From the NCBI GenBank assembly GCA_020723345.1, contig DYJA01000003.1, positions 145,050 through 191,006 on the forward strand: a DNA stretch of 45,957 nt, written 5' to 3'. Within the stretch, counting starts at the first letter, position 1. Every line of letters starts with the position of its first letter. The position numbers and the translations under genes were made by a program. The notes below the pieces were generated by a model that worked only from the letters and a program-made list of their open reading frames with translations, was not told where the DNA came from and searched no databases. Below are positions 1 to 45,957 of the stretch, in pieces. Source of the DNA: Candidatus Aquidulcis sp. GTDB taxonomy: Bacteria > Chloroflexota > Anaerolineae > UBA4142.

Positions 1-2839
1 CGTGATAAATATTGGAGATGTTGTTGAGCGTCGTCCCTTCCCCCGCTTTGTCACCGATTTGCTGAAGGATGGCAAGTGATTGTTGGAGGTAAGTCAGCGC
101 GGTCGCGTAATCGCCCTGCGCTTTGAAGATTTGCGAGATGTTGTTGAACGACTGTCCTTCGCCCGCTTTGTCGCCGATTTGCTGGCGGATGGCGAGCGAT
201 TCTTGGAGGTAGATGAGCGCCGTCTCGTAATTGCCTTGCGCTCGATAGATATTGCCAATATTGTTGAGGGTCGTCCCTTGCCCCTGTAGGTCGCCAATTT
301 GCTGATAATCGGATAACGACTGTTCAGAGTGGGAATTTGCTTCTTCGTAGTTGCCAATGTAAAGGTAAAGTTCGCCTGTTCGGGTATGTGCATCGCCACG
401 TGTTTTCAAATCGGGCGAGTTGCAAATCTGCGGCAACCATTCGGTCAACAGCGTCGCGTAAAAACCAGCCCGCGTCAACGGACCAACAATCGCGTCCAGC
501 GTCAGTCGGTCGGCTTGTGCATCGCGTCCCGCGCGGCGGAGGGCGTGGTGGGCGGCAATCGCTTGGGTCAAGGTTCTGCGTTCGTTCGCAAGCAAATACA
601 AATGATAATCCGCCGCATCGTTCAGCCAGCGCGGGTCGTCGTCTATCAGTTTTCTCTCATTCAGCCAATCGGTCACCAGCGGCGCGCATTGGTATTCGGT
701 CACGTCCCAGCGCGGCTCGTAGCGTGCTTCCAGCAGGGACACATTCAGCAGGCGTTCCATCAGCGCGTCGGGTTGCAGCAAATCTAATCCTAGTTTGACG
801 ATGCCTTCCAACGGCACGGGTTCGTGATACGCGGGCAGGCGTTGCAGGAATTTTTTCGCGTCGGGCGGCAAATGGTTGACAATCATTTCGATTGCCATAT
901 TCGTCTGCAAATCGCTTTTCGTCTGCGCCAGCGCATTGATGAACGCGTCTTCCTCGTCCGCGTTCGGCAGAGTTTTCAGCGCGGACGCAAGAAAATCCAG
1001 TCCGCGAGAGTTGCCGCCGAGCGCGGCATAGACGCGGCGCAAGCGTTCGCGCGCTTCGCGGGCGAGAAACGATTGCGGCAGGCGTTCTTGCGCCATCTGC
1101 AAAAAATCGCCGTAACTGGCGTGCGCGAGCGGCAGCGATTCGCCCTGCCACGCGGGCAATTGCCAACGCGTCGTGACGATCAGCCGCGTGTCGGTTTTCG
1201 CCTGCAAACAAGCGAGCCACGCGCGGACGGCGGCGTCCTTGACCGCCAATGTCTCCGCATCTTGCAGCGATTCAAGGTTATCGAAGAAAAAGAGGATTCG
1301 GTTGTCGAACTGTTCCATCAGCAAATCGCTGAGAAAATCGGCGCGGTCGCGGTCGCTCGGCGCGCGTCCCAGAAAACGACTGAACTTGGCGGCGTGGTCT
1401 TGGTCGAGCGCGAGTTCCAATTCGCGAAATTCGAAATCGCGCCAGGGTTGTTCGGGGCGCGCGCTCCACGCAAAGATTCTGAAACCTTGCGCTTCCAGGT
1501 CGAGCGCGAGTTTGCCTGCGAGCGAGGTCTTGCCCTGACCGCCTGGACCCGTGATGAGCAATTGGCGAATCTTGCCGTTGCCCAAGTCCTTTTTGTATCG
1601 GCGCATCTCCGCGCGCCGCCCGATAAAGCGCGCGGGCATACTGACGTTGTTGAGCGTGCGCGCGATATTGCGCGGTTTCACAGGCGTCGCCGCAAAATCC
1701 CAATCGATGAGCGGCATCTGCGGATTGTCCGAGACGAGCATCGGCAAGCACCATTGCCCCAGCGATAATTCCGCCACTGCACTCTGAGCGGACTCTGAGC
1801 GAGCGGAGCGAGTCGAAGAGGGAGTCGAAGAGTCCTTGAACGGCGTCTGAATCGCGATGCGCGCCGCTTGCAACGCAAAATCAATGCGCTCTTGCCGCGC
1901 GAGTTCGTCGCACAGCGCGCGCGCAAACTGAATCCCCGCCCTGTCTATAATCGATTCGCGCATTCCGACGACGTGCGGAATGCCTTGCGCGCTGATTCGC
2001 TGCGTCAGCCCGTTCGTCAACGCATCGGATGCCGCTTTGCCACTTTCGCACGCGGACAGAATCACCGCTTGCACGCCCGTTCCGACGAGCGCGCTTGCAA
2101 TGTCGTCGTCTTTGATTGGATCGCTCGCGCCCGTCTCGCTCTCGAATGAAAATTCTCCGTAAGGCGGCTCGTCCGTGTGCGGCGCGTGATGGAATTTGCC
2201 GTGACCGCTGAGGAAAACGACGTGCGGGTTGGATTTGAGCAAATCCTTGAACGTGGAAAATCTGCCATCGTCGGGCATTTCCAATTTGACCAGCCCTTGC
2301 GCAATCCACGGCGCGAGCGCCTCTTGCACCTGCGCTTGCTCTTCTTCGACGTTCAAGCGCGCCATTTGCGGTCTTTCTTCCCTGGTCTTGACCACATCTT
2401 CGAGATAAACGTCTTCTGTCAGTGACATGAACAACAACACCTTGAGCGGTCCCTTGGCGAATTTTGCTTGCGGCTCGCGCGCCGCGATGCGCCGCGTCAA
2501 CGTGAACGCGGGATGTTTGCCGAGAAAGCCGAGCGCGGGATGATGGAGCGTTTCCCAGGGCAAATGCTGCACGTCCGCCGCCGCGCTCGCGATGACAATG
2601 GGGAGGATTGCCGCGCCCGCGTTCGCGCGCGCCGCGTCGAAATCGGATTGCGCGCGTTCGCCCAGCGTGTGCCACAACGCGCCGCCCATCGCTTGCAAAT
2701 GCTCGTCGGCGACGACAACCTTGTGCTCGGCGTACAAACTTGCCAATGCAGAAGCCATCCTTCGCAAGTCAGGATACTGGCGCAGGAGGTCGTCTGGCGG
2801 ATGAACGACGAACGGCTGGGGGTAAATGTTGCGCGGCAT
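1..2839 (-). CDS. CHAT protease - NB-ARC/STAND NTPase - TPR protein (C-terminus beyond window)
   Basis: The frame is open without a stop from an ATG at 2839 to the left edge (946 codons visible). GGAG lies six bases before the ATG. Domains in order: a CHAT caspase-like protease (about residues 1-310) with catalytic His213 in SGHGKFH and Cys264 in LSACESG; a STAND/NB-ARC NTPase (about 370-700) with Walker A GPGGQGKTS (Lys437), Walker B ILFFFDNLE (Asp520) and a sensor-like LIVTTRW; a helical linker; then TPR repeats from about residue 805 with the recurring pattern ALxYLQxSLAIxQQIGDKAGEG. In known families the TPRs sense a ligand, the NTPase oligomerises and the CHAT domain cleaves a partner protein. 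It lies third after two small same-strand genes. Role in defence or programmed death is inferred; the domain assignment is firm. Confidence 0.88.
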   Translation of the reverse strand, partial: MPRNIYPQPFVVHPPDDLLRQYPDLRRMASALASLYAEHKVVVADEHLQAMGGALWHTLGERAQSDFDAARANAGAAILPIVIASAAADVQHLPWETLHHPALGFLGKHPAFTLTRRIAAREPQAKFAKGPLKVLLFMSLTEDVYLEDVVKTREERPQMARLNVEEEQAQVQEALAPWIAQGLVKLEMPDDGRFSTFKDLLKSNPHVVFLSGHGKFHHAPHTDEPPYGEFSFESETGASDPIKDDDIASALVGTGVQAVILSACESGKAASDALTNGLTQRISAQGIPHVVGMRESIIDRAGIQFARALCDELARQERIDFALQAARIAIQTPFKDSSTPSSTRSARSESAQSAVAELSLGQWCLPMLVSDNPQMPLIDWDFAATPVKPRNIARTLNNVSMPARFIGRRAEMRRYKKDLGNGKIRQLLITGPGGQGKTSLAGKLALDLEAQGFRIFAWSARPEQPWRDFEFRELELALDQDHAAKFSRFLGRAPSDRDRADFLSDLLMEQFDNRILFFFDNLESLQDAETLAVKDAAVRAWLACLQAKTDTRLIVTTRWQLPAWQGESLPLAHASYGDFLQMAQERLPQSFLAREARERLRRVYAALGGNSRGLDFLASALKTLPNADEEDAFINALAQTKSDLQTNMAIEMIVNHLPPDAKKFLQRLPAYHEPVPLEGIVKLGLDLLQPDALMERLLNVSLLEARYEPRWDVTEYQCAPLVTDWLNERKLIDDDPRWLNDAADYHLYLLANERRTLTQAIAAHHALRRAGRDAQADRLTLDAIVGPLTRAGFYATLLTEWLPQICNSPDLKTRGDAHTRTGELYLYIGNYEEANSHSEQSLSDYQQIGDLQGQGTTLNNIGNIYRAQGNYETALIYLQESLAIRQQIGDKAGEGQSFNNISQIFKAQGDYATALTYLQQSLAILQQIGDKAGEGTTLNNISNIYH

Positions 2840-2866
2840 GATTGACTCCAAGATGTCATTGCAACC

Positions 2867-2991
2867 AGCATCCTGAGCGGAGCGGCGTGGTTTTCGCCGC
2901 GTAGTCGAAGGATGCGTCTCATGGGAAGGCGCCTTGCAGGTGACGCATCCTTCGACTTCACTTCACTACGCTTCGTTCCGTTCAGGATGCT
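2867..2991. repeat. Inverted repeat, ~50-bp arms, dispersed TCCTGAGCG family
   Basis: Left arm 2867-2918 and right arm 2942-2991 are imperfect reverse complements; both contain a TCCTGA...GTCGAAGGATG core. Related cores occur at 9114-9133 and 20112-20130. It fills the gap between the zinc-ribbon stop and the CHAT gene start, so it could form a large hairpin in the transcript. Confidence 0.7.
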
Positions 2992-2992
2992 C

Positions 2993-3247
2993 TTATTCTG
3001 GTTTTTGTGTCGGCAGAATATCAGGCAATTCGGGTTCGGTGCCGAGCGTCAAATCATCATCCTGGCTCAACACGGACAAATTGCGAAACACCTGTATTTT
3101 GCGCCGAGGATATGTTCCCAAATCTACAACACCCTCAGCGTTGCAGTACGGGCAGGCGACAATCAACTCTTGTTCATCCGTAATCTCGCGGAACAAGGTG
3201 TAGGTACGTTCGCATTTCCAGCACTTGAATTCAAATCGTTTTTTCAT
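2993..3247 (-). CDS. Small zinc-ribbon protein
   Basis: 84 residues. The N-terminal half carries two CxxC knuckles, CWKC near residue 9 and CPYC near residue 32, spaced as in a zinc-ribbon. The C-terminal half is acidic and proline-containing, probably disordered. AGGATGA precedes the ATG and overlaps the stop codon of the upstream membrane-protein gene, so the two are probably translationally coupled. The CHAT/STAND gene follows 153 bases downstream on the same strand. No enzymatic motif is visible; a nucleic-acid or protein-binding adaptor is possible, but the function is unknown. Confidence 0.7.
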   Translation of the reverse strand: MKKRFEFKCWKCERTYTLFREITDEQELIVACPYCNAEGVVDLGTYPRRKIQVFRNLSVLSQDDDLTLGTEPELPDILPTQKPE

Positions 3248-3251
3248 AGTT

Positions 3252-3698
3252 TCATCCTATCGTAAAACCAGCGAAAAAGATTCCGACGAAAAACAACACG
3301 CTCGAACCAATGATCAACCGCCGTTTGTATTTGGCGGACTGTTCAAAAAAATCTTCGATTCCCAAGCCCTCGGAAAATTTCTCTGGGTCTTGCTTCAGAA
3401 TCGAAGGGTCGACCGTCCACTTTTGAGGTATCAATGCGATCAACGTCAGAGCCAACGCCAAGAACCATGCGCCAAACGCAAAATAAAAAGCGATATTGAG
3501 TTGGAGGGTGGCGTTTGTTCCGCCGACCAATTTCAATATCGCCGCGTATGCGCCAGGAATTGCCAATTCGAGCGTGAGCAATTGCCCGCTCAGTTTGTCC
3601 ATCAACTCGCTTTGCGCCGCAATGCTGGCATAGAACTTGTCACGCATCACTTTTTCGTGATCGCTCAACGGGCGGGTCGATATCGGTGAATTGCTCAT
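3252..3698 (-). CDS. Small membrane protein with two hydrophobic segments
   Basis: 148 residues from the ATG at 3698, preferred over an upstream ATG because GGAGG lies just before it. The first half is a soluble amphipathic stretch. Two hydrophobic segments follow, around residues 65-100 (possibly a hairpin with a short turn) and 125-147, and the protein ends at the membrane (FFAGFTIG). First gene of a minus-strand set with the zinc-ribbon and CHAT/STAND genes. No family recognised. Small membrane proteins next to caspase-like NTPases are sometimes effectors, which is only inference here. Confidence 0.65.
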   Translation of the reverse strand: MSNSPISTRPLSDHEKVMRDKFYASIAAQSELMDKLSGQLLTLELAIPGAYAAILKLVGGTNATLQLNIAFYFAFGAWFLALALTLIALIPQKWTVDPSILKQDPEKFSEGLGIEDFFEQSAKYKRRLIIGSSVLFFVGIFFAGFTIG

Positions 3699-3796
3699 CT
3701 TGCCTCCGTTTCTTGAGCCTGGGAACTTGCCTGGCAAGAGTATAAGGCAGACCGCGCCTCAAGTCAACTTGTGCCTTTGAAATCTGAAACGCCGCT

Positions 3797-3825
3797 TTGA
3801 CTTTTCTCCGTACCTATAGTAATAT
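3797..3825 (+). promoter_or_regulatory. Sigma70-type promoter of the cytochrome gene
   Basis: TTGACT at 3797-3802, a 17-base spacer, then TAATAT at 3820-3825. It lies about 130 bases before the cytochrome ATG, in the gap between divergent genes. Confidence 0.6.
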
Positions 3826-3954
3826 TTGAATATAAACCATCGCCGACAGTGATGCTGCTGTCCATCCGCCGGGTGGCGAAAAGTGACGAGTGCTTTTCGC
3901 GCGACCGCTCGGCGGCGATTGCCATTCCGTTTTGTGGTCATCTCGGAGGGAGTT

Positions 3955-5883
3955 ATGGTTCGTCTTGGACTGTGGCAGCGCATCCGCGCGATCACGCTGC
4001 GCCAAATCGCGCAAACCGTGATCGCGCTCGTCATCGGTTTTCTCGTCGTCATCGGTTTTGTCTACGCGTGGGATTATACCAACAGTTCCCCGTTCTGCGG
4101 CACCACGTGTCACCCCATGCCGCCGCACTATCAATCGTACTTGCGCTCGCCGCACGCGCGCGTGCAATGCGTCGAATGTCACATCGGGCGCATCTTCGTC
4201 GGCGTCGCGTTCACGCGCAAGGCGAACGACGCGCAGTACATCGTCGATTATCTCACCAACAATTACAAGTTCCCCATTTACGCTCACGCCGTTCAGCCCG
4301 CGCGCGAATCGTGCGAGAAATGTCATTGGCCCGAAAAATTCTCGTGGGACAAAATCGTCACGCTGACGCATTACGCGTCGGACAAGACGAACTCGCCGAC
4401 GCAAACCGTGCTCGCGCTCAAGACCGGCGGCGGTACGCATCGCGAAGGGCTGGGCTTGGGCATCCACTGGCACGTCGAAAACGCGATTGACTTTGCGTAC
4501 AGCGACGAACACAAGCAGGTGATTCCGTACATCCAAGTGACGAATCGCGACGGCAGTAAGCAAGTCTACACCGACATCGAGAGCAAACTGACGGCGGAGC
4601 AGATCGCCAAGTTGCCCACGCGCCGGATGGATTGCATCGACTGCCACAATCGCGTCTCGCACAATTTCCAATCGCCGGAGCAGGTGCTGGACAATTTGCT
4701 TTCGACCAAGCAGATCGATCCGGCAATGCCGGAGATCAAGCAAAGGGGCGCGCAACTGCTCGCCGAAAAATATCCGAACCGCGACGCCGCCAACAAAGCA
4801 ATCGCCGGGCTTGAAACGTTTTACAAACAGAATTACGCGGACTATGCCGCGAAAAATGCGCCCGCGATCCAACAAGCCGTCGCCAAATTGCAGGACTGGT
4901 CGGCGCAGATTCGCTATCCCGAACAAGGTTTGGATTGGACGGTCCACGCAGACGACATCGGACACAAAGATTCGCCCGGCTGTTTTCGCTGCCACGACGG
5001 CAAGCATTTCACGCCGGATCGCAAGCAAGCAATTCGACTCGAGTGCAATATCTGTCACACGATTCCCGAAGTCGTCACGCCGGGCGGACCCGCGCCGGTG
5101 ATCGCGATCACGCGCGGCGATGAACCCGCGTCGCACAAAAAGACGACTTGGCTCGCCGAACATCGTCAAGTGTTCGACACATCGTGCCAACAGTGTCACG
5201 ATACGAACAACGCCGGCGGCAAAGACAATTCGTCGTTCTGCTCGAATAGCGCGTGTCACGGAACCGCGTGGAAGTTTGCCGGATTGAACGCGCCCGCGCT
5301 CGAGCAGATCGTCAAACCGCCGGTGCGTCCGCCGAGCGCGCCGGGCGCGCAACCGCGCGTGGTACCGCATCCGGTCGGCGGCAATCCCGACTGCCAGATT
5401 TGTCACGGCGCGCAAAGCAAAGTGCGCCCCGCGCCCGCCGATCACAATGGACGCGCGAACGCGACGTGCCTCACGTGCCACAAAGCGACTGTGCCAGCCG
5501 CCGCGCCGACGCGCGCCGCAAGCGGTCCCCCGACGATTCCGCACGATGTCGCCGGACGAACGCAGTGTCTCGGTTGTCACGGTAGCGGCGCGGCAAACAT
5601 TCGCCAAATTCCGCAATCGCACAAAGACGCCAAGTACACAAACGAAATGTGTGTGACTTGCCACAAACCGCGTGCAACGACCGCGCCGGCGACTGCCACG
5701 CCGGCGACCAAGCCCGCCGTCGCGCCGACGACTGCACCCGCCGCGAAGGAAGCCGAAAAAATGCCGGCGGATCACGCGGGGCGGACAATCTGTTTGGCGT
5801 GTCACAACGCGGGGCTGGGCAAGAAATTGCCAGCCGACCACGCGGGACGAACTGACCAAACCTGTCTTGCGTGTCACAAATAA
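3955..5883 (+). CDS. Membrane-anchored multihaem c-type cytochrome (NapC/NirT-like N-terminus)
   Basis: 642 residues. Start set at the ATG at 3955 because GGAGGGAG precedes it; the in-frame ATG at 3883 has no such site. One transmembrane anchor (about residues 20-41) is followed by a large extracytoplasmic haem region. I count 12 CXXCH motifs plus one CX3CH (first site, Cys48, FCGTTCH) and one CX4CH (CSNSACH), so up to 14 haems. The first pair, FCGTTCHPMPPH and CVECHIG, matches the NapC/NirT quinol-oxidising type. The C-terminal third repeats a short unit, P.DH.GR....CLxCH, separated by an Ala/Pro/Thr linker. It probably moves electrons between the quinone pool and an outside acceptor or reductase. 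No partner oxidoreductase is adjacent; promoter and terminator flank it, so it looks monocistronic. Confidence 0.88.
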   Translation: MVRLGLWQRIRAITLRQIAQTVIALVIGFLVVIGFVYAWDYTNSSPFCGTTCHPMPPHYQSYLRSPHARVQCVECHIGRIFVGVAFTRKANDAQYIVDYLTNNYKFPIYAHAVQPARESCEKCHWPEKFSWDKIVTLTHYASDKTNSPTQTVLALKTGGGTHREGLGLGIHWHVENAIDFAYSDEHKQVIPYIQVTNRDGSKQVYTDIESKLTAEQIAKLPTRRMDCIDCHNRVSHNFQSPEQVLDNLLSTKQIDPAMPEIKQRGAQLLAEKYPNRDAANKAIAGLETFYKQNYADYAAKNAPAIQQAVAKLQDWSAQIRYPEQGLDWTVHADDIGHKDSPGCFRCHDGKHFTPDRKQAIRLECNICHTIPEVVTPGGPAPVIAITRGDEPASHKKTTWLAEHRQVFDTSCQQCHDTNNAGGKDNSSFCSNSACHGTAWKFAGLNAPALEQIVKPPVRPPSAPGAQPRVVPHPVGGNPDCQICHGAQSKVRPAPADHNGRANATCLTCHKATVPAAAPTRAASGPPTIPHDVAGRTQCLGCHGSGAANIRQIPQSHKDAKYTNEMCVTCHKPRATTAPATATPATKPAVAPTTAPAAKEAEKMPADHAGRTICLACHNAGLGKKLPADHAGRTDQTCLACHK

Positions 5884-5897
5884 ACATCCTAGATCAG

Positions 5898-5935
5898 AAA
5901 CCAGGTTTCTCCCTTCGGAGAAACCTGGTTTTTTG
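5898..5935 (+). terminator. Rho-independent terminator after the cytochrome gene
   Basis: A 13-bp stem of ACCAGGTTTCTCC and its complement closes on a CTTC loop and is followed by six T residues, starting 14 bases after the stop codon. Confidence 0.85.
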
Positions 5936-6081
5936 CGGCGGGTGTGGTCACGACACGTTTGGTTGACAAGTTGGTTAGCATTATGCCAGCAGATTTTTCC
6001 AACGATCGAAATCTGACAAATGCCTCGCCCCTACGCGCGTTCCATTTTGGCGATTCGCGCCGAATCGAGTAAAATGGGAAT

Positions 6082-6867
6082 GTGTCATCGCTCATCCATC
6101 TCTCCGATCTTCATTTCGGTCCGCATCACCGCGCGCGCCTCGACGAAATTTTGCTGAAAGACATCGCGCAACTCAATCCCGACGCCGTCATCGTTTCCGG
6201 CGATTTGACGATGCGCGCACGGAACCGCGAATTTGAGCAGGCGCGTGATTTTCTCGCGCACATTCCCAAGCCAACGCTCACGATTCCCGGCAACCACGAT
6301 CAGCCGATTCTCACGCCGCTCGATTGGCTCGAACGATTCACGCGCCAGTACGCGCGCTATGAAAAGTACATCCATCCTACGATTGATTCTACACTCGCGA
6401 TTGATGGTTTGTTCGTTCTCGGCTTGAACGACAATCATCCGGCTTTGCCCGGCGGTTTTTGGACGCGCGCGCAACGCGTGTGGCTCGAAGATCAACTCGC
6501 GCGCGCGCCGCGCGGCGCGGTCAAAGTGATCGCGACGCATCATCAACTCGTGTGGAACGGCTGGCGTCCCGCCGGTTTCTGGCGCGCCGAACGCGCGCTG
6601 GAATTTCTCGCGGCGCGCGGCGTCGAACTCGTGCTGAACGGTCACACGCACGTTCCGCGCGCGGCGCAGACGCGCGGCGGCATCGTCGTCGCGCGCGCCG
6701 GCACTGCGACGAGCGGGCGGACGCGCCACGGTAACGCGAATAGTTACAACTATGTGAAAATCGACGAGCAAGAAATCTCGATTTTTTTGCGGAGTTACGA
6801 CGAGCGTGCCGATGCGTTCGTCGCCGCGCGAGCATTTACCTTTCCCCGACGAGCGGGGATGCCGTGA
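6082..6867 (+). CDS. Calcineurin-like metallophosphoesterase (Icc/CpdA type)
   Basis: 261 residues from a GTG start. All signature blocks of the binuclear metallophosphoesterase fold are present: SDLHFG near residue 8, GDLT near 40, GNHD near 72, THHQL near 153 and GHTHVPR near 190. Such enzymes hydrolyse phosphodiesters, including cyclic nucleotides, in the cytoplasm; the substrate cannot be read from sequence. No clear Shine-Dalgarno precedes the GTG. A TAAAAT hexamer ends only 7 bases before it, so a very short leader is possible. The radical SAM gene follows after 12 bases, suggesting co-transcription. Confidence 0.85.
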   Translation: MSSLIHLSDLHFGPHHRARLDEILLKDIAQLNPDAVIVSGDLTMRARNREFEQARDFLAHIPKPTLTIPGNHDQPILTPLDWLERFTRQYARYEKYIHPTIDSTLAIDGLFVLGLNDNHPALPGGFWTRAQRVWLEDQLARAPRGAVKVIATHHQLVWNGWRPAGFWRAERALEFLAARGVELVLNGHTHVPRAAQTRGGIVVARAGTATSGRTRHGNANSYNYVKIDEQEISIFLRSYDERADAFVAARAFTFPRRAGMP

Positions 6868-6879
6868 GGAGCGCCAGCA

Positions 6880-8286
6880 GTGAATATTGATAAAATCGTT
6901 TTGATTTATCCCGAGCGCGATGGACGCATCTTTGGCAGGGCGCAAGGTTCGCCGTACACTTTGATGCGCCTCGCGTCGTTGGTGCCAGAAGATATTCCAG
7001 TCGAAATTTGGGACGAAGACTTGCGCGCGTTGCCGATGGAACGTCTGGGTCCGCGCGATCTCGTTGGCATCACGAGCAAAACGCTGTCGATTGAGCACGC
7101 GAAGGAAATTGGCGTCGCCGCGCGACAACGCGGCAGTCTCGTCGTGGTCGGCGGCACGCACGCCACATTGGTACCGGACGAAGTGAAGCAGTGGGCGGAT
7201 ATTACCGTCGTCGGCGAAGCGTATCATACCTGGGATCAAATCATTCGCGATGTTGCGAACGACACGGCGAAACAAATGTACGTCGACGAATCGTGGTCGC
7301 CGCTCGGCGGAGTGGCGCGCCTGACCGATCGCGTGCTCGCAATGGTCGACGAACGCCGGCATTATTGGACGCCGTACCTCGAAATTACGCGCGGCTGTCC
7401 GCGCGATTGCACGTTTTGTACCGCGATTCGCGTCAGCGGCAAGATCATGCGCCATCGTCCGATTGACGAAGTGGTCGAAGAAATTCAGCGGCGGCGCGTC
7501 AAACGTTTCTTTTTGACCGACGATAATTTCGGTTTGAATTTTCGAACGAGTCCGAATTACATCGTCCAACTTTTCGACGCGCTCGCCAAACTAAACTTGA
7601 ATGGCTGGACCGCCCAAGCCGAAATGATGGTCGGCAATTTCCCGGAACTGCTCGCGCTCGCGCGGCGCGCACATCTCGAGAAACTGTTCATCGGCTTTGA
7701 ATCGATCAACACGTCGAACGGACGCGACCTGGGCGGCAAGAGCAAAGGCAACACCGCCGAGTACAAGCGCGTCATCAACGCGATTCACGATCACGGCATC
7801 GGCGTCGTGGGGCTTTTCGTGCTCGGACTCGACGGCGATCAGCCCGACGTTTTCGAGACGACCTGGGATTTCGTCCGCCAGAGCAAATTGGATGCAGTAA
7901 GTTTTACGATCATGACGCCCTATCCCGGCACCGAATTGCGCCGCGAGTACGAAGAGCAAGAACGTTTGCTGCCAAATATGCCGTGGAGCAAGTACGATAC
8001 CGCGCACGTCGTCTTTCAACCCGCGCAAATGTCGGTCGCGCAATTGCGGCGCGGCTATGATTGGATCTGCAACCGCGCGTACAGTTCGATGTCGATTGCG
8101 CGGCGCGGCGTCCACGCGTTGCGCCGCCAGCCGCTGCTGCAATATCAACGCCGGGTCTTTTCGAGTTTCAGTACCGATGTCGGGTACCGCAAAGCAGTCA
8201 GTTATCGCGAACGCGAACCGGATTTTCAATGGCGGACACCCGCGCAGTTGACTCAAACGCCTGCCGCGAATTCGATCAAAGGATGA
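6880..8286 (+). CDS. B12-binding-type radical SAM protein
   Basis: 468 residues from a GTG start preceded by GAGGAG. The N-terminal ~150 residues form a cobalamin-binding-like Rossmann domain (VVVGGTHATL, VVGEA) without an obvious DxHxxG cobalt-ligand motif. The radical SAM core begins with CPRDCTFC (Cys173, 177, 180) and continues through LTDDNFG, GFESIN and VLGLDG strands; FTIMTPYPGT near the end is typical of the class. These enzymes methylate or rearrange unactivated carbons, for example in lipid, hopanoid or antibiotic pathways. The specific reaction is unknown. The glycosyltransferase gene starts 6 bases downstream, so the pair is likely an operon. Confidence 0.85.
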   Translation: MNIDKIVLIYPERDGRIFGRAQGSPYTLMRLASLVPEDIPVEIWDEDLRALPMERLGPRDLVGITSKTLSIEHAKEIGVAARQRGSLVVVGGTHATLVPDEVKQWADITVVGEAYHTWDQIIRDVANDTAKQMYVDESWSPLGGVARLTDRVLAMVDERRHYWTPYLEITRGCPRDCTFCTAIRVSGKIMRHRPIDEVVEEIQRRRVKRFFLTDDNFGLNFRTSPNYIVQLFDALAKLNLNGWTAQAEMMVGNFPELLALARRAHLEKLFIGFESINTSNGRDLGGKSKGNTAEYKRVINAIHDHGIGVVGLFVLGLDGDQPDVFETTWDFVRQSKLDAVSFTIMTPYPGTELRREYEEQERLLPNMPWSKYDTAHVVFQPAQMSVAQLRRGYDWICNRAYSSMSIARRGVHALRRQPLLQYQRRVFSSFSTDVGYRKAVSYREREPDFQWRTPAQLTQTPAANSIKG

Positions 8287-8292
8287 TAACGG

Positions 8293-8952
8293 ATGCGACT
8301 GTCTGTGCTACTGCCGATTTACAACGAAGAGCGCGAACTTGCCGCGTGCCTCGACCGCGTGCTGGCGTCGATTGCCGATGAGATCATCGCGGTGGACGAT
8401 TGCTCGACGGATGCGACGCCGCAAATTCTCGCGCGCTATCGCGATCCGCGCTTGCGCGTGGTGCGCCACGCGCAAAATTGCGGCAAAGGCAGCGGCATCC
8501 GCACCGCGCTCGAGCACGCGACCGGCGAGTACTGCATCATCCAGGACGCCGACACGGAATACGATCCGCGTGATTTTCCCAAACTGCTCGAACCGATCCG
8601 GCAGGGACGCGCGCAAGTGATCTACGGCGCGCGCGATCTCAGCACCCAGCCGCTCATCGGATACCTCGGCAATAAATTCTTGACGATTGCGACGAACATT
8701 CTGTGCGGCACGCGCCTCAGCGATATGGAAACGTGCTACAAAGTCGTCCCGACCGCGCTGCTGCACGAACTTGGTTTGCAATCGTGCGGTTTCGAGATCG
8801 AGCCAGAGATCACGGCGAAAATCGCCAAGCGCGGCATCCAGATCGGCGAAGTGCCGGTGACGTACGCGCCGCGCCCAGATAAAAAGTTGCGGCGGTTTCG
8901 CGATGGGTTTCGGTCGCTGTTCGCGCTGATTCGCTATCGGTTTGCGGCGTGA
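8293..8952 (+). CDS. Family 2 glycosyltransferase
   Basis: 219 residues of GT-A fold. LLPIYNE opens the nucleotide-sugar domain, VDDCSTDATP gives the first acidic pair and QDADTEYDP the metal-binding DxD. The protein resembles dolichyl/undecaprenyl-phosphate sugar transferases of the short, soluble DPM1 type, with no C-terminal membrane segments. It probably transfers a hexose from a nucleotide sugar to a polyprenyl phosphate or lipid at the cytoplasmic face. It follows the B12 radical SAM gene by 6 bases. Repeats and a new promoter follow, so the operon appears to end here. Confidence 0.85.
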   Translation: MRLSVLLPIYNEERELAACLDRVLASIADEIIAVDDCSTDATPQILARYRDPRLRVVRHAQNCGKGSGIRTALEHATGEYCIIQDADTEYDPRDFPKLLEPIRQGRAQVIYGARDLSTQPLIGYLGNKFLTIATNILCGTRLSDMETCYKVVPTALLHELGLQSCGFEIEPEITAKIAKRGIQIGEVPVTYAPRPDKKLRRFRDGFRSLFALIRYRFAA

Positions 8953-8968
8953 GGCGTGAAACGTGAGG

Positions 8969-9010
8969 CGTGTTGCATGTTGCGTAACGGAACACGCAGC
9001 ACGCAACACG
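8969..9010. repeat. Imperfect 17-bp inverted repeat of CAACACG heptamers
   Basis: CGTGTTGCATGTTGCGT at 8969-8985 pairs with 8994-9010 at 15 of 17 positions. The same word composition (GTGTTGCGTGTTCCG) makes the perfect palindrome at 26181-26226. Confidence 0.65.
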
Positions 9011-9065
9011 TCCTAATTTCTCCAAATCTTTTTATAGAATTAGGCGCGCGGTGCAGCGCGGCTAA

Positions 9066-9094
9066 TTGACTAAGCCGTGCCAGAATGGTATAAT
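9066..9094 (+). promoter_or_regulatory. Strong sigma70-type promoter
   Basis: TTGACT at 9066-9071, 17-base spacer, TATAAT at 9089-9094. It drives the radical SAM gene that starts at 9180. Its presence shows that the longer reading frame beginning inside the -35 box is not the real protein start. Confidence 0.75.
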
Positions 9095-9113
9095 ATCGCC
9101 GTCAACGCTCCAA

Positions 9114-9166
9114 TCCTTCGACTACGCTCAGGACAAGTCTCCAATCTCTAATCTCTATTCTCCCTC
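9114..9166. repeat. Dispersed TCCTTCGA repeat plus TCTCTAA heptamer run in a 5' leader
   Basis: 9114-9133 is a copy of the TCCTTCGACTACGCTCAGGA family. It is followed at 9137-9166 by four near-copies of a heptamer (TCTCCAA, TCTCTAA, TCTCTAT, TCTCCCT). Both lie in the untranslated leader between promoter and start codon. Confidence 0.6.
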
Positions 9167-9179
9167 ACGAGGTTTACAT

Positions 9180-10676
9180 TTGCGCGTCTTGCTGATCAAT
9201 CCACGCTTTCAACTTCCCATCGATACCCGCACGACCCCGCATCTCGGCATCGCGTATCTCGCGGCAGTCAGCGAGCGACGCGGCGACGAGGTGCGCGTTT
9301 TCGATATGGACGTCGAGGACATCAAGTTAGCCGATTTCGCGCGCGAATATCAACCCGACATCGTCGGGATCACAAGCAACACGCCGCAGGTCAAACAGGG
9401 CTGGCACGCCGCGCGCGAGATCAAATCGGCGCTCGACGCGCTGATCGTGCAAGGTGGTCCACACGTTTCCGCGCTGCCGGAGGAATCCGCGTCGCGCGAA
9501 GAGATCGACATCGTCGCACGCGGGGAAGGCGAAGATACTTGGATCGACTTGCGCAACACACTCGAACGCGTTAAGACGAGCGATCCCAAATTCAAAACGC
9601 GCGATCTGCTCGATCCCGCGAGCCAGATCCTCGATGGCGTTCTCGGCATCACGTACCAAACCACCGACGGCAAGATTCAGCACACGCCCGAACGTCCCGC
9701 TATCGCGGATTTGGACACGCTGCCGTTTCCCGCGTACAAATATTTCAAGATGGAGCGGTACACCTCGCTCCAACCGGCGATTGATGCAATCGAGATGGGC
9801 AAATCGTACAGCATTATGACTTCGCGTGGCTGCCCGTATCGCTGTACGTTTTGTTCGCAAAGCGTGATGGCGGAAAGATGGCGCGCACGTTCCGCGAAAA
9901 ATGTCGTCAAGGAATGGCGACACCTGATCGATGACTTGGGCGCGCAGGAAATCGGCGTGCTCGACGATTCGGCGAACATCAATCGCGACCGCGTGCACGA
10001 ATTGTGCGATTTGCTAATCGCGGAGAAACTAAACCACGTTCCCTGGATTCCGATCAACGGCATTCGCGCGAATCTCGCCGACGAGGATTTGCTGCGGCAC
10101 ATGAAAGCTGCGGGGTGCATCCGCGTCGCGTTCGGCGTCGAGACCGGCGACGAGGAAATTCTAAAGTCCATCGACAAGCGCGTGACGCACGATCAGATTC
10201 GCACGGCGTTCAAGAACGCGAAAAAAGTTGGCATTGAAACGGTCGGCTTTTTCATCATCGGCTTGCCGGGCGATAACGAAGCGACGATGGAAAAGACGAT
10301 TCGCTTGGCGTGCGAACTCGATCCGCTCGTCGCGAATTTTTCGATGCTGACGCCGTACCCCGGCACGCAAGTGTGGGAACAAGTGCATCGCAACGGCGGT
10401 CGGATGTTGGTCAAGGATTGGGAAGATTACGTTTTCTTCGAGAGCAAGGCGCGGTACGAAATCGGTGAGACGACGGCGGAATTGCAAGAACGCAAATGGA
10501 AAGAGGCGTACCGCCGCTTTTATCTGCGCCCGCATCGAATCGCGATGACGCTGCTGCGAAAATCAACGTGGCAGCATTTTCCGCGCACACTGCGAATGGC
10601 GCTCAAGATCGTCTTGCCGAAGAAAACGAAAGATGAAGTGAAAGCAGTTGTCGAAGAGACACCAACGGCATTCTGA
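9180..10676 (+). CDS. B12-binding-type radical SAM protein (paralogue of 21015-22475)
   Basis: 498 residues from TTG at 9180, chosen because GAGG lies 9 bases upstream, the protein then begins RVLLINPR as its relatives do, and the promoter sits at 9066-9094. N-terminal cobalamin-binding-like domain (about 1-150; VGITSNTP, VQGGPHVS, VARGEGE); radical SAM core with CPYRCTFC (Cys218, 222, 225), GVLDDS, FGVETGDEEIL and TPYPGTQVW. It shares long colinear blocks with the protein at 21015-22475, including FKNAKK, EATMEKT and YRRFY, so the two are tandem paralogues. The substrate is unknown; a lipid or glycan modification is plausible from context. Confidence 0.87.
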   Translation: MRVLLINPRFQLPIDTRTTPHLGIAYLAAVSERRGDEVRVFDMDVEDIKLADFAREYQPDIVGITSNTPQVKQGWHAAREIKSALDALIVQGGPHVSALPEESASREEIDIVARGEGEDTWIDLRNTLERVKTSDPKFKTRDLLDPASQILDGVLGITYQTTDGKIQHTPERPAIADLDTLPFPAYKYFKMERYTSLQPAIDAIEMGKSYSIMTSRGCPYRCTFCSQSVMAERWRARSAKNVVKEWRHLIDDLGAQEIGVLDDSANINRDRVHELCDLLIAEKLNHVPWIPINGIRANLADEDLLRHMKAAGCIRVAFGVETGDEEILKSIDKRVTHDQIRTAFKNAKKVGIETVGFFIIGLPGDNEATMEKTIRLACELDPLVANFSMLTPYPGTQVWEQVHRNGGRMLVKDWEDYVFFESKARYEIGETTAELQERKWKEAYRRFYLRPHRIAMTLLRKSTWQHFPRTLRMALKIVLPKKTKDEVKAVVEETPTAF

Positions 10677-10690
10677 AAGGTGGACGTGTT

Positions 10691-10924
10691 ATGAGCAATC
10701 TACTTGATCGGATCACGATCGATCCGCAAATCTGTCACGGCAAACCGGTGATTCGCGGTTTGCGCTATCCAGTCGAAACAATGTTGGAACTGATGAGCGC
10801 CGGAATGACAATTGACGAGATCCTCGCAGATTACGAGGATTTGGAGCGTGAGGACTTGCTGGCAGTGCTTGCGTTCGCCACGCGCTTGAGCCAAGTCAAG
10901 CGCATGGACCCGGTCGCAGTATGA
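10691..10924 (+). CDS. DUF433 protein, probable antitoxin
   Basis: 77 residues of the DUF433 family, recognised by RITIDPQICHGKPVIRG near the N-terminus and the helix-turn-helix-like segment SAGMTIDEILADYEDLE. Such proteins pair with PIN-fold toxins and are thought to bind and repress their own promoter. Its stop overlaps the start of the next gene by four bases (ATGA), the usual antitoxin-first order. AAGGTGGACG precedes the start. Confidence 0.8.
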   Translation: MSNLLDRITIDPQICHGKPVIRGLRYPVETMLELMSAGMTIDEILADYEDLEREDLLAVLAFATRLSQVKRMDPVAV

Positions 10925-11274
10925 ACTTTTTGGTAGACGCGCAACTACCGCGCCGTTTGGCAAATCGCCTGTGCGACTCCGGGCACTCCGCAACGCATAC
11001 GTTTGACTTGCCAAGTAAAAACCGGACAACCGATGTTGAGATCGGCGAAATCTCAACGCGGGAACAGCGCGTCGTCATCACAAAAGATGCTGACTTTGTG
11101 GACACGTTTCTGCTTATCGGCAAGCCCTACAAACTGTTGCTCATTTCGACAGGGAATATCTCAAACGCCGATCTGGAAACATTTTTCGTTCCACAGATTC
11201 CAGTCATCGTCTCCGCATTTGAAACGTATGACTATATCGAATTGACTCGGACCGCATTGGTGTTTCACGTATGA
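10921..11274 (+). CDS. DUF5615 PIN-like protein, probable toxin
   Basis: 117 residues. MNFLVDAQLPRRLA supplies the first acidic residue and ITKDADFVD the second acidic cluster of the PIN-like DUF5615 (Mut7-C-related) fold. Such proteins are candidate ribonuclease toxins. It is translated from an ATGA overlap with the DUF433 gene. The pair separates the second radical SAM gene from the AOR block and has no functional link to either that I can see. Confidence 0.8.
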   Translation: MNFLVDAQLPRRLANRLCDSGHSATHTFDLPSKNRTTDVEIGEISTREQRVVITKDADFVDTFLLIGKPYKLLLISTGNISNADLETFFVPQIPVIVSAFETYDYIELTRTALVFHV

Positions 11275-11295
11275 TGGATCCCATCTGACTTGATT

Positions 11296-11520
11296 ATGCC
11301 TGCCTACATTCGCCCCATCGGCGTGCTCAAGAGTTACATCGGCGACAAGCCGGAAGCGGTTGTGGAACCCGGACGCACGCTGCGCGCAACCATCGCGGAA
11401 TTGGGTATTCCGGTTGATAAAGTCGCGATGGTTCTCGTCAACGACGCGCCGCAGCCCAAAGACTATGTTCTGCAAGACGGCGACATCGCGCGCTTGATCA
11501 TGGCGGTGAGCGGGGGGTAG
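11296..11520 (+). CDS. MoaD/ThiS-like ubiquitin-fold sulfur carrier
   Basis: 74 residues starting MPAYIRPIG; an in-frame TTG six bases earlier is a weaker start. The beta-grasp pattern is clear (VLVNDAPQPKDYVLQDGDIARLIMAVSGG) and the protein ends in Gly-Gly, the C-terminus needed for adenylation and thiocarboxylation. In AOR operons such proteins supply sulfur for the tungsten or molybdenum pterin. The TAG stop immediately after the second Gly is part of the GTAGGGGCGAAG repeat end. First gene of the ferredoxin-AOR-DUF4914 block. Confidence 0.82.
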   Translation: MPAYIRPIGVLKSYIGDKPEAVVEPGRTLRATIAELGIPVDKVAMVLVNDAPQPKDYVLQDGDIARLIMAVSGG

Positions 11521-11596
11521 GGGCGAAGCATTTTTCGCCCTTCGACTTCGCTGCGCTCCGCTCACGCGGAGCGGGCGGAAAATGCTTCGCCCTTAC
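11517..11596. repeat. MITE-like inverted repeat, GTAGGGGCGAAGCATT family, copy 1
   Basis: 24-bp terminal arms (11517-11540 and 11573-11596) match as reverse complements at 22 positions; a smaller hairpin rich in CGCTCCGCTC lies inside. Other copies are at 30609-30712 and 30948-31050. The left arm contains the stop codon of the sulfur-carrier gene. Confidence 0.75.
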
Positions 11597-11615
11597 AAAA
11601 ACACAAGGGGAGACA

Positions 11616-12074
11616 ATGAAGATACTCGCAGTAAAACCTGAACTGTGTAATGGCTGCGGCGCGTGCGAGGAAATCTGCGCCAAAACTTTTTTCAAGGTCA
11701 CCGACCGCGACAAATCAACGATTCGAGTCGCACAGATCGCGGAAGGAAAATATCGCGTCGACTTTTGTAATCAGTGCGGCGAGTGCATCGCGGTCTGCCC
11801 GACGCAAGCGCTTTATCGGATCAAGAATGGCATCGTGCGCATTCGCGAAAAAGATTGCGTCGGTTGCGAGGCGTGCATTGGTTTTTGTCCCGATTTGGTG
11901 ATGTACGCTGTGCCGGACGACGTCGTTCCGATCAAATGCATCGCGTGCGGCAAATGCGTTGACGTGTGCCCAACCAAGGCGTTGTTTATGGCTGAGGTTG
12001 ATGTGCCCGCGCCGGTTACAGAACTGACGCGCTCGATTCGTGTCAAAACAGGAGCAGGTTCCCATGGCAATTGA
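11616..12074 (+). CDS. Poly-[4Fe-4S] ferredoxin subunit of the AOR
   Basis: 152 residues with four ferredoxin cysteine sets: CNGCGACEEIC, CNQCGECIAVCP, CVGCEACIGFCP and CIACGKCVDVCP, enough for up to four [4Fe-4S] clusters. It resembles the electron-transfer subunit encoded beside many aldehyde ferredoxin oxidoreductases and would pass electrons between the AOR active-site subunit and soluble ferredoxin or another oxidoreductase. AGGGGAGACA precedes the start. It overlaps the AOR start by 11 bases, indicating translational coupling. Confidence 0.88.
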   Translation: MKILAVKPELCNGCGACEEICAKTFFKVTDRDKSTIRVAQIAEGKYRVDFCNQCGECIAVCPTQALYRIKNGIVRIREKDCVGCEACIGFCPDLVMYAVPDDVVPIKCIACGKCVDVCPTKALFMAEVDVPAPVTELTRSIRVKTGAGSHGN

Positions 12075-14244
12075 CGTTCAGAAAATGAAAGCGATGCGCG
12101 CCGCGCACAAAGTCTTGGCGGAATTTACGTACCCGCCGCGTGAAGTTGTCAAAGGGTACGCGAATCAAACGCTCTACATCAATCTCGACACGAACACGAT
12201 CGAGGCAAAGCCGGTCACGCGGATGATGAAAGATATTTTTATCGGCGGGCGCGGTTTTGGAATTTGGCATCTCTGGAATGCGGTCACGCCGCAAACCAAA
12301 TGGAATAGCCCGGAGAACGCGATCATCATTTCGCCCGGACCGCTCGCGGGGACGACAAACTTTCCCGGGTCGGGCAAATCGCTCGTCGTCACGATCTCGC
12401 CGCTGACGAGCGCGCCGGTCGACAGCAATGTGGGCGGCTACTTTGGTCCGCTGCTCAAGTTCGCGGGCTGGGACGCGATCGAGATCCAAGGCAAAGCGAA
12501 GAACGACGTGATCGTTTTCATCGACGGGAACCAAGGACGCATCACGATTGAAGAAGCGCCGGGCGCGTCGGTCGATAGTTATCCAGTCGGTGAAGAAGTG
12601 GTCGCGATGTTCGCGGACACGGACGCGGAAAAGCGCGATGTGTCGAGCGTCAGCGCGGGCACGGGCGCGGATCACGCGCTCTTTGGCTGCCTCAATTTCA
12701 GTTGGTACGATACGCGTCGTCAGCGCGTCCGACTCAAGCAAGCCGGGCGCGGTGGCATTGGCACAGTTTTCCGCGACAAAAAGATCAAGGCGCTCGTCGT
12801 CAAGAAATCCGGTGTGAATGCCGAGTCCAATCATCCCGACGACGCGCGACGCATTCGCGATGTCGGCGTCAAGATGCACCGCGAGTTGCACGATCTCGAT
12901 CATCTGCAATGCCACATGCGAACCGTCGGCACCGCGCACCTGGTCGAGATCATGGACGCGACCGATTTGCTGCCGACGTGCAATTACAAATTCGGATCGC
13001 ACTCCGAAGCCAAACATCTTTTCTCCGATTATTACCTGAAGACATTTTCGCAGAACACAGTCGACGGCTGCTGGTACGGCTGCACGATGGCTTGCTCGAA
13101 AGGCATGGACGGTTTCGAGTTACGGACGGGTCCGTACAAAGGACAAATCGTCACCGTGGACGGTCCCGAGTACGAGACGATTGCCGGATGCGGTTCCAAC
13201 CTGGGTGTGTTCGATCCGCACTGGGTTGGCGAGTACAATTATTACTGCGACACGTACGGTCTCGACACGATCACCTGGGGCACGGCGATGGCTTTCGTGA
13301 TGGAGTGTTACGAAGCCGGCATCTTGAACAAGCAAATCACCGGCGGTTTGGAATTGAAATTCGGCGCGGCGGAAGCGGCGGCGGAGTTGCTCCACCAAAC
13401 CGCGCGCGGCGAAGGATTCGGGCGCGTCTTTGGGTTGGGCGTTCGGCGGATGAAAGAAATTTTCGCGAAAGAGTACGGCGGCGATCCAAAATTCCTGCAA
13501 GACATCGGCATGGAATCCAAAGGGCTTGAATATTCCGAGTACGTCACGAAAGAATCGCTCGCGATGCAAGGCGGCTACGGTCTCACGTTGAAAGGTCCGC
13601 AGCACGACGAAGCGTGGCTGATTTTCATGGATATGGTTCACAACCAGATTCCGACTTTTGAAAACAAAGCCGAAGCGCTGCACTATTTTCCGATGTGGCG
13701 CACCTGGTTCGGTCTCAATGGTTTGTGCAAAGTGATTTGGAACGATATCGAACCGGCGGATAACGCGCAGACTAAAGAACCCGCCAAAGTGCCGGAGCAC
13801 GTCGACAACTACGTCGAATATTTCACCGGCGTGACGGGCAATCGGGTGACCAAGGAAGATTTGATTGTGATGTCGGAGCGCGTGTACAATTTCCAACGCG
13901 TCTTCAATCTCAAGATGGGCTTCGGTCGCCGCGCACACGACGCGATTCCGTATCGCTCGATGGGACCGGTGACGAAGGAAGAATACGAGTCGCGCGCGGA
14001 GCGGTACGACAAACAGTTGCGCGAAAAAGTCGGCTACGATCCCACCGGCAAGTCGACCGAAGAAAAGTTGGCGGCGCTGCGCGCGTTCCGCGAGGCGGAG
14101 TATCAGCGACTGTCGGACGCGGTTTACCAACGGCGCGGCTGGACGAACGACGGCGTACCCAAAATCGAAAAACTGAAAGAACTGGGAATTGATTTTCCCG
14201 ACGTGGTTGAGGTTGTTCGTCCGTATCAGAATGGAAACAAATAA
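12064..14244 (+). CDS. Aldehyde ferredoxin oxidoreductase family tungsten/molybdenum enzyme
   Basis: 726 residues from the ATG at 12064, chosen over 12040 because AGGAGCAGG lies just before it. Domain order is AOR-N (IGGRGFGIWHL, ISPGPLAGT) followed by the AOR domains. The cluster ligands appear as CWYGCTMAC (Cys336, 340, 344) and Cys555 in NGLCKVIW. This first set is C-X3-C-X3-C, not the C-X2-C-X3-C of the archaeal prototype. The enzyme interconverts aldehydes and carboxylic acids with a bis-pterin W or Mo cofactor. The real substrate is uncertain, since the family also contains glyceraldehyde-3-phosphate and benzoyl-CoA reductase members. Co-transcribed with sulfur-carrier and ferredoxin genes. 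Confidence 0.9.
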   Translation: MAIDVQKMKAMRAAHKVLAEFTYPPREVVKGYANQTLYINLDTNTIEAKPVTRMMKDIFIGGRGFGIWHLWNAVTPQTKWNSPENAIIISPGPLAGTTNFPGSGKSLVVTISPLTSAPVDSNVGGYFGPLLKFAGWDAIEIQGKAKNDVIVFIDGNQGRITIEEAPGASVDSYPVGEEVVAMFADTDAEKRDVSSVSAGTGADHALFGCLNFSWYDTRRQRVRLKQAGRGGIGTVFRDKKIKALVVKKSGVNAESNHPDDARRIRDVGVKMHRELHDLDHLQCHMRTVGTAHLVEIMDATDLLPTCNYKFGSHSEAKHLFSDYYLKTFSQNTVDGCWYGCTMACSKGMDGFELRTGPYKGQIVTVDGPEYETIAGCGSNLGVFDPHWVGEYNYYCDTYGLDTITWGTAMAFVMECYEAGILNKQITGGLELKFGAAEAAAELLHQTARGEGFGRVFGLGVRRMKEIFAKEYGGDPKFLQDIGMESKGLEYSEYVTKESLAMQGGYGLTLKGPQHDEAWLIFMDMVHNQIPTFENKAEALHYFPMWRTWFGLNGLCKVIWNDIEPADNAQTKEPAKVPEHVDNYVEYFTGVTGNRVTKEDLIVMSERVYNFQRVFNLKMGFGRRAHDAIPYRSMGPVTKEEYESRAERYDKQLREKVGYDPTGKSTEEKLAALRAFREAEYQRLSDAVYQRRGWTNDGVPKIEKLKELGIDFPDVVEVVRPYQNGNK

Positions 14245-14411
14245 GTCGGGACAATATTTTTGGAACTTTGCGTCTGTTTTGGGCGCGCGAGCAACTCGAA
14301 TTTGGGGCGCGGGTTGCGTCGAACCGATTCATCGCGGTTGGTGTTCTTGCACGTACAAGTGTTGGAACGGCATGAATCGGATTTGCCGTCTCGCAACGAG
14401 GGGCGAACAAA

Positions 14412-16280
14412 ATGAACTGGACAAAGTACAATCCGCCCGACCACGCGCGTGAAATCCTGTCACAATGTCCCCAGGTGACAGTCGCAAATTCTACGGAAGA
14501 ACTCGTCGCGTTGGCGTGTGGTGAGCAAGCGAACAAATCGTTCGAGGTCGCGTACGATGTGCCCGGCAAAGGGCGCTGCGTCGAAGCGGTCGTGACGCGC
14601 GTGCGGAACGGCTTGGCAGTCAACTATGCCGAGCCGTACATGCGCCGGCGCGATCCGGATTGCGTTTTTATCGGCGACAATTTGCCGACGGACAAGGAGA
14701 CTTTTTCGCAGCACTTTAATCGCGATTTCGCGTCCGTCCGCGCGGAAGCGTTTGCGTGGCTCAAGACTCAGGAACTGTTGATCTTCGGTTTTGTCGCAGG
14801 ACAACCGGACATGGGAATCGAAGCGCTGGCAATCGTGCCGGCGAACGCGGCATTTTTTGCGTTTGGTTTGGCGATGCTGCAAGGTTTCATCCCGGTCGAG
14901 AAAATATCGCCCGCCTTTGCGCCGCGCGCGGTGATTTACGTCGCGCCGGTTTTTCGGCACACGCATTTCGGCGGCAAGCAAGTCGTCGTGCATAATCGCC
15001 AGCCCGACGCGTACGAAATGTTTTCGTTCAATTTGTATCCGGGTCCCAGCGCGAAAAAAGGCGTCTACGGAATGTTGCTCGACCTGGGTGAGCGCGAGGG
15101 CTGGGTCACGACGCATTGCTCGACCGTGCAGGTCATCACGCCGTACGACAACGTGGTGACGATCATGCACGAAGGTCCCAGCGGCAGCGGCAAAAGCGAA
15201 ATGCTGGAACAGCCGCACCGCGAATCCGATGGACGACTGCTCCTCGGCGAAAATCTCGTGACCGGCGAAAAGCGTTATCTCGAAATTCCGCGCACGTGCG
15301 AGTTGGGTCCGGTCACCGATGACATGGCGTTGTGTCATCCATCGCTGCAAGACAACAGCGGACGACTGCGACTGCGCGACGCGGAAGACGCGTGGTTCGT
15401 GCGCGTCAATCACATTAACAGTTACGGTACCGATACTTCGTTCGAACGATTGACCGCGCAACCAAGCACGCCGCTGCTCTTCTTGAACATCGACGCGGTG
15501 CCGAACGGGCGCGCGCTGATTTGGGAACACACGCTCGATGCGCCGAACAAGCCGTGTCCGAATCCGCGCGTCGTCATTCCGCGTTCGATTGTGCCGGGCG
15601 TCGTCGATGGCGCGGTGACAATCGACATTCGCAGTTTCGGCGTGCGGACTCCGCCGTGTACCAAAGAGAATCCGAGTTACGGCATCATCGGCATTTTTCA
15701 CATTCTGCCGCCCGCGCTCGCATGGTTGTGGCGACTCGTCTCGCCGCGCGGCTACGCCAATCCCAGCATCATCGACGAAGAAGGAATGGAAAGCGAGGGC
15801 GTCGGTTCGTACTGGCCCTTTGCGACGGGGCAGCGCGTCGCGCAAGCGAATCTGCTCTTGCAGCAATTCACGACACACAAACGCACGCGCCATATTCTCT
15901 GTCCGAATCAGCACATCGGCGCGTGGCGCGTCGGCTTTATGCCGCAGTGGATCGCGCGCGAATATTTTGGGCGGCGCGGCGTCGTCCGATTTCGCCCCGA
16001 TCAAATTCGACCGACGCGCTGTCCGTTGCTGGGATACACGCTGCATCAATTACACGTCGAAGGGCATTTGATCGCACGCTGGTTTTTGCAAGTCAACACG
16101 CAGCCCGAAGTCGGCGACGAGGCGTACGATCGCGGCGCGGAAATGCTGTACGGTTTCTTTCGCCGCTATCTGCCCGATTTTCTGAAAAGCGATCTCGCGC
16201 CGCTCGGCAAGTACATCGTGCGTTGTTGTCTCGACGGCGGCGGCTTGGAAGATTACGAAGCGCTGATTCCGCTGGAATGA
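14412..16280 (+). CDS. DUF4914 protein with PEP-carboxykinase-like P-loop
   Basis: 622 residues, which I place in DUF4914 from memory of the family. A P-loop, GPSGSGKSE, occupies residues 255-263 and is followed by TDDMAL and VNHINSYGTD, an order resembling the kinase-1 and kinase-2 motifs of ATP-dependent PEP carboxykinase and HPr kinase. The rest has no motif I can name. It follows AOR by 167 bases on the same strand and may be part of that operon; GAGGGG precedes the ATG. A nucleotide-dependent kinase or carboxykinase acting on an AOR substrate or product is my inference. No biochemical role is established to my knowledge. Confidence 0.75.
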   Translation: MNWTKYNPPDHAREILSQCPQVTVANSTEELVALACGEQANKSFEVAYDVPGKGRCVEAVVTRVRNGLAVNYAEPYMRRRDPDCVFIGDNLPTDKETFSQHFNRDFASVRAEAFAWLKTQELLIFGFVAGQPDMGIEALAIVPANAAFFAFGLAMLQGFIPVEKISPAFAPRAVIYVAPVFRHTHFGGKQVVVHNRQPDAYEMFSFNLYPGPSAKKGVYGMLLDLGEREGWVTTHCSTVQVITPYDNVVTIMHEGPSGSGKSEMLEQPHRESDGRLLLGENLVTGEKRYLEIPRTCELGPVTDDMALCHPSLQDNSGRLRLRDAEDAWFVRVNHINSYGTDTSFERLTAQPSTPLLFLNIDAVPNGRALIWEHTLDAPNKPCPNPRVVIPRSIVPGVVDGAVTIDIRSFGVRTPPCTKENPSYGIIGIFHILPPALAWLWRLVSPRGYANPSIIDEEGMESEGVGSYWPFATGQRVAQANLLLQQFTTHKRTRHILCPNQHIGAWRVGFMPQWIAREYFGRRGVVRFRPDQIRPTRCPLLGYTLHQLHVEGHLIARWFLQVNTQPEVGDEAYDRGAEMLYGFFRRYLPDFLKSDLAPLGKYIVRCCLDGGGLEDYEALIPLE

Positions 16281-16330
16281 CTTTGCGCGACGTGTCATTT
16301 CGAGAATACAAACTGCGCGGCGGATACCGC

Positions 16331-16440
16331 CGCCGATTGGAAATCGGCGTCTCAATGAGGTGAAAACTCGATCAATCGAGTTGAGCACAATCGGTTTCCA
16401 ACCGATTTCCACCTCGCTGAGACCCCGAATTCATTCGGGG
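16331..16440. repeat. Cluster of four hairpins inside a larger inverted repeat
   Basis: Successive palindromes: 16331-16349 (CGCCGATT-GGA-AATCGGCG), 16365-16382 (AACTCGAT-CA-ATCGAGTT), 16389-16407 (AATCGGTT-TCC-AACCGATT) and 16423-16440 (CCCCGAAT-TC-ATTCGGGG). In addition, 16349-16362 pairs with 16410-16423 at 12 of 14 positions, closing a cloverleaf-like fold around the middle two. The 228-base gap holding it contains no gene that I can see. Confidence 0.7.
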
Positions 16441-16508
16441 GCGTTCTCGCGCGGTGGTATGTAGTCTCGGAATGACAGACATCGGTACATAGAAAGCAGG
16501 TTTGGTTT

Positions 16509-17168
16509 GTGACTCAAACGGCGATTGCTGCCGAAAAAAATATTCTCGCGAAATATTATCAGTCCGCGTTGCTGCTTGGCATCTTCACCGTGCTGTACAA
16601 CCTGGTCGAAGGCGTCGTCTCAATCGCGTTCGGCGTGCAAGACGAGACGCTCGCGCTGTTCGGTTTTGGCGTGGACAGTTTTATCGAAGTGATGTCCGGG
16701 TTGGGAATCGTCGCGATGATTCTGCGAATTCAGAACGATCCCGATACGCCGAGAAGTGTTTTTGAGAAAACCGCGCTGCGAATCACGGGCGCAAGTTTCT
16801 ATCTTCTCGCGCTTGGCTTGTTCGCCACCGCGCTGATCAATATTTATTCCGGACACGCGCCTGAGACGACGATCAGCGGCGTGATCATTTCGTTGATCTC
16901 GATTGCGGCGATGTGGGCATTGGTGTACGCGAAAATACAAGTGGGGCATCGTCTCGATTCCGCGCCGATTTTGGCGGACGCGAATTGCACCAAAGTTTGC
17001 ATCTACATGTCTATCGTTCTACTGGTCGCGAGTGTGCTGTACCAACTCACCGGCATCGGCTATGCCGATGTGCTCGGCGCGCTGGGATTGATCTATTTCG
17101 CGGTTCAAGAAGGACGCGAGGCATTTGAAAAAGCCGCGGGCGTGGAGAGTTGCGCGTGCGGTGATTGA
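16509..17168 (+). CDS. Cation-diffusion-facilitator-like membrane protein
   Basis: 219 residues from a GTG start, with five or six hydrophobic helices. The segment FGVDSFIEVMSG in the second helix region and DANCTKVCIYMS in the fifth occupy the places of the two metal-binding helices of CDF transporters, with Cys in the second position cluster where zinc CDFs have His/Asp. There is no C-terminal cytoplasmic metal-binding domain; instead the protein ends in ESCACGD. Export of a thiophilic cation is possible but unproven. The lipoprotein gene starts 20 bases downstream. Confidence 0.68.
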   Translation: MTQTAIAAEKNILAKYYQSALLLGIFTVLYNLVEGVVSIAFGVQDETLALFGFGVDSFIEVMSGLGIVAMILRIQNDPDTPRSVFEKTALRITGASFYLLALGLFATALINIYSGHAPETTISGVIISLISIAAMWALVYAKIQVGHRLDSAPILADANCTKVCIYMSIVLLVASVLYQLTGIGYADVLGALGLIYFAVQEGREAFEKAAGVESCACGD

Positions 17169-17188
17169 TCGCAAAAAGGAAAGAAAAA

Positions 17189-17881
17189 ATGGGAAAGGCA
17201 ATTTCGATTCTATTCGCCGTGATTGCCTTGGTCGGATGTTCGACCAGCCCACCGTCACCATCGCCGCCGATCGCGCCAAGAGAATCGCGACCGATGGTAG
17301 CACTCCCGCAGCCCAGCGACATCGTCGAGTTCAAAGCCGATCCGCCTCCAACCAGAACCTACTTCAAAGACTTGGTCATCGACCGGAATCAGATCGAGAT
17401 TATCATCAGCGCGTGGTATCAAGTTTCGCAAGATCATTGGCAGCATGGCTACAGCCACATCGCGCATGAAGATAGAACGGGTACTCTCGCGCTCAAGGAC
17501 GGTTCTCTGATCAAGTGGATGGTCAGACCGGGAGGACTTGCCACGCTGACTCTGGCGGATGGAAAAATCGTTTACCTTGCCAAGGAGTTGACCCCTTGGG
17601 ACAAAGGAAGCGGTGGCGGCATTTCTGAGATCCAAGCCCGGCGTTTGGCGACGCAATACCGAGACGCGTGGATACAACAGGAGAAACCCGAAGATTCTGA
17701 ATGGCTCCGCCTCGGAGTGATCCAGTCCGTCCAAGCCACCCAAGATGGTTGGCACGTTACATTCGTTACCGCGACCGGGCATGACCAACCCGAAGGCGTC
17801 CACGATTACTATTTGCACGTCTACCTTGACCGCGACGGAAAACTTGATAAGATTGTGCGCGGTCCAGATGTATTGTCATGA
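17189..17881 (+). CDS. Lipoprotein of unknown function
   Basis: 230 residues from the ATG at 17189, which has AAGGA eight bases upstream; an earlier in-frame start would overlap the previous gene. The signal sequence MGKAISILFAVIALVGC ends in a lipobox with the lipidated Cys at residue 17. A Pro/Ser-rich linker (STSPPSPSPPIAP) follows, then a folded region with a beta-rich pattern (YSHIAHEDRTGTLALKDGS). No family recognised. It would be anchored on the outer face of the membrane. It follows the CDF-like gene by 20 bases and may be co-expressed. Confidence 0.7.
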   Translation: MGKAISILFAVIALVGCSTSPPSPSPPIAPRESRPMVALPQPSDIVEFKADPPPTRTYFKDLVIDRNQIEIIISAWYQVSQDHWQHGYSHIAHEDRTGTLALKDGSLIKWMVRPGGLATLTLADGKIVYLAKELTPWDKGSGGGISEIQARRLATQYRDAWIQQEKPEDSEWLRLGVIQSVQATQDGWHVTFVTATGHDQPEGVHDYYLHVYLDRDGKLDKIVRGPDVLS

Positions 17882-17917
17882 GCGCCAAACAAATTCTTGG
17901 TGAGCGAGGCAATTGCT

Positions 17918-18157
17918 ATGCCAACTGTTCACAGTATACCTGGTCCTTATCGTTTCTTCTTCTACAGTTTCGATTGCAACGAGCCAAAACATGTTCATGT
18001 TCGCCGCGAACGAATGGTATGCAAATTTTGGTTGGAGCCAGTGGCGCTCAGTTTCAATGAGGGATTTTCGCCATCCGAGTTGAATCGCATTCGTCGGCTT
18101 GTGATCGAAAACAAGACAGGGATTTTGGAGGCGTGGAATGAGCATTGTGGTGAATGA
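17918..18157 (+). CDS. DUF4160 small protein
   Basis: 79 residues from the ATG at 17918 with GAGG nine bases upstream. The N-terminal pattern MPTVHSIPGPYRFFFYSFD followed by EPKHVHVRR is characteristic of DUF4160, a family almost always paired with DUF2442. Overlaps the DUF2442 gene by 20 bases. Such pairs are suspected toxin-antitoxin modules; which member is toxic is not known. Confidence 0.8.
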   Translation: MPTVHSIPGPYRFFFYSFDCNEPKHVHVRRERMVCKFWLEPVALSFNEGFSPSELNRIRRLVIENKTGILEAWNEHCGE

Positions 18158-18413
18158 CAATCCGCGAATCGTTGACGTCAAGGTAACTGACGAATCCATC
18201 ATCGCATATCTTACAGACGGACGCACGATTAGCGTCCCGCTCGCGTGGTCGTGGCGTCTGTCGGAAGCAACACCGGAACAGCGGAATCATTTTGAGATCA
18301 TCGGGACGGGACAAGGCGTCCATTGGCCCGATATCGACGAAGACATTAGCGCGAACGGAATGCTTTGCGGAATTCCGGCGCGCCCGCGTAAACTTGCGAT
18401 GGCGACGACTTAA
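18138..18413 (+). CDS. DUF2442 small protein, partner of DUF4160
   Basis: 91 residues. DVKVTDESIIAYLTDGRTIS followed by VPLAWSWRL and HWPDIDEDIS is the DUF2442 signature. Frame overlap with the DUF4160 gene indicates translational coupling. It ends two bases before the next radical SAM start, so that gene may be read from the same transcript. Confidence 0.82.
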   Translation: MSIVVNDNPRIVDVKVTDESIIAYLTDGRTISVPLAWSWRLSEATPEQRNHFEIIGTGQGVHWPDIDEDISANGMLCGIPARPRKLAMATT

Positions 18414-18414
18414 A

Positions 18415-19773
18415 ATGAAACGACTCTGGCTCGACCTCGGAGACCTCGGCGTGTTTGTGCGACCGGCGGGCGCGCACGATCGCTGGCAGGATCACGGCTT
18501 GGGGCTACTCCGCACGATTCTGAAAAATAATAACATCGAAACCGATTTGTTTTCGACGCGCGCGATTCGTTCGTTCGACGAGTTGGGTAAATACGTCGCG
18601 GGCTACGACGTTTTGGTGATGAACGTTCGCAGTTACACGTACCCGTTCGCGTATCACGCCGCGAAAATCTTCAAGCGCGTCAATCCGCGCGGCGCTGTCA
18701 TCACCGGCGGAATGCACGCGACCGTCGCGCCAGACGAAATGGAAACGGTCGCCGAGTTTGATCATATTTGCCAAGGTCCGGGCGAAAACATCATCGTGGA
18801 CTTGCTGCGCGACCCGCGCGCGTTCCCACGAATGGTCACCGGCGTCGGCGCGAAATCCATGTCGGATTGGCTCCCGATGGATCGCACGCTGTGGCCCAAC
18901 CCCAACCTCGCCGATTTTCCGTGGCCCCTGGAACCGGAATGTGGCTGGGGTCCCGGTCCTGTCGCGACGATTCTGACGAGCCGCGTCTGTCCGTGGCAGT
19001 GCGTCTTTTGTAATGAGTCGTCGTACATTCCGAACATGGGACGCAAGTCGGTCGATCAGGTGATTGACGAACTAAACTTTCTCGATGACAAGTACGGACC
19101 AATCGGTTCCGTCGTCATTCACGATTCGATGTTTTTCCAGCATCCGGCGTGGCTGAAAGAGTGGCTCGAAAAATATCCGCGCAAAGCGCACAAACGCTGG
19201 GGCTATTGGGCGGCGGGACGCTCCGACACGGTGCGCCAGTGGCCCGAGTTGTTCGAAGCGCTCGTGCGCGAAACGAATTGGAATCACGTCTCGCTCGGAT
19301 TCGAGTCTGGCAGCGACCGCGTGCTGAAAATTCTCAACAAAGAATGTACCGCCGAAGACAATTACGTCGCGATTGATCTGCTCAACAAAATCGGCGACGA
19401 CTTGGAAGCGCGCGGCTACATCCCGCCGAAATTCTGGGCGAACATCATGCTCGGCATTCCCGGCGAGACGCGCGAAGATGCGTTCGACACGATTCGCATG
19501 TTAAAGCGGATGAAGCGCGTCCTCCCTTCGATTTCGTACTACGCGCCGTACCCCGGCTCCGCGCTCGGCTATCAACTCATCGCGGAAAACAAGAGCCGGA
19601 TGTCGAAAGAAAATTATCATCGCTATCCCGACGACAAAAAAGTCAAAGGGATTGATTACGGCTTTTACCAAAAACTTTTACGCGGCAAATTCGACCGCGA
19701 AGTGAACGCGGGCTTGCCGCAATTCTTGCGCGGCAAATCCGGCGTGTACGCCGATTCGCTAATCAAAGCATAG
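18415..19773 (+). CDS. B12-binding-type radical SAM protein
   Basis: 452 residues from ATG at 18415; the longer frame would run through the DUF2442 gene. N-terminal cobalamin-binding-like domain (VLVMNVRSY, VITGGMHATVAP, HICQGPGEN), then the radical SAM core with CPWQCVFC (Cys192, 196, 199), IHDSMFF, LGFESGSDRVLKI and YYAPYPGS. It is more distant from the 9180 and 21015 proteins than those two are from each other. The reaction is unknown. The neighbouring small gene at 19873 follows after an array of short repeats. Confidence 0.85.
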   Translation: MKRLWLDLGDLGVFVRPAGAHDRWQDHGLGLLRTILKNNNIETDLFSTRAIRSFDELGKYVAGYDVLVMNVRSYTYPFAYHAAKIFKRVNPRGAVITGGMHATVAPDEMETVAEFDHICQGPGENIIVDLLRDPRAFPRMVTGVGAKSMSDWLPMDRTLWPNPNLADFPWPLEPECGWGPGPVATILTSRVCPWQCVFCNESSYIPNMGRKSVDQVIDELNFLDDKYGPIGSVVIHDSMFFQHPAWLKEWLEKYPRKAHKRWGYWAAGRSDTVRQWPELFEALVRETNWNHVSLGFESGSDRVLKILNKECTAEDNYVAIDLLNKIGDDLEARGYIPPKFWANIMLGIPGETREDAFDTIRMLKRMKRVLPSISYYAPYPGSALGYQLIAENKSRMSKENYHRYPDDKKVKGIDYGFYQKLLRGKFDREVNAGLPQFLRGKSGVYADSLIKA

Positions 19774-19782
19774 TTCAGGCAA

Positions 19783-19862
19783 TCAGTGATCGGGCAATCA
19801 GTGATCGGGCAATCAGGCAATCAGTTGATCAGTTGACCGATTGACCGATTGACCGATCGCCA
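19783..19862. repeat. Array of short repeats (GCAATCAGTGATCGG, then TTGACCGA)
   Basis: CAATCAGTGATCGGG occurs twice and degrades into CAATCAGGCAATCAG, TTGATCAG and three copies of TTGACCGA with an 8-base period. It lies in a 99-base gap and ends just before the small gene at 19873. Confidence 0.65.
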
Positions 19863-19872
19863 CAAAAGCACA

Positions 19873-20079
19873 ATGAGCAGCTTCAACAATCCCCACCACT
19901 TTTTTCTCTTTGCGATGAAGAACGGCAAAAAGAAACTCGCGTACGGCACGACGGCGGAGGACGCGTACAACAATCTTCAACTGCGTCTCACGCCGAAGGA
20001 AATGGAGTTGATCATCAAGGATCAGTGTCTCCGTTTTCCGCAGCGTGAATTGCAAAAGCACGTCCGCGAACTTGGCTAA
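19873..20079 (+). CDS. Small hypothetical protein
   Basis: 68 residues, start set at ATG 19873 because the upstream in-frame start lies in the repeat array. Basic and aromatic at the N-terminus (NNPHHFFLFAMKNGKKKLAYG), then a helical stretch (TAEDAYNNLQLRLTPKEMELI). No family recognised and no Shine-Dalgarno that I can see. A hairpin terminator follows. Coding is plausible because the frame is open and the residue pattern is protein-like. Confidence 0.5.
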   Translation: MSSFNNPHHFFLFAMKNGKKKLAYGTTAEDAYNNLQLRLTPKEMELIIKDQCLRFPQRELQKHVRELG

Positions 20080-20101
20080 TCGCTGATTGAGTCTGGCATC
20101 G

Positions 20102-20147
20102 AGGCGAGGCGATCCTGAGCGCAGTCGAAGGGAGTCCTCGCCTTTTG
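20102..20147 (+). terminator. Hairpin terminator containing a TCCTGAGCG repeat
   Basis: AGGCGAGG at 20102-20109 pairs with CCTCGCCT at 20136-20143, followed by a T run. The loop holds a copy of the TCCTGAGCGCAGTCGAAGG dispersed repeat. Confidence 0.55.
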
Positions 20148-20189
20148 TTTTCCTCTGTGTTCTCTGTGAACTCTGTGGCTGAATCGCGA

Positions 20190-20218
20190 TTGACCGATGT
20201 ACAGGCGCGGTGTATAAT
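20190..20218 (+). promoter_or_regulatory. Strong sigma70-type promoter of the vapBC-like operon
   Basis: TTGACC at 20190-20195, 17-base spacer, TATAAT at 20213-20218, 25 bases before the antitoxin ATG. It probably also transcribes the overlapping radical SAM gene downstream. Confidence 0.75.
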
Positions 20219-20243
20219 CGCTTTGCAGGAAGGGAGGTGTGCG

Positions 20244-20606
20244 ATGGCGAAAATCAAAGAGACAAAAACGACATACTCTGCTGAACCGATTACCGTCGTC
20301 ACCACGCGCGGCACGACGGAAATTCCGCGCGTGCTACGCGAGCGTTATCGCGTCACCGCGAAATCGCGTTTGCGTTGGACGGATACGGGGCGCGGGCTGC
20401 TTGTCGTGCCACTTGAAAAGCGAATCACGCCGGAGCGCGCACAACCCCAACCCACCGAGAAAAAAGCAAAGACGAGTGACCGCGAATTTCTGGCATGGCT
20501 CGATGAATGGATGAAAGAACCAGACGATTGGACTCCCGAGCAGTGGGACGCGTTTGAACAGGAACTCCGCGCGAATCGCGTCAAATTTCGAGACATTGAG
20601 ATATGA
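20244..20606 (+). CDS. AbrB/SpoVT-like antitoxin (VapB type)
   Basis: 120 residues from ATG at 20244 with GGGAGG upstream. The N-terminal half (ITVVTTRGTTEIPRVLRERY, then LRWTDTGRGLLVVPL) matches a swapped-hairpin AbrB DNA-binding domain. The C-terminal half (FLAWLDEWMKEPDDW) would wrap the toxin. Such antitoxins neutralise VapC and repress their own promoter, here at 20190-20218. Four-base overlap with the PIN gene. Confidence 0.8.
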   Translation: MAKIKETKTTYSAEPITVVTTRGTTEIPRVLRERYRVTAKSRLRWTDTGRGLLVVPLEKRITPERAQPQPTEKKAKTSDREFLAWLDEWMKEPDDWTPEQWDAFEQELRANRVKFRDIEI

Positions 20607-21010
20607 CCGCGTATCTACTCGATACCAATATCATCTCGGCTCTCTTGAAGAAACAAGATGCAGCAGAGCGTCGTTTGCGCGAAACAGTCGCGATGAAAGA
20701 GATGGTGTTCCTTTCGGCGGTTGTTCACTACGAAGCCAGGCGCGGGCTTTTGAAACGCGACGCGAAGAATCAGATGCAAGCCCTGGAGCATCTGGTCGCG
20801 CGATTTGAGTGGTGTGATGTGTTGCCTGCCGACTGGGAATTGGCCGCGCGGTTGTGGGTTGAACGGACGAAGATCGGCAAACCCATCGAAGACGCCGATG
20901 TGCTGATCGCCGCGCAAGCCAAACGCCTCGGCGCGATTCTAGTGACCGACAACGAAAAGGATTTTGAAAACTTGGGTGTGAAAATCGAGAACTGGAAAGA
21001 TGGTCAATAG
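20603..21010 (+). CDS. vapC: PIN-domain ribonuclease toxin (VapC family)
   Basis: 135 residues. The acidic active-site residues of the PIN fold are in place: YLLDTNIIS, VVHYEARRG, PIEDADVLIAA and LVTDNEKDF. VapC toxins cleave RNA, often tRNA, in the cytoplasm until bound by VapB. Starts inside the antitoxin stop (ATGA) and ends within the first codons of the radical SAM frame, so all three may be co-translated. Confidence 0.87.
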   Translation: MTAYLLDTNIISALLKKQDAAERRLRETVAMKEMVFLSAVVHYEARRGLLKRDAKNQMQALEHLVARFEWCDVLPADWELAARLWVERTKIGKPIEDADVLIAAQAKRLGAILVTDNEKDFENLGVKIENWKDGQ

Positions 21011-21014
21011 CCCG

Positions 21015-22475
21015 ATGAGAATTTTGCTCGTTTCCCCCGATTCCAAAGTGTGGAACTCGCGCGCGCACATCCACAACGGCTTGGGTTATCTCGCCGGTGC
21101 GCTCTTGGCGAACGGATATCCGGACGTAACGTTGCACGATGGCGCAGTCGAAGATCAATCCGTCGCGCAAGTACTCGATCGCGCACGCGCGGAGAGCCGC
21201 GCGTACGACGTCGTCGGCGTTTCCGCGCCGACCGTGCTGATCGAAAACGCGTGGGCGACCGCGCGCGACGCGCACGCGCGCGGCGCGATCACGATCCTGG
21301 GCGGACCCCACCTCACGCTTCAGCCCGACGAGTCCATCCAAAAGCCCGAAGTGGATCTCGTCGTGCGCGGCGAGGGCGAGGAGACGATTGTTGAAATTCT
21401 GCGCGTGCTGGGGAAAGTCAACAGTCAACAGTCAACAGTCAACAGTCCGGAGTTGGCGAACATCCTTGGCTTGTCGTGGCGTACTGTTGATGGACGCGTG
21501 ATGCACAATCTGGATCGCCCATTGCGATCCGATCTCGACAACATTCCGCTGCCCGCGTATCATCTGTTCAAGATCGAACGCTACACCAACTTGCAGCCGC
21601 TCACCGACGGACTCGATCCGCACGCGCGCGCGTACACCATCGTCACTTCGCGCGGCTGTCCGTACAAATGCACGTACTGCTCCAAGCCAATCACGGGCGA
21701 TACGTGGCGCGGGCGCTCGGTGGAGAACGTCATCACAGAATGGCAGATGCTCGTCCAGGATTTTCGCGCGACGGAAATCGGTATCACGGACGACATTTGG
21801 AATCTCGATCTCAAACGCGCGAAGGAATTGTGCCGCGCGCTGATCGACGAAAAACTGAATACGGTTCCGTGGGTCACGATTCACGGCATGAAAGTGAATC
21901 ACACCGATCTCGAATTGTTTGAGTTGATGAAGAAGGCGGGCTGCAAGCGCGTCGGCTTCGGCGTGGAAAGCGGCGATGAGTACATCTTGAAACGCGTCGT
22001 CAAAAAATCGCAGACGATGGAGCAAGTTCGCGCCGCGTTCAAGAATGCGAAAGCCGCGCGCTTGCAAACGATGGGCTTTTTCATCTATGGGATGCCCGGC
22101 GAAACCGAAGCGACGATGGAAAAGACGACGCAACTCGCGCTCGAACTCGATCCCGATCTGGCGAATTTTATGATCGCCGCGCCGTTTCCCGGAACGGAAC
22201 TGTGGAAACTCGTCGAGAAGCAAGGCATCCTCTTTTCGCATACCTGGGACGACTACGCGATTCATTCCGACAAGGCGCATTTCCAAGTCGGCGACCTGAC
22301 CGCCGAACTCGTCGAGCGCAAGTGGCACGAGGCGTACCGCCGCTTTTATTTCCGCCCGTCGCGCCTGGCGCGCCGCTTGCTGATGCGCGATACCTGGCTC
22401 AACGCGCCACAGCGCGCGCACGACGCGCTCCGTTTTTTCCGTGGCGCGAACGCGCGCGCGGGCGCGCATGGATGA
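21015..22475 (+). CDS. B12-binding-type radical SAM protein with in-frame heptamer repeat
   Basis: 486 residues from ATG at 21015 (MRILLVSPDS); another ATG at 21000 would overlap vapC and has no better ribosome site. Cobalamin-binding-like domain about 1-130, then an in-frame repeat peptide (residues 134-144), then the radical SAM core with CPYKCTYC (Cys215, 219, 222), GITDDIW, FGVESGDEYIL and APFPGTELW. It is a paralogue of the 9180 protein along its whole length. Where the repeat falls, the 9180 protein has an unrelated linker, which suggests a tolerant loop between domains. The substrate is unknown. Confidence 0.87.
   Translation: MRILLVSPDSKVWNSRAHIHNGLGYLAGALLANGYPDVTLHDGAVEDQSVAQVLDRARAESRAYDVVGVSAPTVLIENAWATARDAHARGAITILGGPHLTLQPDESIQKPEVDLVVRGEGEETIVEILRVLGKVNSQQSTVNSPELANILGLSWRTVDGRVMHNLDRPLRSDLDNIPLPAYHLFKIERYTNLQPLTDGLDPHARAYTIVTSRGCPYKCTYCSKPITGDTWRGRSVENVITEWQMLVQDFRATEIGITDDIWNLDLKRAKELCRALIDEKLNTVPWVTIHGMKVNHTDLELFELMKKAGCKRVGFGVESGDEYILKRVVKKSQTMEQVRAAFKNAKAARLQTMGFFIYGMPGETEATMEKTTQLALELDPDLANFMIAAPFPGTELWKLVEKQGILFSHTWDDYAIHSDKAHFQVGDLTAELVERKWHEAYRRFYFRPSRLARRLLMRDTWLNAPQRAHDALRFFRGANARAGAHG
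21416..21446. repeat. Perfect heptamer array (AGTCAAC)n, in frame inside a gene
   Basis: AGTCAAC repeats four times plus AGT, 31 bases. In the host frame it reads VNSQQSTVNS. Confidence 0.9.
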
Positions 22476-22483
22476 GGTGAAGG

Positions 22484-22834
22484 ATGACTGTCAATGAATT
22501 GGAAAAGAAAATTCGCACTCTTGAACGGCGGCTCGAAAAATTAGAACGCAGTTCGCGCCCCAAGAATGGACGTGTGACGCGAAAAAGACGCGCACGCCGA
22601 CAAGCGACCGCGCTGGCGCCAGAACGCGCTCAATCGTATACTGCGGAGGCGCAAAAGTCACTTGAGATTGCGCGACGCGCAGGTTTGTTGGTGGAATTGC
22701 CTCCCGAAGCCAAGCAACGCGCGGCAGAATGGCGCGCGCTGCCTGAAGAAGAGCGCCAGCACATTCTTGATGAATTCTCTAATTTGAAACTCGACAAATC
22801 ACTTTCAGACATCATCATCGAAAATCGGCGCTAA
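22484..22834 (+). CDS. Probable antitoxin with N-terminal coiled coil
   Basis: 116 residues. The first 22 are heptad-like (LEKKIRTLERRLEKLE), suggesting a coiled-coil dimeriser. A strongly basic segment follows (KNGRVTRKRRARRQ), then a helical C-terminal half. No family recognised. The position immediately upstream of a PIN gene with a 4-base gap, and its size, fit an antitoxin. Starts 8 bases after the radical SAM stop. Confidence 0.6.
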   Translation: MTVNELEKKIRTLERRLEKLERSSRPKNGRVTRKRRARRQATALAPERAQSYTAEAQKSLEIARRAGLLVELPPEAKQRAAEWRALPEEERQHILDEFSNLKLDKSLSDIIIENRR

Positions 22835-22838
22835 CGCT

Positions 22839-23330
22839 ATGGCAATCTACTATTTGGACTCGAGCGCGGTCGTCAAGTATTTTCATAGCGAGCCAGGGAG
22901 TGCGTGGGTCAGGCAAATCGTCAACGCGCGCGCGGACGACACCCGCCTGAATACGATTTATCTCGGCGCGGTCAGCATCGCCGAAGTGCCCGCCGCGCTG
23001 GCGATTCTGGAACGAAGTAACCGCATTGGAACGCGGGCGCGGAATTCGATGTATCGCGCGTTTTTTGACGCGCTCGAATCGGCTTGGCGATTGTTGCACG
23101 TCAGCGTAAATCTGTTCTATCAGGCGGCGGAATTGACCCAGCGTTACCCGCTCAAGGGATATGATGCGGTTCAACTGGTTCTCGCGCTAGATTTCGATAG
23201 ACACTTGCAAGCACAAGACCTCGCGCTCGTTTTCGTCAGCGGCGACGACAACCTCCTTCAAGCCGCGCAAGCCGAAGGACTCGCGACCGAAAATCCATTC
23301 GATCACCGTGATCTAGACAACCCGCAATAA
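22839..23330 (+). CDS. PIN-domain protein, probable ribonuclease toxin
   Basis: 163 residues. PIN acidic residues are visible in YYLDSSAVVKYF, SIAEVPAAL, GYDAVQLVLAL and VSGDDNLL. The type is that of solitary or VapC-like toxins; the partner is the coiled-coil protein just upstream. The stop codon abuts the ATG of the next radical SAM gene (TAAATG), which ties that enzyme to the toxin transcript. Confidence 0.83.
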   Translation: MAIYYLDSSAVVKYFHSEPGSAWVRQIVNARADDTRLNTIYLGAVSIAEVPAALAILERSNRIGTRARNSMYRAFFDALESAWRLLHVSVNLFYQAAELTQRYPLKGYDAVQLVLALDFDRHLQAQDLALVFVSGDDNLLQAAQAEGLATENPFDHRDLDNPQ

Positions 23331-24419
23331 ATGTTTTCCCTCCTCCCCAAAATCCCGCTTTACTGGTCGTTCTATCGTTTCGGCTTTCCGAAGTTGTTGC
23401 CGTTCAGCATCGTCGTCAGCGTTTCGTTTCGCTGCAACAGCAAATGCCGGACGTGCGATGTGTGGCGCAAACCGAACGACGACCTGACGCTCGCCGAATG
23501 GACGCGCGTCTTTCAACATATCGGCAAGCCGATCTATTTGACGTTCACCGGCGGCGAACCATTCCTCCGCAAAGACCTGCCTGAAATCGTTCTCGCTGCG
23601 TACGAACATTGCCGCCCCGAGTACATCACGATTCCGACGAACGGCATCTTGACCGAGCGCGTCCGTGACGGCGTCGCGAAAATTTGCGCGGGCGCGCCGC
23701 GCGCGCGGATCGGCATCAACCTTTCGCTCGATGGCATCGGCGTAGAGCACGACGACCTGCGCGGCGTCCCCGGCAACTGGGACAAGGCGATGGCGACGTG
23801 GCGCGCGCTCAACGAATTGAAACGCGAATACGCGAATCTCGTGCTGAGCATCCACACGGTCATCTCGCAATTCAACGTCGCGCGCTTTCGCGAAATCTAC
23901 GCGGGTTTGCAACCGCTCGCGCCCGATTCGTACATCACCGAAGTCGCGGAAGAGCGCGTCGAACTGGATACGGTCGGCAAAAACATCACGCCGCGCGCGC
24001 GCGATTACGCGCCGCTTGCCGATTTTCTGAGCGCGCACGCCCACGCGACGTCCGCGCGCGGTTTTGCGCGCATCACGCAATCGTTCCGCGCGCGGTATTA
24101 TCAATTCGCAAAGCGCGCGCTCGCCGAGCAACGCCAAATCATTCCTTGCTTTGCGGGCTGGGCAAGCGGGCACATCGCGCCGAACGGCGACGTGTGGTCG
24201 TGCTGCATCCGCGCCGAACCCATCGGCAATTTACGAATTACCAATTACGACTTGCGCCCGATCTGGTTCGAACAAATCGGCGCGCTGAAGAACTTGCGCC
24301 GCAGCATCGCGGCAGGCGAGTGCGCGTGCCCGATGGCAAACGCCGCGTACGCGAATATGCTGCTGCACCCGCCAACTCTGGTCCAAGTCGCACGCGAAGT
24401 GTTGACGCGACGCGTGTAG
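23331..24419 (+). CDS. Radical SAM/SPASM-type protein without B12 domain
   Basis: 362 residues. The radical SAM triad CNSKCRTC (Cys35, 39, 42) is near the N-terminus, followed by [17 protein letters not shown] and NLSLDG of the classical core. A C-terminal cysteine-containing region ([33 protein letters not shown]) resembles a SPASM or twitch auxiliary-cluster domain. Related enzymes modify peptides or small metabolites, including lipid-linked intermediates. In this position, beside a polyprenyl-phosphate sugar transferase and a methyltransferase, a role in cell-envelope chemistry is plausible. Starts directly after the PIN gene stop. Confidence 0.83.
24231..24251. repeat. Three heptamers TTACGAA/TTACCAA/TTACGAC in frame in a gene
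   Basis: Three near-identical heptamers in tandem. In the host frame they read about RITNYDL, between GNL and RPIW of the SPASM-like region. Confidence 0.55.
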
Positions 24420-24424
24420 GGATT

Positions 24425-24453
24425 TTTGCATTCCGCGCAAAAAAGAATACAAT
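24425..24453 (+). promoter_or_regulatory. Possible promoter of the glycosyltransferase gene
   Basis: TACAAT at 24448-24453 with a TTTGCA/TTGCAT hexamer 16-17 bases upstream; 28 bases before the ATG. The -35 match is weak. Confidence 0.3.
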
Positions 24454-24480
24454 GGGAAACGAATTTTTCGCGGAGAATCT

Positions 24481-25230
24481 ATGCCACCCGCCGTCATCAT
24501 TCCAACATACAACGAAAGCGACAACATCGAGCGACTCGTCAGCGAAATCCGCGCGTTGCCTATCGACGCGCGGGTGATCGTCGTGGACGACGACTCCCCC
24601 GATGGTACCGGTCGACTCGTCGACGCGCTGTCGGCGCGCGACGCGCGCGTGGACGCAGTCCATCGTCCCGCCAAATTGGGCTTGGGGACCGCGCACATCG
24701 CGGGCATCCGGCGCGCGTTCGCGCTGAACGGCGATCCGATTCTCACGATGGACGCCGATTTTTCGCACGATCCGCGCTATATTCCGAATTTGCTCGCGGG
24801 CTTGGAAAAATTCGACGTCGTGATCGGCTCGCGCTATGTGCGCGGCGGCGGCATGGAAGGGCGCGACGCGAAATTGCGCGTCGTCAGTTGGGGCGCGAAT
24901 CTGTTCGCGCGCACGATGCTCAACCTCAAAGCGCGCGATTGCACCGCGGGTTTTCGCGCGTATCGGCGTGCGGTGTTGGAATCGATCAACCTCGATCTCG
25001 TTTTCTCTAACGGCTACTCGTTTCTGATCGAAATGCTCTTCCTCTGCCAAGCTCAGGGTTGGCGCGTCGGCGAAGCGCCGATCATTTATCGAGATCGCCG
25101 TGCGGGCACATCGAAAATTTCGCGCAATGAAATTTTCAAGGCGACGTACACGGTGTTACGATTGTCCTATCGGCGCATGCGGACGCTGAAAGACGCCGTG
25201 CTGGGTCGCGCCGTCCCGCGCCCGCAATAA
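24481..25230 (+). CDS. Polyprenol-phosphate hexosyltransferase, DPM1-like family 2 glycosyltransferase
   Basis: 249 residues. VIIPTYNESDNIERL opens the domain; VDDDSPDGTG and MDADFSHDP are the nucleotide-sugar and metal-binding motifs of polyprenol monophosphomannose synthases; GSRYVRGG, DCTAGFRAYRR and the C-terminal EAPIIYRDRRAGTSK complete the family pattern. It would transfer mannose or glucose from a nucleotide sugar to a polyprenyl phosphate at the cytoplasmic face, giving the donor for GT-C transferases such as the membrane protein two genes downstream. It has no membrane helices of its own. Confidence 0.87.
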   Translation: MPPAVIIPTYNESDNIERLVSEIRALPIDARVIVVDDDSPDGTGRLVDALSARDARVDAVHRPAKLGLGTAHIAGIRRAFALNGDPILTMDADFSHDPRYIPNLLAGLEKFDVVIGSRYVRGGGMEGRDAKLRVVSWGANLFARTMLNLKARDCTAGFRAYRRAVLESINLDLVFSNGYSFLIEMLFLCQAQGWRVGEAPIIYRDRRAGTSKISRNEIFKATYTVLRLSYRRMRTLKDAVLGRAVPRPQ

Positions 25231-25249
25231 TTCTTGACCGGATTACAGC

Positions 25250-26170
25250 ATGAGCGTTGTTCTCAATGAAGACATTCCTTGCAACTTGTGTGGCGCGCGC
25301 GATGCTACGCTCCTCTACCCCAGCACGTTGACGAATCCCTCGCTCAATGCCGCCGATTTTCGCTGCACGAGTTCCGAGTACGGCGTGCATCCTCCCATCG
25401 TGCGGTGTAATGTGTGCAGTTTGGTCTACGCCAATCCGCGCTGGGACTCGTCGCTCGTCAGCGAAAGCTACAGCGTCATCGAAGATCCCACGTACGTCGA
25501 AGAACGTGCAGGGCGCGTCCTCACCTTCAGCCGCAACCTGGCGCCGTTTGAGAATCTGATCGCGCCCAATTCGCCCACGCGGCGTCTGCTCGACGTGGGG
25601 TGTCACATCGGCGTGATGATCGAACTCGCGCAAGCGCGCGGCTGGGAAGCGTGGGGCGTCGAGCCGTCGGTGTGGGCGGCGGAGCAAGCGCGCGCGCGCG
25701 GTCTGCGCGTCGTCACCGGTACGTTGTCCGACGCGCAAATTCCCGAAAATTATTTCGACGTGGTGACGATGTGGGACGTGATCGAACATCTCACCGATCC
25801 GACCGCCGAAATTTGCAACGTGCATCGCGTATTGAAACCCGGCGGCGTTTTTGCGATTCACACGATTGACATCGAGAGTTTGTTCGCGCGCGCGATGGGC
25901 AAACGCTGGCCCTGGTTGATGGAAATGCACCTGTACTATTTCTCGCCCAAGACGCTGAGCAAAATGCTGGCGCAAAATGGATTTCGCCTGATCCGTTCCA
26001 GCGCGCAGGGACGTTATTTGCGCCTGGGTTATTTCGTCACGCGCATCGAGCCGTACAGCAAACTGCTCTATCGCGCGTTCGGCGCATTGGTCACGCGCTT
26101 TAATCTCGGCAGCGTCGCGATTCCCGTCAACTTTGGCGATCTGTTTACCTTATACGCAAGAAAAATATAG
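25250..26170 (+). CDS. SAM-dependent class I methyltransferase with N-terminal zinc knuckles
   Basis: 306 residues. The N-terminus carries CNLC (near residue 11) and CNVC (near residue 56), a zinc-ribbon arrangement seen in sugar- and lipid-modifying methyltransferases. The Rossmann core has motif I LLDVGCHIGVM, VEPSVWA, FDVVTMWDVIEHL and the strand VLKPGGVFAIHT. C- or O-methylation of a nucleotide sugar or lipid-linked glycan is the likely class of reaction; the exact substrate is unknown. Located 19 bases after the glycosyltransferase, probably the same operon. Confidence 0.85.
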   Translation: MSVVLNEDIPCNLCGARDATLLYPSTLTNPSLNAADFRCTSSEYGVHPPIVRCNVCSLVYANPRWDSSLVSESYSVIEDPTYVEERAGRVLTFSRNLAPFENLIAPNSPTRRLLDVGCHIGVMIELAQARGWEAWGVEPSVWAAEQARARGLRVVTGTLSDAQIPENYFDVVTMWDVIEHLTDPTAEICNVHRVLKPGGVFAIHTIDIESLFARAMGKRWPWLMEMHLYYFSPKTLSKMLAQNGFRLIRSSAQGRYLRLGYFVTRIEPYSKLLYRAFGALVTRFNLGSVAIPVNFGDLFTLYARKI

Positions 26171-26180
26171 CAAGAAGTTC

Positions 26181-26226
26181 ACGGAACACGCAACACGAAA
26201 CACGTGATTCGTGTTGCGTGTTCCGT
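26181..26226. repeat. Perfect 19-bp inverted repeat
   Basis: ACGGAACACGCAACACGAA at 26181-26199 is the exact reverse complement of 26208-26226, with an 8-base loop. It is built of CAACACG-type heptamers, the family seen at 8969-9010, and lies just upstream of the membrane-protein ATG. Confidence 0.85.
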
Positions 26227-26236
26227 TTCAGGGCTC

Positions 26237-27685
26237 ATGTTCCTCACCACCCGGCGTCTCTTTACCGCGATCCTTTTCCTCGCGTTGTTCGTGATGGCAG
26301 CGCGCGAAATCGCCGATCCCGATTTTTGGTGGCATCTCCGCACCGGGCAATTCATCGTCGCAACGCGCGCGATCCCGCACGCCGATATTTTCTCCTTCAC
26401 GAACGCCGGTCGCCCCTGGGTCACGCACGAATGGCTCTCCGAAGTTGGGATGTACGCGCTCTACGCGCTCGGTTCTTTCCCCGCGCTCATTCTCGCGTTC
26501 GCGGCGATCATCGCACTGACTTTCGCGTTTGTGTACGCGCGCTGTGTCGCTAAACCGTACGTCGCCGCGTTCGCGCTGCTGCTCGCCGCCATCGCGACCG
26601 CGCCAACCTGGGGCGCGCGTCCGCAGATGATTTCGCTGCTGCTGACGAGCATCTTTTTGTTCGTTCTCGACAAGCGGCGCGATTGGATCTGGCTTTTGCC
26701 GCCGCTGATGATCCTGTGGGTCAACTTGCACAGCGGCTACGCGCTCGGGCTTGTGATTGTCGCGGTGTACCTCTTCGGCGAAATTGTCACACAGATCACG
26801 TCACGCATCACGCATCACGCATCGCCCCCCCCTGCCCCCTTGCGCTCACTCGCGATCATTTTCGCCCTCTGCTTTCTCGCCGTCCTCCTCAACCCCAACG
26901 GCGCGACGATGTACATCTATCCGTTCGAAACGCTGACGAGTCCGACGATGCAGGCGTACATTCAGGAATGGTTCTCGCCCGATTTCCACCAAATCGAATT
27001 TCAGCCGTTCGCGTGGCTCCTCATCGGTACGCTCGCGGCGATTGCGTTTGCGGGCAAACGCGTGTCGTTGACACAGACGATTTTGCTCGCGGGCTTTGCG
27101 TTTGCCGCGCTTCGCTCCGCGCGCAACATTCCGATTTTCGCGATCATCGCCGCGCCGATTCTTGCGGAACAATTGTGGTTTCTCGTCGAAACGCGTCTGG
27201 CGTCAACAGTGTCAACGAATGTTCCAACGAATAAACGAATGACGCGGGGAATGATGATCGTCAATTGGATCATACTGCTGTTCATCTTCGCGGCAGGCGC
27301 GACGCGCGTCGCGACGGTGGTGGCGAATCAGCGCGCGGTCGAGCGCGCGAAATATCCGGCGGCGGCAGTGGATTTCCTGCAAGCGCAAAAACTTGGCGGC
27401 GCGCTGTACAACGCGTACGGCTGGGGCGGCTATCTCATTTGGCGATTGTATCCAGAGACGCGCGTTTTTATTGACGGACGCGCAGACGTGTACGGCGACG
27501 CGTTCATCGAGGATGTGTACTTGAAAGCGTACCGCGGCGGCGCGGACTGGCGCGCGCCGCTCGAGCAGTACGGCGTGCGCGTCGTCCTCGTCGAGCCGGG
27601 CGCGCCGCTCGCAACGCAGTTAGCGCGCGAAGCGGAGTGGAAGAAAGTGTACGAGGACGCGCAGGCGGTGATTTTTTCGCGGTAA
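26237..27685 (+). CDS. Polytopic membrane protein, possibly GT-C glycosyltransferase-like
   Basis: 482 residues from ATG at 26237; an earlier GTG lies inside the palindromic repeat. About ten hydrophobic helices span the N-terminal 380 residues. The first periplasmic loop holds DPDFWWHLRTGQ and FSFTNAGRPWVTHEWL, an acidic/aromatic loop placed as in GT-C transferases that use polyprenyl-phosphate sugars. A soluble C-terminal region (YNAYGWGGYLIWRLYP, VFIDGRADVYG) follows. Assignment to GT-C is inferred from topology and from the DPM1-like gene upstream. An in-frame heptamer array reads as RITHHAS. A bidirectional terminator follows. Confidence 0.7.
   Translation: MFLTTRRLFTAILFLALFVMAAREIADPDFWWHLRTGQFIVATRAIPHADIFSFTNAGRPWVTHEWLSEVGMYALYALGSFPALILAFAAIIALTFAFVYARCVAKPYVAAFALLLAAIATAPTWGARPQMISLLLTSIFLFVLDKRRDWIWLLPPLMILWVNLHSGYALGLVIVAVYLFGEIVTQITSRITHHASPPPAPLRSLAIIFALCFLAVLLNPNGATMYIYPFETLTSPTMQAYIQEWFSPDFHQIEFQPFAWLLIGTLAAIAFAGKRVSLTQTILLAGFAFAALRSARNIPIFAIIAAPILAEQLWFLVETRLASTVSTNVPTNKRMTRGMMIVNWIILLFIFAAGATRVATVVANQRAVERAKYPAAAVDFLQAQKLGGALYNAYGWGGYLIWRLYPETRVFIDGRADVYGDAFIEDVYLKAYRGGADWRAPLEQYGVRVVLVEPGAPLATQLAREAEWKKVYEDAQAVIFSR
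26795..26825. repeat. Heptamer array (ATCACGC)n, in frame in a membrane-protein gene
   Basis: ATCACGT, CACGC, ATCACGC, ATCACGC, ATCG in tandem; translated in frame as ITSRITHHAS, in a loop between hydrophobic helices and followed by a run of C residues giving PPPAP. Confidence 0.75.
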
Positions 27686-27707
27686 ACGGCAACAGCCAAC
27701 AACAAAA

Positions 27708-27740
27708 AGACCTTCCAGGTTTCCAAACCCTGGAAGGTCT
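27708..27740. terminator. Bidirectional hairpin terminator between convergent genes
   Basis: 12-bp stem AGACCTTCCAGG with its complement, flanked by an A-rich run on the left and a T-rich run on the right, placed between the plus-strand membrane-protein gene and the minus-strand TumE-like gene. Confidence 0.75.
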
Positions 27741-27751
27741 TCTTTTCGCTT

Positions 27752-28102
27752 TTACTCGCGCGCGGCTTGCGCCACAATCACTTGCATCACCGCGTCCAAC
27801 GTCGTCTCGTGAGACGCAACAATCTGGGTCGGACTACCGATGCGTTTGTGGTGCGGAAAGTTTTCCAGTCCTCTGTGATGCGGCGCGTTATCCCACCCCA
27901 TTTTCAAGCGATTATCGGCGGTCAACCAGTAGTAACTGTACTCAACCAACTGCTCATCTTCCCAACTTTCGTTCAAACGCAAATTTGTTCCATCACGAAA
28001 ATAGATCGCCGCTTTCAGATGTCCCTCTTCTTCCTTCAACGGGACTATCTCTCGAATGAACTCACTGTAACGCGTGAAAATGGCGAGCAGGCGCGCTTCC
28101 AT
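27752..28102 (-). CDS. TumE-family (DUF6516) toxin-like protein
   Basis: 116 residues from ATG at 28102. AAIYFRDGTNLRL, YSYYWLTADNRLKMGWDNAPHH and ENFPHHKRIG form the DUF6516/TumE signature, with conserved His-His pairs. TumE proteins act as toxins with a DNA-binding antitoxin partner. The upstream gene ends 6 bases before this start, consistent with a two-gene module. Transcribed toward a shared terminator at 27708-27740. Confidence 0.75.
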   Translation of the reverse strand: MEARLLAIFTRYSEFIREIVPLKEEEGHLKAAIYFRDGTNLRLNESWEDEQLVEYSYYWLTADNRLKMGWDNAPHHRGLENFPHHKRIGSPTQIVASHETTLDAVMQVIVAQAARE

Positions 28103-28108
28103 CGTCAA

Positions 28109-28429
28109 CTATCCTGCTCGATTCTCGGATAGCGTGTTTACGGCATCCAGCGTCTGCCGCGCTTTCTCCGCGACGCGTACCCAATGATGCCACTCGATAT
28201 AGTCTTCGTGCATCTGATAGTCAGCATCCTCCGGCAATCCCCCCGCCACAAATCGCTCAAACGTCGTTTTATATTTAGCTTCAAAATCGCGAATGATGCT
28301 TTGGGCGCGCGCCAATCGCTTTTCGATTTCAATCCGACGAAAAGCCACACCGACATTCAAGATCGCGTCGCGGTCTTCTTCGGGCAAAACCGACAAGACT
28401 TGAATATACTGAGGAATTGTTGTGCTCAT
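28109..28429 (-). CDS. Probable antitoxin partner of the TumE-like protein
   Basis: 106 residues from ATG at 28429 (MSTTIPQYIQ), chosen because an earlier in-frame start reads through a non-coding-like stretch. Helical throughout, with LARAQSIIRDFEAKYKTTFE and a C-terminal WHHWVRVAEKARQTLD segment. No DNA-binding family recognised. Position, strand and coupling to the TumE-like gene suggest an antitoxin. Confidence 0.6.
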   Translation of the reverse strand: MSTTIPQYIQVLSVLPEEDRDAILNVGVAFRRIEIEKRLARAQSIIRDFEAKYKTTFERFVAGGLPEDADYQMHEDYIEWHHWVRVAEKARQTLDAVNTLSENRAG

Positions 28430-28481
28430 ACTTTTCTCCTCTCTCGCGTCTATTCTACCACAACCCCCGCCAGGAAACAAG

Positions 28482-28514
28482 AGACCTTCCAGGTTTCAGA
28501 AACCTGGAAGGTCT
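28482..28514 (-). terminator. Perfect 15-bp hairpin terminator after the response-regulator gene
   Basis: AGACCTTCCAGGTTT at 28482-28496 pairs exactly with 28500-28514 around a 3-base loop, just beyond the stop of the minus-strand regulator. It shares AGACCTTCCAGG with the terminator at 27708. Confidence 0.75.
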
Positions 28515-28522
28515 GTGTCTTT

Positions 28523-29104
28523 CTACCCCTTCGCTTCTTGCGCCAGAATGATCGCTTCCGCGATCTCCTTCATCGGCTTGCGCGTGTTCATGGACATCTT
28601 TTGGATTTTGCGGAACGCTTCCGCTTCCGTCAGGTGCTGCGTGTCCATCAAAATGCCTTTCGCGCGGTCGACGATCTTGCGCGTCTCAAGCGTCTCGTTC
28701 AAATCGCCCACTTGCTTCGCCAATTCGCGAAACTCTTGAAACCGCGCGAGCGCGATGTCAATCGCCGGACCGATTTCATTTTCACGGAACGGCTTGACCA
28801 GATAGCCGACGACGCCCGCTTCCTTCGCGCGATCCACCAGCTCGCGCTGGCTGTACGCGGTGAGCAGCAGCACCGGCGCGATTTTCTCCTGCGTCAAAAT
28901 CTTCGCCGCTTCGATGCCGTCCATGTTCGGCATCTTGATGTCCATGATCACAATGTCGGGCTTGAGTTCGCGCGCGGAATTGACCGCGCTCTGCCCGTCG
29001 CCGGCTTCACCCACGACGAGATAGCCCTGCGTCGTCAACATCTCGCGCAAATCCGCGCGGATGACGGACTCGTCGTCCGCGATAATCACTCGAGTTCTTT
29101 CCAT
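28523..29104 (-). CDS. pdtaR: ANTAR-domain response regulator (PdtaR/AmiR-NasT type)
   Basis: 193 residues from ATG at 29104. Receiver domain: acidic pair in IIADDES, phospho-Asp in IVIMDIKMPN near residue 53, Thr in LLLTAY and Lys in YLVKPF. A linking helix (FRELAKQVGDLNETL) leads to a C-terminal ANTAR domain (RKIVDRAKGILMDTQHLTEAEAF arranged over about residues 130-190), which binds paired RNA hairpins and prevents transcription termination. It overlaps the kinase gene by 19 bases. Its targets cannot be deduced here, although the region is rich in hairpins that could be candidates. A longer frame reaching to 29896 is an accidental fusion with the opposite phase of the kinase gene. Confidence 0.88.
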   Translation of the reverse strand: MERTRVIIADDESVIRADLREMLTTQGYLVVGEAGDGQSAVNSARELKPDIVIMDIKMPNMDGIEAAKILTQEKIAPVLLLTAYSQRELVDRAKEAGVVGYLVKPFRENEIGPAIDIALARFQEFRELAKQVGDLNETLETRKIVDRAKGILMDTQHLTEAEAFRKIQKMSMNTRKPMKEIAEAIILAQEAKG

Positions 29105-30594
29105 GCTTCGCCTCCAAGAGGAATCTTTGGGAATCGGACGATTGCCGATACGCCGTGATTGCTCTGCAAATCGATCTGTCCTTTCAAGTCTTGTGTAACC
29201 AACATCTGCACGATCCGCAATCCCAGCGAATCGACGCGATCCAGACTGAAATCCGGCGGCAGCGCGCGCCCGTCGTCGTGAACGATCAAGCCGACCGCGT
29301 CGCCGTGATCCTCGAACGTCAGCGCAATCGTGCCGCCGGTCGCGCGCGAATCGTAGCCGTGCTCCAGCGCGTTTTGCAGCAACTCGTTGATGACGAGCGC
29401 GCACGAAGTCGCCTGCCGCGCCGGCAGATAAATGTTCGGACCCTCCAGCGTCAGCCGAATGCGCCGAGCCGGATCGAGAATGCCCGCCTGCATCTGCTGG
29501 ACGATCCGCTGCGCGACTTCGCGAATGTTGATCGCGCGCGTGTCCTGCACCGACAAAAATTCGTGAATGACCGCGATACTCAGGATCCGATTGACCGCTT
29601 CGGCGAGCGCGCTTTTCGCTTCCGTCGTCTGCAAACGCCGCGCTTGCATTCGCAAGAGCGACGCGACCGTCTGCAAATCGTTCTTGACGCGATGATGCAA
29701 TTCCTTGATCATCGTCGCCTGGATCAGCAATTCCTGTTCGCGTTGGCGCGCTTCGGTATTGTCGTGGATCAGCAAGAGCGCCAGCGGCGAACTTTGGCGC
29801 GTCTGCCCGAACAAGGTCGCGCGTTCGACCCGCGCGATCGGCGCGACTTGTTTGACCCAGGTGCGTCCGCGTTCTTCCGATTCGAGCCGCGCGCATCGTT
29901 TCGTCGCCAGCGCGTGCCGCACGAGTTCGTCGTCTTGCAGTTCGAGATAACTCAGCGGCTTGCCGAGCAGCGGCTCGCCGTACCCAATGTTGCGGTACAA
30001 ATTCGTCGCGATGCCGCTCATATAGCGAATGACGCCGTCGCTGTCCGTGACGATGACGCCGTCGTGTTCGCCGAACGGCGACAGTTTTTCAATGTCCTCC
30101 GGCTCGCCGCGCAGCGCGCTCTGTTGGAACAATTTCAACGCGCGCTGAAACACTTCGCTGCGCCGCTTTAGCCGTTCGCTTTCGAGCAGGTTCGTCTCGA
30201 CCAGCATCCCGCCGACGATGCGCCCTTCGTCGTTTTCAATCGGGTACGCTTCCTGCACCGCCGGCGCGGGTCCCCCTTCGCCGACGCCGGACTCGGAAGG
30301 TGGATACTCGCGCAAGCCCCGCGCGAACTGCCGCGCGTCGATCGCGCGAAAGAGCGCGCTCGCATCGCCGCGCGTCCAGCGTTGACCGATCAGCGCGACG
30401 CGATGCACCGGCGCGACCGTGTGCGGCGGCGCTTGCGCGATGATTTCGATTTGGTTATCGCCGCGCGGCACACCAATCAAAATATCCGCGCGGCTGAGGT
30501 CCGCCAGCATCGGAATGACCTGGCTGATGCGCGCGAACAACGCGGCATCGCGATCACTCACTCCGGCAAGTTTATTCGGGACGACGGTGTCCAT
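29086..30594 (-). CDS. pdtaS: Sensor histidine kinase (PdtaS-like, HisKA_2)
   Basis: 502 residues, no transmembrane segment. Order: an N-terminal GAF-like domain typical of PdtaS (about 1-150), a PAS domain (about 170-290; GVIVTDSDGVIRYMSGIATN), the HisKA_2 dimerisation helix with the phospho-His in ELHHRVKNDLQTVASLL near residue 300, and the HATPase_c domain with N-box NELLQNALEHGY and the DSLGLRIVQML G-box. Soluble kinases of this type phosphorylate an ANTAR regulator, encoded here immediately downstream with overlap. The input signal is unknown. A MITE-like repeat sits 15 bases upstream of the start. Confidence 0.88.
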   Translation of the reverse strand: MDTVVPNKLAGVSDRDAALFARISQVIPMLADLSRADILIGVPRGDNQIEIIAQAPPHTVAPVHRVALIGQRWTRGDASALFRAIDARQFARGLREYPPSESGVGEGGPAPAVQEAYPIENDEGRIVGGMLVETNLLESERLKRRSEVFQRALKLFQQSALRGEPEDIEKLSPFGEHDGVIVTDSDGVIRYMSGIATNLYRNIGYGEPLLGKPLSYLELQDDELVRHALATKRCARLESEERGRTWVKQVAPIARVERATLFGQTRQSSPLALLLIHDNTEARQREQELLIQATMIKELHHRVKNDLQTVASLLRMQARRLQTTEAKSALAEAVNRILSIAVIHEFLSVQDTRAINIREVAQRIVQQMQAGILDPARRIRLTLEGPNIYLPARQATSCALVINELLQNALEHGYDSRATGGTIALTFEDHGDAVGLIVHDDGRALPPDFSLDRVDSLGLRIVQMLVTQDLKGQIDLQSNHGVSAIVRFPKIPLGGEAWKELE

Positions 30595-30608
30595 TTCAAT
30601 TCATCTTG

Positions 30609-30712
30609 GTAGGGGCGAAACATTCGCCCAATCATTCTGGTCGGGCAAGCACATTGGCTTGATGCAGGGTGATTGAAAATTGAACTGGTCTGCGCGAATG
30701 CTTCGCCCTTAC
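30609..30712. repeat. MITE-like inverted repeat, GTAGGGGCGAA family, copy 2
   Basis: Starts GTAGGGGCGAAACATTCGC and ends GCGAATGCTTCGCCCTTAC, with about 65 bases of unrelated interior. Lies in the 558-base interval between the kinase start and the large lipoprotein gene. That interval otherwise holds only tRNA-Pro, its promoter and a third copy. Confidence 0.75.
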
Positions 30713-30805
30713 CTCCGGTAAAACAAAAGTCGAGGCAATACTCCTCGACCTCCTCCCCAATTCGAGATGACTCGCCTCGGCGCTGAGGAGATGCGTCACG
30801 GAAAG

Positions 30806-30878
30806 TCGGGGCGGAGAGATTTGAACTCTCGACCTCTTGTACCCCATACAAGCACGCTACCAACTGCGCCACGCCCCG
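30806..30878 (-). tRNA. tRNA-Pro (GGG)
   Basis: 73 nt. Acceptor stem CGGGGCG/CGCCCCG, D arm GCGC-AGTTGGTA-GCGT, anticodon stem CTTGT/ACAAG around loop ATGGGGT with anticodon GGG, variable AGGTC, T arm GAGAG-TTCAAAT-CTCTC, discriminator A. The 3' CCA is not encoded. It reads CCC (and by wobble CCU) proline codons. It is preceded by a good promoter and flanked by two inverted-repeat elements. Confidence 0.93.
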
Positions 30879-30891
30879 ATTTCTGAAAATG

Positions 30892-30920
30892 ATTATAGCA
30901 AAGAGTTGACGATTTTGCAA
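30892..30920 (-). promoter_or_regulatory. Promoter of tRNA-Pro
   Basis: On the minus strand TTGCAA (30915-30920), 17-base spacer and TATAAT (30892-30897); the -10 box ends 14 bases before the tRNA 5' end. Confidence 0.7.
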
Positions 30921-30947
30921 ATAGCGGCGCGCGGTTTACAATGACTT

Positions 30948-31050
30948 GGAGGGGCGAAGCATTTGCAGCAATTTCATTCTTGTGCGTACCTCGTCTATTT
31001 GGAAAACGATCCTCTCGAACGGAACAAGGCGCGCAAGTGCTTCGCCCCAC
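30948..31050. repeat. MITE-like inverted repeat, GGGGCGAAGCATT family, copy 3
   Basis: Left end GGGGCGAAGCATTTGC pairs with right end GCAAGTGCTTCGCCCC at 15 of 16 positions. It is flanked on both sides by a near-direct repeat of about 20 bases, GCGCGCGGTTTACAATGACTT versus GCGCGCGTTACAATGATTTT, which could be a target-site duplication or duplicated flank. Confidence 0.7.
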
Positions 31051-31152
31051 GCGCGCGTTACAATGATTTTACAGAATTTTTGCAACGCGTTCACACGCGG
31101 CTAACCCAACGGAGTGAAAATGAAATGTGATCCCGATTCCAACGGAGGAAAA

Positions 31153-34089
31153 ATGAAGTCACGCTTTTTGTTCGCAGGACTATTACTCGTTTGTCTACTC
31201 ATCGTCGCGGCGTGTACGCCTGCCGCGCCGACGAGCGCGCCAACCAACGCGCCGACGAGTGCGTCGAAGATCGCCGCCAACACTCCGGCGAACACTCCGA
31301 GCGCGCCGCAACCGACTCCCGCCGCGAGCGCGGCGACGGCGGACGAAATTCGTTTCTCCACCGTCGGCAACACAAGTTTTGGCGAATGGCGCACCGAAGT
31401 GATCGCGTCGCCGGCGAAGTGGACGCCGGGCGCGCCGCTCAAAGTGCAAGCCACGCTCCGCATATCCGATCCGTATCTGAACGTTCTCGCGATGAAAGGG
31501 ATCAAGCCGGATAATTTCATCATGCTCGTCACCGCCGAGCGCACGTTCGACGCGGACGGCATCCTGCGCCTGCCGAGCGACGAGCGCATGTCCACGCTCA
31601 TCACGCCGACCGGACTCGGCATCGAGGGCGGCACGCAGAGCGCGGTGAGCAAACGTCTCGGCTATGGCTTTCGCACGCCGGTCGACGAACTGGTGACGGT
31701 GCCAATCACGACCGCGCAAAGAATCGACACGCTGCGCCAAATCACTTTTAATCTCACGACGAAATTGCCGGACGATTTGCCGCCGGGCATTTATCGTTTG
31801 CGGCTCGATTACGGCGCGACCGTGCGCAATCGCCAGTACAGTATGAACGGCGATCCGTTCGCGCGGCGCGGGTTTCCGCGCGGACCGTGCGATTCACTCC
31901 TCTATTCGCCGCCGCTCCGCGCGAGCGCGCAACACGTCAGCGGGAAAATGGTGGACGCCGCATCGATTAAACCGCGCGTGCCCTGGGTGATCCTCGGCAA
32001 TTACAATTCGAACGGTTATCGCGGCGTCGTCGCAGAAGAGGATCGCAAAAATTTCGCGCTCTCGAATCGCAACCTCATTCAGGACGACGTGATCCTGCCG
32101 ATGTACGACGAGAACAATCCGAAAAATGTTTTAGCGTACACACTCGAACCGCAATTTCCGACGGACACGATTGACGATCAGCAAAATATTCCGTGGGATT
32201 ACACCAAAGGCGAACTGTCGATCAAGATCACGCAGCCCGATGGCAAGGTCGTAGATCTCGGCACCGCGCCGTTCGTCGGCAATGCGGGACGATTTCCCAC
32301 AACGCGCAATCCGAAATTAACGCAGTGGAAACCGCCGATGTACGGACAGTACACGGTGCAGGCGACCGGCTGGACGATGGACAAATGGGGCAATCGGTAC
32401 GACGGCGGTGGCACGTACAAATTCTGGATCGCAAAACGGATGACGCTCGCGACCGCGACGTTCCAGGGACAAGCGTATCCGGTCGGCAATCGGTACGGAC
32501 GCGATATCGGTTTTGCTCCGGCGGTGCCCGCCGATGTCGAGGTGACCGCGACCTTGTTCGTCAATTCGGATCCGAACAATCCGCGCACGATTTCGTACAC
32601 CGGCAAGGCGACCGCCGGCGGAATTTTCGGCGCGGCGCAAGGCATGAAGCCGCTGCCGTTCGACGCGCCGGGCGAATACGTCGCGCAAGTCCTCGCCAAG
32701 TACACCGACGCGGACGGGCACCTCTGGGTCGAATCGATGCGCCACGCCGGAGTGATTTATCCGCCCGATTCGCCCATCGTCGCGCACGGCAAAATGCTCA
32801 AAATCAAAGACAAATTAGTTGAACGCGGCGAGTCGCAGTTCGAGGGCTGGCACAATCGGGAAACCGACGAAATGCAGCTCGATCACATTGACTTTCCGTA
32901 CAACGCGGGTGATGTGTTGTTGATCGCGGGCGAAGGCACGGGCGCGAACAAAATCAATCCGACGCTGACGTGGGCGTACAAAAACAATCCCGCGCCGTAC
33001 GACCCCAAGATCCAACCGATTGGCTTGTCGAACGTCCGCCTCCAGACATCGAACGGCTATTCGCCGCATCTGTTCCCGGAGTACATCACCGACTTGCAAT
33101 ACTTTTACGCCGCCGCGCCGCGACCTGGATTTATGGGACGCTTTCTCGTCGGCGAAAATGGCGTGCGCGCCCCGTACTGGCCCACCACCAGCACGAACTT
33201 CGGCGGGCAGATCAACGCGACAGGGAACGGCGACGCGCCCGGCGAGATTTACCGCTTGCTCGGCGGCGTCGTCATTCGCAACAAGGGGCAGTCGCCGCTG
33301 TACGCCGGATATATGGCGAACGCGTTCATCATTCCCGGCAACAGCAAAAACAATCGCGTGATCGCACCGGGCTCGGAAGAAATTCTGGGACCGACCGGCG
33401 AGAAATCGCGCATCTTTCTCGCGATGAACGCGCGCCCCGGCATGGCGTACACGCAAGGCACGACCTTCGTCCCCGCGTTTCAAATCGATCCGATGGTGCC
33501 GGTCAATATGACATTCACGTTGTCCTATCCCGACGGTCGCCAGGTCGTTGCGCAGGGCGTAGGCGATGCCGGCGGATCGTGGGCGGGCAAAGAACCCTGG
33601 ACGCTCGACGTGCCGGGCGTTTACAAGTACACAGTGAACGGCGAATGGAATGGCTACTCCGCGCTCGTGCCGGGTCTGCCGAAAGAGGGCGGCGTGATGT
33701 ACGTGATCGACAAGGATCGTCCGGCGAACGCGCCGACGCTCACGTTCAACCTGCCGCCGATCAGCAAATTCGATCCGACGAAGGGCACGAAATTCACCGG
33801 CACCAGCAGCGCGGCGACGATCAACTACGCGGCGGTGATTCCCGGCGCGGTGATCGCGCAAGGGACGCTGCCGGTGACCAACGGCAAGTTCGAATACACA
33901 TTCGATCCTGCCGCGATCCATAACATCGCGCAGACGTACGACACGACGAACAGGATCAGCGGCAAACCGGAACTCGGCGACGTGGTGCATCTCACTTTCT
34001 TCTCGCAAGAGAAAGCCCCGGACGGCAAAGCGTACTGGTCGTTCGTCCGGCTGATCATTCGCGGAAACACGATCCATTACACGCGGTAG
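31153..34089 (+). CDS. Large lipoprotein of unknown function
   Basis: 978 residues from ATG at 31153, preferred because GGAGG precedes it. The signal sequence ends LLLVCLLIVAAC with the lipidated Cys near residue 21. A disordered Ala/Pro/Thr/Ser linker of about 45 residues follows. The rest is beta-rich and repetitive in style, with several segments like YTVQATGWTMDKWG, GEYVAQVLAKYTDADG and PGVYKYTVNGEWNG that look like Ig-like sandwich domains. It has no catalytic motif I recognise and no cell-wall anchor. It would sit on the outer face of the membrane. Monocistronic: tRNA and repeats upstream, terminator downstream. Confidence 0.8.
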   Translation: MKSRFLFAGLLLVCLLIVAACTPAAPTSAPTNAPTSASKIAANTPANTPSAPQPTPAASAATADEIRFSTVGNTSFGEWRTEVIASPAKWTPGAPLKVQATLRISDPYLNVLAMKGIKPDNFIMLVTAERTFDADGILRLPSDERMSTLITPTGLGIEGGTQSAVSKRLGYGFRTPVDELVTVPITTAQRIDTLRQITFNLTTKLPDDLPPGIYRLRLDYGATVRNRQYSMNGDPFARRGFPRGPCDSLLYSPPLRASAQHVSGKMVDAASIKPRVPWVILGNYNSNGYRGVVAEEDRKNFALSNRNLIQDDVILPMYDENNPKNVLAYTLEPQFPTDTIDDQQNIPWDYTKGELSIKITQPDGKVVDLGTAPFVGNAGRFPTTRNPKLTQWKPPMYGQYTVQATGWTMDKWGNRYDGGGTYKFWIAKRMTLATATFQGQAYPVGNRYGRDIGFAPAVPADVEVTATLFVNSDPNNPRTISYTGKATAGGIFGAAQGMKPLPFDAPGEYVAQVLAKYTDADGHLWVESMRHAGVIYPPDSPIVAHGKMLKIKDKLVERGESQFEGWHNRETDEMQLDHIDFPYNAGDVLLIAGEGTGANKINPTLTWAYKNNPAPYDPKIQPIGLSNVRLQTSNGYSPHLFPEYITDLQYFYAAAPRPGFMGRFLVGENGVRAPYWPTTSTNFGGQINATGNGDAPGEIYRLLGGVVIRNKGQSPLYAGYMANAFIIPGNSKNNRVIAPGSEEILGPTGEKSRIFLAMNARPGMAYTQGTTFVPAFQIDPMVPVNMTFTLSYPDGRQVVAQGVGDAGGSWAGKEPWTLDVPGVYKYTVNGEWNGYSALVPGLPKEGGVMYVIDKDRPANAPTLTFNLPPISKFDPTKGTKFTGTSSAATINYAAVIPGAVIAQGTLPVTNGKFEYTFDPAAIHNIAQTYDTTNRISGKPELGDVVHLTFFSQEKAPDGKAYWSFVRLIIRGNTIHYTR

Positions 34090-34097
34090 AAAAGCAA

Positions 34098-34133
34098 AGC
34101 CCCGGTTTCTCGCTGCAGCGAGAAACCGGGGCT
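34098..34133 (+). terminator. Perfect palindromic terminator
   Basis: An 18-bp perfect palindrome half, AGCCCCGGTTTCTCGCTG, pairs with its complement; it starts 9 bases after the lipoprotein stop and is followed by a TTTTAT stretch. Confidence 0.75.
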
Positions 34134-34196
34134 CGCAGTTTTATCCCCCGATCCTTTTATGTGACAACCAGGTTTCGCAAATCTTGGCTGATGTGG

Positions 34197-34451
34197 CTAC
34201 TCATGGGAAAGATGTTGGCGCGCGCGCGCCTTGGCTAGGCGCGTGCGGTGTTCCAATTCCAAGTAGTGATCCAGTTCCGCTTTCTCGTCTGCCGCGAGCC
34301 CTGTCGTTTTCTCTCGGCGAATCAAATCGCCCACGCGTGCCTTAACGGACGCGGACGGTTCAAAGGCAACCACTCCTTGCGGACTTGTGCCTGCCGCGAT
34401 GAATTCGATCACTTCTTCGTAAGCGCGCGGTGTTTTGGTTAGCGTAGCCAT
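34197..34451 (-). CDS. Small helical protein, possible orphan antitoxin
   Basis: 84 residues from ATG at 34451 with AAGGAA upstream; an in-frame ATG two codons earlier is weaker. VVAFEPSASVKARVGDLIRREK and ADEKAELDHYLELEHRTRLAKARA give a compact helical protein of a type I have seen as a small stand-alone gene in Chloroflexota and cyanobacteria. No adjacent toxin. Function not known. Confidence 0.62.
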   Translation of the reverse strand: MATLTKTPRAYEEVIEFIAAGTSPQGVVAFEPSASVKARVGDLIRREKTTGLAADEKAELDHYLELEHRTRLAKARARQHLSHE

Positions 34452-34493
34452 TTTCACATTCCTTTCTTCACTCCAACTGCCACCATTTTACAA

Positions 34494-34637
34494 CTAATTG
34501 ATGCGCGCGGCAATGTCGCGGAGGTTGCCATCGTAACTTGGAATCGTGGCGAGGCTACGGCGGCAAGAGAGAAGCACGTCGCGGTGGGAAACGGTGCGGT
34601 GGTGAATGGCATCAAGAATGCCTTGCATCTGACTCAC
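34494..34637 (-). CDS. Possible very small protein after the restriction-modification gene
   Basis: 47 codons from GTG at 34637, ending TAG at 34494, seven bases after the upstream enzyme stop. The translation (MSQMQGILDAIHHRTVSHRD, later SYDGNLRDIAARIN) has protein-like composition but no family. AAGG stands about 8 bases before the GTG. It could equally be a remnant of a larger gene. Confidence 0.3.
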   Translation of the reverse strand: MSQMQGILDAIHHRTVSHRDVLLSCRRSLATIPSYDGNLRDIAARIN

Positions 34638-34644
34638 GCATGCC

Positions 34645-37182
34645 TTATTCAAGGATTATGGCGATGTCTTTTTGTGCTTCATCAAGAAGACGGCGAGACG
34701 CGGCGCGCATTTTCGTCGCTTCTTTGACTTTTTTCGCAATCTTGCGCTGTACCTCTTCAGAAGGCAGAATCACGCGCACACTTTCCAAGTCTGCCTTGGT
34801 AATATGTTCAAGAACACTTCCTAAAGCAAGTCGCCGGGTTTGCTTAATGCCCAGCTCGCTATTCAAGAATGCCGCGACATAGTGCGCATCATATTCTTTT
34901 TTGACCGAAAGGCGGAACACAAAACCACATGCAACTGCTCCTTCCAAATCCTCTGGGACAACGGCTGCAATTCCTGCATTTCCAGTGCGGTTAATAACTA
35001 TTTCTCCAGCATGAACCTTTGCATTCATCGCAACTGTGACACTCTCTGTCTTCACGTACTTCAGGTCAGCACAATTTATTCCTTCTTCAGTAATGTTTTT
35101 GACCAAGATATATGGCATACCCGAATCCCGGTCAGTGTAATCAGCATTGGATACATTTGCACCAGTACACAGCCTGGCTGCCATTCCCCCAAGAGACATT
35201 TGGGGATGCCGAGACATATTGACACGTTGCAAAGCATCAACAAATTCAGGGAGATAGCGTCTTGCTATCAGATTGTCCTCAATCCACCTCGACTCGACAA
35301 TGTAGCCGAGTCGTGTGAAAGTACCTGTCCGTCGTTTGGATAACGACAACCTCTTGAACTCCGCGATAACCTCAGGAATATCATCCCATATTTCTCCGTT
35401 CTCACGATAGACAGATCGCCCTTTCCTATCATGACCAACTTTTTCCGCTACTGCCATGAAGATCGGATAGTTGTGGTAGTCCTTTCCCGTTTCTTTCTTT
35501 TCCAGAACAACGAGGTGTGTTTTTGTGGTCACCATCGGAGAAAATGTCTCAATGGGCAGGTCAATGAGCGCAACTATCCGCGCGACTTCTTGGATATAAT
35601 GGGCAATATAGCCCACTTTATCCCCGCCAAGGATTCCGTCGGGTAGGACAATCGCCATTCGTCCGCCTTCTTTGAGCAGTTGCAGACAGCGCTCGACAAA
35701 TAGAACTTGGGGTGGTATCTGCTCTTGCACTTTGGGTGTTTTGATCCACACTCGGCTCCTATCTTTGCGCCACTTGGAGCCCAAGTTAGGAAATTGCGTT
35801 AGGATACCCTCGCCCCGGATTGGGATTTTCGCACCAAAAGGCGGGTTGGTCATCAGAATGTCGAACATTCCAAGGGAAATTTTCTTTTGGGCGTTTGGTG
35901 ACCATTCAGCAAGCGGCAAGAGACTGTTTTCGCAAAAGACACCTCCACGGCCATCTCGAACAATCGCCATATACGCCTTTGTGACTTTTGCCAAGAAACT
36001 ATCTTTGTCAATGCCACGGAAGCATCGGTTGGCAATTTTCAATTGCTCATCGCGTATCCATTGTTGCCCAAGTTTCCTTGACTCTCCTTCCTGCGCTATT
36101 TTCCCCCACACATTTTCTAGTGCCACAGTGAGAAATCCCCCGCTTCCACAAGCCGGGTCAATAGTCATCTGACCGGGAACTGGGTTGAGGATCTCAACGG
36201 CAAGTCTAACAACGTTCCTTGGAGTAAAAAATTGTCCTTCCTCGCCTTTGAGCGAACGCCCCACAAAAACCTCGAATGCCTCACCCAGCGCATCCCGTTG
36301 AGCTTCTGTGATGCAATAATTTTGCAATTCGCCAACAACATAAACCAGACTATCAGGATCAAGAGTGATCTCATCGGTCAAGGCGAAGACGTCTGCAAAT
36401 TCCTTCTTGACTTTCATTTCAAACAATTCAACGATACGGAAACGCACGGTTTCCTTATCTTCATTCACGCCACATCGAAATGTAATAGTCTCATCAGGGC
36501 CCGTATTGATCTCGTCGTAAATCTTGCAAAAAAGCAAGTTCATGATCTCTTGGGCTATTGCTTCGTCGCGTGTAATACCAACCGTGATCCCCGCAAGATG
36601 ATATCGGATATCCTTGAATACCGATTTCAAGTTTTGCGGTGGCTCCAAATCCCGGCGTTTGAATTTGCCGATGTCTAGAATTCGCTGATCCTTTTTAGGA
36701 ATATTCGGAATCTCCAAATAATCCGGTTTGCCATCCTTGATCACCTTCCAGAGATAAAGATGTTCATTCCCATTGAACCACACACCAAGTTCAACGGGCG
36801 ACATTTCCATATAACGTATCAGTTGTTGCTTGCCTTCACGTTTTGTTTTCCGCTTACATTCCACTACGATATAAAGATTGGCTTCTACTTTCGAATCCGA
36901 GTGGAACACAGCAATGTCCACCGGAACGCTTTTGGCTTCATCCGATGGGCTTCGCCTGATTCGGAACTGTGGGTGTGTTTGAATCTGGGACTTGGAATAA
37001 CCGTAGTCCTCAACAAGTCGTCGCGCAAACACCTGCACAGCTTCAACTTCTTCCGGCGTTGCCGCGACTTCCTGCCCAGAAATGAAATCAACCACTGTTA
37101 GGCGTTCCTGTTCTTTATTCTGTTCTCCACCGTCTAATGTGACAGACTCGGGCACATCCATTTCATCGGGTTGTCCAGTCAT
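34645..37182 (-). CDS. Single-chain restriction-modification enzyme: nuclease-like domain, N6-adenine methyltransferase, target-recognition domain
   Basis: 845 residues, ATG at 37182 preceded by GAGGAGG. N-terminal domain (about 1-170) resembles the type I R-subunit N-terminal PD-(D/E)xK fold, with VPVDIAVF and LYIVVECKRK giving the D...ExK residues. The central HsdM-like methyltransferase (about 200-600) has motif I DPACGSGGFL and motif IV NPPF, which indicates adenine N6 methylation. The C-terminal ~230 residues form one type I S-like target-recognition domain with helical ends. There is no helicase, so it differs from type I and ISP enzymes and resembles type IIG/IIB-like fusions. The gene is clearly more AT-rich than its neighbours, which suggests horizontal acquisition. 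Confidence 0.85.
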   Translation of the reverse strand: MTGQPDEMDVPESVTLDGGEQNKEQERLTVVDFISGQEVAATPEEVEAVQVFARRLVEDYGYSKSQIQTHPQFRIRRSPSDEAKSVPVDIAVFHSDSKVEANLYIVVECKRKTKREGKQQLIRYMEMSPVELGVWFNGNEHLYLWKVIKDGKPDYLEIPNIPKKDQRILDIGKFKRRDLEPPQNLKSVFKDIRYHLAGITVGITRDEAIAQEIMNLLFCKIYDEINTGPDETITFRCGVNEDKETVRFRIVELFEMKVKKEFADVFALTDEITLDPDSLVYVVGELQNYCITEAQRDALGEAFEVFVGRSLKGEEGQFFTPRNVVRLAVEILNPVPGQMTIDPACGSGGFLTVALENVWGKIAQEGESRKLGQQWIRDEQLKIANRCFRGIDKDSFLAKVTKAYMAIVRDGRGGVFCENSLLPLAEWSPNAQKKISLGMFDILMTNPPFGAKIPIRGEGILTQFPNLGSKWRKDRSRVWIKTPKVQEQIPPQVLFVERCLQLLKEGGRMAIVLPDGILGGDKVGYIAHYIQEVARIVALIDLPIETFSPMVTTKTHLVVLEKKETGKDYHNYPIFMAVAEKVGHDRKGRSVYRENGEIWDDIPEVIAEFKRLSLSKRRTGTFTRLGYIVESRWIEDNLIARRYLPEFVDALQRVNMSRHPQMSLGGMAARLCTGANVSNADYTDRDSGMPYILVKNITEEGINCADLKYVKTESVTVAMNAKVHAGEIVINRTGNAGIAAVVPEDLEGAVACGFVFRLSVKKEYDAHYVAAFLNSELGIKQTRRLALGSVLEHITKADLESVRVILPSEEVQRKIAKKVKEATKMRAASRRLLDEAQKDIAIILE

Positions 37183-37222
37183 TTGTTTGCCTCCTCAAAT
37201 CCGATTCAACCGTTCTGGCGAT

Positions 37223-37251
37223 AGATTACTCTAATCCAATTGAGATGTCAA
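37223..37251 (-). promoter_or_regulatory. Strong sigma70-type promoter of the restriction-modification gene
   Basis: On the minus strand TTGACA (37246-37251), a 17-base spacer and TAATCT (37223-37228). The -35 box contains the TGA stop codon of the GNAT gene. Confidence 0.72.
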
Positions 37252-38195
37252 CATACCAGCCCTTTCAAACACCTATACACTCCTGGCTCCGCCTTGTACC
37301 CCAACTTGCGATTGATCGCCAGAATCGGCGCGTTCTGTGAATCGTTGTCGGTTCGCAGCAATACCGCGCCGCACGCGCGCGCGTAGCGAATCGCCAGCAA
37401 TTTCAGCGCGAGCGCGATCTGGCGTCCGCGGTACTCTTTCAGTACGCCTGTGTGCATGTTGCAAGTCGAGTTCGTGTTGCAAAAGTAGCCGACCGCGCCC
37501 AAACCGACCCAGCGTTCGCCATCCGCCGCGAGAATCTGTCCCTCCGCGCGAAACCACGACGCGCCAAACACAAATTTCTGGAAATCCTCAAAGCGCGGAA
37601 ACGTTCCTTCCGACCCAGGAATGTCGAGCGAGTTGCGCTTGTTCAATTCGTACAACTTGCGCTGATTCTCCTCCGTGTTCCCTGCGTCCGCGAGCGTGAG
37701 AAAGCGGATGCCTTGTTGCTGCACCGCTTGTATCACGCCCGCAAAACGCGATTCGTCGAACGTCGCGAGATCGAGCGTCGAATCGAAAATGTGGCGGTCA
37801 ATTTGAAAGCCGCGCGCCTGCGCGAACTTCAGCCACGCGGGTTCGTGATCGCGCACTTCACATTCCAGCCGCGTCGCGCCTTGCGCGCGCGCAAACGCGA
37901 GCGCGTCGTCGTACAGCCGCGCGCCGATGCCGCGCCGCCGATACTCGGACGCGACGACGACTTCGATCCAGAAACTGTTCGGCAACATAAACGGCACGTG
38001 CGCCGCATTGTTGTAGCCGACGATGCCGCCGCGCGCGTCCACCGCGACGACGCGCCGACGCACACCATCATGCGGGAAATGTTCTTCCCACTCGCGAACT
38101 TGCTGAACGGTGATCGGTTTTGGGGAAATGATGCCGCGCAATTCCGCGTACCGCGCGGCATCGGTTTCAAGATCGAGTGGACGGAACGCAATCAT
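37248..38195 (-). CDS. Tandem GNAT acetyltransferase
   Basis: 315 residues from ATG at 38195; the open frame continues upstream only as a shadow of the MFS gene. Two GNAT folds lie in tandem. The first (about 1-150) has the acetyl-CoA loop VVASEYRRRGIGARLY. The second (about 165-315) has VLKEYRGRQIALALKLLAI, a less canonical Q/R-x-x-G/A loop, and LRTDNDSQNAPILAINRKLGY, the usual GNAT C-terminal motif. Such twin enzymes acetylate small molecules or peptides; the substrate is unknown. The start overlaps the MFS stop by four bases, so it is in an operon with the transporter. Confidence 0.83.
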   Translation of the reverse strand: MIAFRPLDLETDAARYAELRGIISPKPITVQQVREWEEHFPHDGVRRRVVAVDARGGIVGYNNAAHVPFMLPNSFWIEVVVASEYRRRGIGARLYDDALAFARAQGATRLECEVRDHEPAWLKFAQARGFQIDRHIFDSTLDLATFDESRFAGVIQAVQQQGIRFLTLADAGNTEENQRKLYELNKRNSLDIPGSEGTFPRFEDFQKFVFGASWFRAEGQILAADGERWVGLGAVGYFCNTNSTCNMHTGVLKEYRGRQIALALKLLAIRYARACGAVLLRTDNDSQNAPILAINRKLGYKAEPGVYRCLKGLVC

Positions 38196-39358
38196 CGTCG
38201 CCTCGCGTTCAGCGCAATCCACGCCAAACCCATCAGCACGACGAGCGCGGCAACCTGGAACGGATGAATCTGCGCGGTCTGGCGTAACCACTCCAACGCG
38301 CCGGCCGATCCCGTGCCTACCGCCGCGCCGAGCGAGTACGCCGCCGTGTAAATCCCCGACGCCTTGCCGCGCGACTGGGGAGCGGTTTCGTCCGCGAGCA
38401 GCGCAGTCATCGCCGGGAACAGCAGACCAAAACCGACGCCGTACCCCGCCATCACGCCGATCGTCATTTCCCAATCGCGCGTCATCGGCAAAACGATCAG
38501 CGCGAGCGCGACCGCGGTCAATCCCAGCATCATCACCGGCGCGCGCCCAACGCGATCCGAAAGTCGCCCCAGCGCAAGTTGCACGATCACCGCGGCGACC
38601 GCGAAACTCGCGAACCACAATCCGACGCGCGCGGAACTCACGCCGATTTCTTGACCGATCAACGGCAGAAAAACGATGAGCGTGCCAAGCGAAAAGAGCA
38701 AACAGAACGCGGCGACGTACGACAGAACCAGACGCCGATTTCGCAACAAGTCGCGAACGCGGGCGGATGCGGTTGGCTCGCGCTGATAACTTTCGCCGAC
38801 GAAAAAATACGTCGGCGCGGCGACGAGGAACATCATTGCCGCCAATATGACAAAGACGACGCCGAACCCGAAGCGATCGCGCACGAGTCCGGCGAACGGC
38901 GGCGCGAGCATCGCGGTCAACCCGATCGCGGAGCCGTACAACGCCATCGCGCGACCGCGCGCGCCGGACGCCGCCGCGTCGCCGATGTACGCGAGCGATG
39001 CCGGCGCGAGCAGCGCCGCGCCCAAGCCATGCAGCGCGCGCAACGCCAGCAGCGCGTACGGATCGCGCGCCAGCGGATAAAGCAACAGCGCGCCGCCGCC
39101 GACGAGCAAGCCCACGAGCAACGGCAGTTTGCGTCCCGCGCGATCGATCCAATAGCCCGCGCCGAGATTGCCGACGAGATTGAACGCGGAGTACGCGCCG
39201 ACGATCACGCCGATCAGCGCGACCGACGCGCCGAGTGATTTGGCGTACGGCGCGATGATCGGCAAGGAGGATTGATAATCGAAATACGAGACAAACACAA
39301 TCGCGTACACGACGAGTAGCGCAAAACGCGATTGGGTTTTTGCGATTGATGTTTCCAT
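38192..39358 (-). CDS. Major facilitator superfamily transporter
   Basis: 388 residues from ATG at 39358 with AAGGAAA upstream. About twelve hydrophobic helices; GYWIDRAGRKLPLL between helices 2 and 3 is the MFS motif A, repeated as ALGRLSDRVGRAPVM in the second half, the internal duplication typical of the superfamily. It resembles drug/sugar efflux members (DHA1-like). The substrate is unknown; coupling to a tandem acetyltransferase suggests detoxification of a compound. Confidence 0.86.
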   Translation of the reverse strand: METSIAKTQSRFALLVVYAIVFVSYFDYQSSLPIIAPYAKSLGASVALIGVIVGAYSAFNLVGNLGAGYWIDRAGRKLPLLVGLLVGGGALLLYPLARDPYALLALRALHGLGAALLAPASLAYIGDAAASGARGRAMALYGSAIGLTAMLAPPFAGLVRDRFGFGVVFVILAAMMFLVAAPTYFFVGESYQREPTASARVRDLLRNRRLVLSYVAAFCLLFSLGTLIVFLPLIGQEIGVSSARVGLWFASFAVAAVIVQLALGRLSDRVGRAPVMMLGLTAVALALIVLPMTRDWEMTIGVMAGYGVGFGLLFPAMTALLADETAPQSRGKASGIYTAAYSLGAAVGTGSAGALEWLRQTAQIHPFQVAALVVLMGLAWIALNARRR

Positions 39359-39368
39359 TTTCCTTTTC

Positions 39369-39402
39369 AAACCTGTCAAGTTTCCAAAAACCTGACAGGT
39401 TT
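39369..39402. repeat. 10-bp hairpin AAACCTGTCA, possible terminator
   Basis: AAACCTGTCA at 39369-39378 pairs with TGACAGGTTT at 39393-39402. It lies between the M14 peptidase stop and the MFS start on the minus strand; no T run follows in that sense, so termination is uncertain. Confidence 0.55.
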
Positions 39403-39405
39403 CGA

Positions 39406-41094
39406 TCAACCTAATTTCACTTTCGCGCGCACCGTCCCCGCGCGTTCATGCCGCGCGATCAACTTGACGACGCTGCCTTTCGACGCGCGCACGACCCATT
39501 CGACTTTGAGCCGCTCTTCGGTTTGATCGTTGAAACCCCATCCGACCGGCGCGGCAGGTTTGTACGCGCGTCCTTCGAGTTGTCCGAATTCATCACGCAG
39601 TTTGCCCGTTTCCAACATCGCGCCTTTCGGCAATTCGATTTCGCAAACGATGCCGCGCGTCAGTTTGTTTTTCTGCGCGAGTTTCGTCACGTACGTCGGC
39701 AGCCAGCCCGTGTTGTGAACAACCAATCGAACGCGGTACGCGTCTTTGCCGAGTGCGGTCGCGCTCGCCTCGACCAATTCGAGTCTCGGCGAAATGAGCA
39801 GATGCCAGATCAACCAATCGGCAAACGGCGCGATTTCTTTTTCGAGAAACTCGGGCGGCGGATTGCGAAACGCGTACAACTGATTCCAACCACCCAGTTC
39901 GATCTTTCCAAGTTGCGGATGATCGAACGCGTACCAATCCGCATAGCCCTTGCGACCCAGGACTTGATCGCTCCAGCGCAGCATTATCAAATCATCGTCG
40001 AACGGATGCTCGCGGTACCAATCAATGAATTTATATTCCTTGATCCCCGCTTGTCGCTGCGGACTCCAAATCTCGACCGTCCATCCGAAAACGCCGCGAT
40101 GATCGTACAGCCAATCGTCGAAGACGCCCGTGATCACTTCTTTCGGATGATAACGAAAATCGTGATAGACTGAAATGTTCGGATAGCCCGTGAGGTCGGT
40201 GCCCTTTTTGCCGATTTTTTGGAACGTCCACAAATCTTCGGCGGGCAACGAATCGTCGTTCTGCGCGCTGCGCGGGCGCAGGATCACGCCGCTGTACGTG
40301 TGGAACGCGACGCCGCCCGTGATGTTCGGATGACTCGTGATAAAGTTGACGACCGCGCGCGTTTCAGGTTCGGAGGTCGGGAACGGACCCGCGCCATTTT
40401 GTTCGTGCTCTTGTCGCCAATCGTTTGGGAAATTGCGATTGAGATCGAGCCGCTCTTTTTTCGATTGCAGTTTGATCTCAATGCCATCGTAATTTTCCAA
40501 ACGACCTTCGGGCAACAAGCGATAATACTCGCCGCCCGATTCGGTCGGATCGCGGCGCACCATCAAGCGCGGCTCCGCGGGCGATTTTTTCCACGCGCCG
40601 TTCGGATCGGGGACGCGCATCATCAGCATCCGACCGTCGCCGTCGATGTCTTCTTGCACGAGTCCGCCGATCGGCTCTTCGTCGTACGGGTACGGACGTG
40701 TGCTCGAGCGCACGATTTTCGGTTTGTCGGCGAGCGCGAGTTCCGCGCCGTCAGGATTGAAACGCGGACAGACGTAAAACGCGCGCGTGTCGAGTACGCG
40801 CGTGACGTCGTCTTTCTTGCCGTACTCGGTCACGAGTTTGTGGATGAGATACAAACACGCGGACGACGGCGATACCTCGCTCGCGTGAATGTTGCCGTCC
40901 ACCCACAGCGCGGGCTTTTCTTTCGCGTCGCCCGTCGCCGAATTCGTCACGGTCGCGACCCAGATGTCGCGTCCCTCGAAACTTTTGCCGATGCTTTCGA
41001 CGCTGACGAGTTTGGGAAATTCTTTCGCAAACTCTTTCAAGATGCGCGTCAGTTCATTGTAACGATAGTACTTGTTGAAGCGAACGTCGGGCAT
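39406..41094 (-). CDS. M14-family zinc carboxypeptidase
   Basis: 562 residues with GGAGAC six bases before the ATG. The N-terminal ~350 residues form the carboxypeptidase A/M14 fold: zinc ligands in GNIHASE (HxxE, near residue 70) and AFHTYSG (His), with the catalytic Glu in TVEIWSP; LDLNRNFPNDW and PRFNPDG supply the usual substrate-binding Asn/Arg. There is no secretion signal, so it is probably cytoplasmic. The C-terminal ~180 residues are a separate beta-rich domain (YRVRLVVHNTGWLPTYVT). It would trim C-terminal residues from peptides or cell-wall fragments. First of a probable operon with MFS and GNAT genes. Confidence 0.87.
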   Translation of the reverse strand: MPDVRFNKYYRYNELTRILKEFAKEFPKLVSVESIGKSFEGRDIWVATVTNSATGDAKEKPALWVDGNIHASEVSPSSACLYLIHKLVTEYGKKDDVTRVLDTRAFYVCPRFNPDGAELALADKPKIVRSSTRPYPYDEEPIGGLVQEDIDGDGRMLMMRVPDPNGAWKKSPAEPRLMVRRDPTESGGEYYRLLPEGRLENYDGIEIKLQSKKERLDLNRNFPNDWRQEHEQNGAGPFPTSEPETRAVVNFITSHPNITGGVAFHTYSGVILRPRSAQNDDSLPAEDLWTFQKIGKKGTDLTGYPNISVYHDFRYHPKEVITGVFDDWLYDHRGVFGWTVEIWSPQRQAGIKEYKFIDWYREHPFDDDLIMLRWSDQVLGRKGYADWYAFDHPQLGKIELGGWNQLYAFRNPPPEFLEKEIAPFADWLIWHLLISPRLELVEASATALGKDAYRVRLVVHNTGWLPTYVTKLAQKNKLTRGIVCEIELPKGAMLETGKLRDEFGQLEGRAYKPAAPVGWGFNDQTEERLKVEWVVRASKGSVVKLIARHERAGTVRAKVKLG

Positions 41095-41112
41095 GATGTC
41101 TCCTTAAAGGAT

Positions 41113-41206
41113 GAAGGATTACAGCGGACTAGATCGAATTAAACGGACAGAATACGTCGCGAGCGCGTCCATCCGTTAAATTCGTTTCAGTCCGTTGTCA
41201 TCCTTC
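41113..41206. repeat. 35-bp inverted repeat overlapping a gene end
   Basis: Arms 41113-41147 and 41172-41206 are imperfect reverse complements sharing GGATGACAACGGACTGA-like sequence. The right arm contains the last codons and the stop of the xanthine-dehydrogenase-type gene. Confidence 0.7.
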
Positions 41207-44024
41207 GCATTTCGCGCAGTAACTTGTCTTGATCAACGGGCAGCGAATACACGCGCACGCCAACCGCGTTGTAGATCGCGTTGATGATCGCGGGCGTCGT
41301 CGGGATCGAAGAAATTTCGCCAACGCCTTTCGCGCCGTACGGTCCCACGCTCGATTCTTCTTCGACGACGAACGACACGATTTCGGGGACGTGTTTGATG
41401 CTCGGCATTTTATACCGCGCGAGCCGATCTGTCCAAACGCGACCTTGCTCGACGATATATTCTTCCGTCAGCGCGTTGCCGATGCACATCACAATCCCGC
41501 CTTCGACTTGACCTTTCAGCGCGAGCGGATTGATCGCGCGTCCGACATCGGTTGCCGCGACGACTTTGATGACGCGCACCTCGCCGGTCTCGGTGTTCAC
41601 CTCGACGAGCGCGGCTTGCGCGGCGTAACTAAACGCAAAGTGCATATCGCCCGGCGTGCCGAGCGGTTTCGTCTCCGGCGCGTTGTACTCGAAACGAAAT
41701 TTCGTCGCGCGATTTTCGGCGCGCGCCCACCGTACCACATCCGCAAACGACGCGCGCTTGACACCCCCACCCCTACCCTCCCCCGTCACCGACAGGGGAG
41801 GGAGTGCGTCGACATAACCATCGCAAAACACAATTTGCTCCGGCGGCGCGTCGAGCCGTTCGCTCGCGGCGCGCGCGAGAATTTCGCGCATCCCGCGCGC
41901 CGCGAATTTCGCCGCGTTGCCTGTGACCGCCGTTTGGCGCGACGCGGTTGTCGGTCCACCGTCGGGCGTGAGATCGGTGTCGCTCAACAACACGCGCACG
42001 CGCTCGAACGGGATACCGAGTTCCCCCGCCGTGATTTGTGCGAGCACATTCGGCAACCCTTGTCCGATTTCCGCCGCCGCCGAACGAATCTCCGCCGTAC
42101 CGTCATCGTACACTTCCACTTCGGCAGTAGACTTGTCCGGCGCGCCGCCGCCCAGTCCGGTGTTTTTGTACGCGGCAGCGAAACCCCAGGCTTGGACGTT
42201 GGAAGTTGGAAGTTGGAAGTTGAATTGCCGATCTTTTCCAACTTCTAACTTCCAACTTCTAATTTCTGACTCCACCAACTCGATACACCGCAACAAACCC
42301 GCGCTCTCTCGAACGAGTTGTCCAGTACTGGTGGTAGTTCCGACACGCAGCGCATTCTTGCGCCGCAGTTCGATTGGATCAATGCCCAGTTCGCGCGCGA
42401 GAATGTCCATGTTCGATTCGACCGCGAACGCGGACTGCGTCACGCCGAAACCGCGAAACGCGCCCGCGGGCGGATTGTTCGTGTACATCGCGTAACAGTC
42501 GATCTTGACATTTGGCACCGCGTACGGACCCGCCGCGTGCGTCGCCGCGCGCGTCATCACCTTGTCGCCCAAACTCGCGTACGCGCCGCTGTCGCCGAAA
42601 ATTTCCGCGCGCACCGCGACGAGCGTGCCGTCGCGTTTCGCGCCCGTCTTCAATCGGATCGTCGTCGCGTGACGCTTCGGATGCGCGATCATACTTTCGC
42701 GGCGCGAGTATAGCATCTTCACGGGACGATTCGTCGCGCGCGCGAGGAGCGCGACGTGAATCTGTCCCATGATGTCTTCCTTGCCGCCGAACCCGCCGCC
42801 GATCATCGCGCCGATCACGCGCACCTGCGATTCGGGAATCGCGAGCGATGCCGCGATCTGCCGCCGATCCTCGTACGGAATCTGCGAGCCGACGTACACC
42901 TCGATGCGCCCCTCGTCGGTCACGCGACCAATCGCGCACTCGGGTTCGAGGAACGCGTGCTCGTACGTCGGCGTGTGGTATTCGCGCTCGATGATCATGT
43001 CCGCTTCGGCAAAGCCCTTTTCGATGTCGCCTTTGTCAACCTCGATATGCTTGAGCAAATTGCCGTGCCCCAGAAAATCGTTGATGATAGGCGCGTCAGG
43101 TTTGAGCGCGTCAATCGGATTGTCCACGATAGGCAGTTCTTCGTACTCGACCTCGATCAACTCCAGCGCGCGTTCCGCGATTTCGCGCGTATCCGCCGCG
43201 ACAATCGCAACCGCGTCGCCTTGATAGCGCACCTTATCGTAGCACAACACAGGCCAATCGTTGAAAATGAGTCCATGATTTTTCGACCCAGGCACGTCTT
43301 CGTGCGTCAACACCGCGCGCACACCAGGCAACGCTTTCGCTTTCGTCGTGTCAATCCGCAAAATTTTCGCGTGCGGATATTTTGCGCGCAGCGTCGCGCC
43401 GTGCAACATCCGCGCGAATTTGTAATCGTCGGTGTACTTTGCCGTGCCCGTCACTTTGGCGACCGCGTCGTTGCGCGGGTACGCCTTGCCCACCGCAGAT
43501 AACGGCTCTCGCGTGAGTGGGAGAGTGGGAGAATGGGAGAGTGGGGGACTGTCTACTGTTGACTGGCGACTGGCGACTACACTCTTGATCGCACTGATCA
43601 CGCTCACGTAACCTGTGCAGCGACAGAAATTATCTTTGAGCGCGGTTTTGATCTCGTCGTCGGTCGGATTTGGATTGTGATCGAGCAAACCCTTCGCCGC
43701 CATAATCAACCCAGGTGTGCAAAAGCCGCACTGCACCGCGCCGTGTTCGACGAACGCTTTTTGTAACGGATGCAAAACTTGATCGCGTACAAGTCCCTCA
43801 ATCGTTTCGACGCGCGCGCCTTCGGCTTTGAGCGCGGGGAAAACGCACGACACGACCGGCGCGCCGTTCACCAGCACCGTGCACGCGCCGCACTCCGCCT
43901 CCTCGCATCCGATTTTCGTTCCAGTCAATCCCAGTTTCTCACGCAAAACGTGCGCGAGATATTCGTGCGGCTCCACTTCAACCGCGATATTTTTTCCGTT
44001 GACGTTCATATTCAAAAGAGGCAT
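41187..44024 (-). CDS. Xanthine-dehydrogenase-family enzyme: fused [2Fe-2S] and molybdopterin subunits
   Basis: 945 residues from ATG at 44024 (the ATG three bases earlier abuts GGAGG). Residues 1-150: plant-type [2Fe-2S] (CEEAECGACTVL) and the second cluster domain (CGFCTPGLIM, CRCTGY). A linker made of a repeat insertion (about 148-171) leads to the Mo-binding domains (about 175-945): GGGFGGKED, GAFRGFGV, EIGQGL and the terminal catalytic Glu in KGVGEISSIP. Fused small and large subunits without the FAD part are unusual; the FAD subunit is separate. It oxidises purines or other N-heterocycles or aldehydes by hydroxylation; the exact substrate is uncertain. Three in-frame repeat insertions lie in the gene. 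Confidence 0.88.
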   Translation of the reverse strand: MPLLNMNVNGKNIAVEVEPHEYLAHVLREKLGLTGTKIGCEEAECGACTVLVNGAPVVSCVFPALKAEGARVETIEGLVRDQVLHPLQKAFVEHGAVQCGFCTPGLIMAAKGLLDHNPNPTDDEIKTALKDNFCRCTGYVSVISAIKSVVASRQSTVDSPPLSHSPTLPLTREPLSAVGKAYPRNDAVAKVTGTAKYTDDYKFARMLHGATLRAKYPHAKILRIDTTKAKALPGVRAVLTHEDVPGSKNHGLIFNDWPVLCYDKVRYQGDAVAIVAADTREIAERALELIEVEYEELPIVDNPIDALKPDAPIINDFLGHGNLLKHIEVDKGDIEKGFAEADMIIEREYHTPTYEHAFLEPECAIGRVTDEGRIEVYVGSQIPYEDRRQIAASLAIPESQVRVIGAMIGGGFGGKEDIMGQIHVALLARATNRPVKMLYSRRESMIAHPKRHATTIRLKTGAKRDGTLVAVRAEIFGDSGAYASLGDKVMTRAATHAAGPYAVPNVKIDCYAMYTNNPPAGAFRGFGVTQSAFAVESNMDILARELGIDPIELRRKNALRVGTTTSTGQLVRESAGLLRCIELVESEIRSWKLEVGKDRQFNFQLPTSNVQAWGFAAAYKNTGLGGGAPDKSTAEVEVYDDGTAEIRSAAAEIGQGLPNVLAQITAGELGIPFERVRVLLSDTDLTPDGGPTTASRQTAVTGNAAKFAARGMREILARAASERLDAPPEQIVFCDGYVDALPPLSVTGEGRGGGVKRASFADVVRWARAENRATKFRFEYNAPETKPLGTPGDMHFAFSYAAQAALVEVNTETGEVRVIKVVAATDVGRAINPLALKGQVEGGIVMCIGNALTEEYIVEQGRVWTDRLARYKMPSIKHVPEIVSFVVEEESSVGPYGAKGVGEISSIPTTPAIINAIYNAVGVRVYSLPVDQDKLLREMRRMTTD
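41776..41803. repeat. In-frame C/G palindrome inside the Mo-subunit coding region
   Basis: CCCTCCCCCGTC and GACAGGGGAGGG form a near-perfect inverted repeat; with its flank it translates on the minus strand as PPLSVTGEGRGGG, around residues 741-750. Confidence 0.75.
42192..42266. repeat. Heptamer inverted repeat (GTTGGAA)n, in frame inside the Mo-subunit gene
   Basis: Four GTTGGAA-type heptamers (42198-42224) and a mirrored TTCCAAC/TTCTAAC array (42236-42266) fold back on each other. In the host frame they read about IRSWKLEVGKDRQFNFQLP. Confidence 0.8.
43512..43582. repeat. Two repeat arrays in the linker between FeS and Mo domains
   Basis: GAGTGGGA units (8-base period) adjoin CTGTTGA/CTGGCGA heptamers. 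Host-frame translation is SRQSTVDSPPLSHSPTLPL. No homologous region is expected in typical enzymes of this family. Confidence 0.8.
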
Positions 44025-44040
44025 CATCCCTCCAAAAGCA

Positions 44041-44102
44041 AATGTGCCAAACCTGCCAAACTTTTGGCGCCTTTGGCATGTTTGGCTTATTTGGCACGTT
44101 TG
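44041..44102. repeat. TTTGGCA heptamer array, mirrored, at a gene end
   Basis: TGCCAAA-type units (44045-44060) face TTTGGCA-type units (44064-44102). The array covers the gap between the FAD and FeS/Mo genes and forms the last codons and TAA stop of the FAD-subunit gene. Confidence 0.75.
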
Positions 44103-45004
44103 ACGGCGCGCGTCATCACCTCGCGCAACATTGTCGGCAGCAACTCGACGCGATACTCGCGCGTCGCGCGATGCGCGCTGGTGCGCGGTTGCGCTTCGCT
44201 CAGCAACACACGCGCGGCTTGTTCCAGCGTCGCGTCGTCCAGCACCTTGCCGCGCAGAAATTCTTCCGTGCGCGCCGCGCGAAACAGCGTCGGTGCGACT
44301 GGTCCCGCGCTGATCGCGACATCGTCAATTGCGAATTGCGAATTGCGAATTGCGAGTTTGACACGTGCTGCCATCCCCAAAATCGGCAGCGCGATTCCTT
44401 GCGGGCGCATAATGCGCGCGAACGCGCTACCTTCATTCGCGCCTGTCGGACGAAAACGAATCGCGCTGATAATCTCGCGCGTCGAGTCCACCGCGCTTTT
44501 GCCAGGACCCAGGTACAACGACGCAATCGGTCGCCACTGTTCACTGTTCACTGTTGACTGTTTACTGCGAACTTGCACTTCCGCGCCCAGCACCGCCAAC
44601 GCCACCGCGCTATCCGCCGCCGGGAGCGCGTGCGCGACGTTGCCGACGACGGTGCCCATATTCCGAATCTGCGCGCCCGCGACGACACCGCTCGCTTCGT
44701 GCAACGCGGTGGCGCGCGCCTGGACGAGCGACGACGCGACAACTTGCGCGTGCGTGACCGCGCAGCCGATCACGATCCAGCCCGCGTCCGCGTCTTCGCG
44801 GATTTCGTTCGCGCCCGCGATGCGCGTCACGTCAATCAGCGCGGCGTAGTGCGGACGCGCGCCCGAATAGTGTTCTTCTTTCAAATCGAGGAGCAAATCG
44901 GTACCGCCGCCGATGACGCGCGCGCGCCCATCATAGCGCGCGAGCAGTCCCAACGCATCGTCGAGCGTCGCGGGAATATGATACTCGTCCCAAAATTTTG
45001 GCAT
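44087..45004 (-). CDS. FAD-binding subunit of the xanthine-dehydrogenase-family enzyme
   Basis: 305 residues, start at ATG 45004 (MPKFWDEYHIPATLDDAL); the open frame upstream has no support. The CoxM/XdhB-type FAD domain is clear: ARVIGGGTDLLL near residue 30, RIMRPQGIALPI, and GAQIRNMGTVVGNVAHALPAADSAVAL holding the second FAD contact. It passes electrons from the [2Fe-2S] subunit to NAD or another acceptor. Two in-frame heptamer arrays encode SKQSTVNSEQ (residues ~147-157) and LAIRNSQFAI (~217-226). Upstream of the FeS/Mo gene on the same strand, 62 bases apart, so co-transcribed. Confidence 0.87.
   Translation of the reverse strand: MPKFWDEYHIPATLDDALGLLARYDGRARVIGGGTDLLLDLKEEHYSGARPHYAALIDVTRIAGANEIREDADAGWIVIGCAVTHAQVVASSLVQARATALHEASGVVAGAQIRNMGTVVGNVAHALPAADSAVALAVLGAEVQVRSKQSTVNSEQWRPIASLYLGPGKSAVDSTREIISAIRFRPTGANEGSAFARIMRPQGIALPILGMAARVKLAIRNSQFAIDDVAISAGPVAPTLFRAARTEEFLRGKVLDDATLEQAARVLLSEAQPRTSAHRATREYRVELLPTMLREVMTRAVKRAK
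44327..44356. repeat. Perfect heptamer array (AATTGCG)4 in frame in the FAD-subunit gene
   Basis: AATTGCG four times plus AG. Minus-strand reading gives LAIRNSQFAI within the FAD domain region. Confidence 0.9.
44535..44567. repeat. Heptamer array ([CGT]ACTGTT)n in frame in the FAD-subunit gene
   Basis: CACTGTT three times, GACTGTT, TACTG. Minus-strand reading gives SKQSTVNSEQ, the same peptide core as at 21416-21446 and 43512-43582. Confidence 0.9.
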
Positions 45005-45135
45005 ACGTGGATATTCTCTTGTGGAAAAAATTTGGCGGCTGGCGCTTTTCGTCGCGCGAGGATGCGCGACGCCGTCAATCACTGCGGGTGAACGACGACC
45101 AGCAAGCCAGAGGGTTTGCAAAAAATTGCCGAAGA

Positions 45136-45342
45136 TTAGACTGCCAGGGCTTTTTCGCGCAATGGCTCAATGACGCCTTTCATCAATGTTGACGCGTTGA
45201 GAATCTCCACGCCAATGAGTTCTCCCTTGGCGTCCAATTCCAAATTCACGCCAGGGGAAATTTCTACAACTTGTTCCTCTTGCCCCTGCCGCGCGAAATA
45301 CAAAATATCAAATTCGCGATCATAATAAACTTGGAGGTTCAT
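45136..45342 (-). CDS. DUF2283 small protein
   Basis: 68 residues. VYYDREFDILYF, ISPGVNLELDAKGELIGVEI and a C-terminal helix match DUF2283, a family that pairs with DUF4258. It overlaps the DUF4258 gene by 23 bases, in the order toxin-like first, antitoxin-like second. The 131-base gap toward the FAD gene holds no recognisable feature. Confidence 0.85.
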   Translation of the reverse strand: MNLQVYYDREFDILYFARQGQEEQVVEISPGVNLELDAKGELIGVEILNASTLMKGVIEPLREKALAV

Positions 45343-45619
45343 ACGGAATCCACCTCTCGCTCTCTATCCGTCGTTTTTTCTGTCCCTCTTTCAACGGATG
45401 AAGTGTAATCAGAACGATCTCGTCTCCCTCAACCGCGTAGGTCAATGCCATGTCACGTTCTTTGGCTTGAAATTCGATCCGCTTGACCGCAATAGACCAT
45501 CCTGTGATTCCGTTGCGGTAATGTCCATCCGCATCGCGCAGAATTGTTTCCGCGAATCCATCGGGAATATCGCGCAACCTTTGGCGTTCTGCGAAATGTT
45601 GTGAGAAGCGAATCTTCAT
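45320..45619 (-). CDS. DUF4258-like small protein, probable toxin partner
   Basis: 99 residues. RFSQHFAERQRLRDIP near the N-terminus, then a beta-rich centre (YRNGITGWSIAVKRIEF, ALTYAVEGDEIVLITLHPLK) match the DUF4258 (BrnT/RelE-like in spirit) pattern. With DUF2283 downstream it forms a probable toxin-antitoxin pair. No known enzymatic residue can be named with certainty. Confidence 0.72.
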   Translation of the reverse strand: MKIRFSQHFAERQRLRDIPDGFAETILRDADGHYRNGITGWSIAVKRIEFQAKERDMALTYAVEGDEIVLITLHPLKEGQKKRRIESERWIPYEPPSLL

Positions 45620-45698
45620 TGATAACCCTCAACGTCAGCGCACCGTTATTCTATCACATTCAACTCACTTTGCCAACGCCATTCTTATCTTTGAACTT

Positions 45699-45957
45699 TT
45701 AACTTGAAACTCTTTTCGCCCCCGCCATCATCAAGCCCAGGTCATCAATCGGCGTGTTTGGCGGAACGATGCCGACGATCTCGCCTTCGTACATCACCGC
45801 GATCCGATCCGCAAGCGCGAGCACTTCGTCGAGGTCTTCGCTGATGAGCAGAATCGCGGTGCCTTGCGCGCGCTCTTCGATCAGACGCTTGTGGATGTAC
45901 TCGGTCGCGCCGATGTCCACGCCGCGCGTCGGTTGCGCGGCGATCAGCAACTTGGGT
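45699..45957 (-). CDS. C-terminal end of a sugar/nucleoside ABC transporter ATPase (partial)
   Basis: Only the last ~86 codons are in the window; the frame is open through the right edge. The visible part follows Walker B of the second nucleotide-binding domain: [17 protein letters not shown] (D-loop region) and [21 protein letters not shown] (switch region), the pattern of double-domain RbsA/YufO-type ATPases used for ribose or nucleoside uptake. Nucleoside import would fit the neighbouring xanthine-dehydrogenase-type enzyme, which is inference. Confidence 0.83.

Follow-up and report, generated by a model that had tools for sequence, protein, structure and literature searches.

Genes at the DUF4914 locus

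The window analysed here is a 45,957-nucleotide stretch of DNA from Candidatus Aquidulcis sp. (Chloroflexota, Anaerolineae). It contains a DUF4914 open reading frame whose position and length of 622 residues are those given by a previous sequence-only reading of the same DNA. The predicted protein matches Pfam family PF16260 with 1023.6 bits, covering profile positions 2-612 of 612. No NCBIfam model matched this reading frame, and a literature search for 'DUF4914' and 'PF16260' found neither name. Upstream lie the sulfur carrier, ferredoxin and aldehyde ferredoxin oxidoreductase (AOR) genes that had been recognized from the sequence.

11290..11520, + strand: ThiS/MoaD-like sulfur carrier, AOR neighbour
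11616..12074, + strand: four-cluster 4Fe-4S ferredoxin, AOR neighbour
12040..14244, + strand: AOR (PF01314, PF02730), not judged part of the system
14412..16280, + strand: DUF4914 protein (PF16260), a full-length PEP carboxykinase (PEPCK)-fold enzyme as predicted by its AlphaFold2 model and PDB matches to ATP-, PPi- and GTP-PEPCK
30806-30878, - strand: tRNA gene (62.9 bits), the sole Rfam match in the window

The AOR gene ends ~167–168 bp before DUF4914 on the same strand. This gap carries an RBS-like GAGGGG before the ATG and no convincing terminator, and co-transcription of the two genes is therefore possible. Several radical-SAM-like genes flank the AOR region (6880-10676 and 18292-24419), of which 9066-10676 was confirmed as a B12-binding radical SAM protein. 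The window also holds small two-gene pairs that resemble toxin-antitoxin modules at 10691-11274, 20145-21010 and 22484-23330; the Pfam check covered the first of these (DUF433/DUF5615).

DUF4914 is predicted to adopt a complete PEPCK fold

An AlphaFold2 model of the DUF4914 protein, computed from an alignment of 40 relatives, reached a pLDDT of 91.3 and a pTM of 0.91. The best 50 Foldseek matches listed were all PEPCKs of the ATP, GTP or PPi type, one of these entries (9a4u) being a complex model that contains PCKA. A second structural alignment returned a Z-score of 30.3 over 488 residues for the ATP-PEPCK 2pc9, 29.7 over 577 of the 622 residues for the PPi-PEPCK 6k31 (TMq 0.71, 18% identity), and 26.2 over 527 residues for the GTP-PEPCK 2fah. 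While the first two Z-scores are tied, PPi-PEPCK covers the query most widely and gives the highest query-normalised TM-scores, mostly 0.71-0.72 versus 0.61-0.67 for the others. The predicted model, residues 1-622, thus follows the two-lobed PEPCK fold along its full length, with Z-scores of 25-30 over ~480-577 residues. Fold comparison with PEPCK had been proposed on the strength of the P-loop and associated motifs, which were attributed to either PEPCK or HPr kinase. The model matches PEPCKs end to end, well beyond the P-loop, so that the first attribution extends to the whole fold and the second reduces to a likeness of the P-loop string, the listed fold matches being PEPCKs.

The profile match to ATP-PEPCK provides evidence that is independent of the structural model. 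Because the global mode of hhalign was uninformative, the local mode was used together with controls. Against an ATP-PEPCK profile built from sequences of DUF4914-carrying genomes, DUF4914 scored 53.1 across residues 15-611, compared with at most 23.7 for 20 column shuffles and a reversed alignment; unrelated proteins scored no more than 23.0. The corresponding score against GTP-PEPCK was 38.6, with controls no higher than 27.4. Taken with the model, these alignments indicate that the PEPCK resemblance is real and spans the entire protein.

When the one DUF4914 sequence was searched against PDB chains, no match was found, and the family profile found only a weak ATP-PEPCK match (E 0.26). None of the 40 DUF4914 members compared reached the curated threshold of the ATP-PEPCK family PF01293, which six matched weakly (best E 0.0079), and none matched the GTP-PEPCK family PF00821 at E up to 10. 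DUF4914 is PEPCK-like by every structural criterion tested on the model, yet its sequence places it outside all three known PEPCK types. Between the same pairs of genomes, mean identity is 63% for DUF4914 versus 38-40% for PEPCK, which suggests that DUF4914 either evolves more slowly than PEPCK or owes its spread to more recent transfer.

Catalytic residues of PEPCK are invariant in DUF4914

Residue equivalences are sequence-based, taken from collinear profile alignments to ATP- and GTP-PEPCK. Functions of the matching PEPCK residues are established for the E. coli and rat enzymes. Conservation was counted in an alignment of 102 distinct relatives, in which 87 positions are invariant. All of the sites below lie on the + strand, and the assignments are those suggested by the alignments.

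14643..14651, +: R78-R79-R80, candidate substrate-carboxylate arginine(s), where ATP-PEPCK has R65 (E. coli numbering); the exact partner is a putative assignment
15054..15059, +: K215-K216, PEPCK KK pair including the Mn2+-ligand lysine; 102/102, aligned to GKKC of GTP-PEPCK
15114..15116, +: H235, PEPCK Mn2+-ligand histidine; 102/102, aligned to EHM (GTP-PEPCK) and HCS (ATP-PEPCK)
15168..15203, +: P-loop HEG(A/P)SGxGKSEM, residues 253-264, aligned to the PEPCK P-loop
15318..15323, +: D303-D304, PEPCK kinase-2 aspartates, metal ligands; 102/102, aligned to GDDIA of GTP-PEPCK
15561..15569, +: N384-P385-R386, HPNARF motif (rat N403/R405); 102/102, profile alignment
15645..15647, +: R412, phosphate-binding arginine of FGGRR (rat R436); 102/102, profile alignment
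15732..15821, +: residues 441-470, the lowest-confidence part of the model (pLDDT block means 75, 57, 76), at the position of the mobile PEPCK omega-loop lid
15906..15962, +: residues 499-517, NQxxGAWxxGFMPQWxxRE, at the site of the ATP-PEPCK adenine pocket; profile alignment

The three motifs from which the sequence-only reading started are all present: GPSGSGKSE at residues 255-263, TDDMAL at 302-307 and VNHINSYGTD at 332-341. They are no accident of one protein, as every one of the 102 relatives carries S257, G258, G260, K261, S262, E263, D303 and D304. The same holds for H253 and E254 at the start of the P-loop, where K261-S262 pairs with the Lys-Thr of PEPCK in the profile alignment. R78 and R80 occur in 102/102 relatives, and R79 in 101/102. 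Residues 441-470 align with the SETTAA lid of GTP-PEPCK and include an invariant E462-G463-V464-G465, while Q500, G503, W513 and R516 are invariant at the adenine-pocket site. As judged by alignment, the Lys, His and Asp of the metal site, the P-loop Lys-Ser/Thr and the substrate arginines all have counterparts in DUF4914 that are invariant in 102/102.

Some gene neighbourhoods point to the PEP-oxaloacetate-citrate region

No universal neighbour of DUF4914 was found across ~110 loci. Most neighbourhoods lack a central-carbon gene, and each operon type is restricted to one or two lineages. The neighbours that do recur are genes of the PEP-oxaloacetate-citrate region. Citrate synthase adjacency was seen at two loci, L032 and L041. 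At the first (L032:7162-11236), an IclR regulator, DUF4914 and citrate synthase follow one another, with aconitase and an isocitrate-type dehydrogenase divergent; at the second (L041:2107-6300), the same three genes precede proB (glutamate 5-kinase). Two flavobacteria (L079, L083) carry the run DASS/CitMHS transporter, DUF4914, ATP-PEPCK and phosphofructokinase, the last being the 438-aa neighbour at L079:11727-13040, and L118 has the same DASS/CitMHS run but without PEPCK. At L157, DUF4914 is followed ~600 bp later by a same-strand PEPCK_ATP fragment (90 bits) that the contig end truncates, and at L147 a fragment of an isocitrate/isopropylmalate dehydrogenase (Iso_dh) lies directly upstream. 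We estimate the chance of PEPCK or citrate synthase standing beside any given gene to be of the order of 1/4,000 per neighbour. The ~110 loci show three adjacencies to PEPCK and two to citrate synthase, and these therefore exceed expectation, few as they are as independent events.

Other neighbours are confined to particular lineages. In Verrucomicrobia, regulators of ~300 aa lie divergently upstream of DUF4914 at six loci (L056, L065, L084, L085, L087, L092), with the PocR sensory and AraC DNA-binding domains present in at least five of the six; these regulators may sense the substrate or product of DUF4914. A family of 269-358 aa proteins is found just downstream in Verrucomicrobia and Thiohalocapsa (L022, L023, L065, L075, L086), and the one member scanned (L023:3947-4753) had no Pfam match. 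Several loci of one Anaerolineae family (L076, L146, L148, L151, L152) have a Mo hydroxylase of the xanthine-dehydrogenase/aldehyde-oxidase type (~1,000 aa) directly upstream; the Pfam check of its domains covered L148 and L076, which are one and the same locus. On an IMG/VR contig (L094), DUF4914 occupies one end, next to an integrase-like gene, and is therefore probably host sequence flanking a provirus.

Distribution and genome content

A genome scan recovered at least 577 DUF4914 loci, with Chloroflexota, Verrucomicrobia, Planctomycetes, Hydrogenedentes, Bacteroidota and Gammaproteobacteria among the groups represented, and with Thermotoga maritima, used as a control, also carrying the gene. 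The distribution is patchy. DUF4914 occurs in 7/400 Chloroflexota genomes, in 24/396 genomes of the window's class and, at the curated cut-off, in 2/249 of one flavobacterial family; it is absent from two other sampled species of the window's genus and from the other sampled members of its family.

Among 54 DUF4914 genomes, PEPCK_ATP scored above the cut-off in 20 and PEPCK_GTP in 29, together accounting for 48, and PEP carboxylase (PEPC) was present in 17. Since these 48 already possess an ATP- or GTP-PEPCK, DUF4914 is not a simple replacement, and strict replacement of PEPCK was rejected. Six of the 54, Dictyoglomus (G443), G042, G205, G418, G423 and G432, have neither PEPCK nor PEPC, although several DUF4914 carriers are incomplete metagenome-assembled genomes. 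Two Chloroflexota genomes are among those without these enzymes. Neither an ATP- or GTP-type PEPCK nor PEPC was detected in T. maritima. Within one Chloroflexota family (f37), two DUF4914 genomes lack PEPCK and three genomes without DUF4914 have it, an alternation that is suggestive in a tiny sample. The 6.3 Mb genome of the window itself holds 15 AOR-type genes as well as ATP-PEPCK, PEP carboxylase and DUF4914.

A probable fourth lineage of the PEPCK superfamily

The predicted fold, the collinear arrangement of the motifs, the invariance of the catalytic residues and the recurrent neighbours that make or use oxaloacetate lead us to consider DUF4914, with a probability of roughly 0.7, a fourth lineage of the PEPCK superfamily whose catalytic site is complete and whose most likely reaction is the interconversion of oxaloacetate with PEP + CO2. 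A complete set of catalytic residues on a relative of PEPCK suggests that the enzyme probably links these two metabolites. In such a reaction, a phosphoryl group would move between the substrate and a donor or acceptor held by the P-loop. The role is probably often carboxylating (anaplerotic), because DUF4914 is found in operons with citrate synthase and most of its hosts also have an ordinary PEPCK.

The most serious alternative is a PEPCK-fold enzyme that has shifted to another substrate, for instance a kinase or carboxykinase for a different 2-oxoacid. The fold has moved to other substrates in HPr kinase and other PEPCK-fold kinases. Such a shift would fit the low identity to PEPCKs (16-18%), the presence of PEPCK in most carriers and the invariant H194, R196, E263, R407, R441 and W513, which have no obvious PEPCK counterpart. 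However, the residues of the metal site have invariant counterparts in PEPCK alignments, as do the motifs on the substrate side, and citrate synthase and PEPCK are found among the neighbours. We regard a change of substrate as rather improbable.

The sequence-only reading had further cast DUF4914 as a partner of the tungsten/molybdenum AOR, phosphorylating or carboxylating its substrate or product. This is very unlikely. The short same-strand gap in the window speaks for such a partnership, as do the Mo hydroxylases directly upstream in several loci of one Anaerolineae family, but linkage to AOR is not conserved. No counterpart of the window's AOR was found near DUF4914 at ~86 other loci, and of 20 further Anaerolineae loci one (L150) had a distant AOR (27% identity) ~5 kb away, so that adjacency was seen in this window only. 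When co-occurrence was examined across genomes, AOR was present in 17/54 DUF4914 carriers, comprising 11/13 from the AOR-rich Chloroflexota versus 6/41 outside this phylum, and T. maritima has DUF4914 without AOR. The sampled relatives of the window's organism in the same genus and family lack DUF4914, as described above. With 15 AOR-type genes in the genome, a single adjacency carries little weight, and the tungsten AOR neighbour is most likely incidental. Least probable of all is that DUF4914 phosphorylates a protein in the manner of HPr kinase/phosphorylase. The GxSGxGKSE resemblance of the P-loop can be cited for this, but against it stand a PEPCK match over all 622 residues and top matches listed that are every one a PEPCK.

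The PEP-oxaloacetate step governs how carbon moves between glycolysis and the TCA cycle. If DUF4914 is indeed a fourth PEPCK lineage, present in several hundred genomes and annotated just as DUF4914, it would alter metabolic models of many anaerobes and environmental bacteria. Models of T. maritima would be affected as well, given that none of the searched PEPCK or PEP carboxylase families was found there.

The phosphoryl donor

In the profile alignment, the GKR of the ATP-PEPCK adenine pocket falls on G508-F509-M510. The K-R pair is absent (F in 101/102 relatives, M in 95/102), so ATP-type base recognition is not conserved. The guanine-clamp phenylalanines of GTP-PEPCK were not recognisable in DUF4914, the alignment being heavily gapped in this region. 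Our leading guess for the donor is PPi/Pi, given that no structural relative covers the model better than PPi-PEPCK and that DUF4914 lacks the adenine-pocket residues of the ATP type; a nucleotide bound in an unusual pocket is about as likely. Membrane pyrophosphatase was considered as a pointer to PPi metabolism and proved uninformative, its frequency of 51/54 in DUF4914 genomes being equalled by a background of 385/400 in Chloroflexota genomes. More speculatively, DUF4914 might be a compact, previously unrecognised PPi/Pi-dependent PEPCK of many phyla, which would convert PEP to oxaloacetate while storing energy as PPi, oppose the ordinary PEPCK in most hosts and, in T. maritima and Dictyoglomus, be the sole member of these families acting between PEP and oxaloacetate. 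We hold this fuller scenario to be rather doubtful. As a fourth PEPCK lineage, the family would show how the choice of phosphoryl donor (ATP, GTP, PPi) evolves on one fold.

Comparison with known systems

HPr kinase/phosphorylase has a P-loop string, GxSGxGKSE, like that of DUF4914. It differs in being a much smaller protein-kinase domain and is absent among the listed fold matches. GTP-PEPCK (PF00821; PDB 2fah, 3dt4) shares the collinear series SFxxxY...KK, GW..H, PSxxGK, DDxA, PNxR and FGxR with DUF4914, at 12-16% identity and with the weaker profile score of 38.6.

ATP-PEPCK (PF01293; PDB 2pc9, 1j3b, 1ayl) has the same KK, H, P-loop and R motifs, the highest Z-score (30.3, tied with PPi-PEPCK) and the top score in profile comparison, and is the only PEPCK type reached by the sequence profile search. 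Unlike DUF4914, it has a K-R adenine-pocket pair in place of F509-M510. It aligns over 488 residues, carries a different residue where E263 follows the P-loop Lys-Ser, and leaves DUF4914 below its Pfam threshold.

PPi-dependent PEPCK, or PEP carboxytransphosphorylase (EC 4.1.1.38; PDB 6k31, 8e1u), differs from DUF4914 in its length of ~1,100 residues with PPi-type insertions (1,109 in 6k31, versus 622). Identity between the two is 17-18%, and the DUF4914 profile misses the PPi type at the sequence level. In structure it nevertheless covers more of DUF4914 than the other types do, at 574-577 of 622 residues. Like DUF4914, PPi-PEPCK commonly coexists with an ordinary PEPCK, the presence of both in one genome being typical (PMC8100219).
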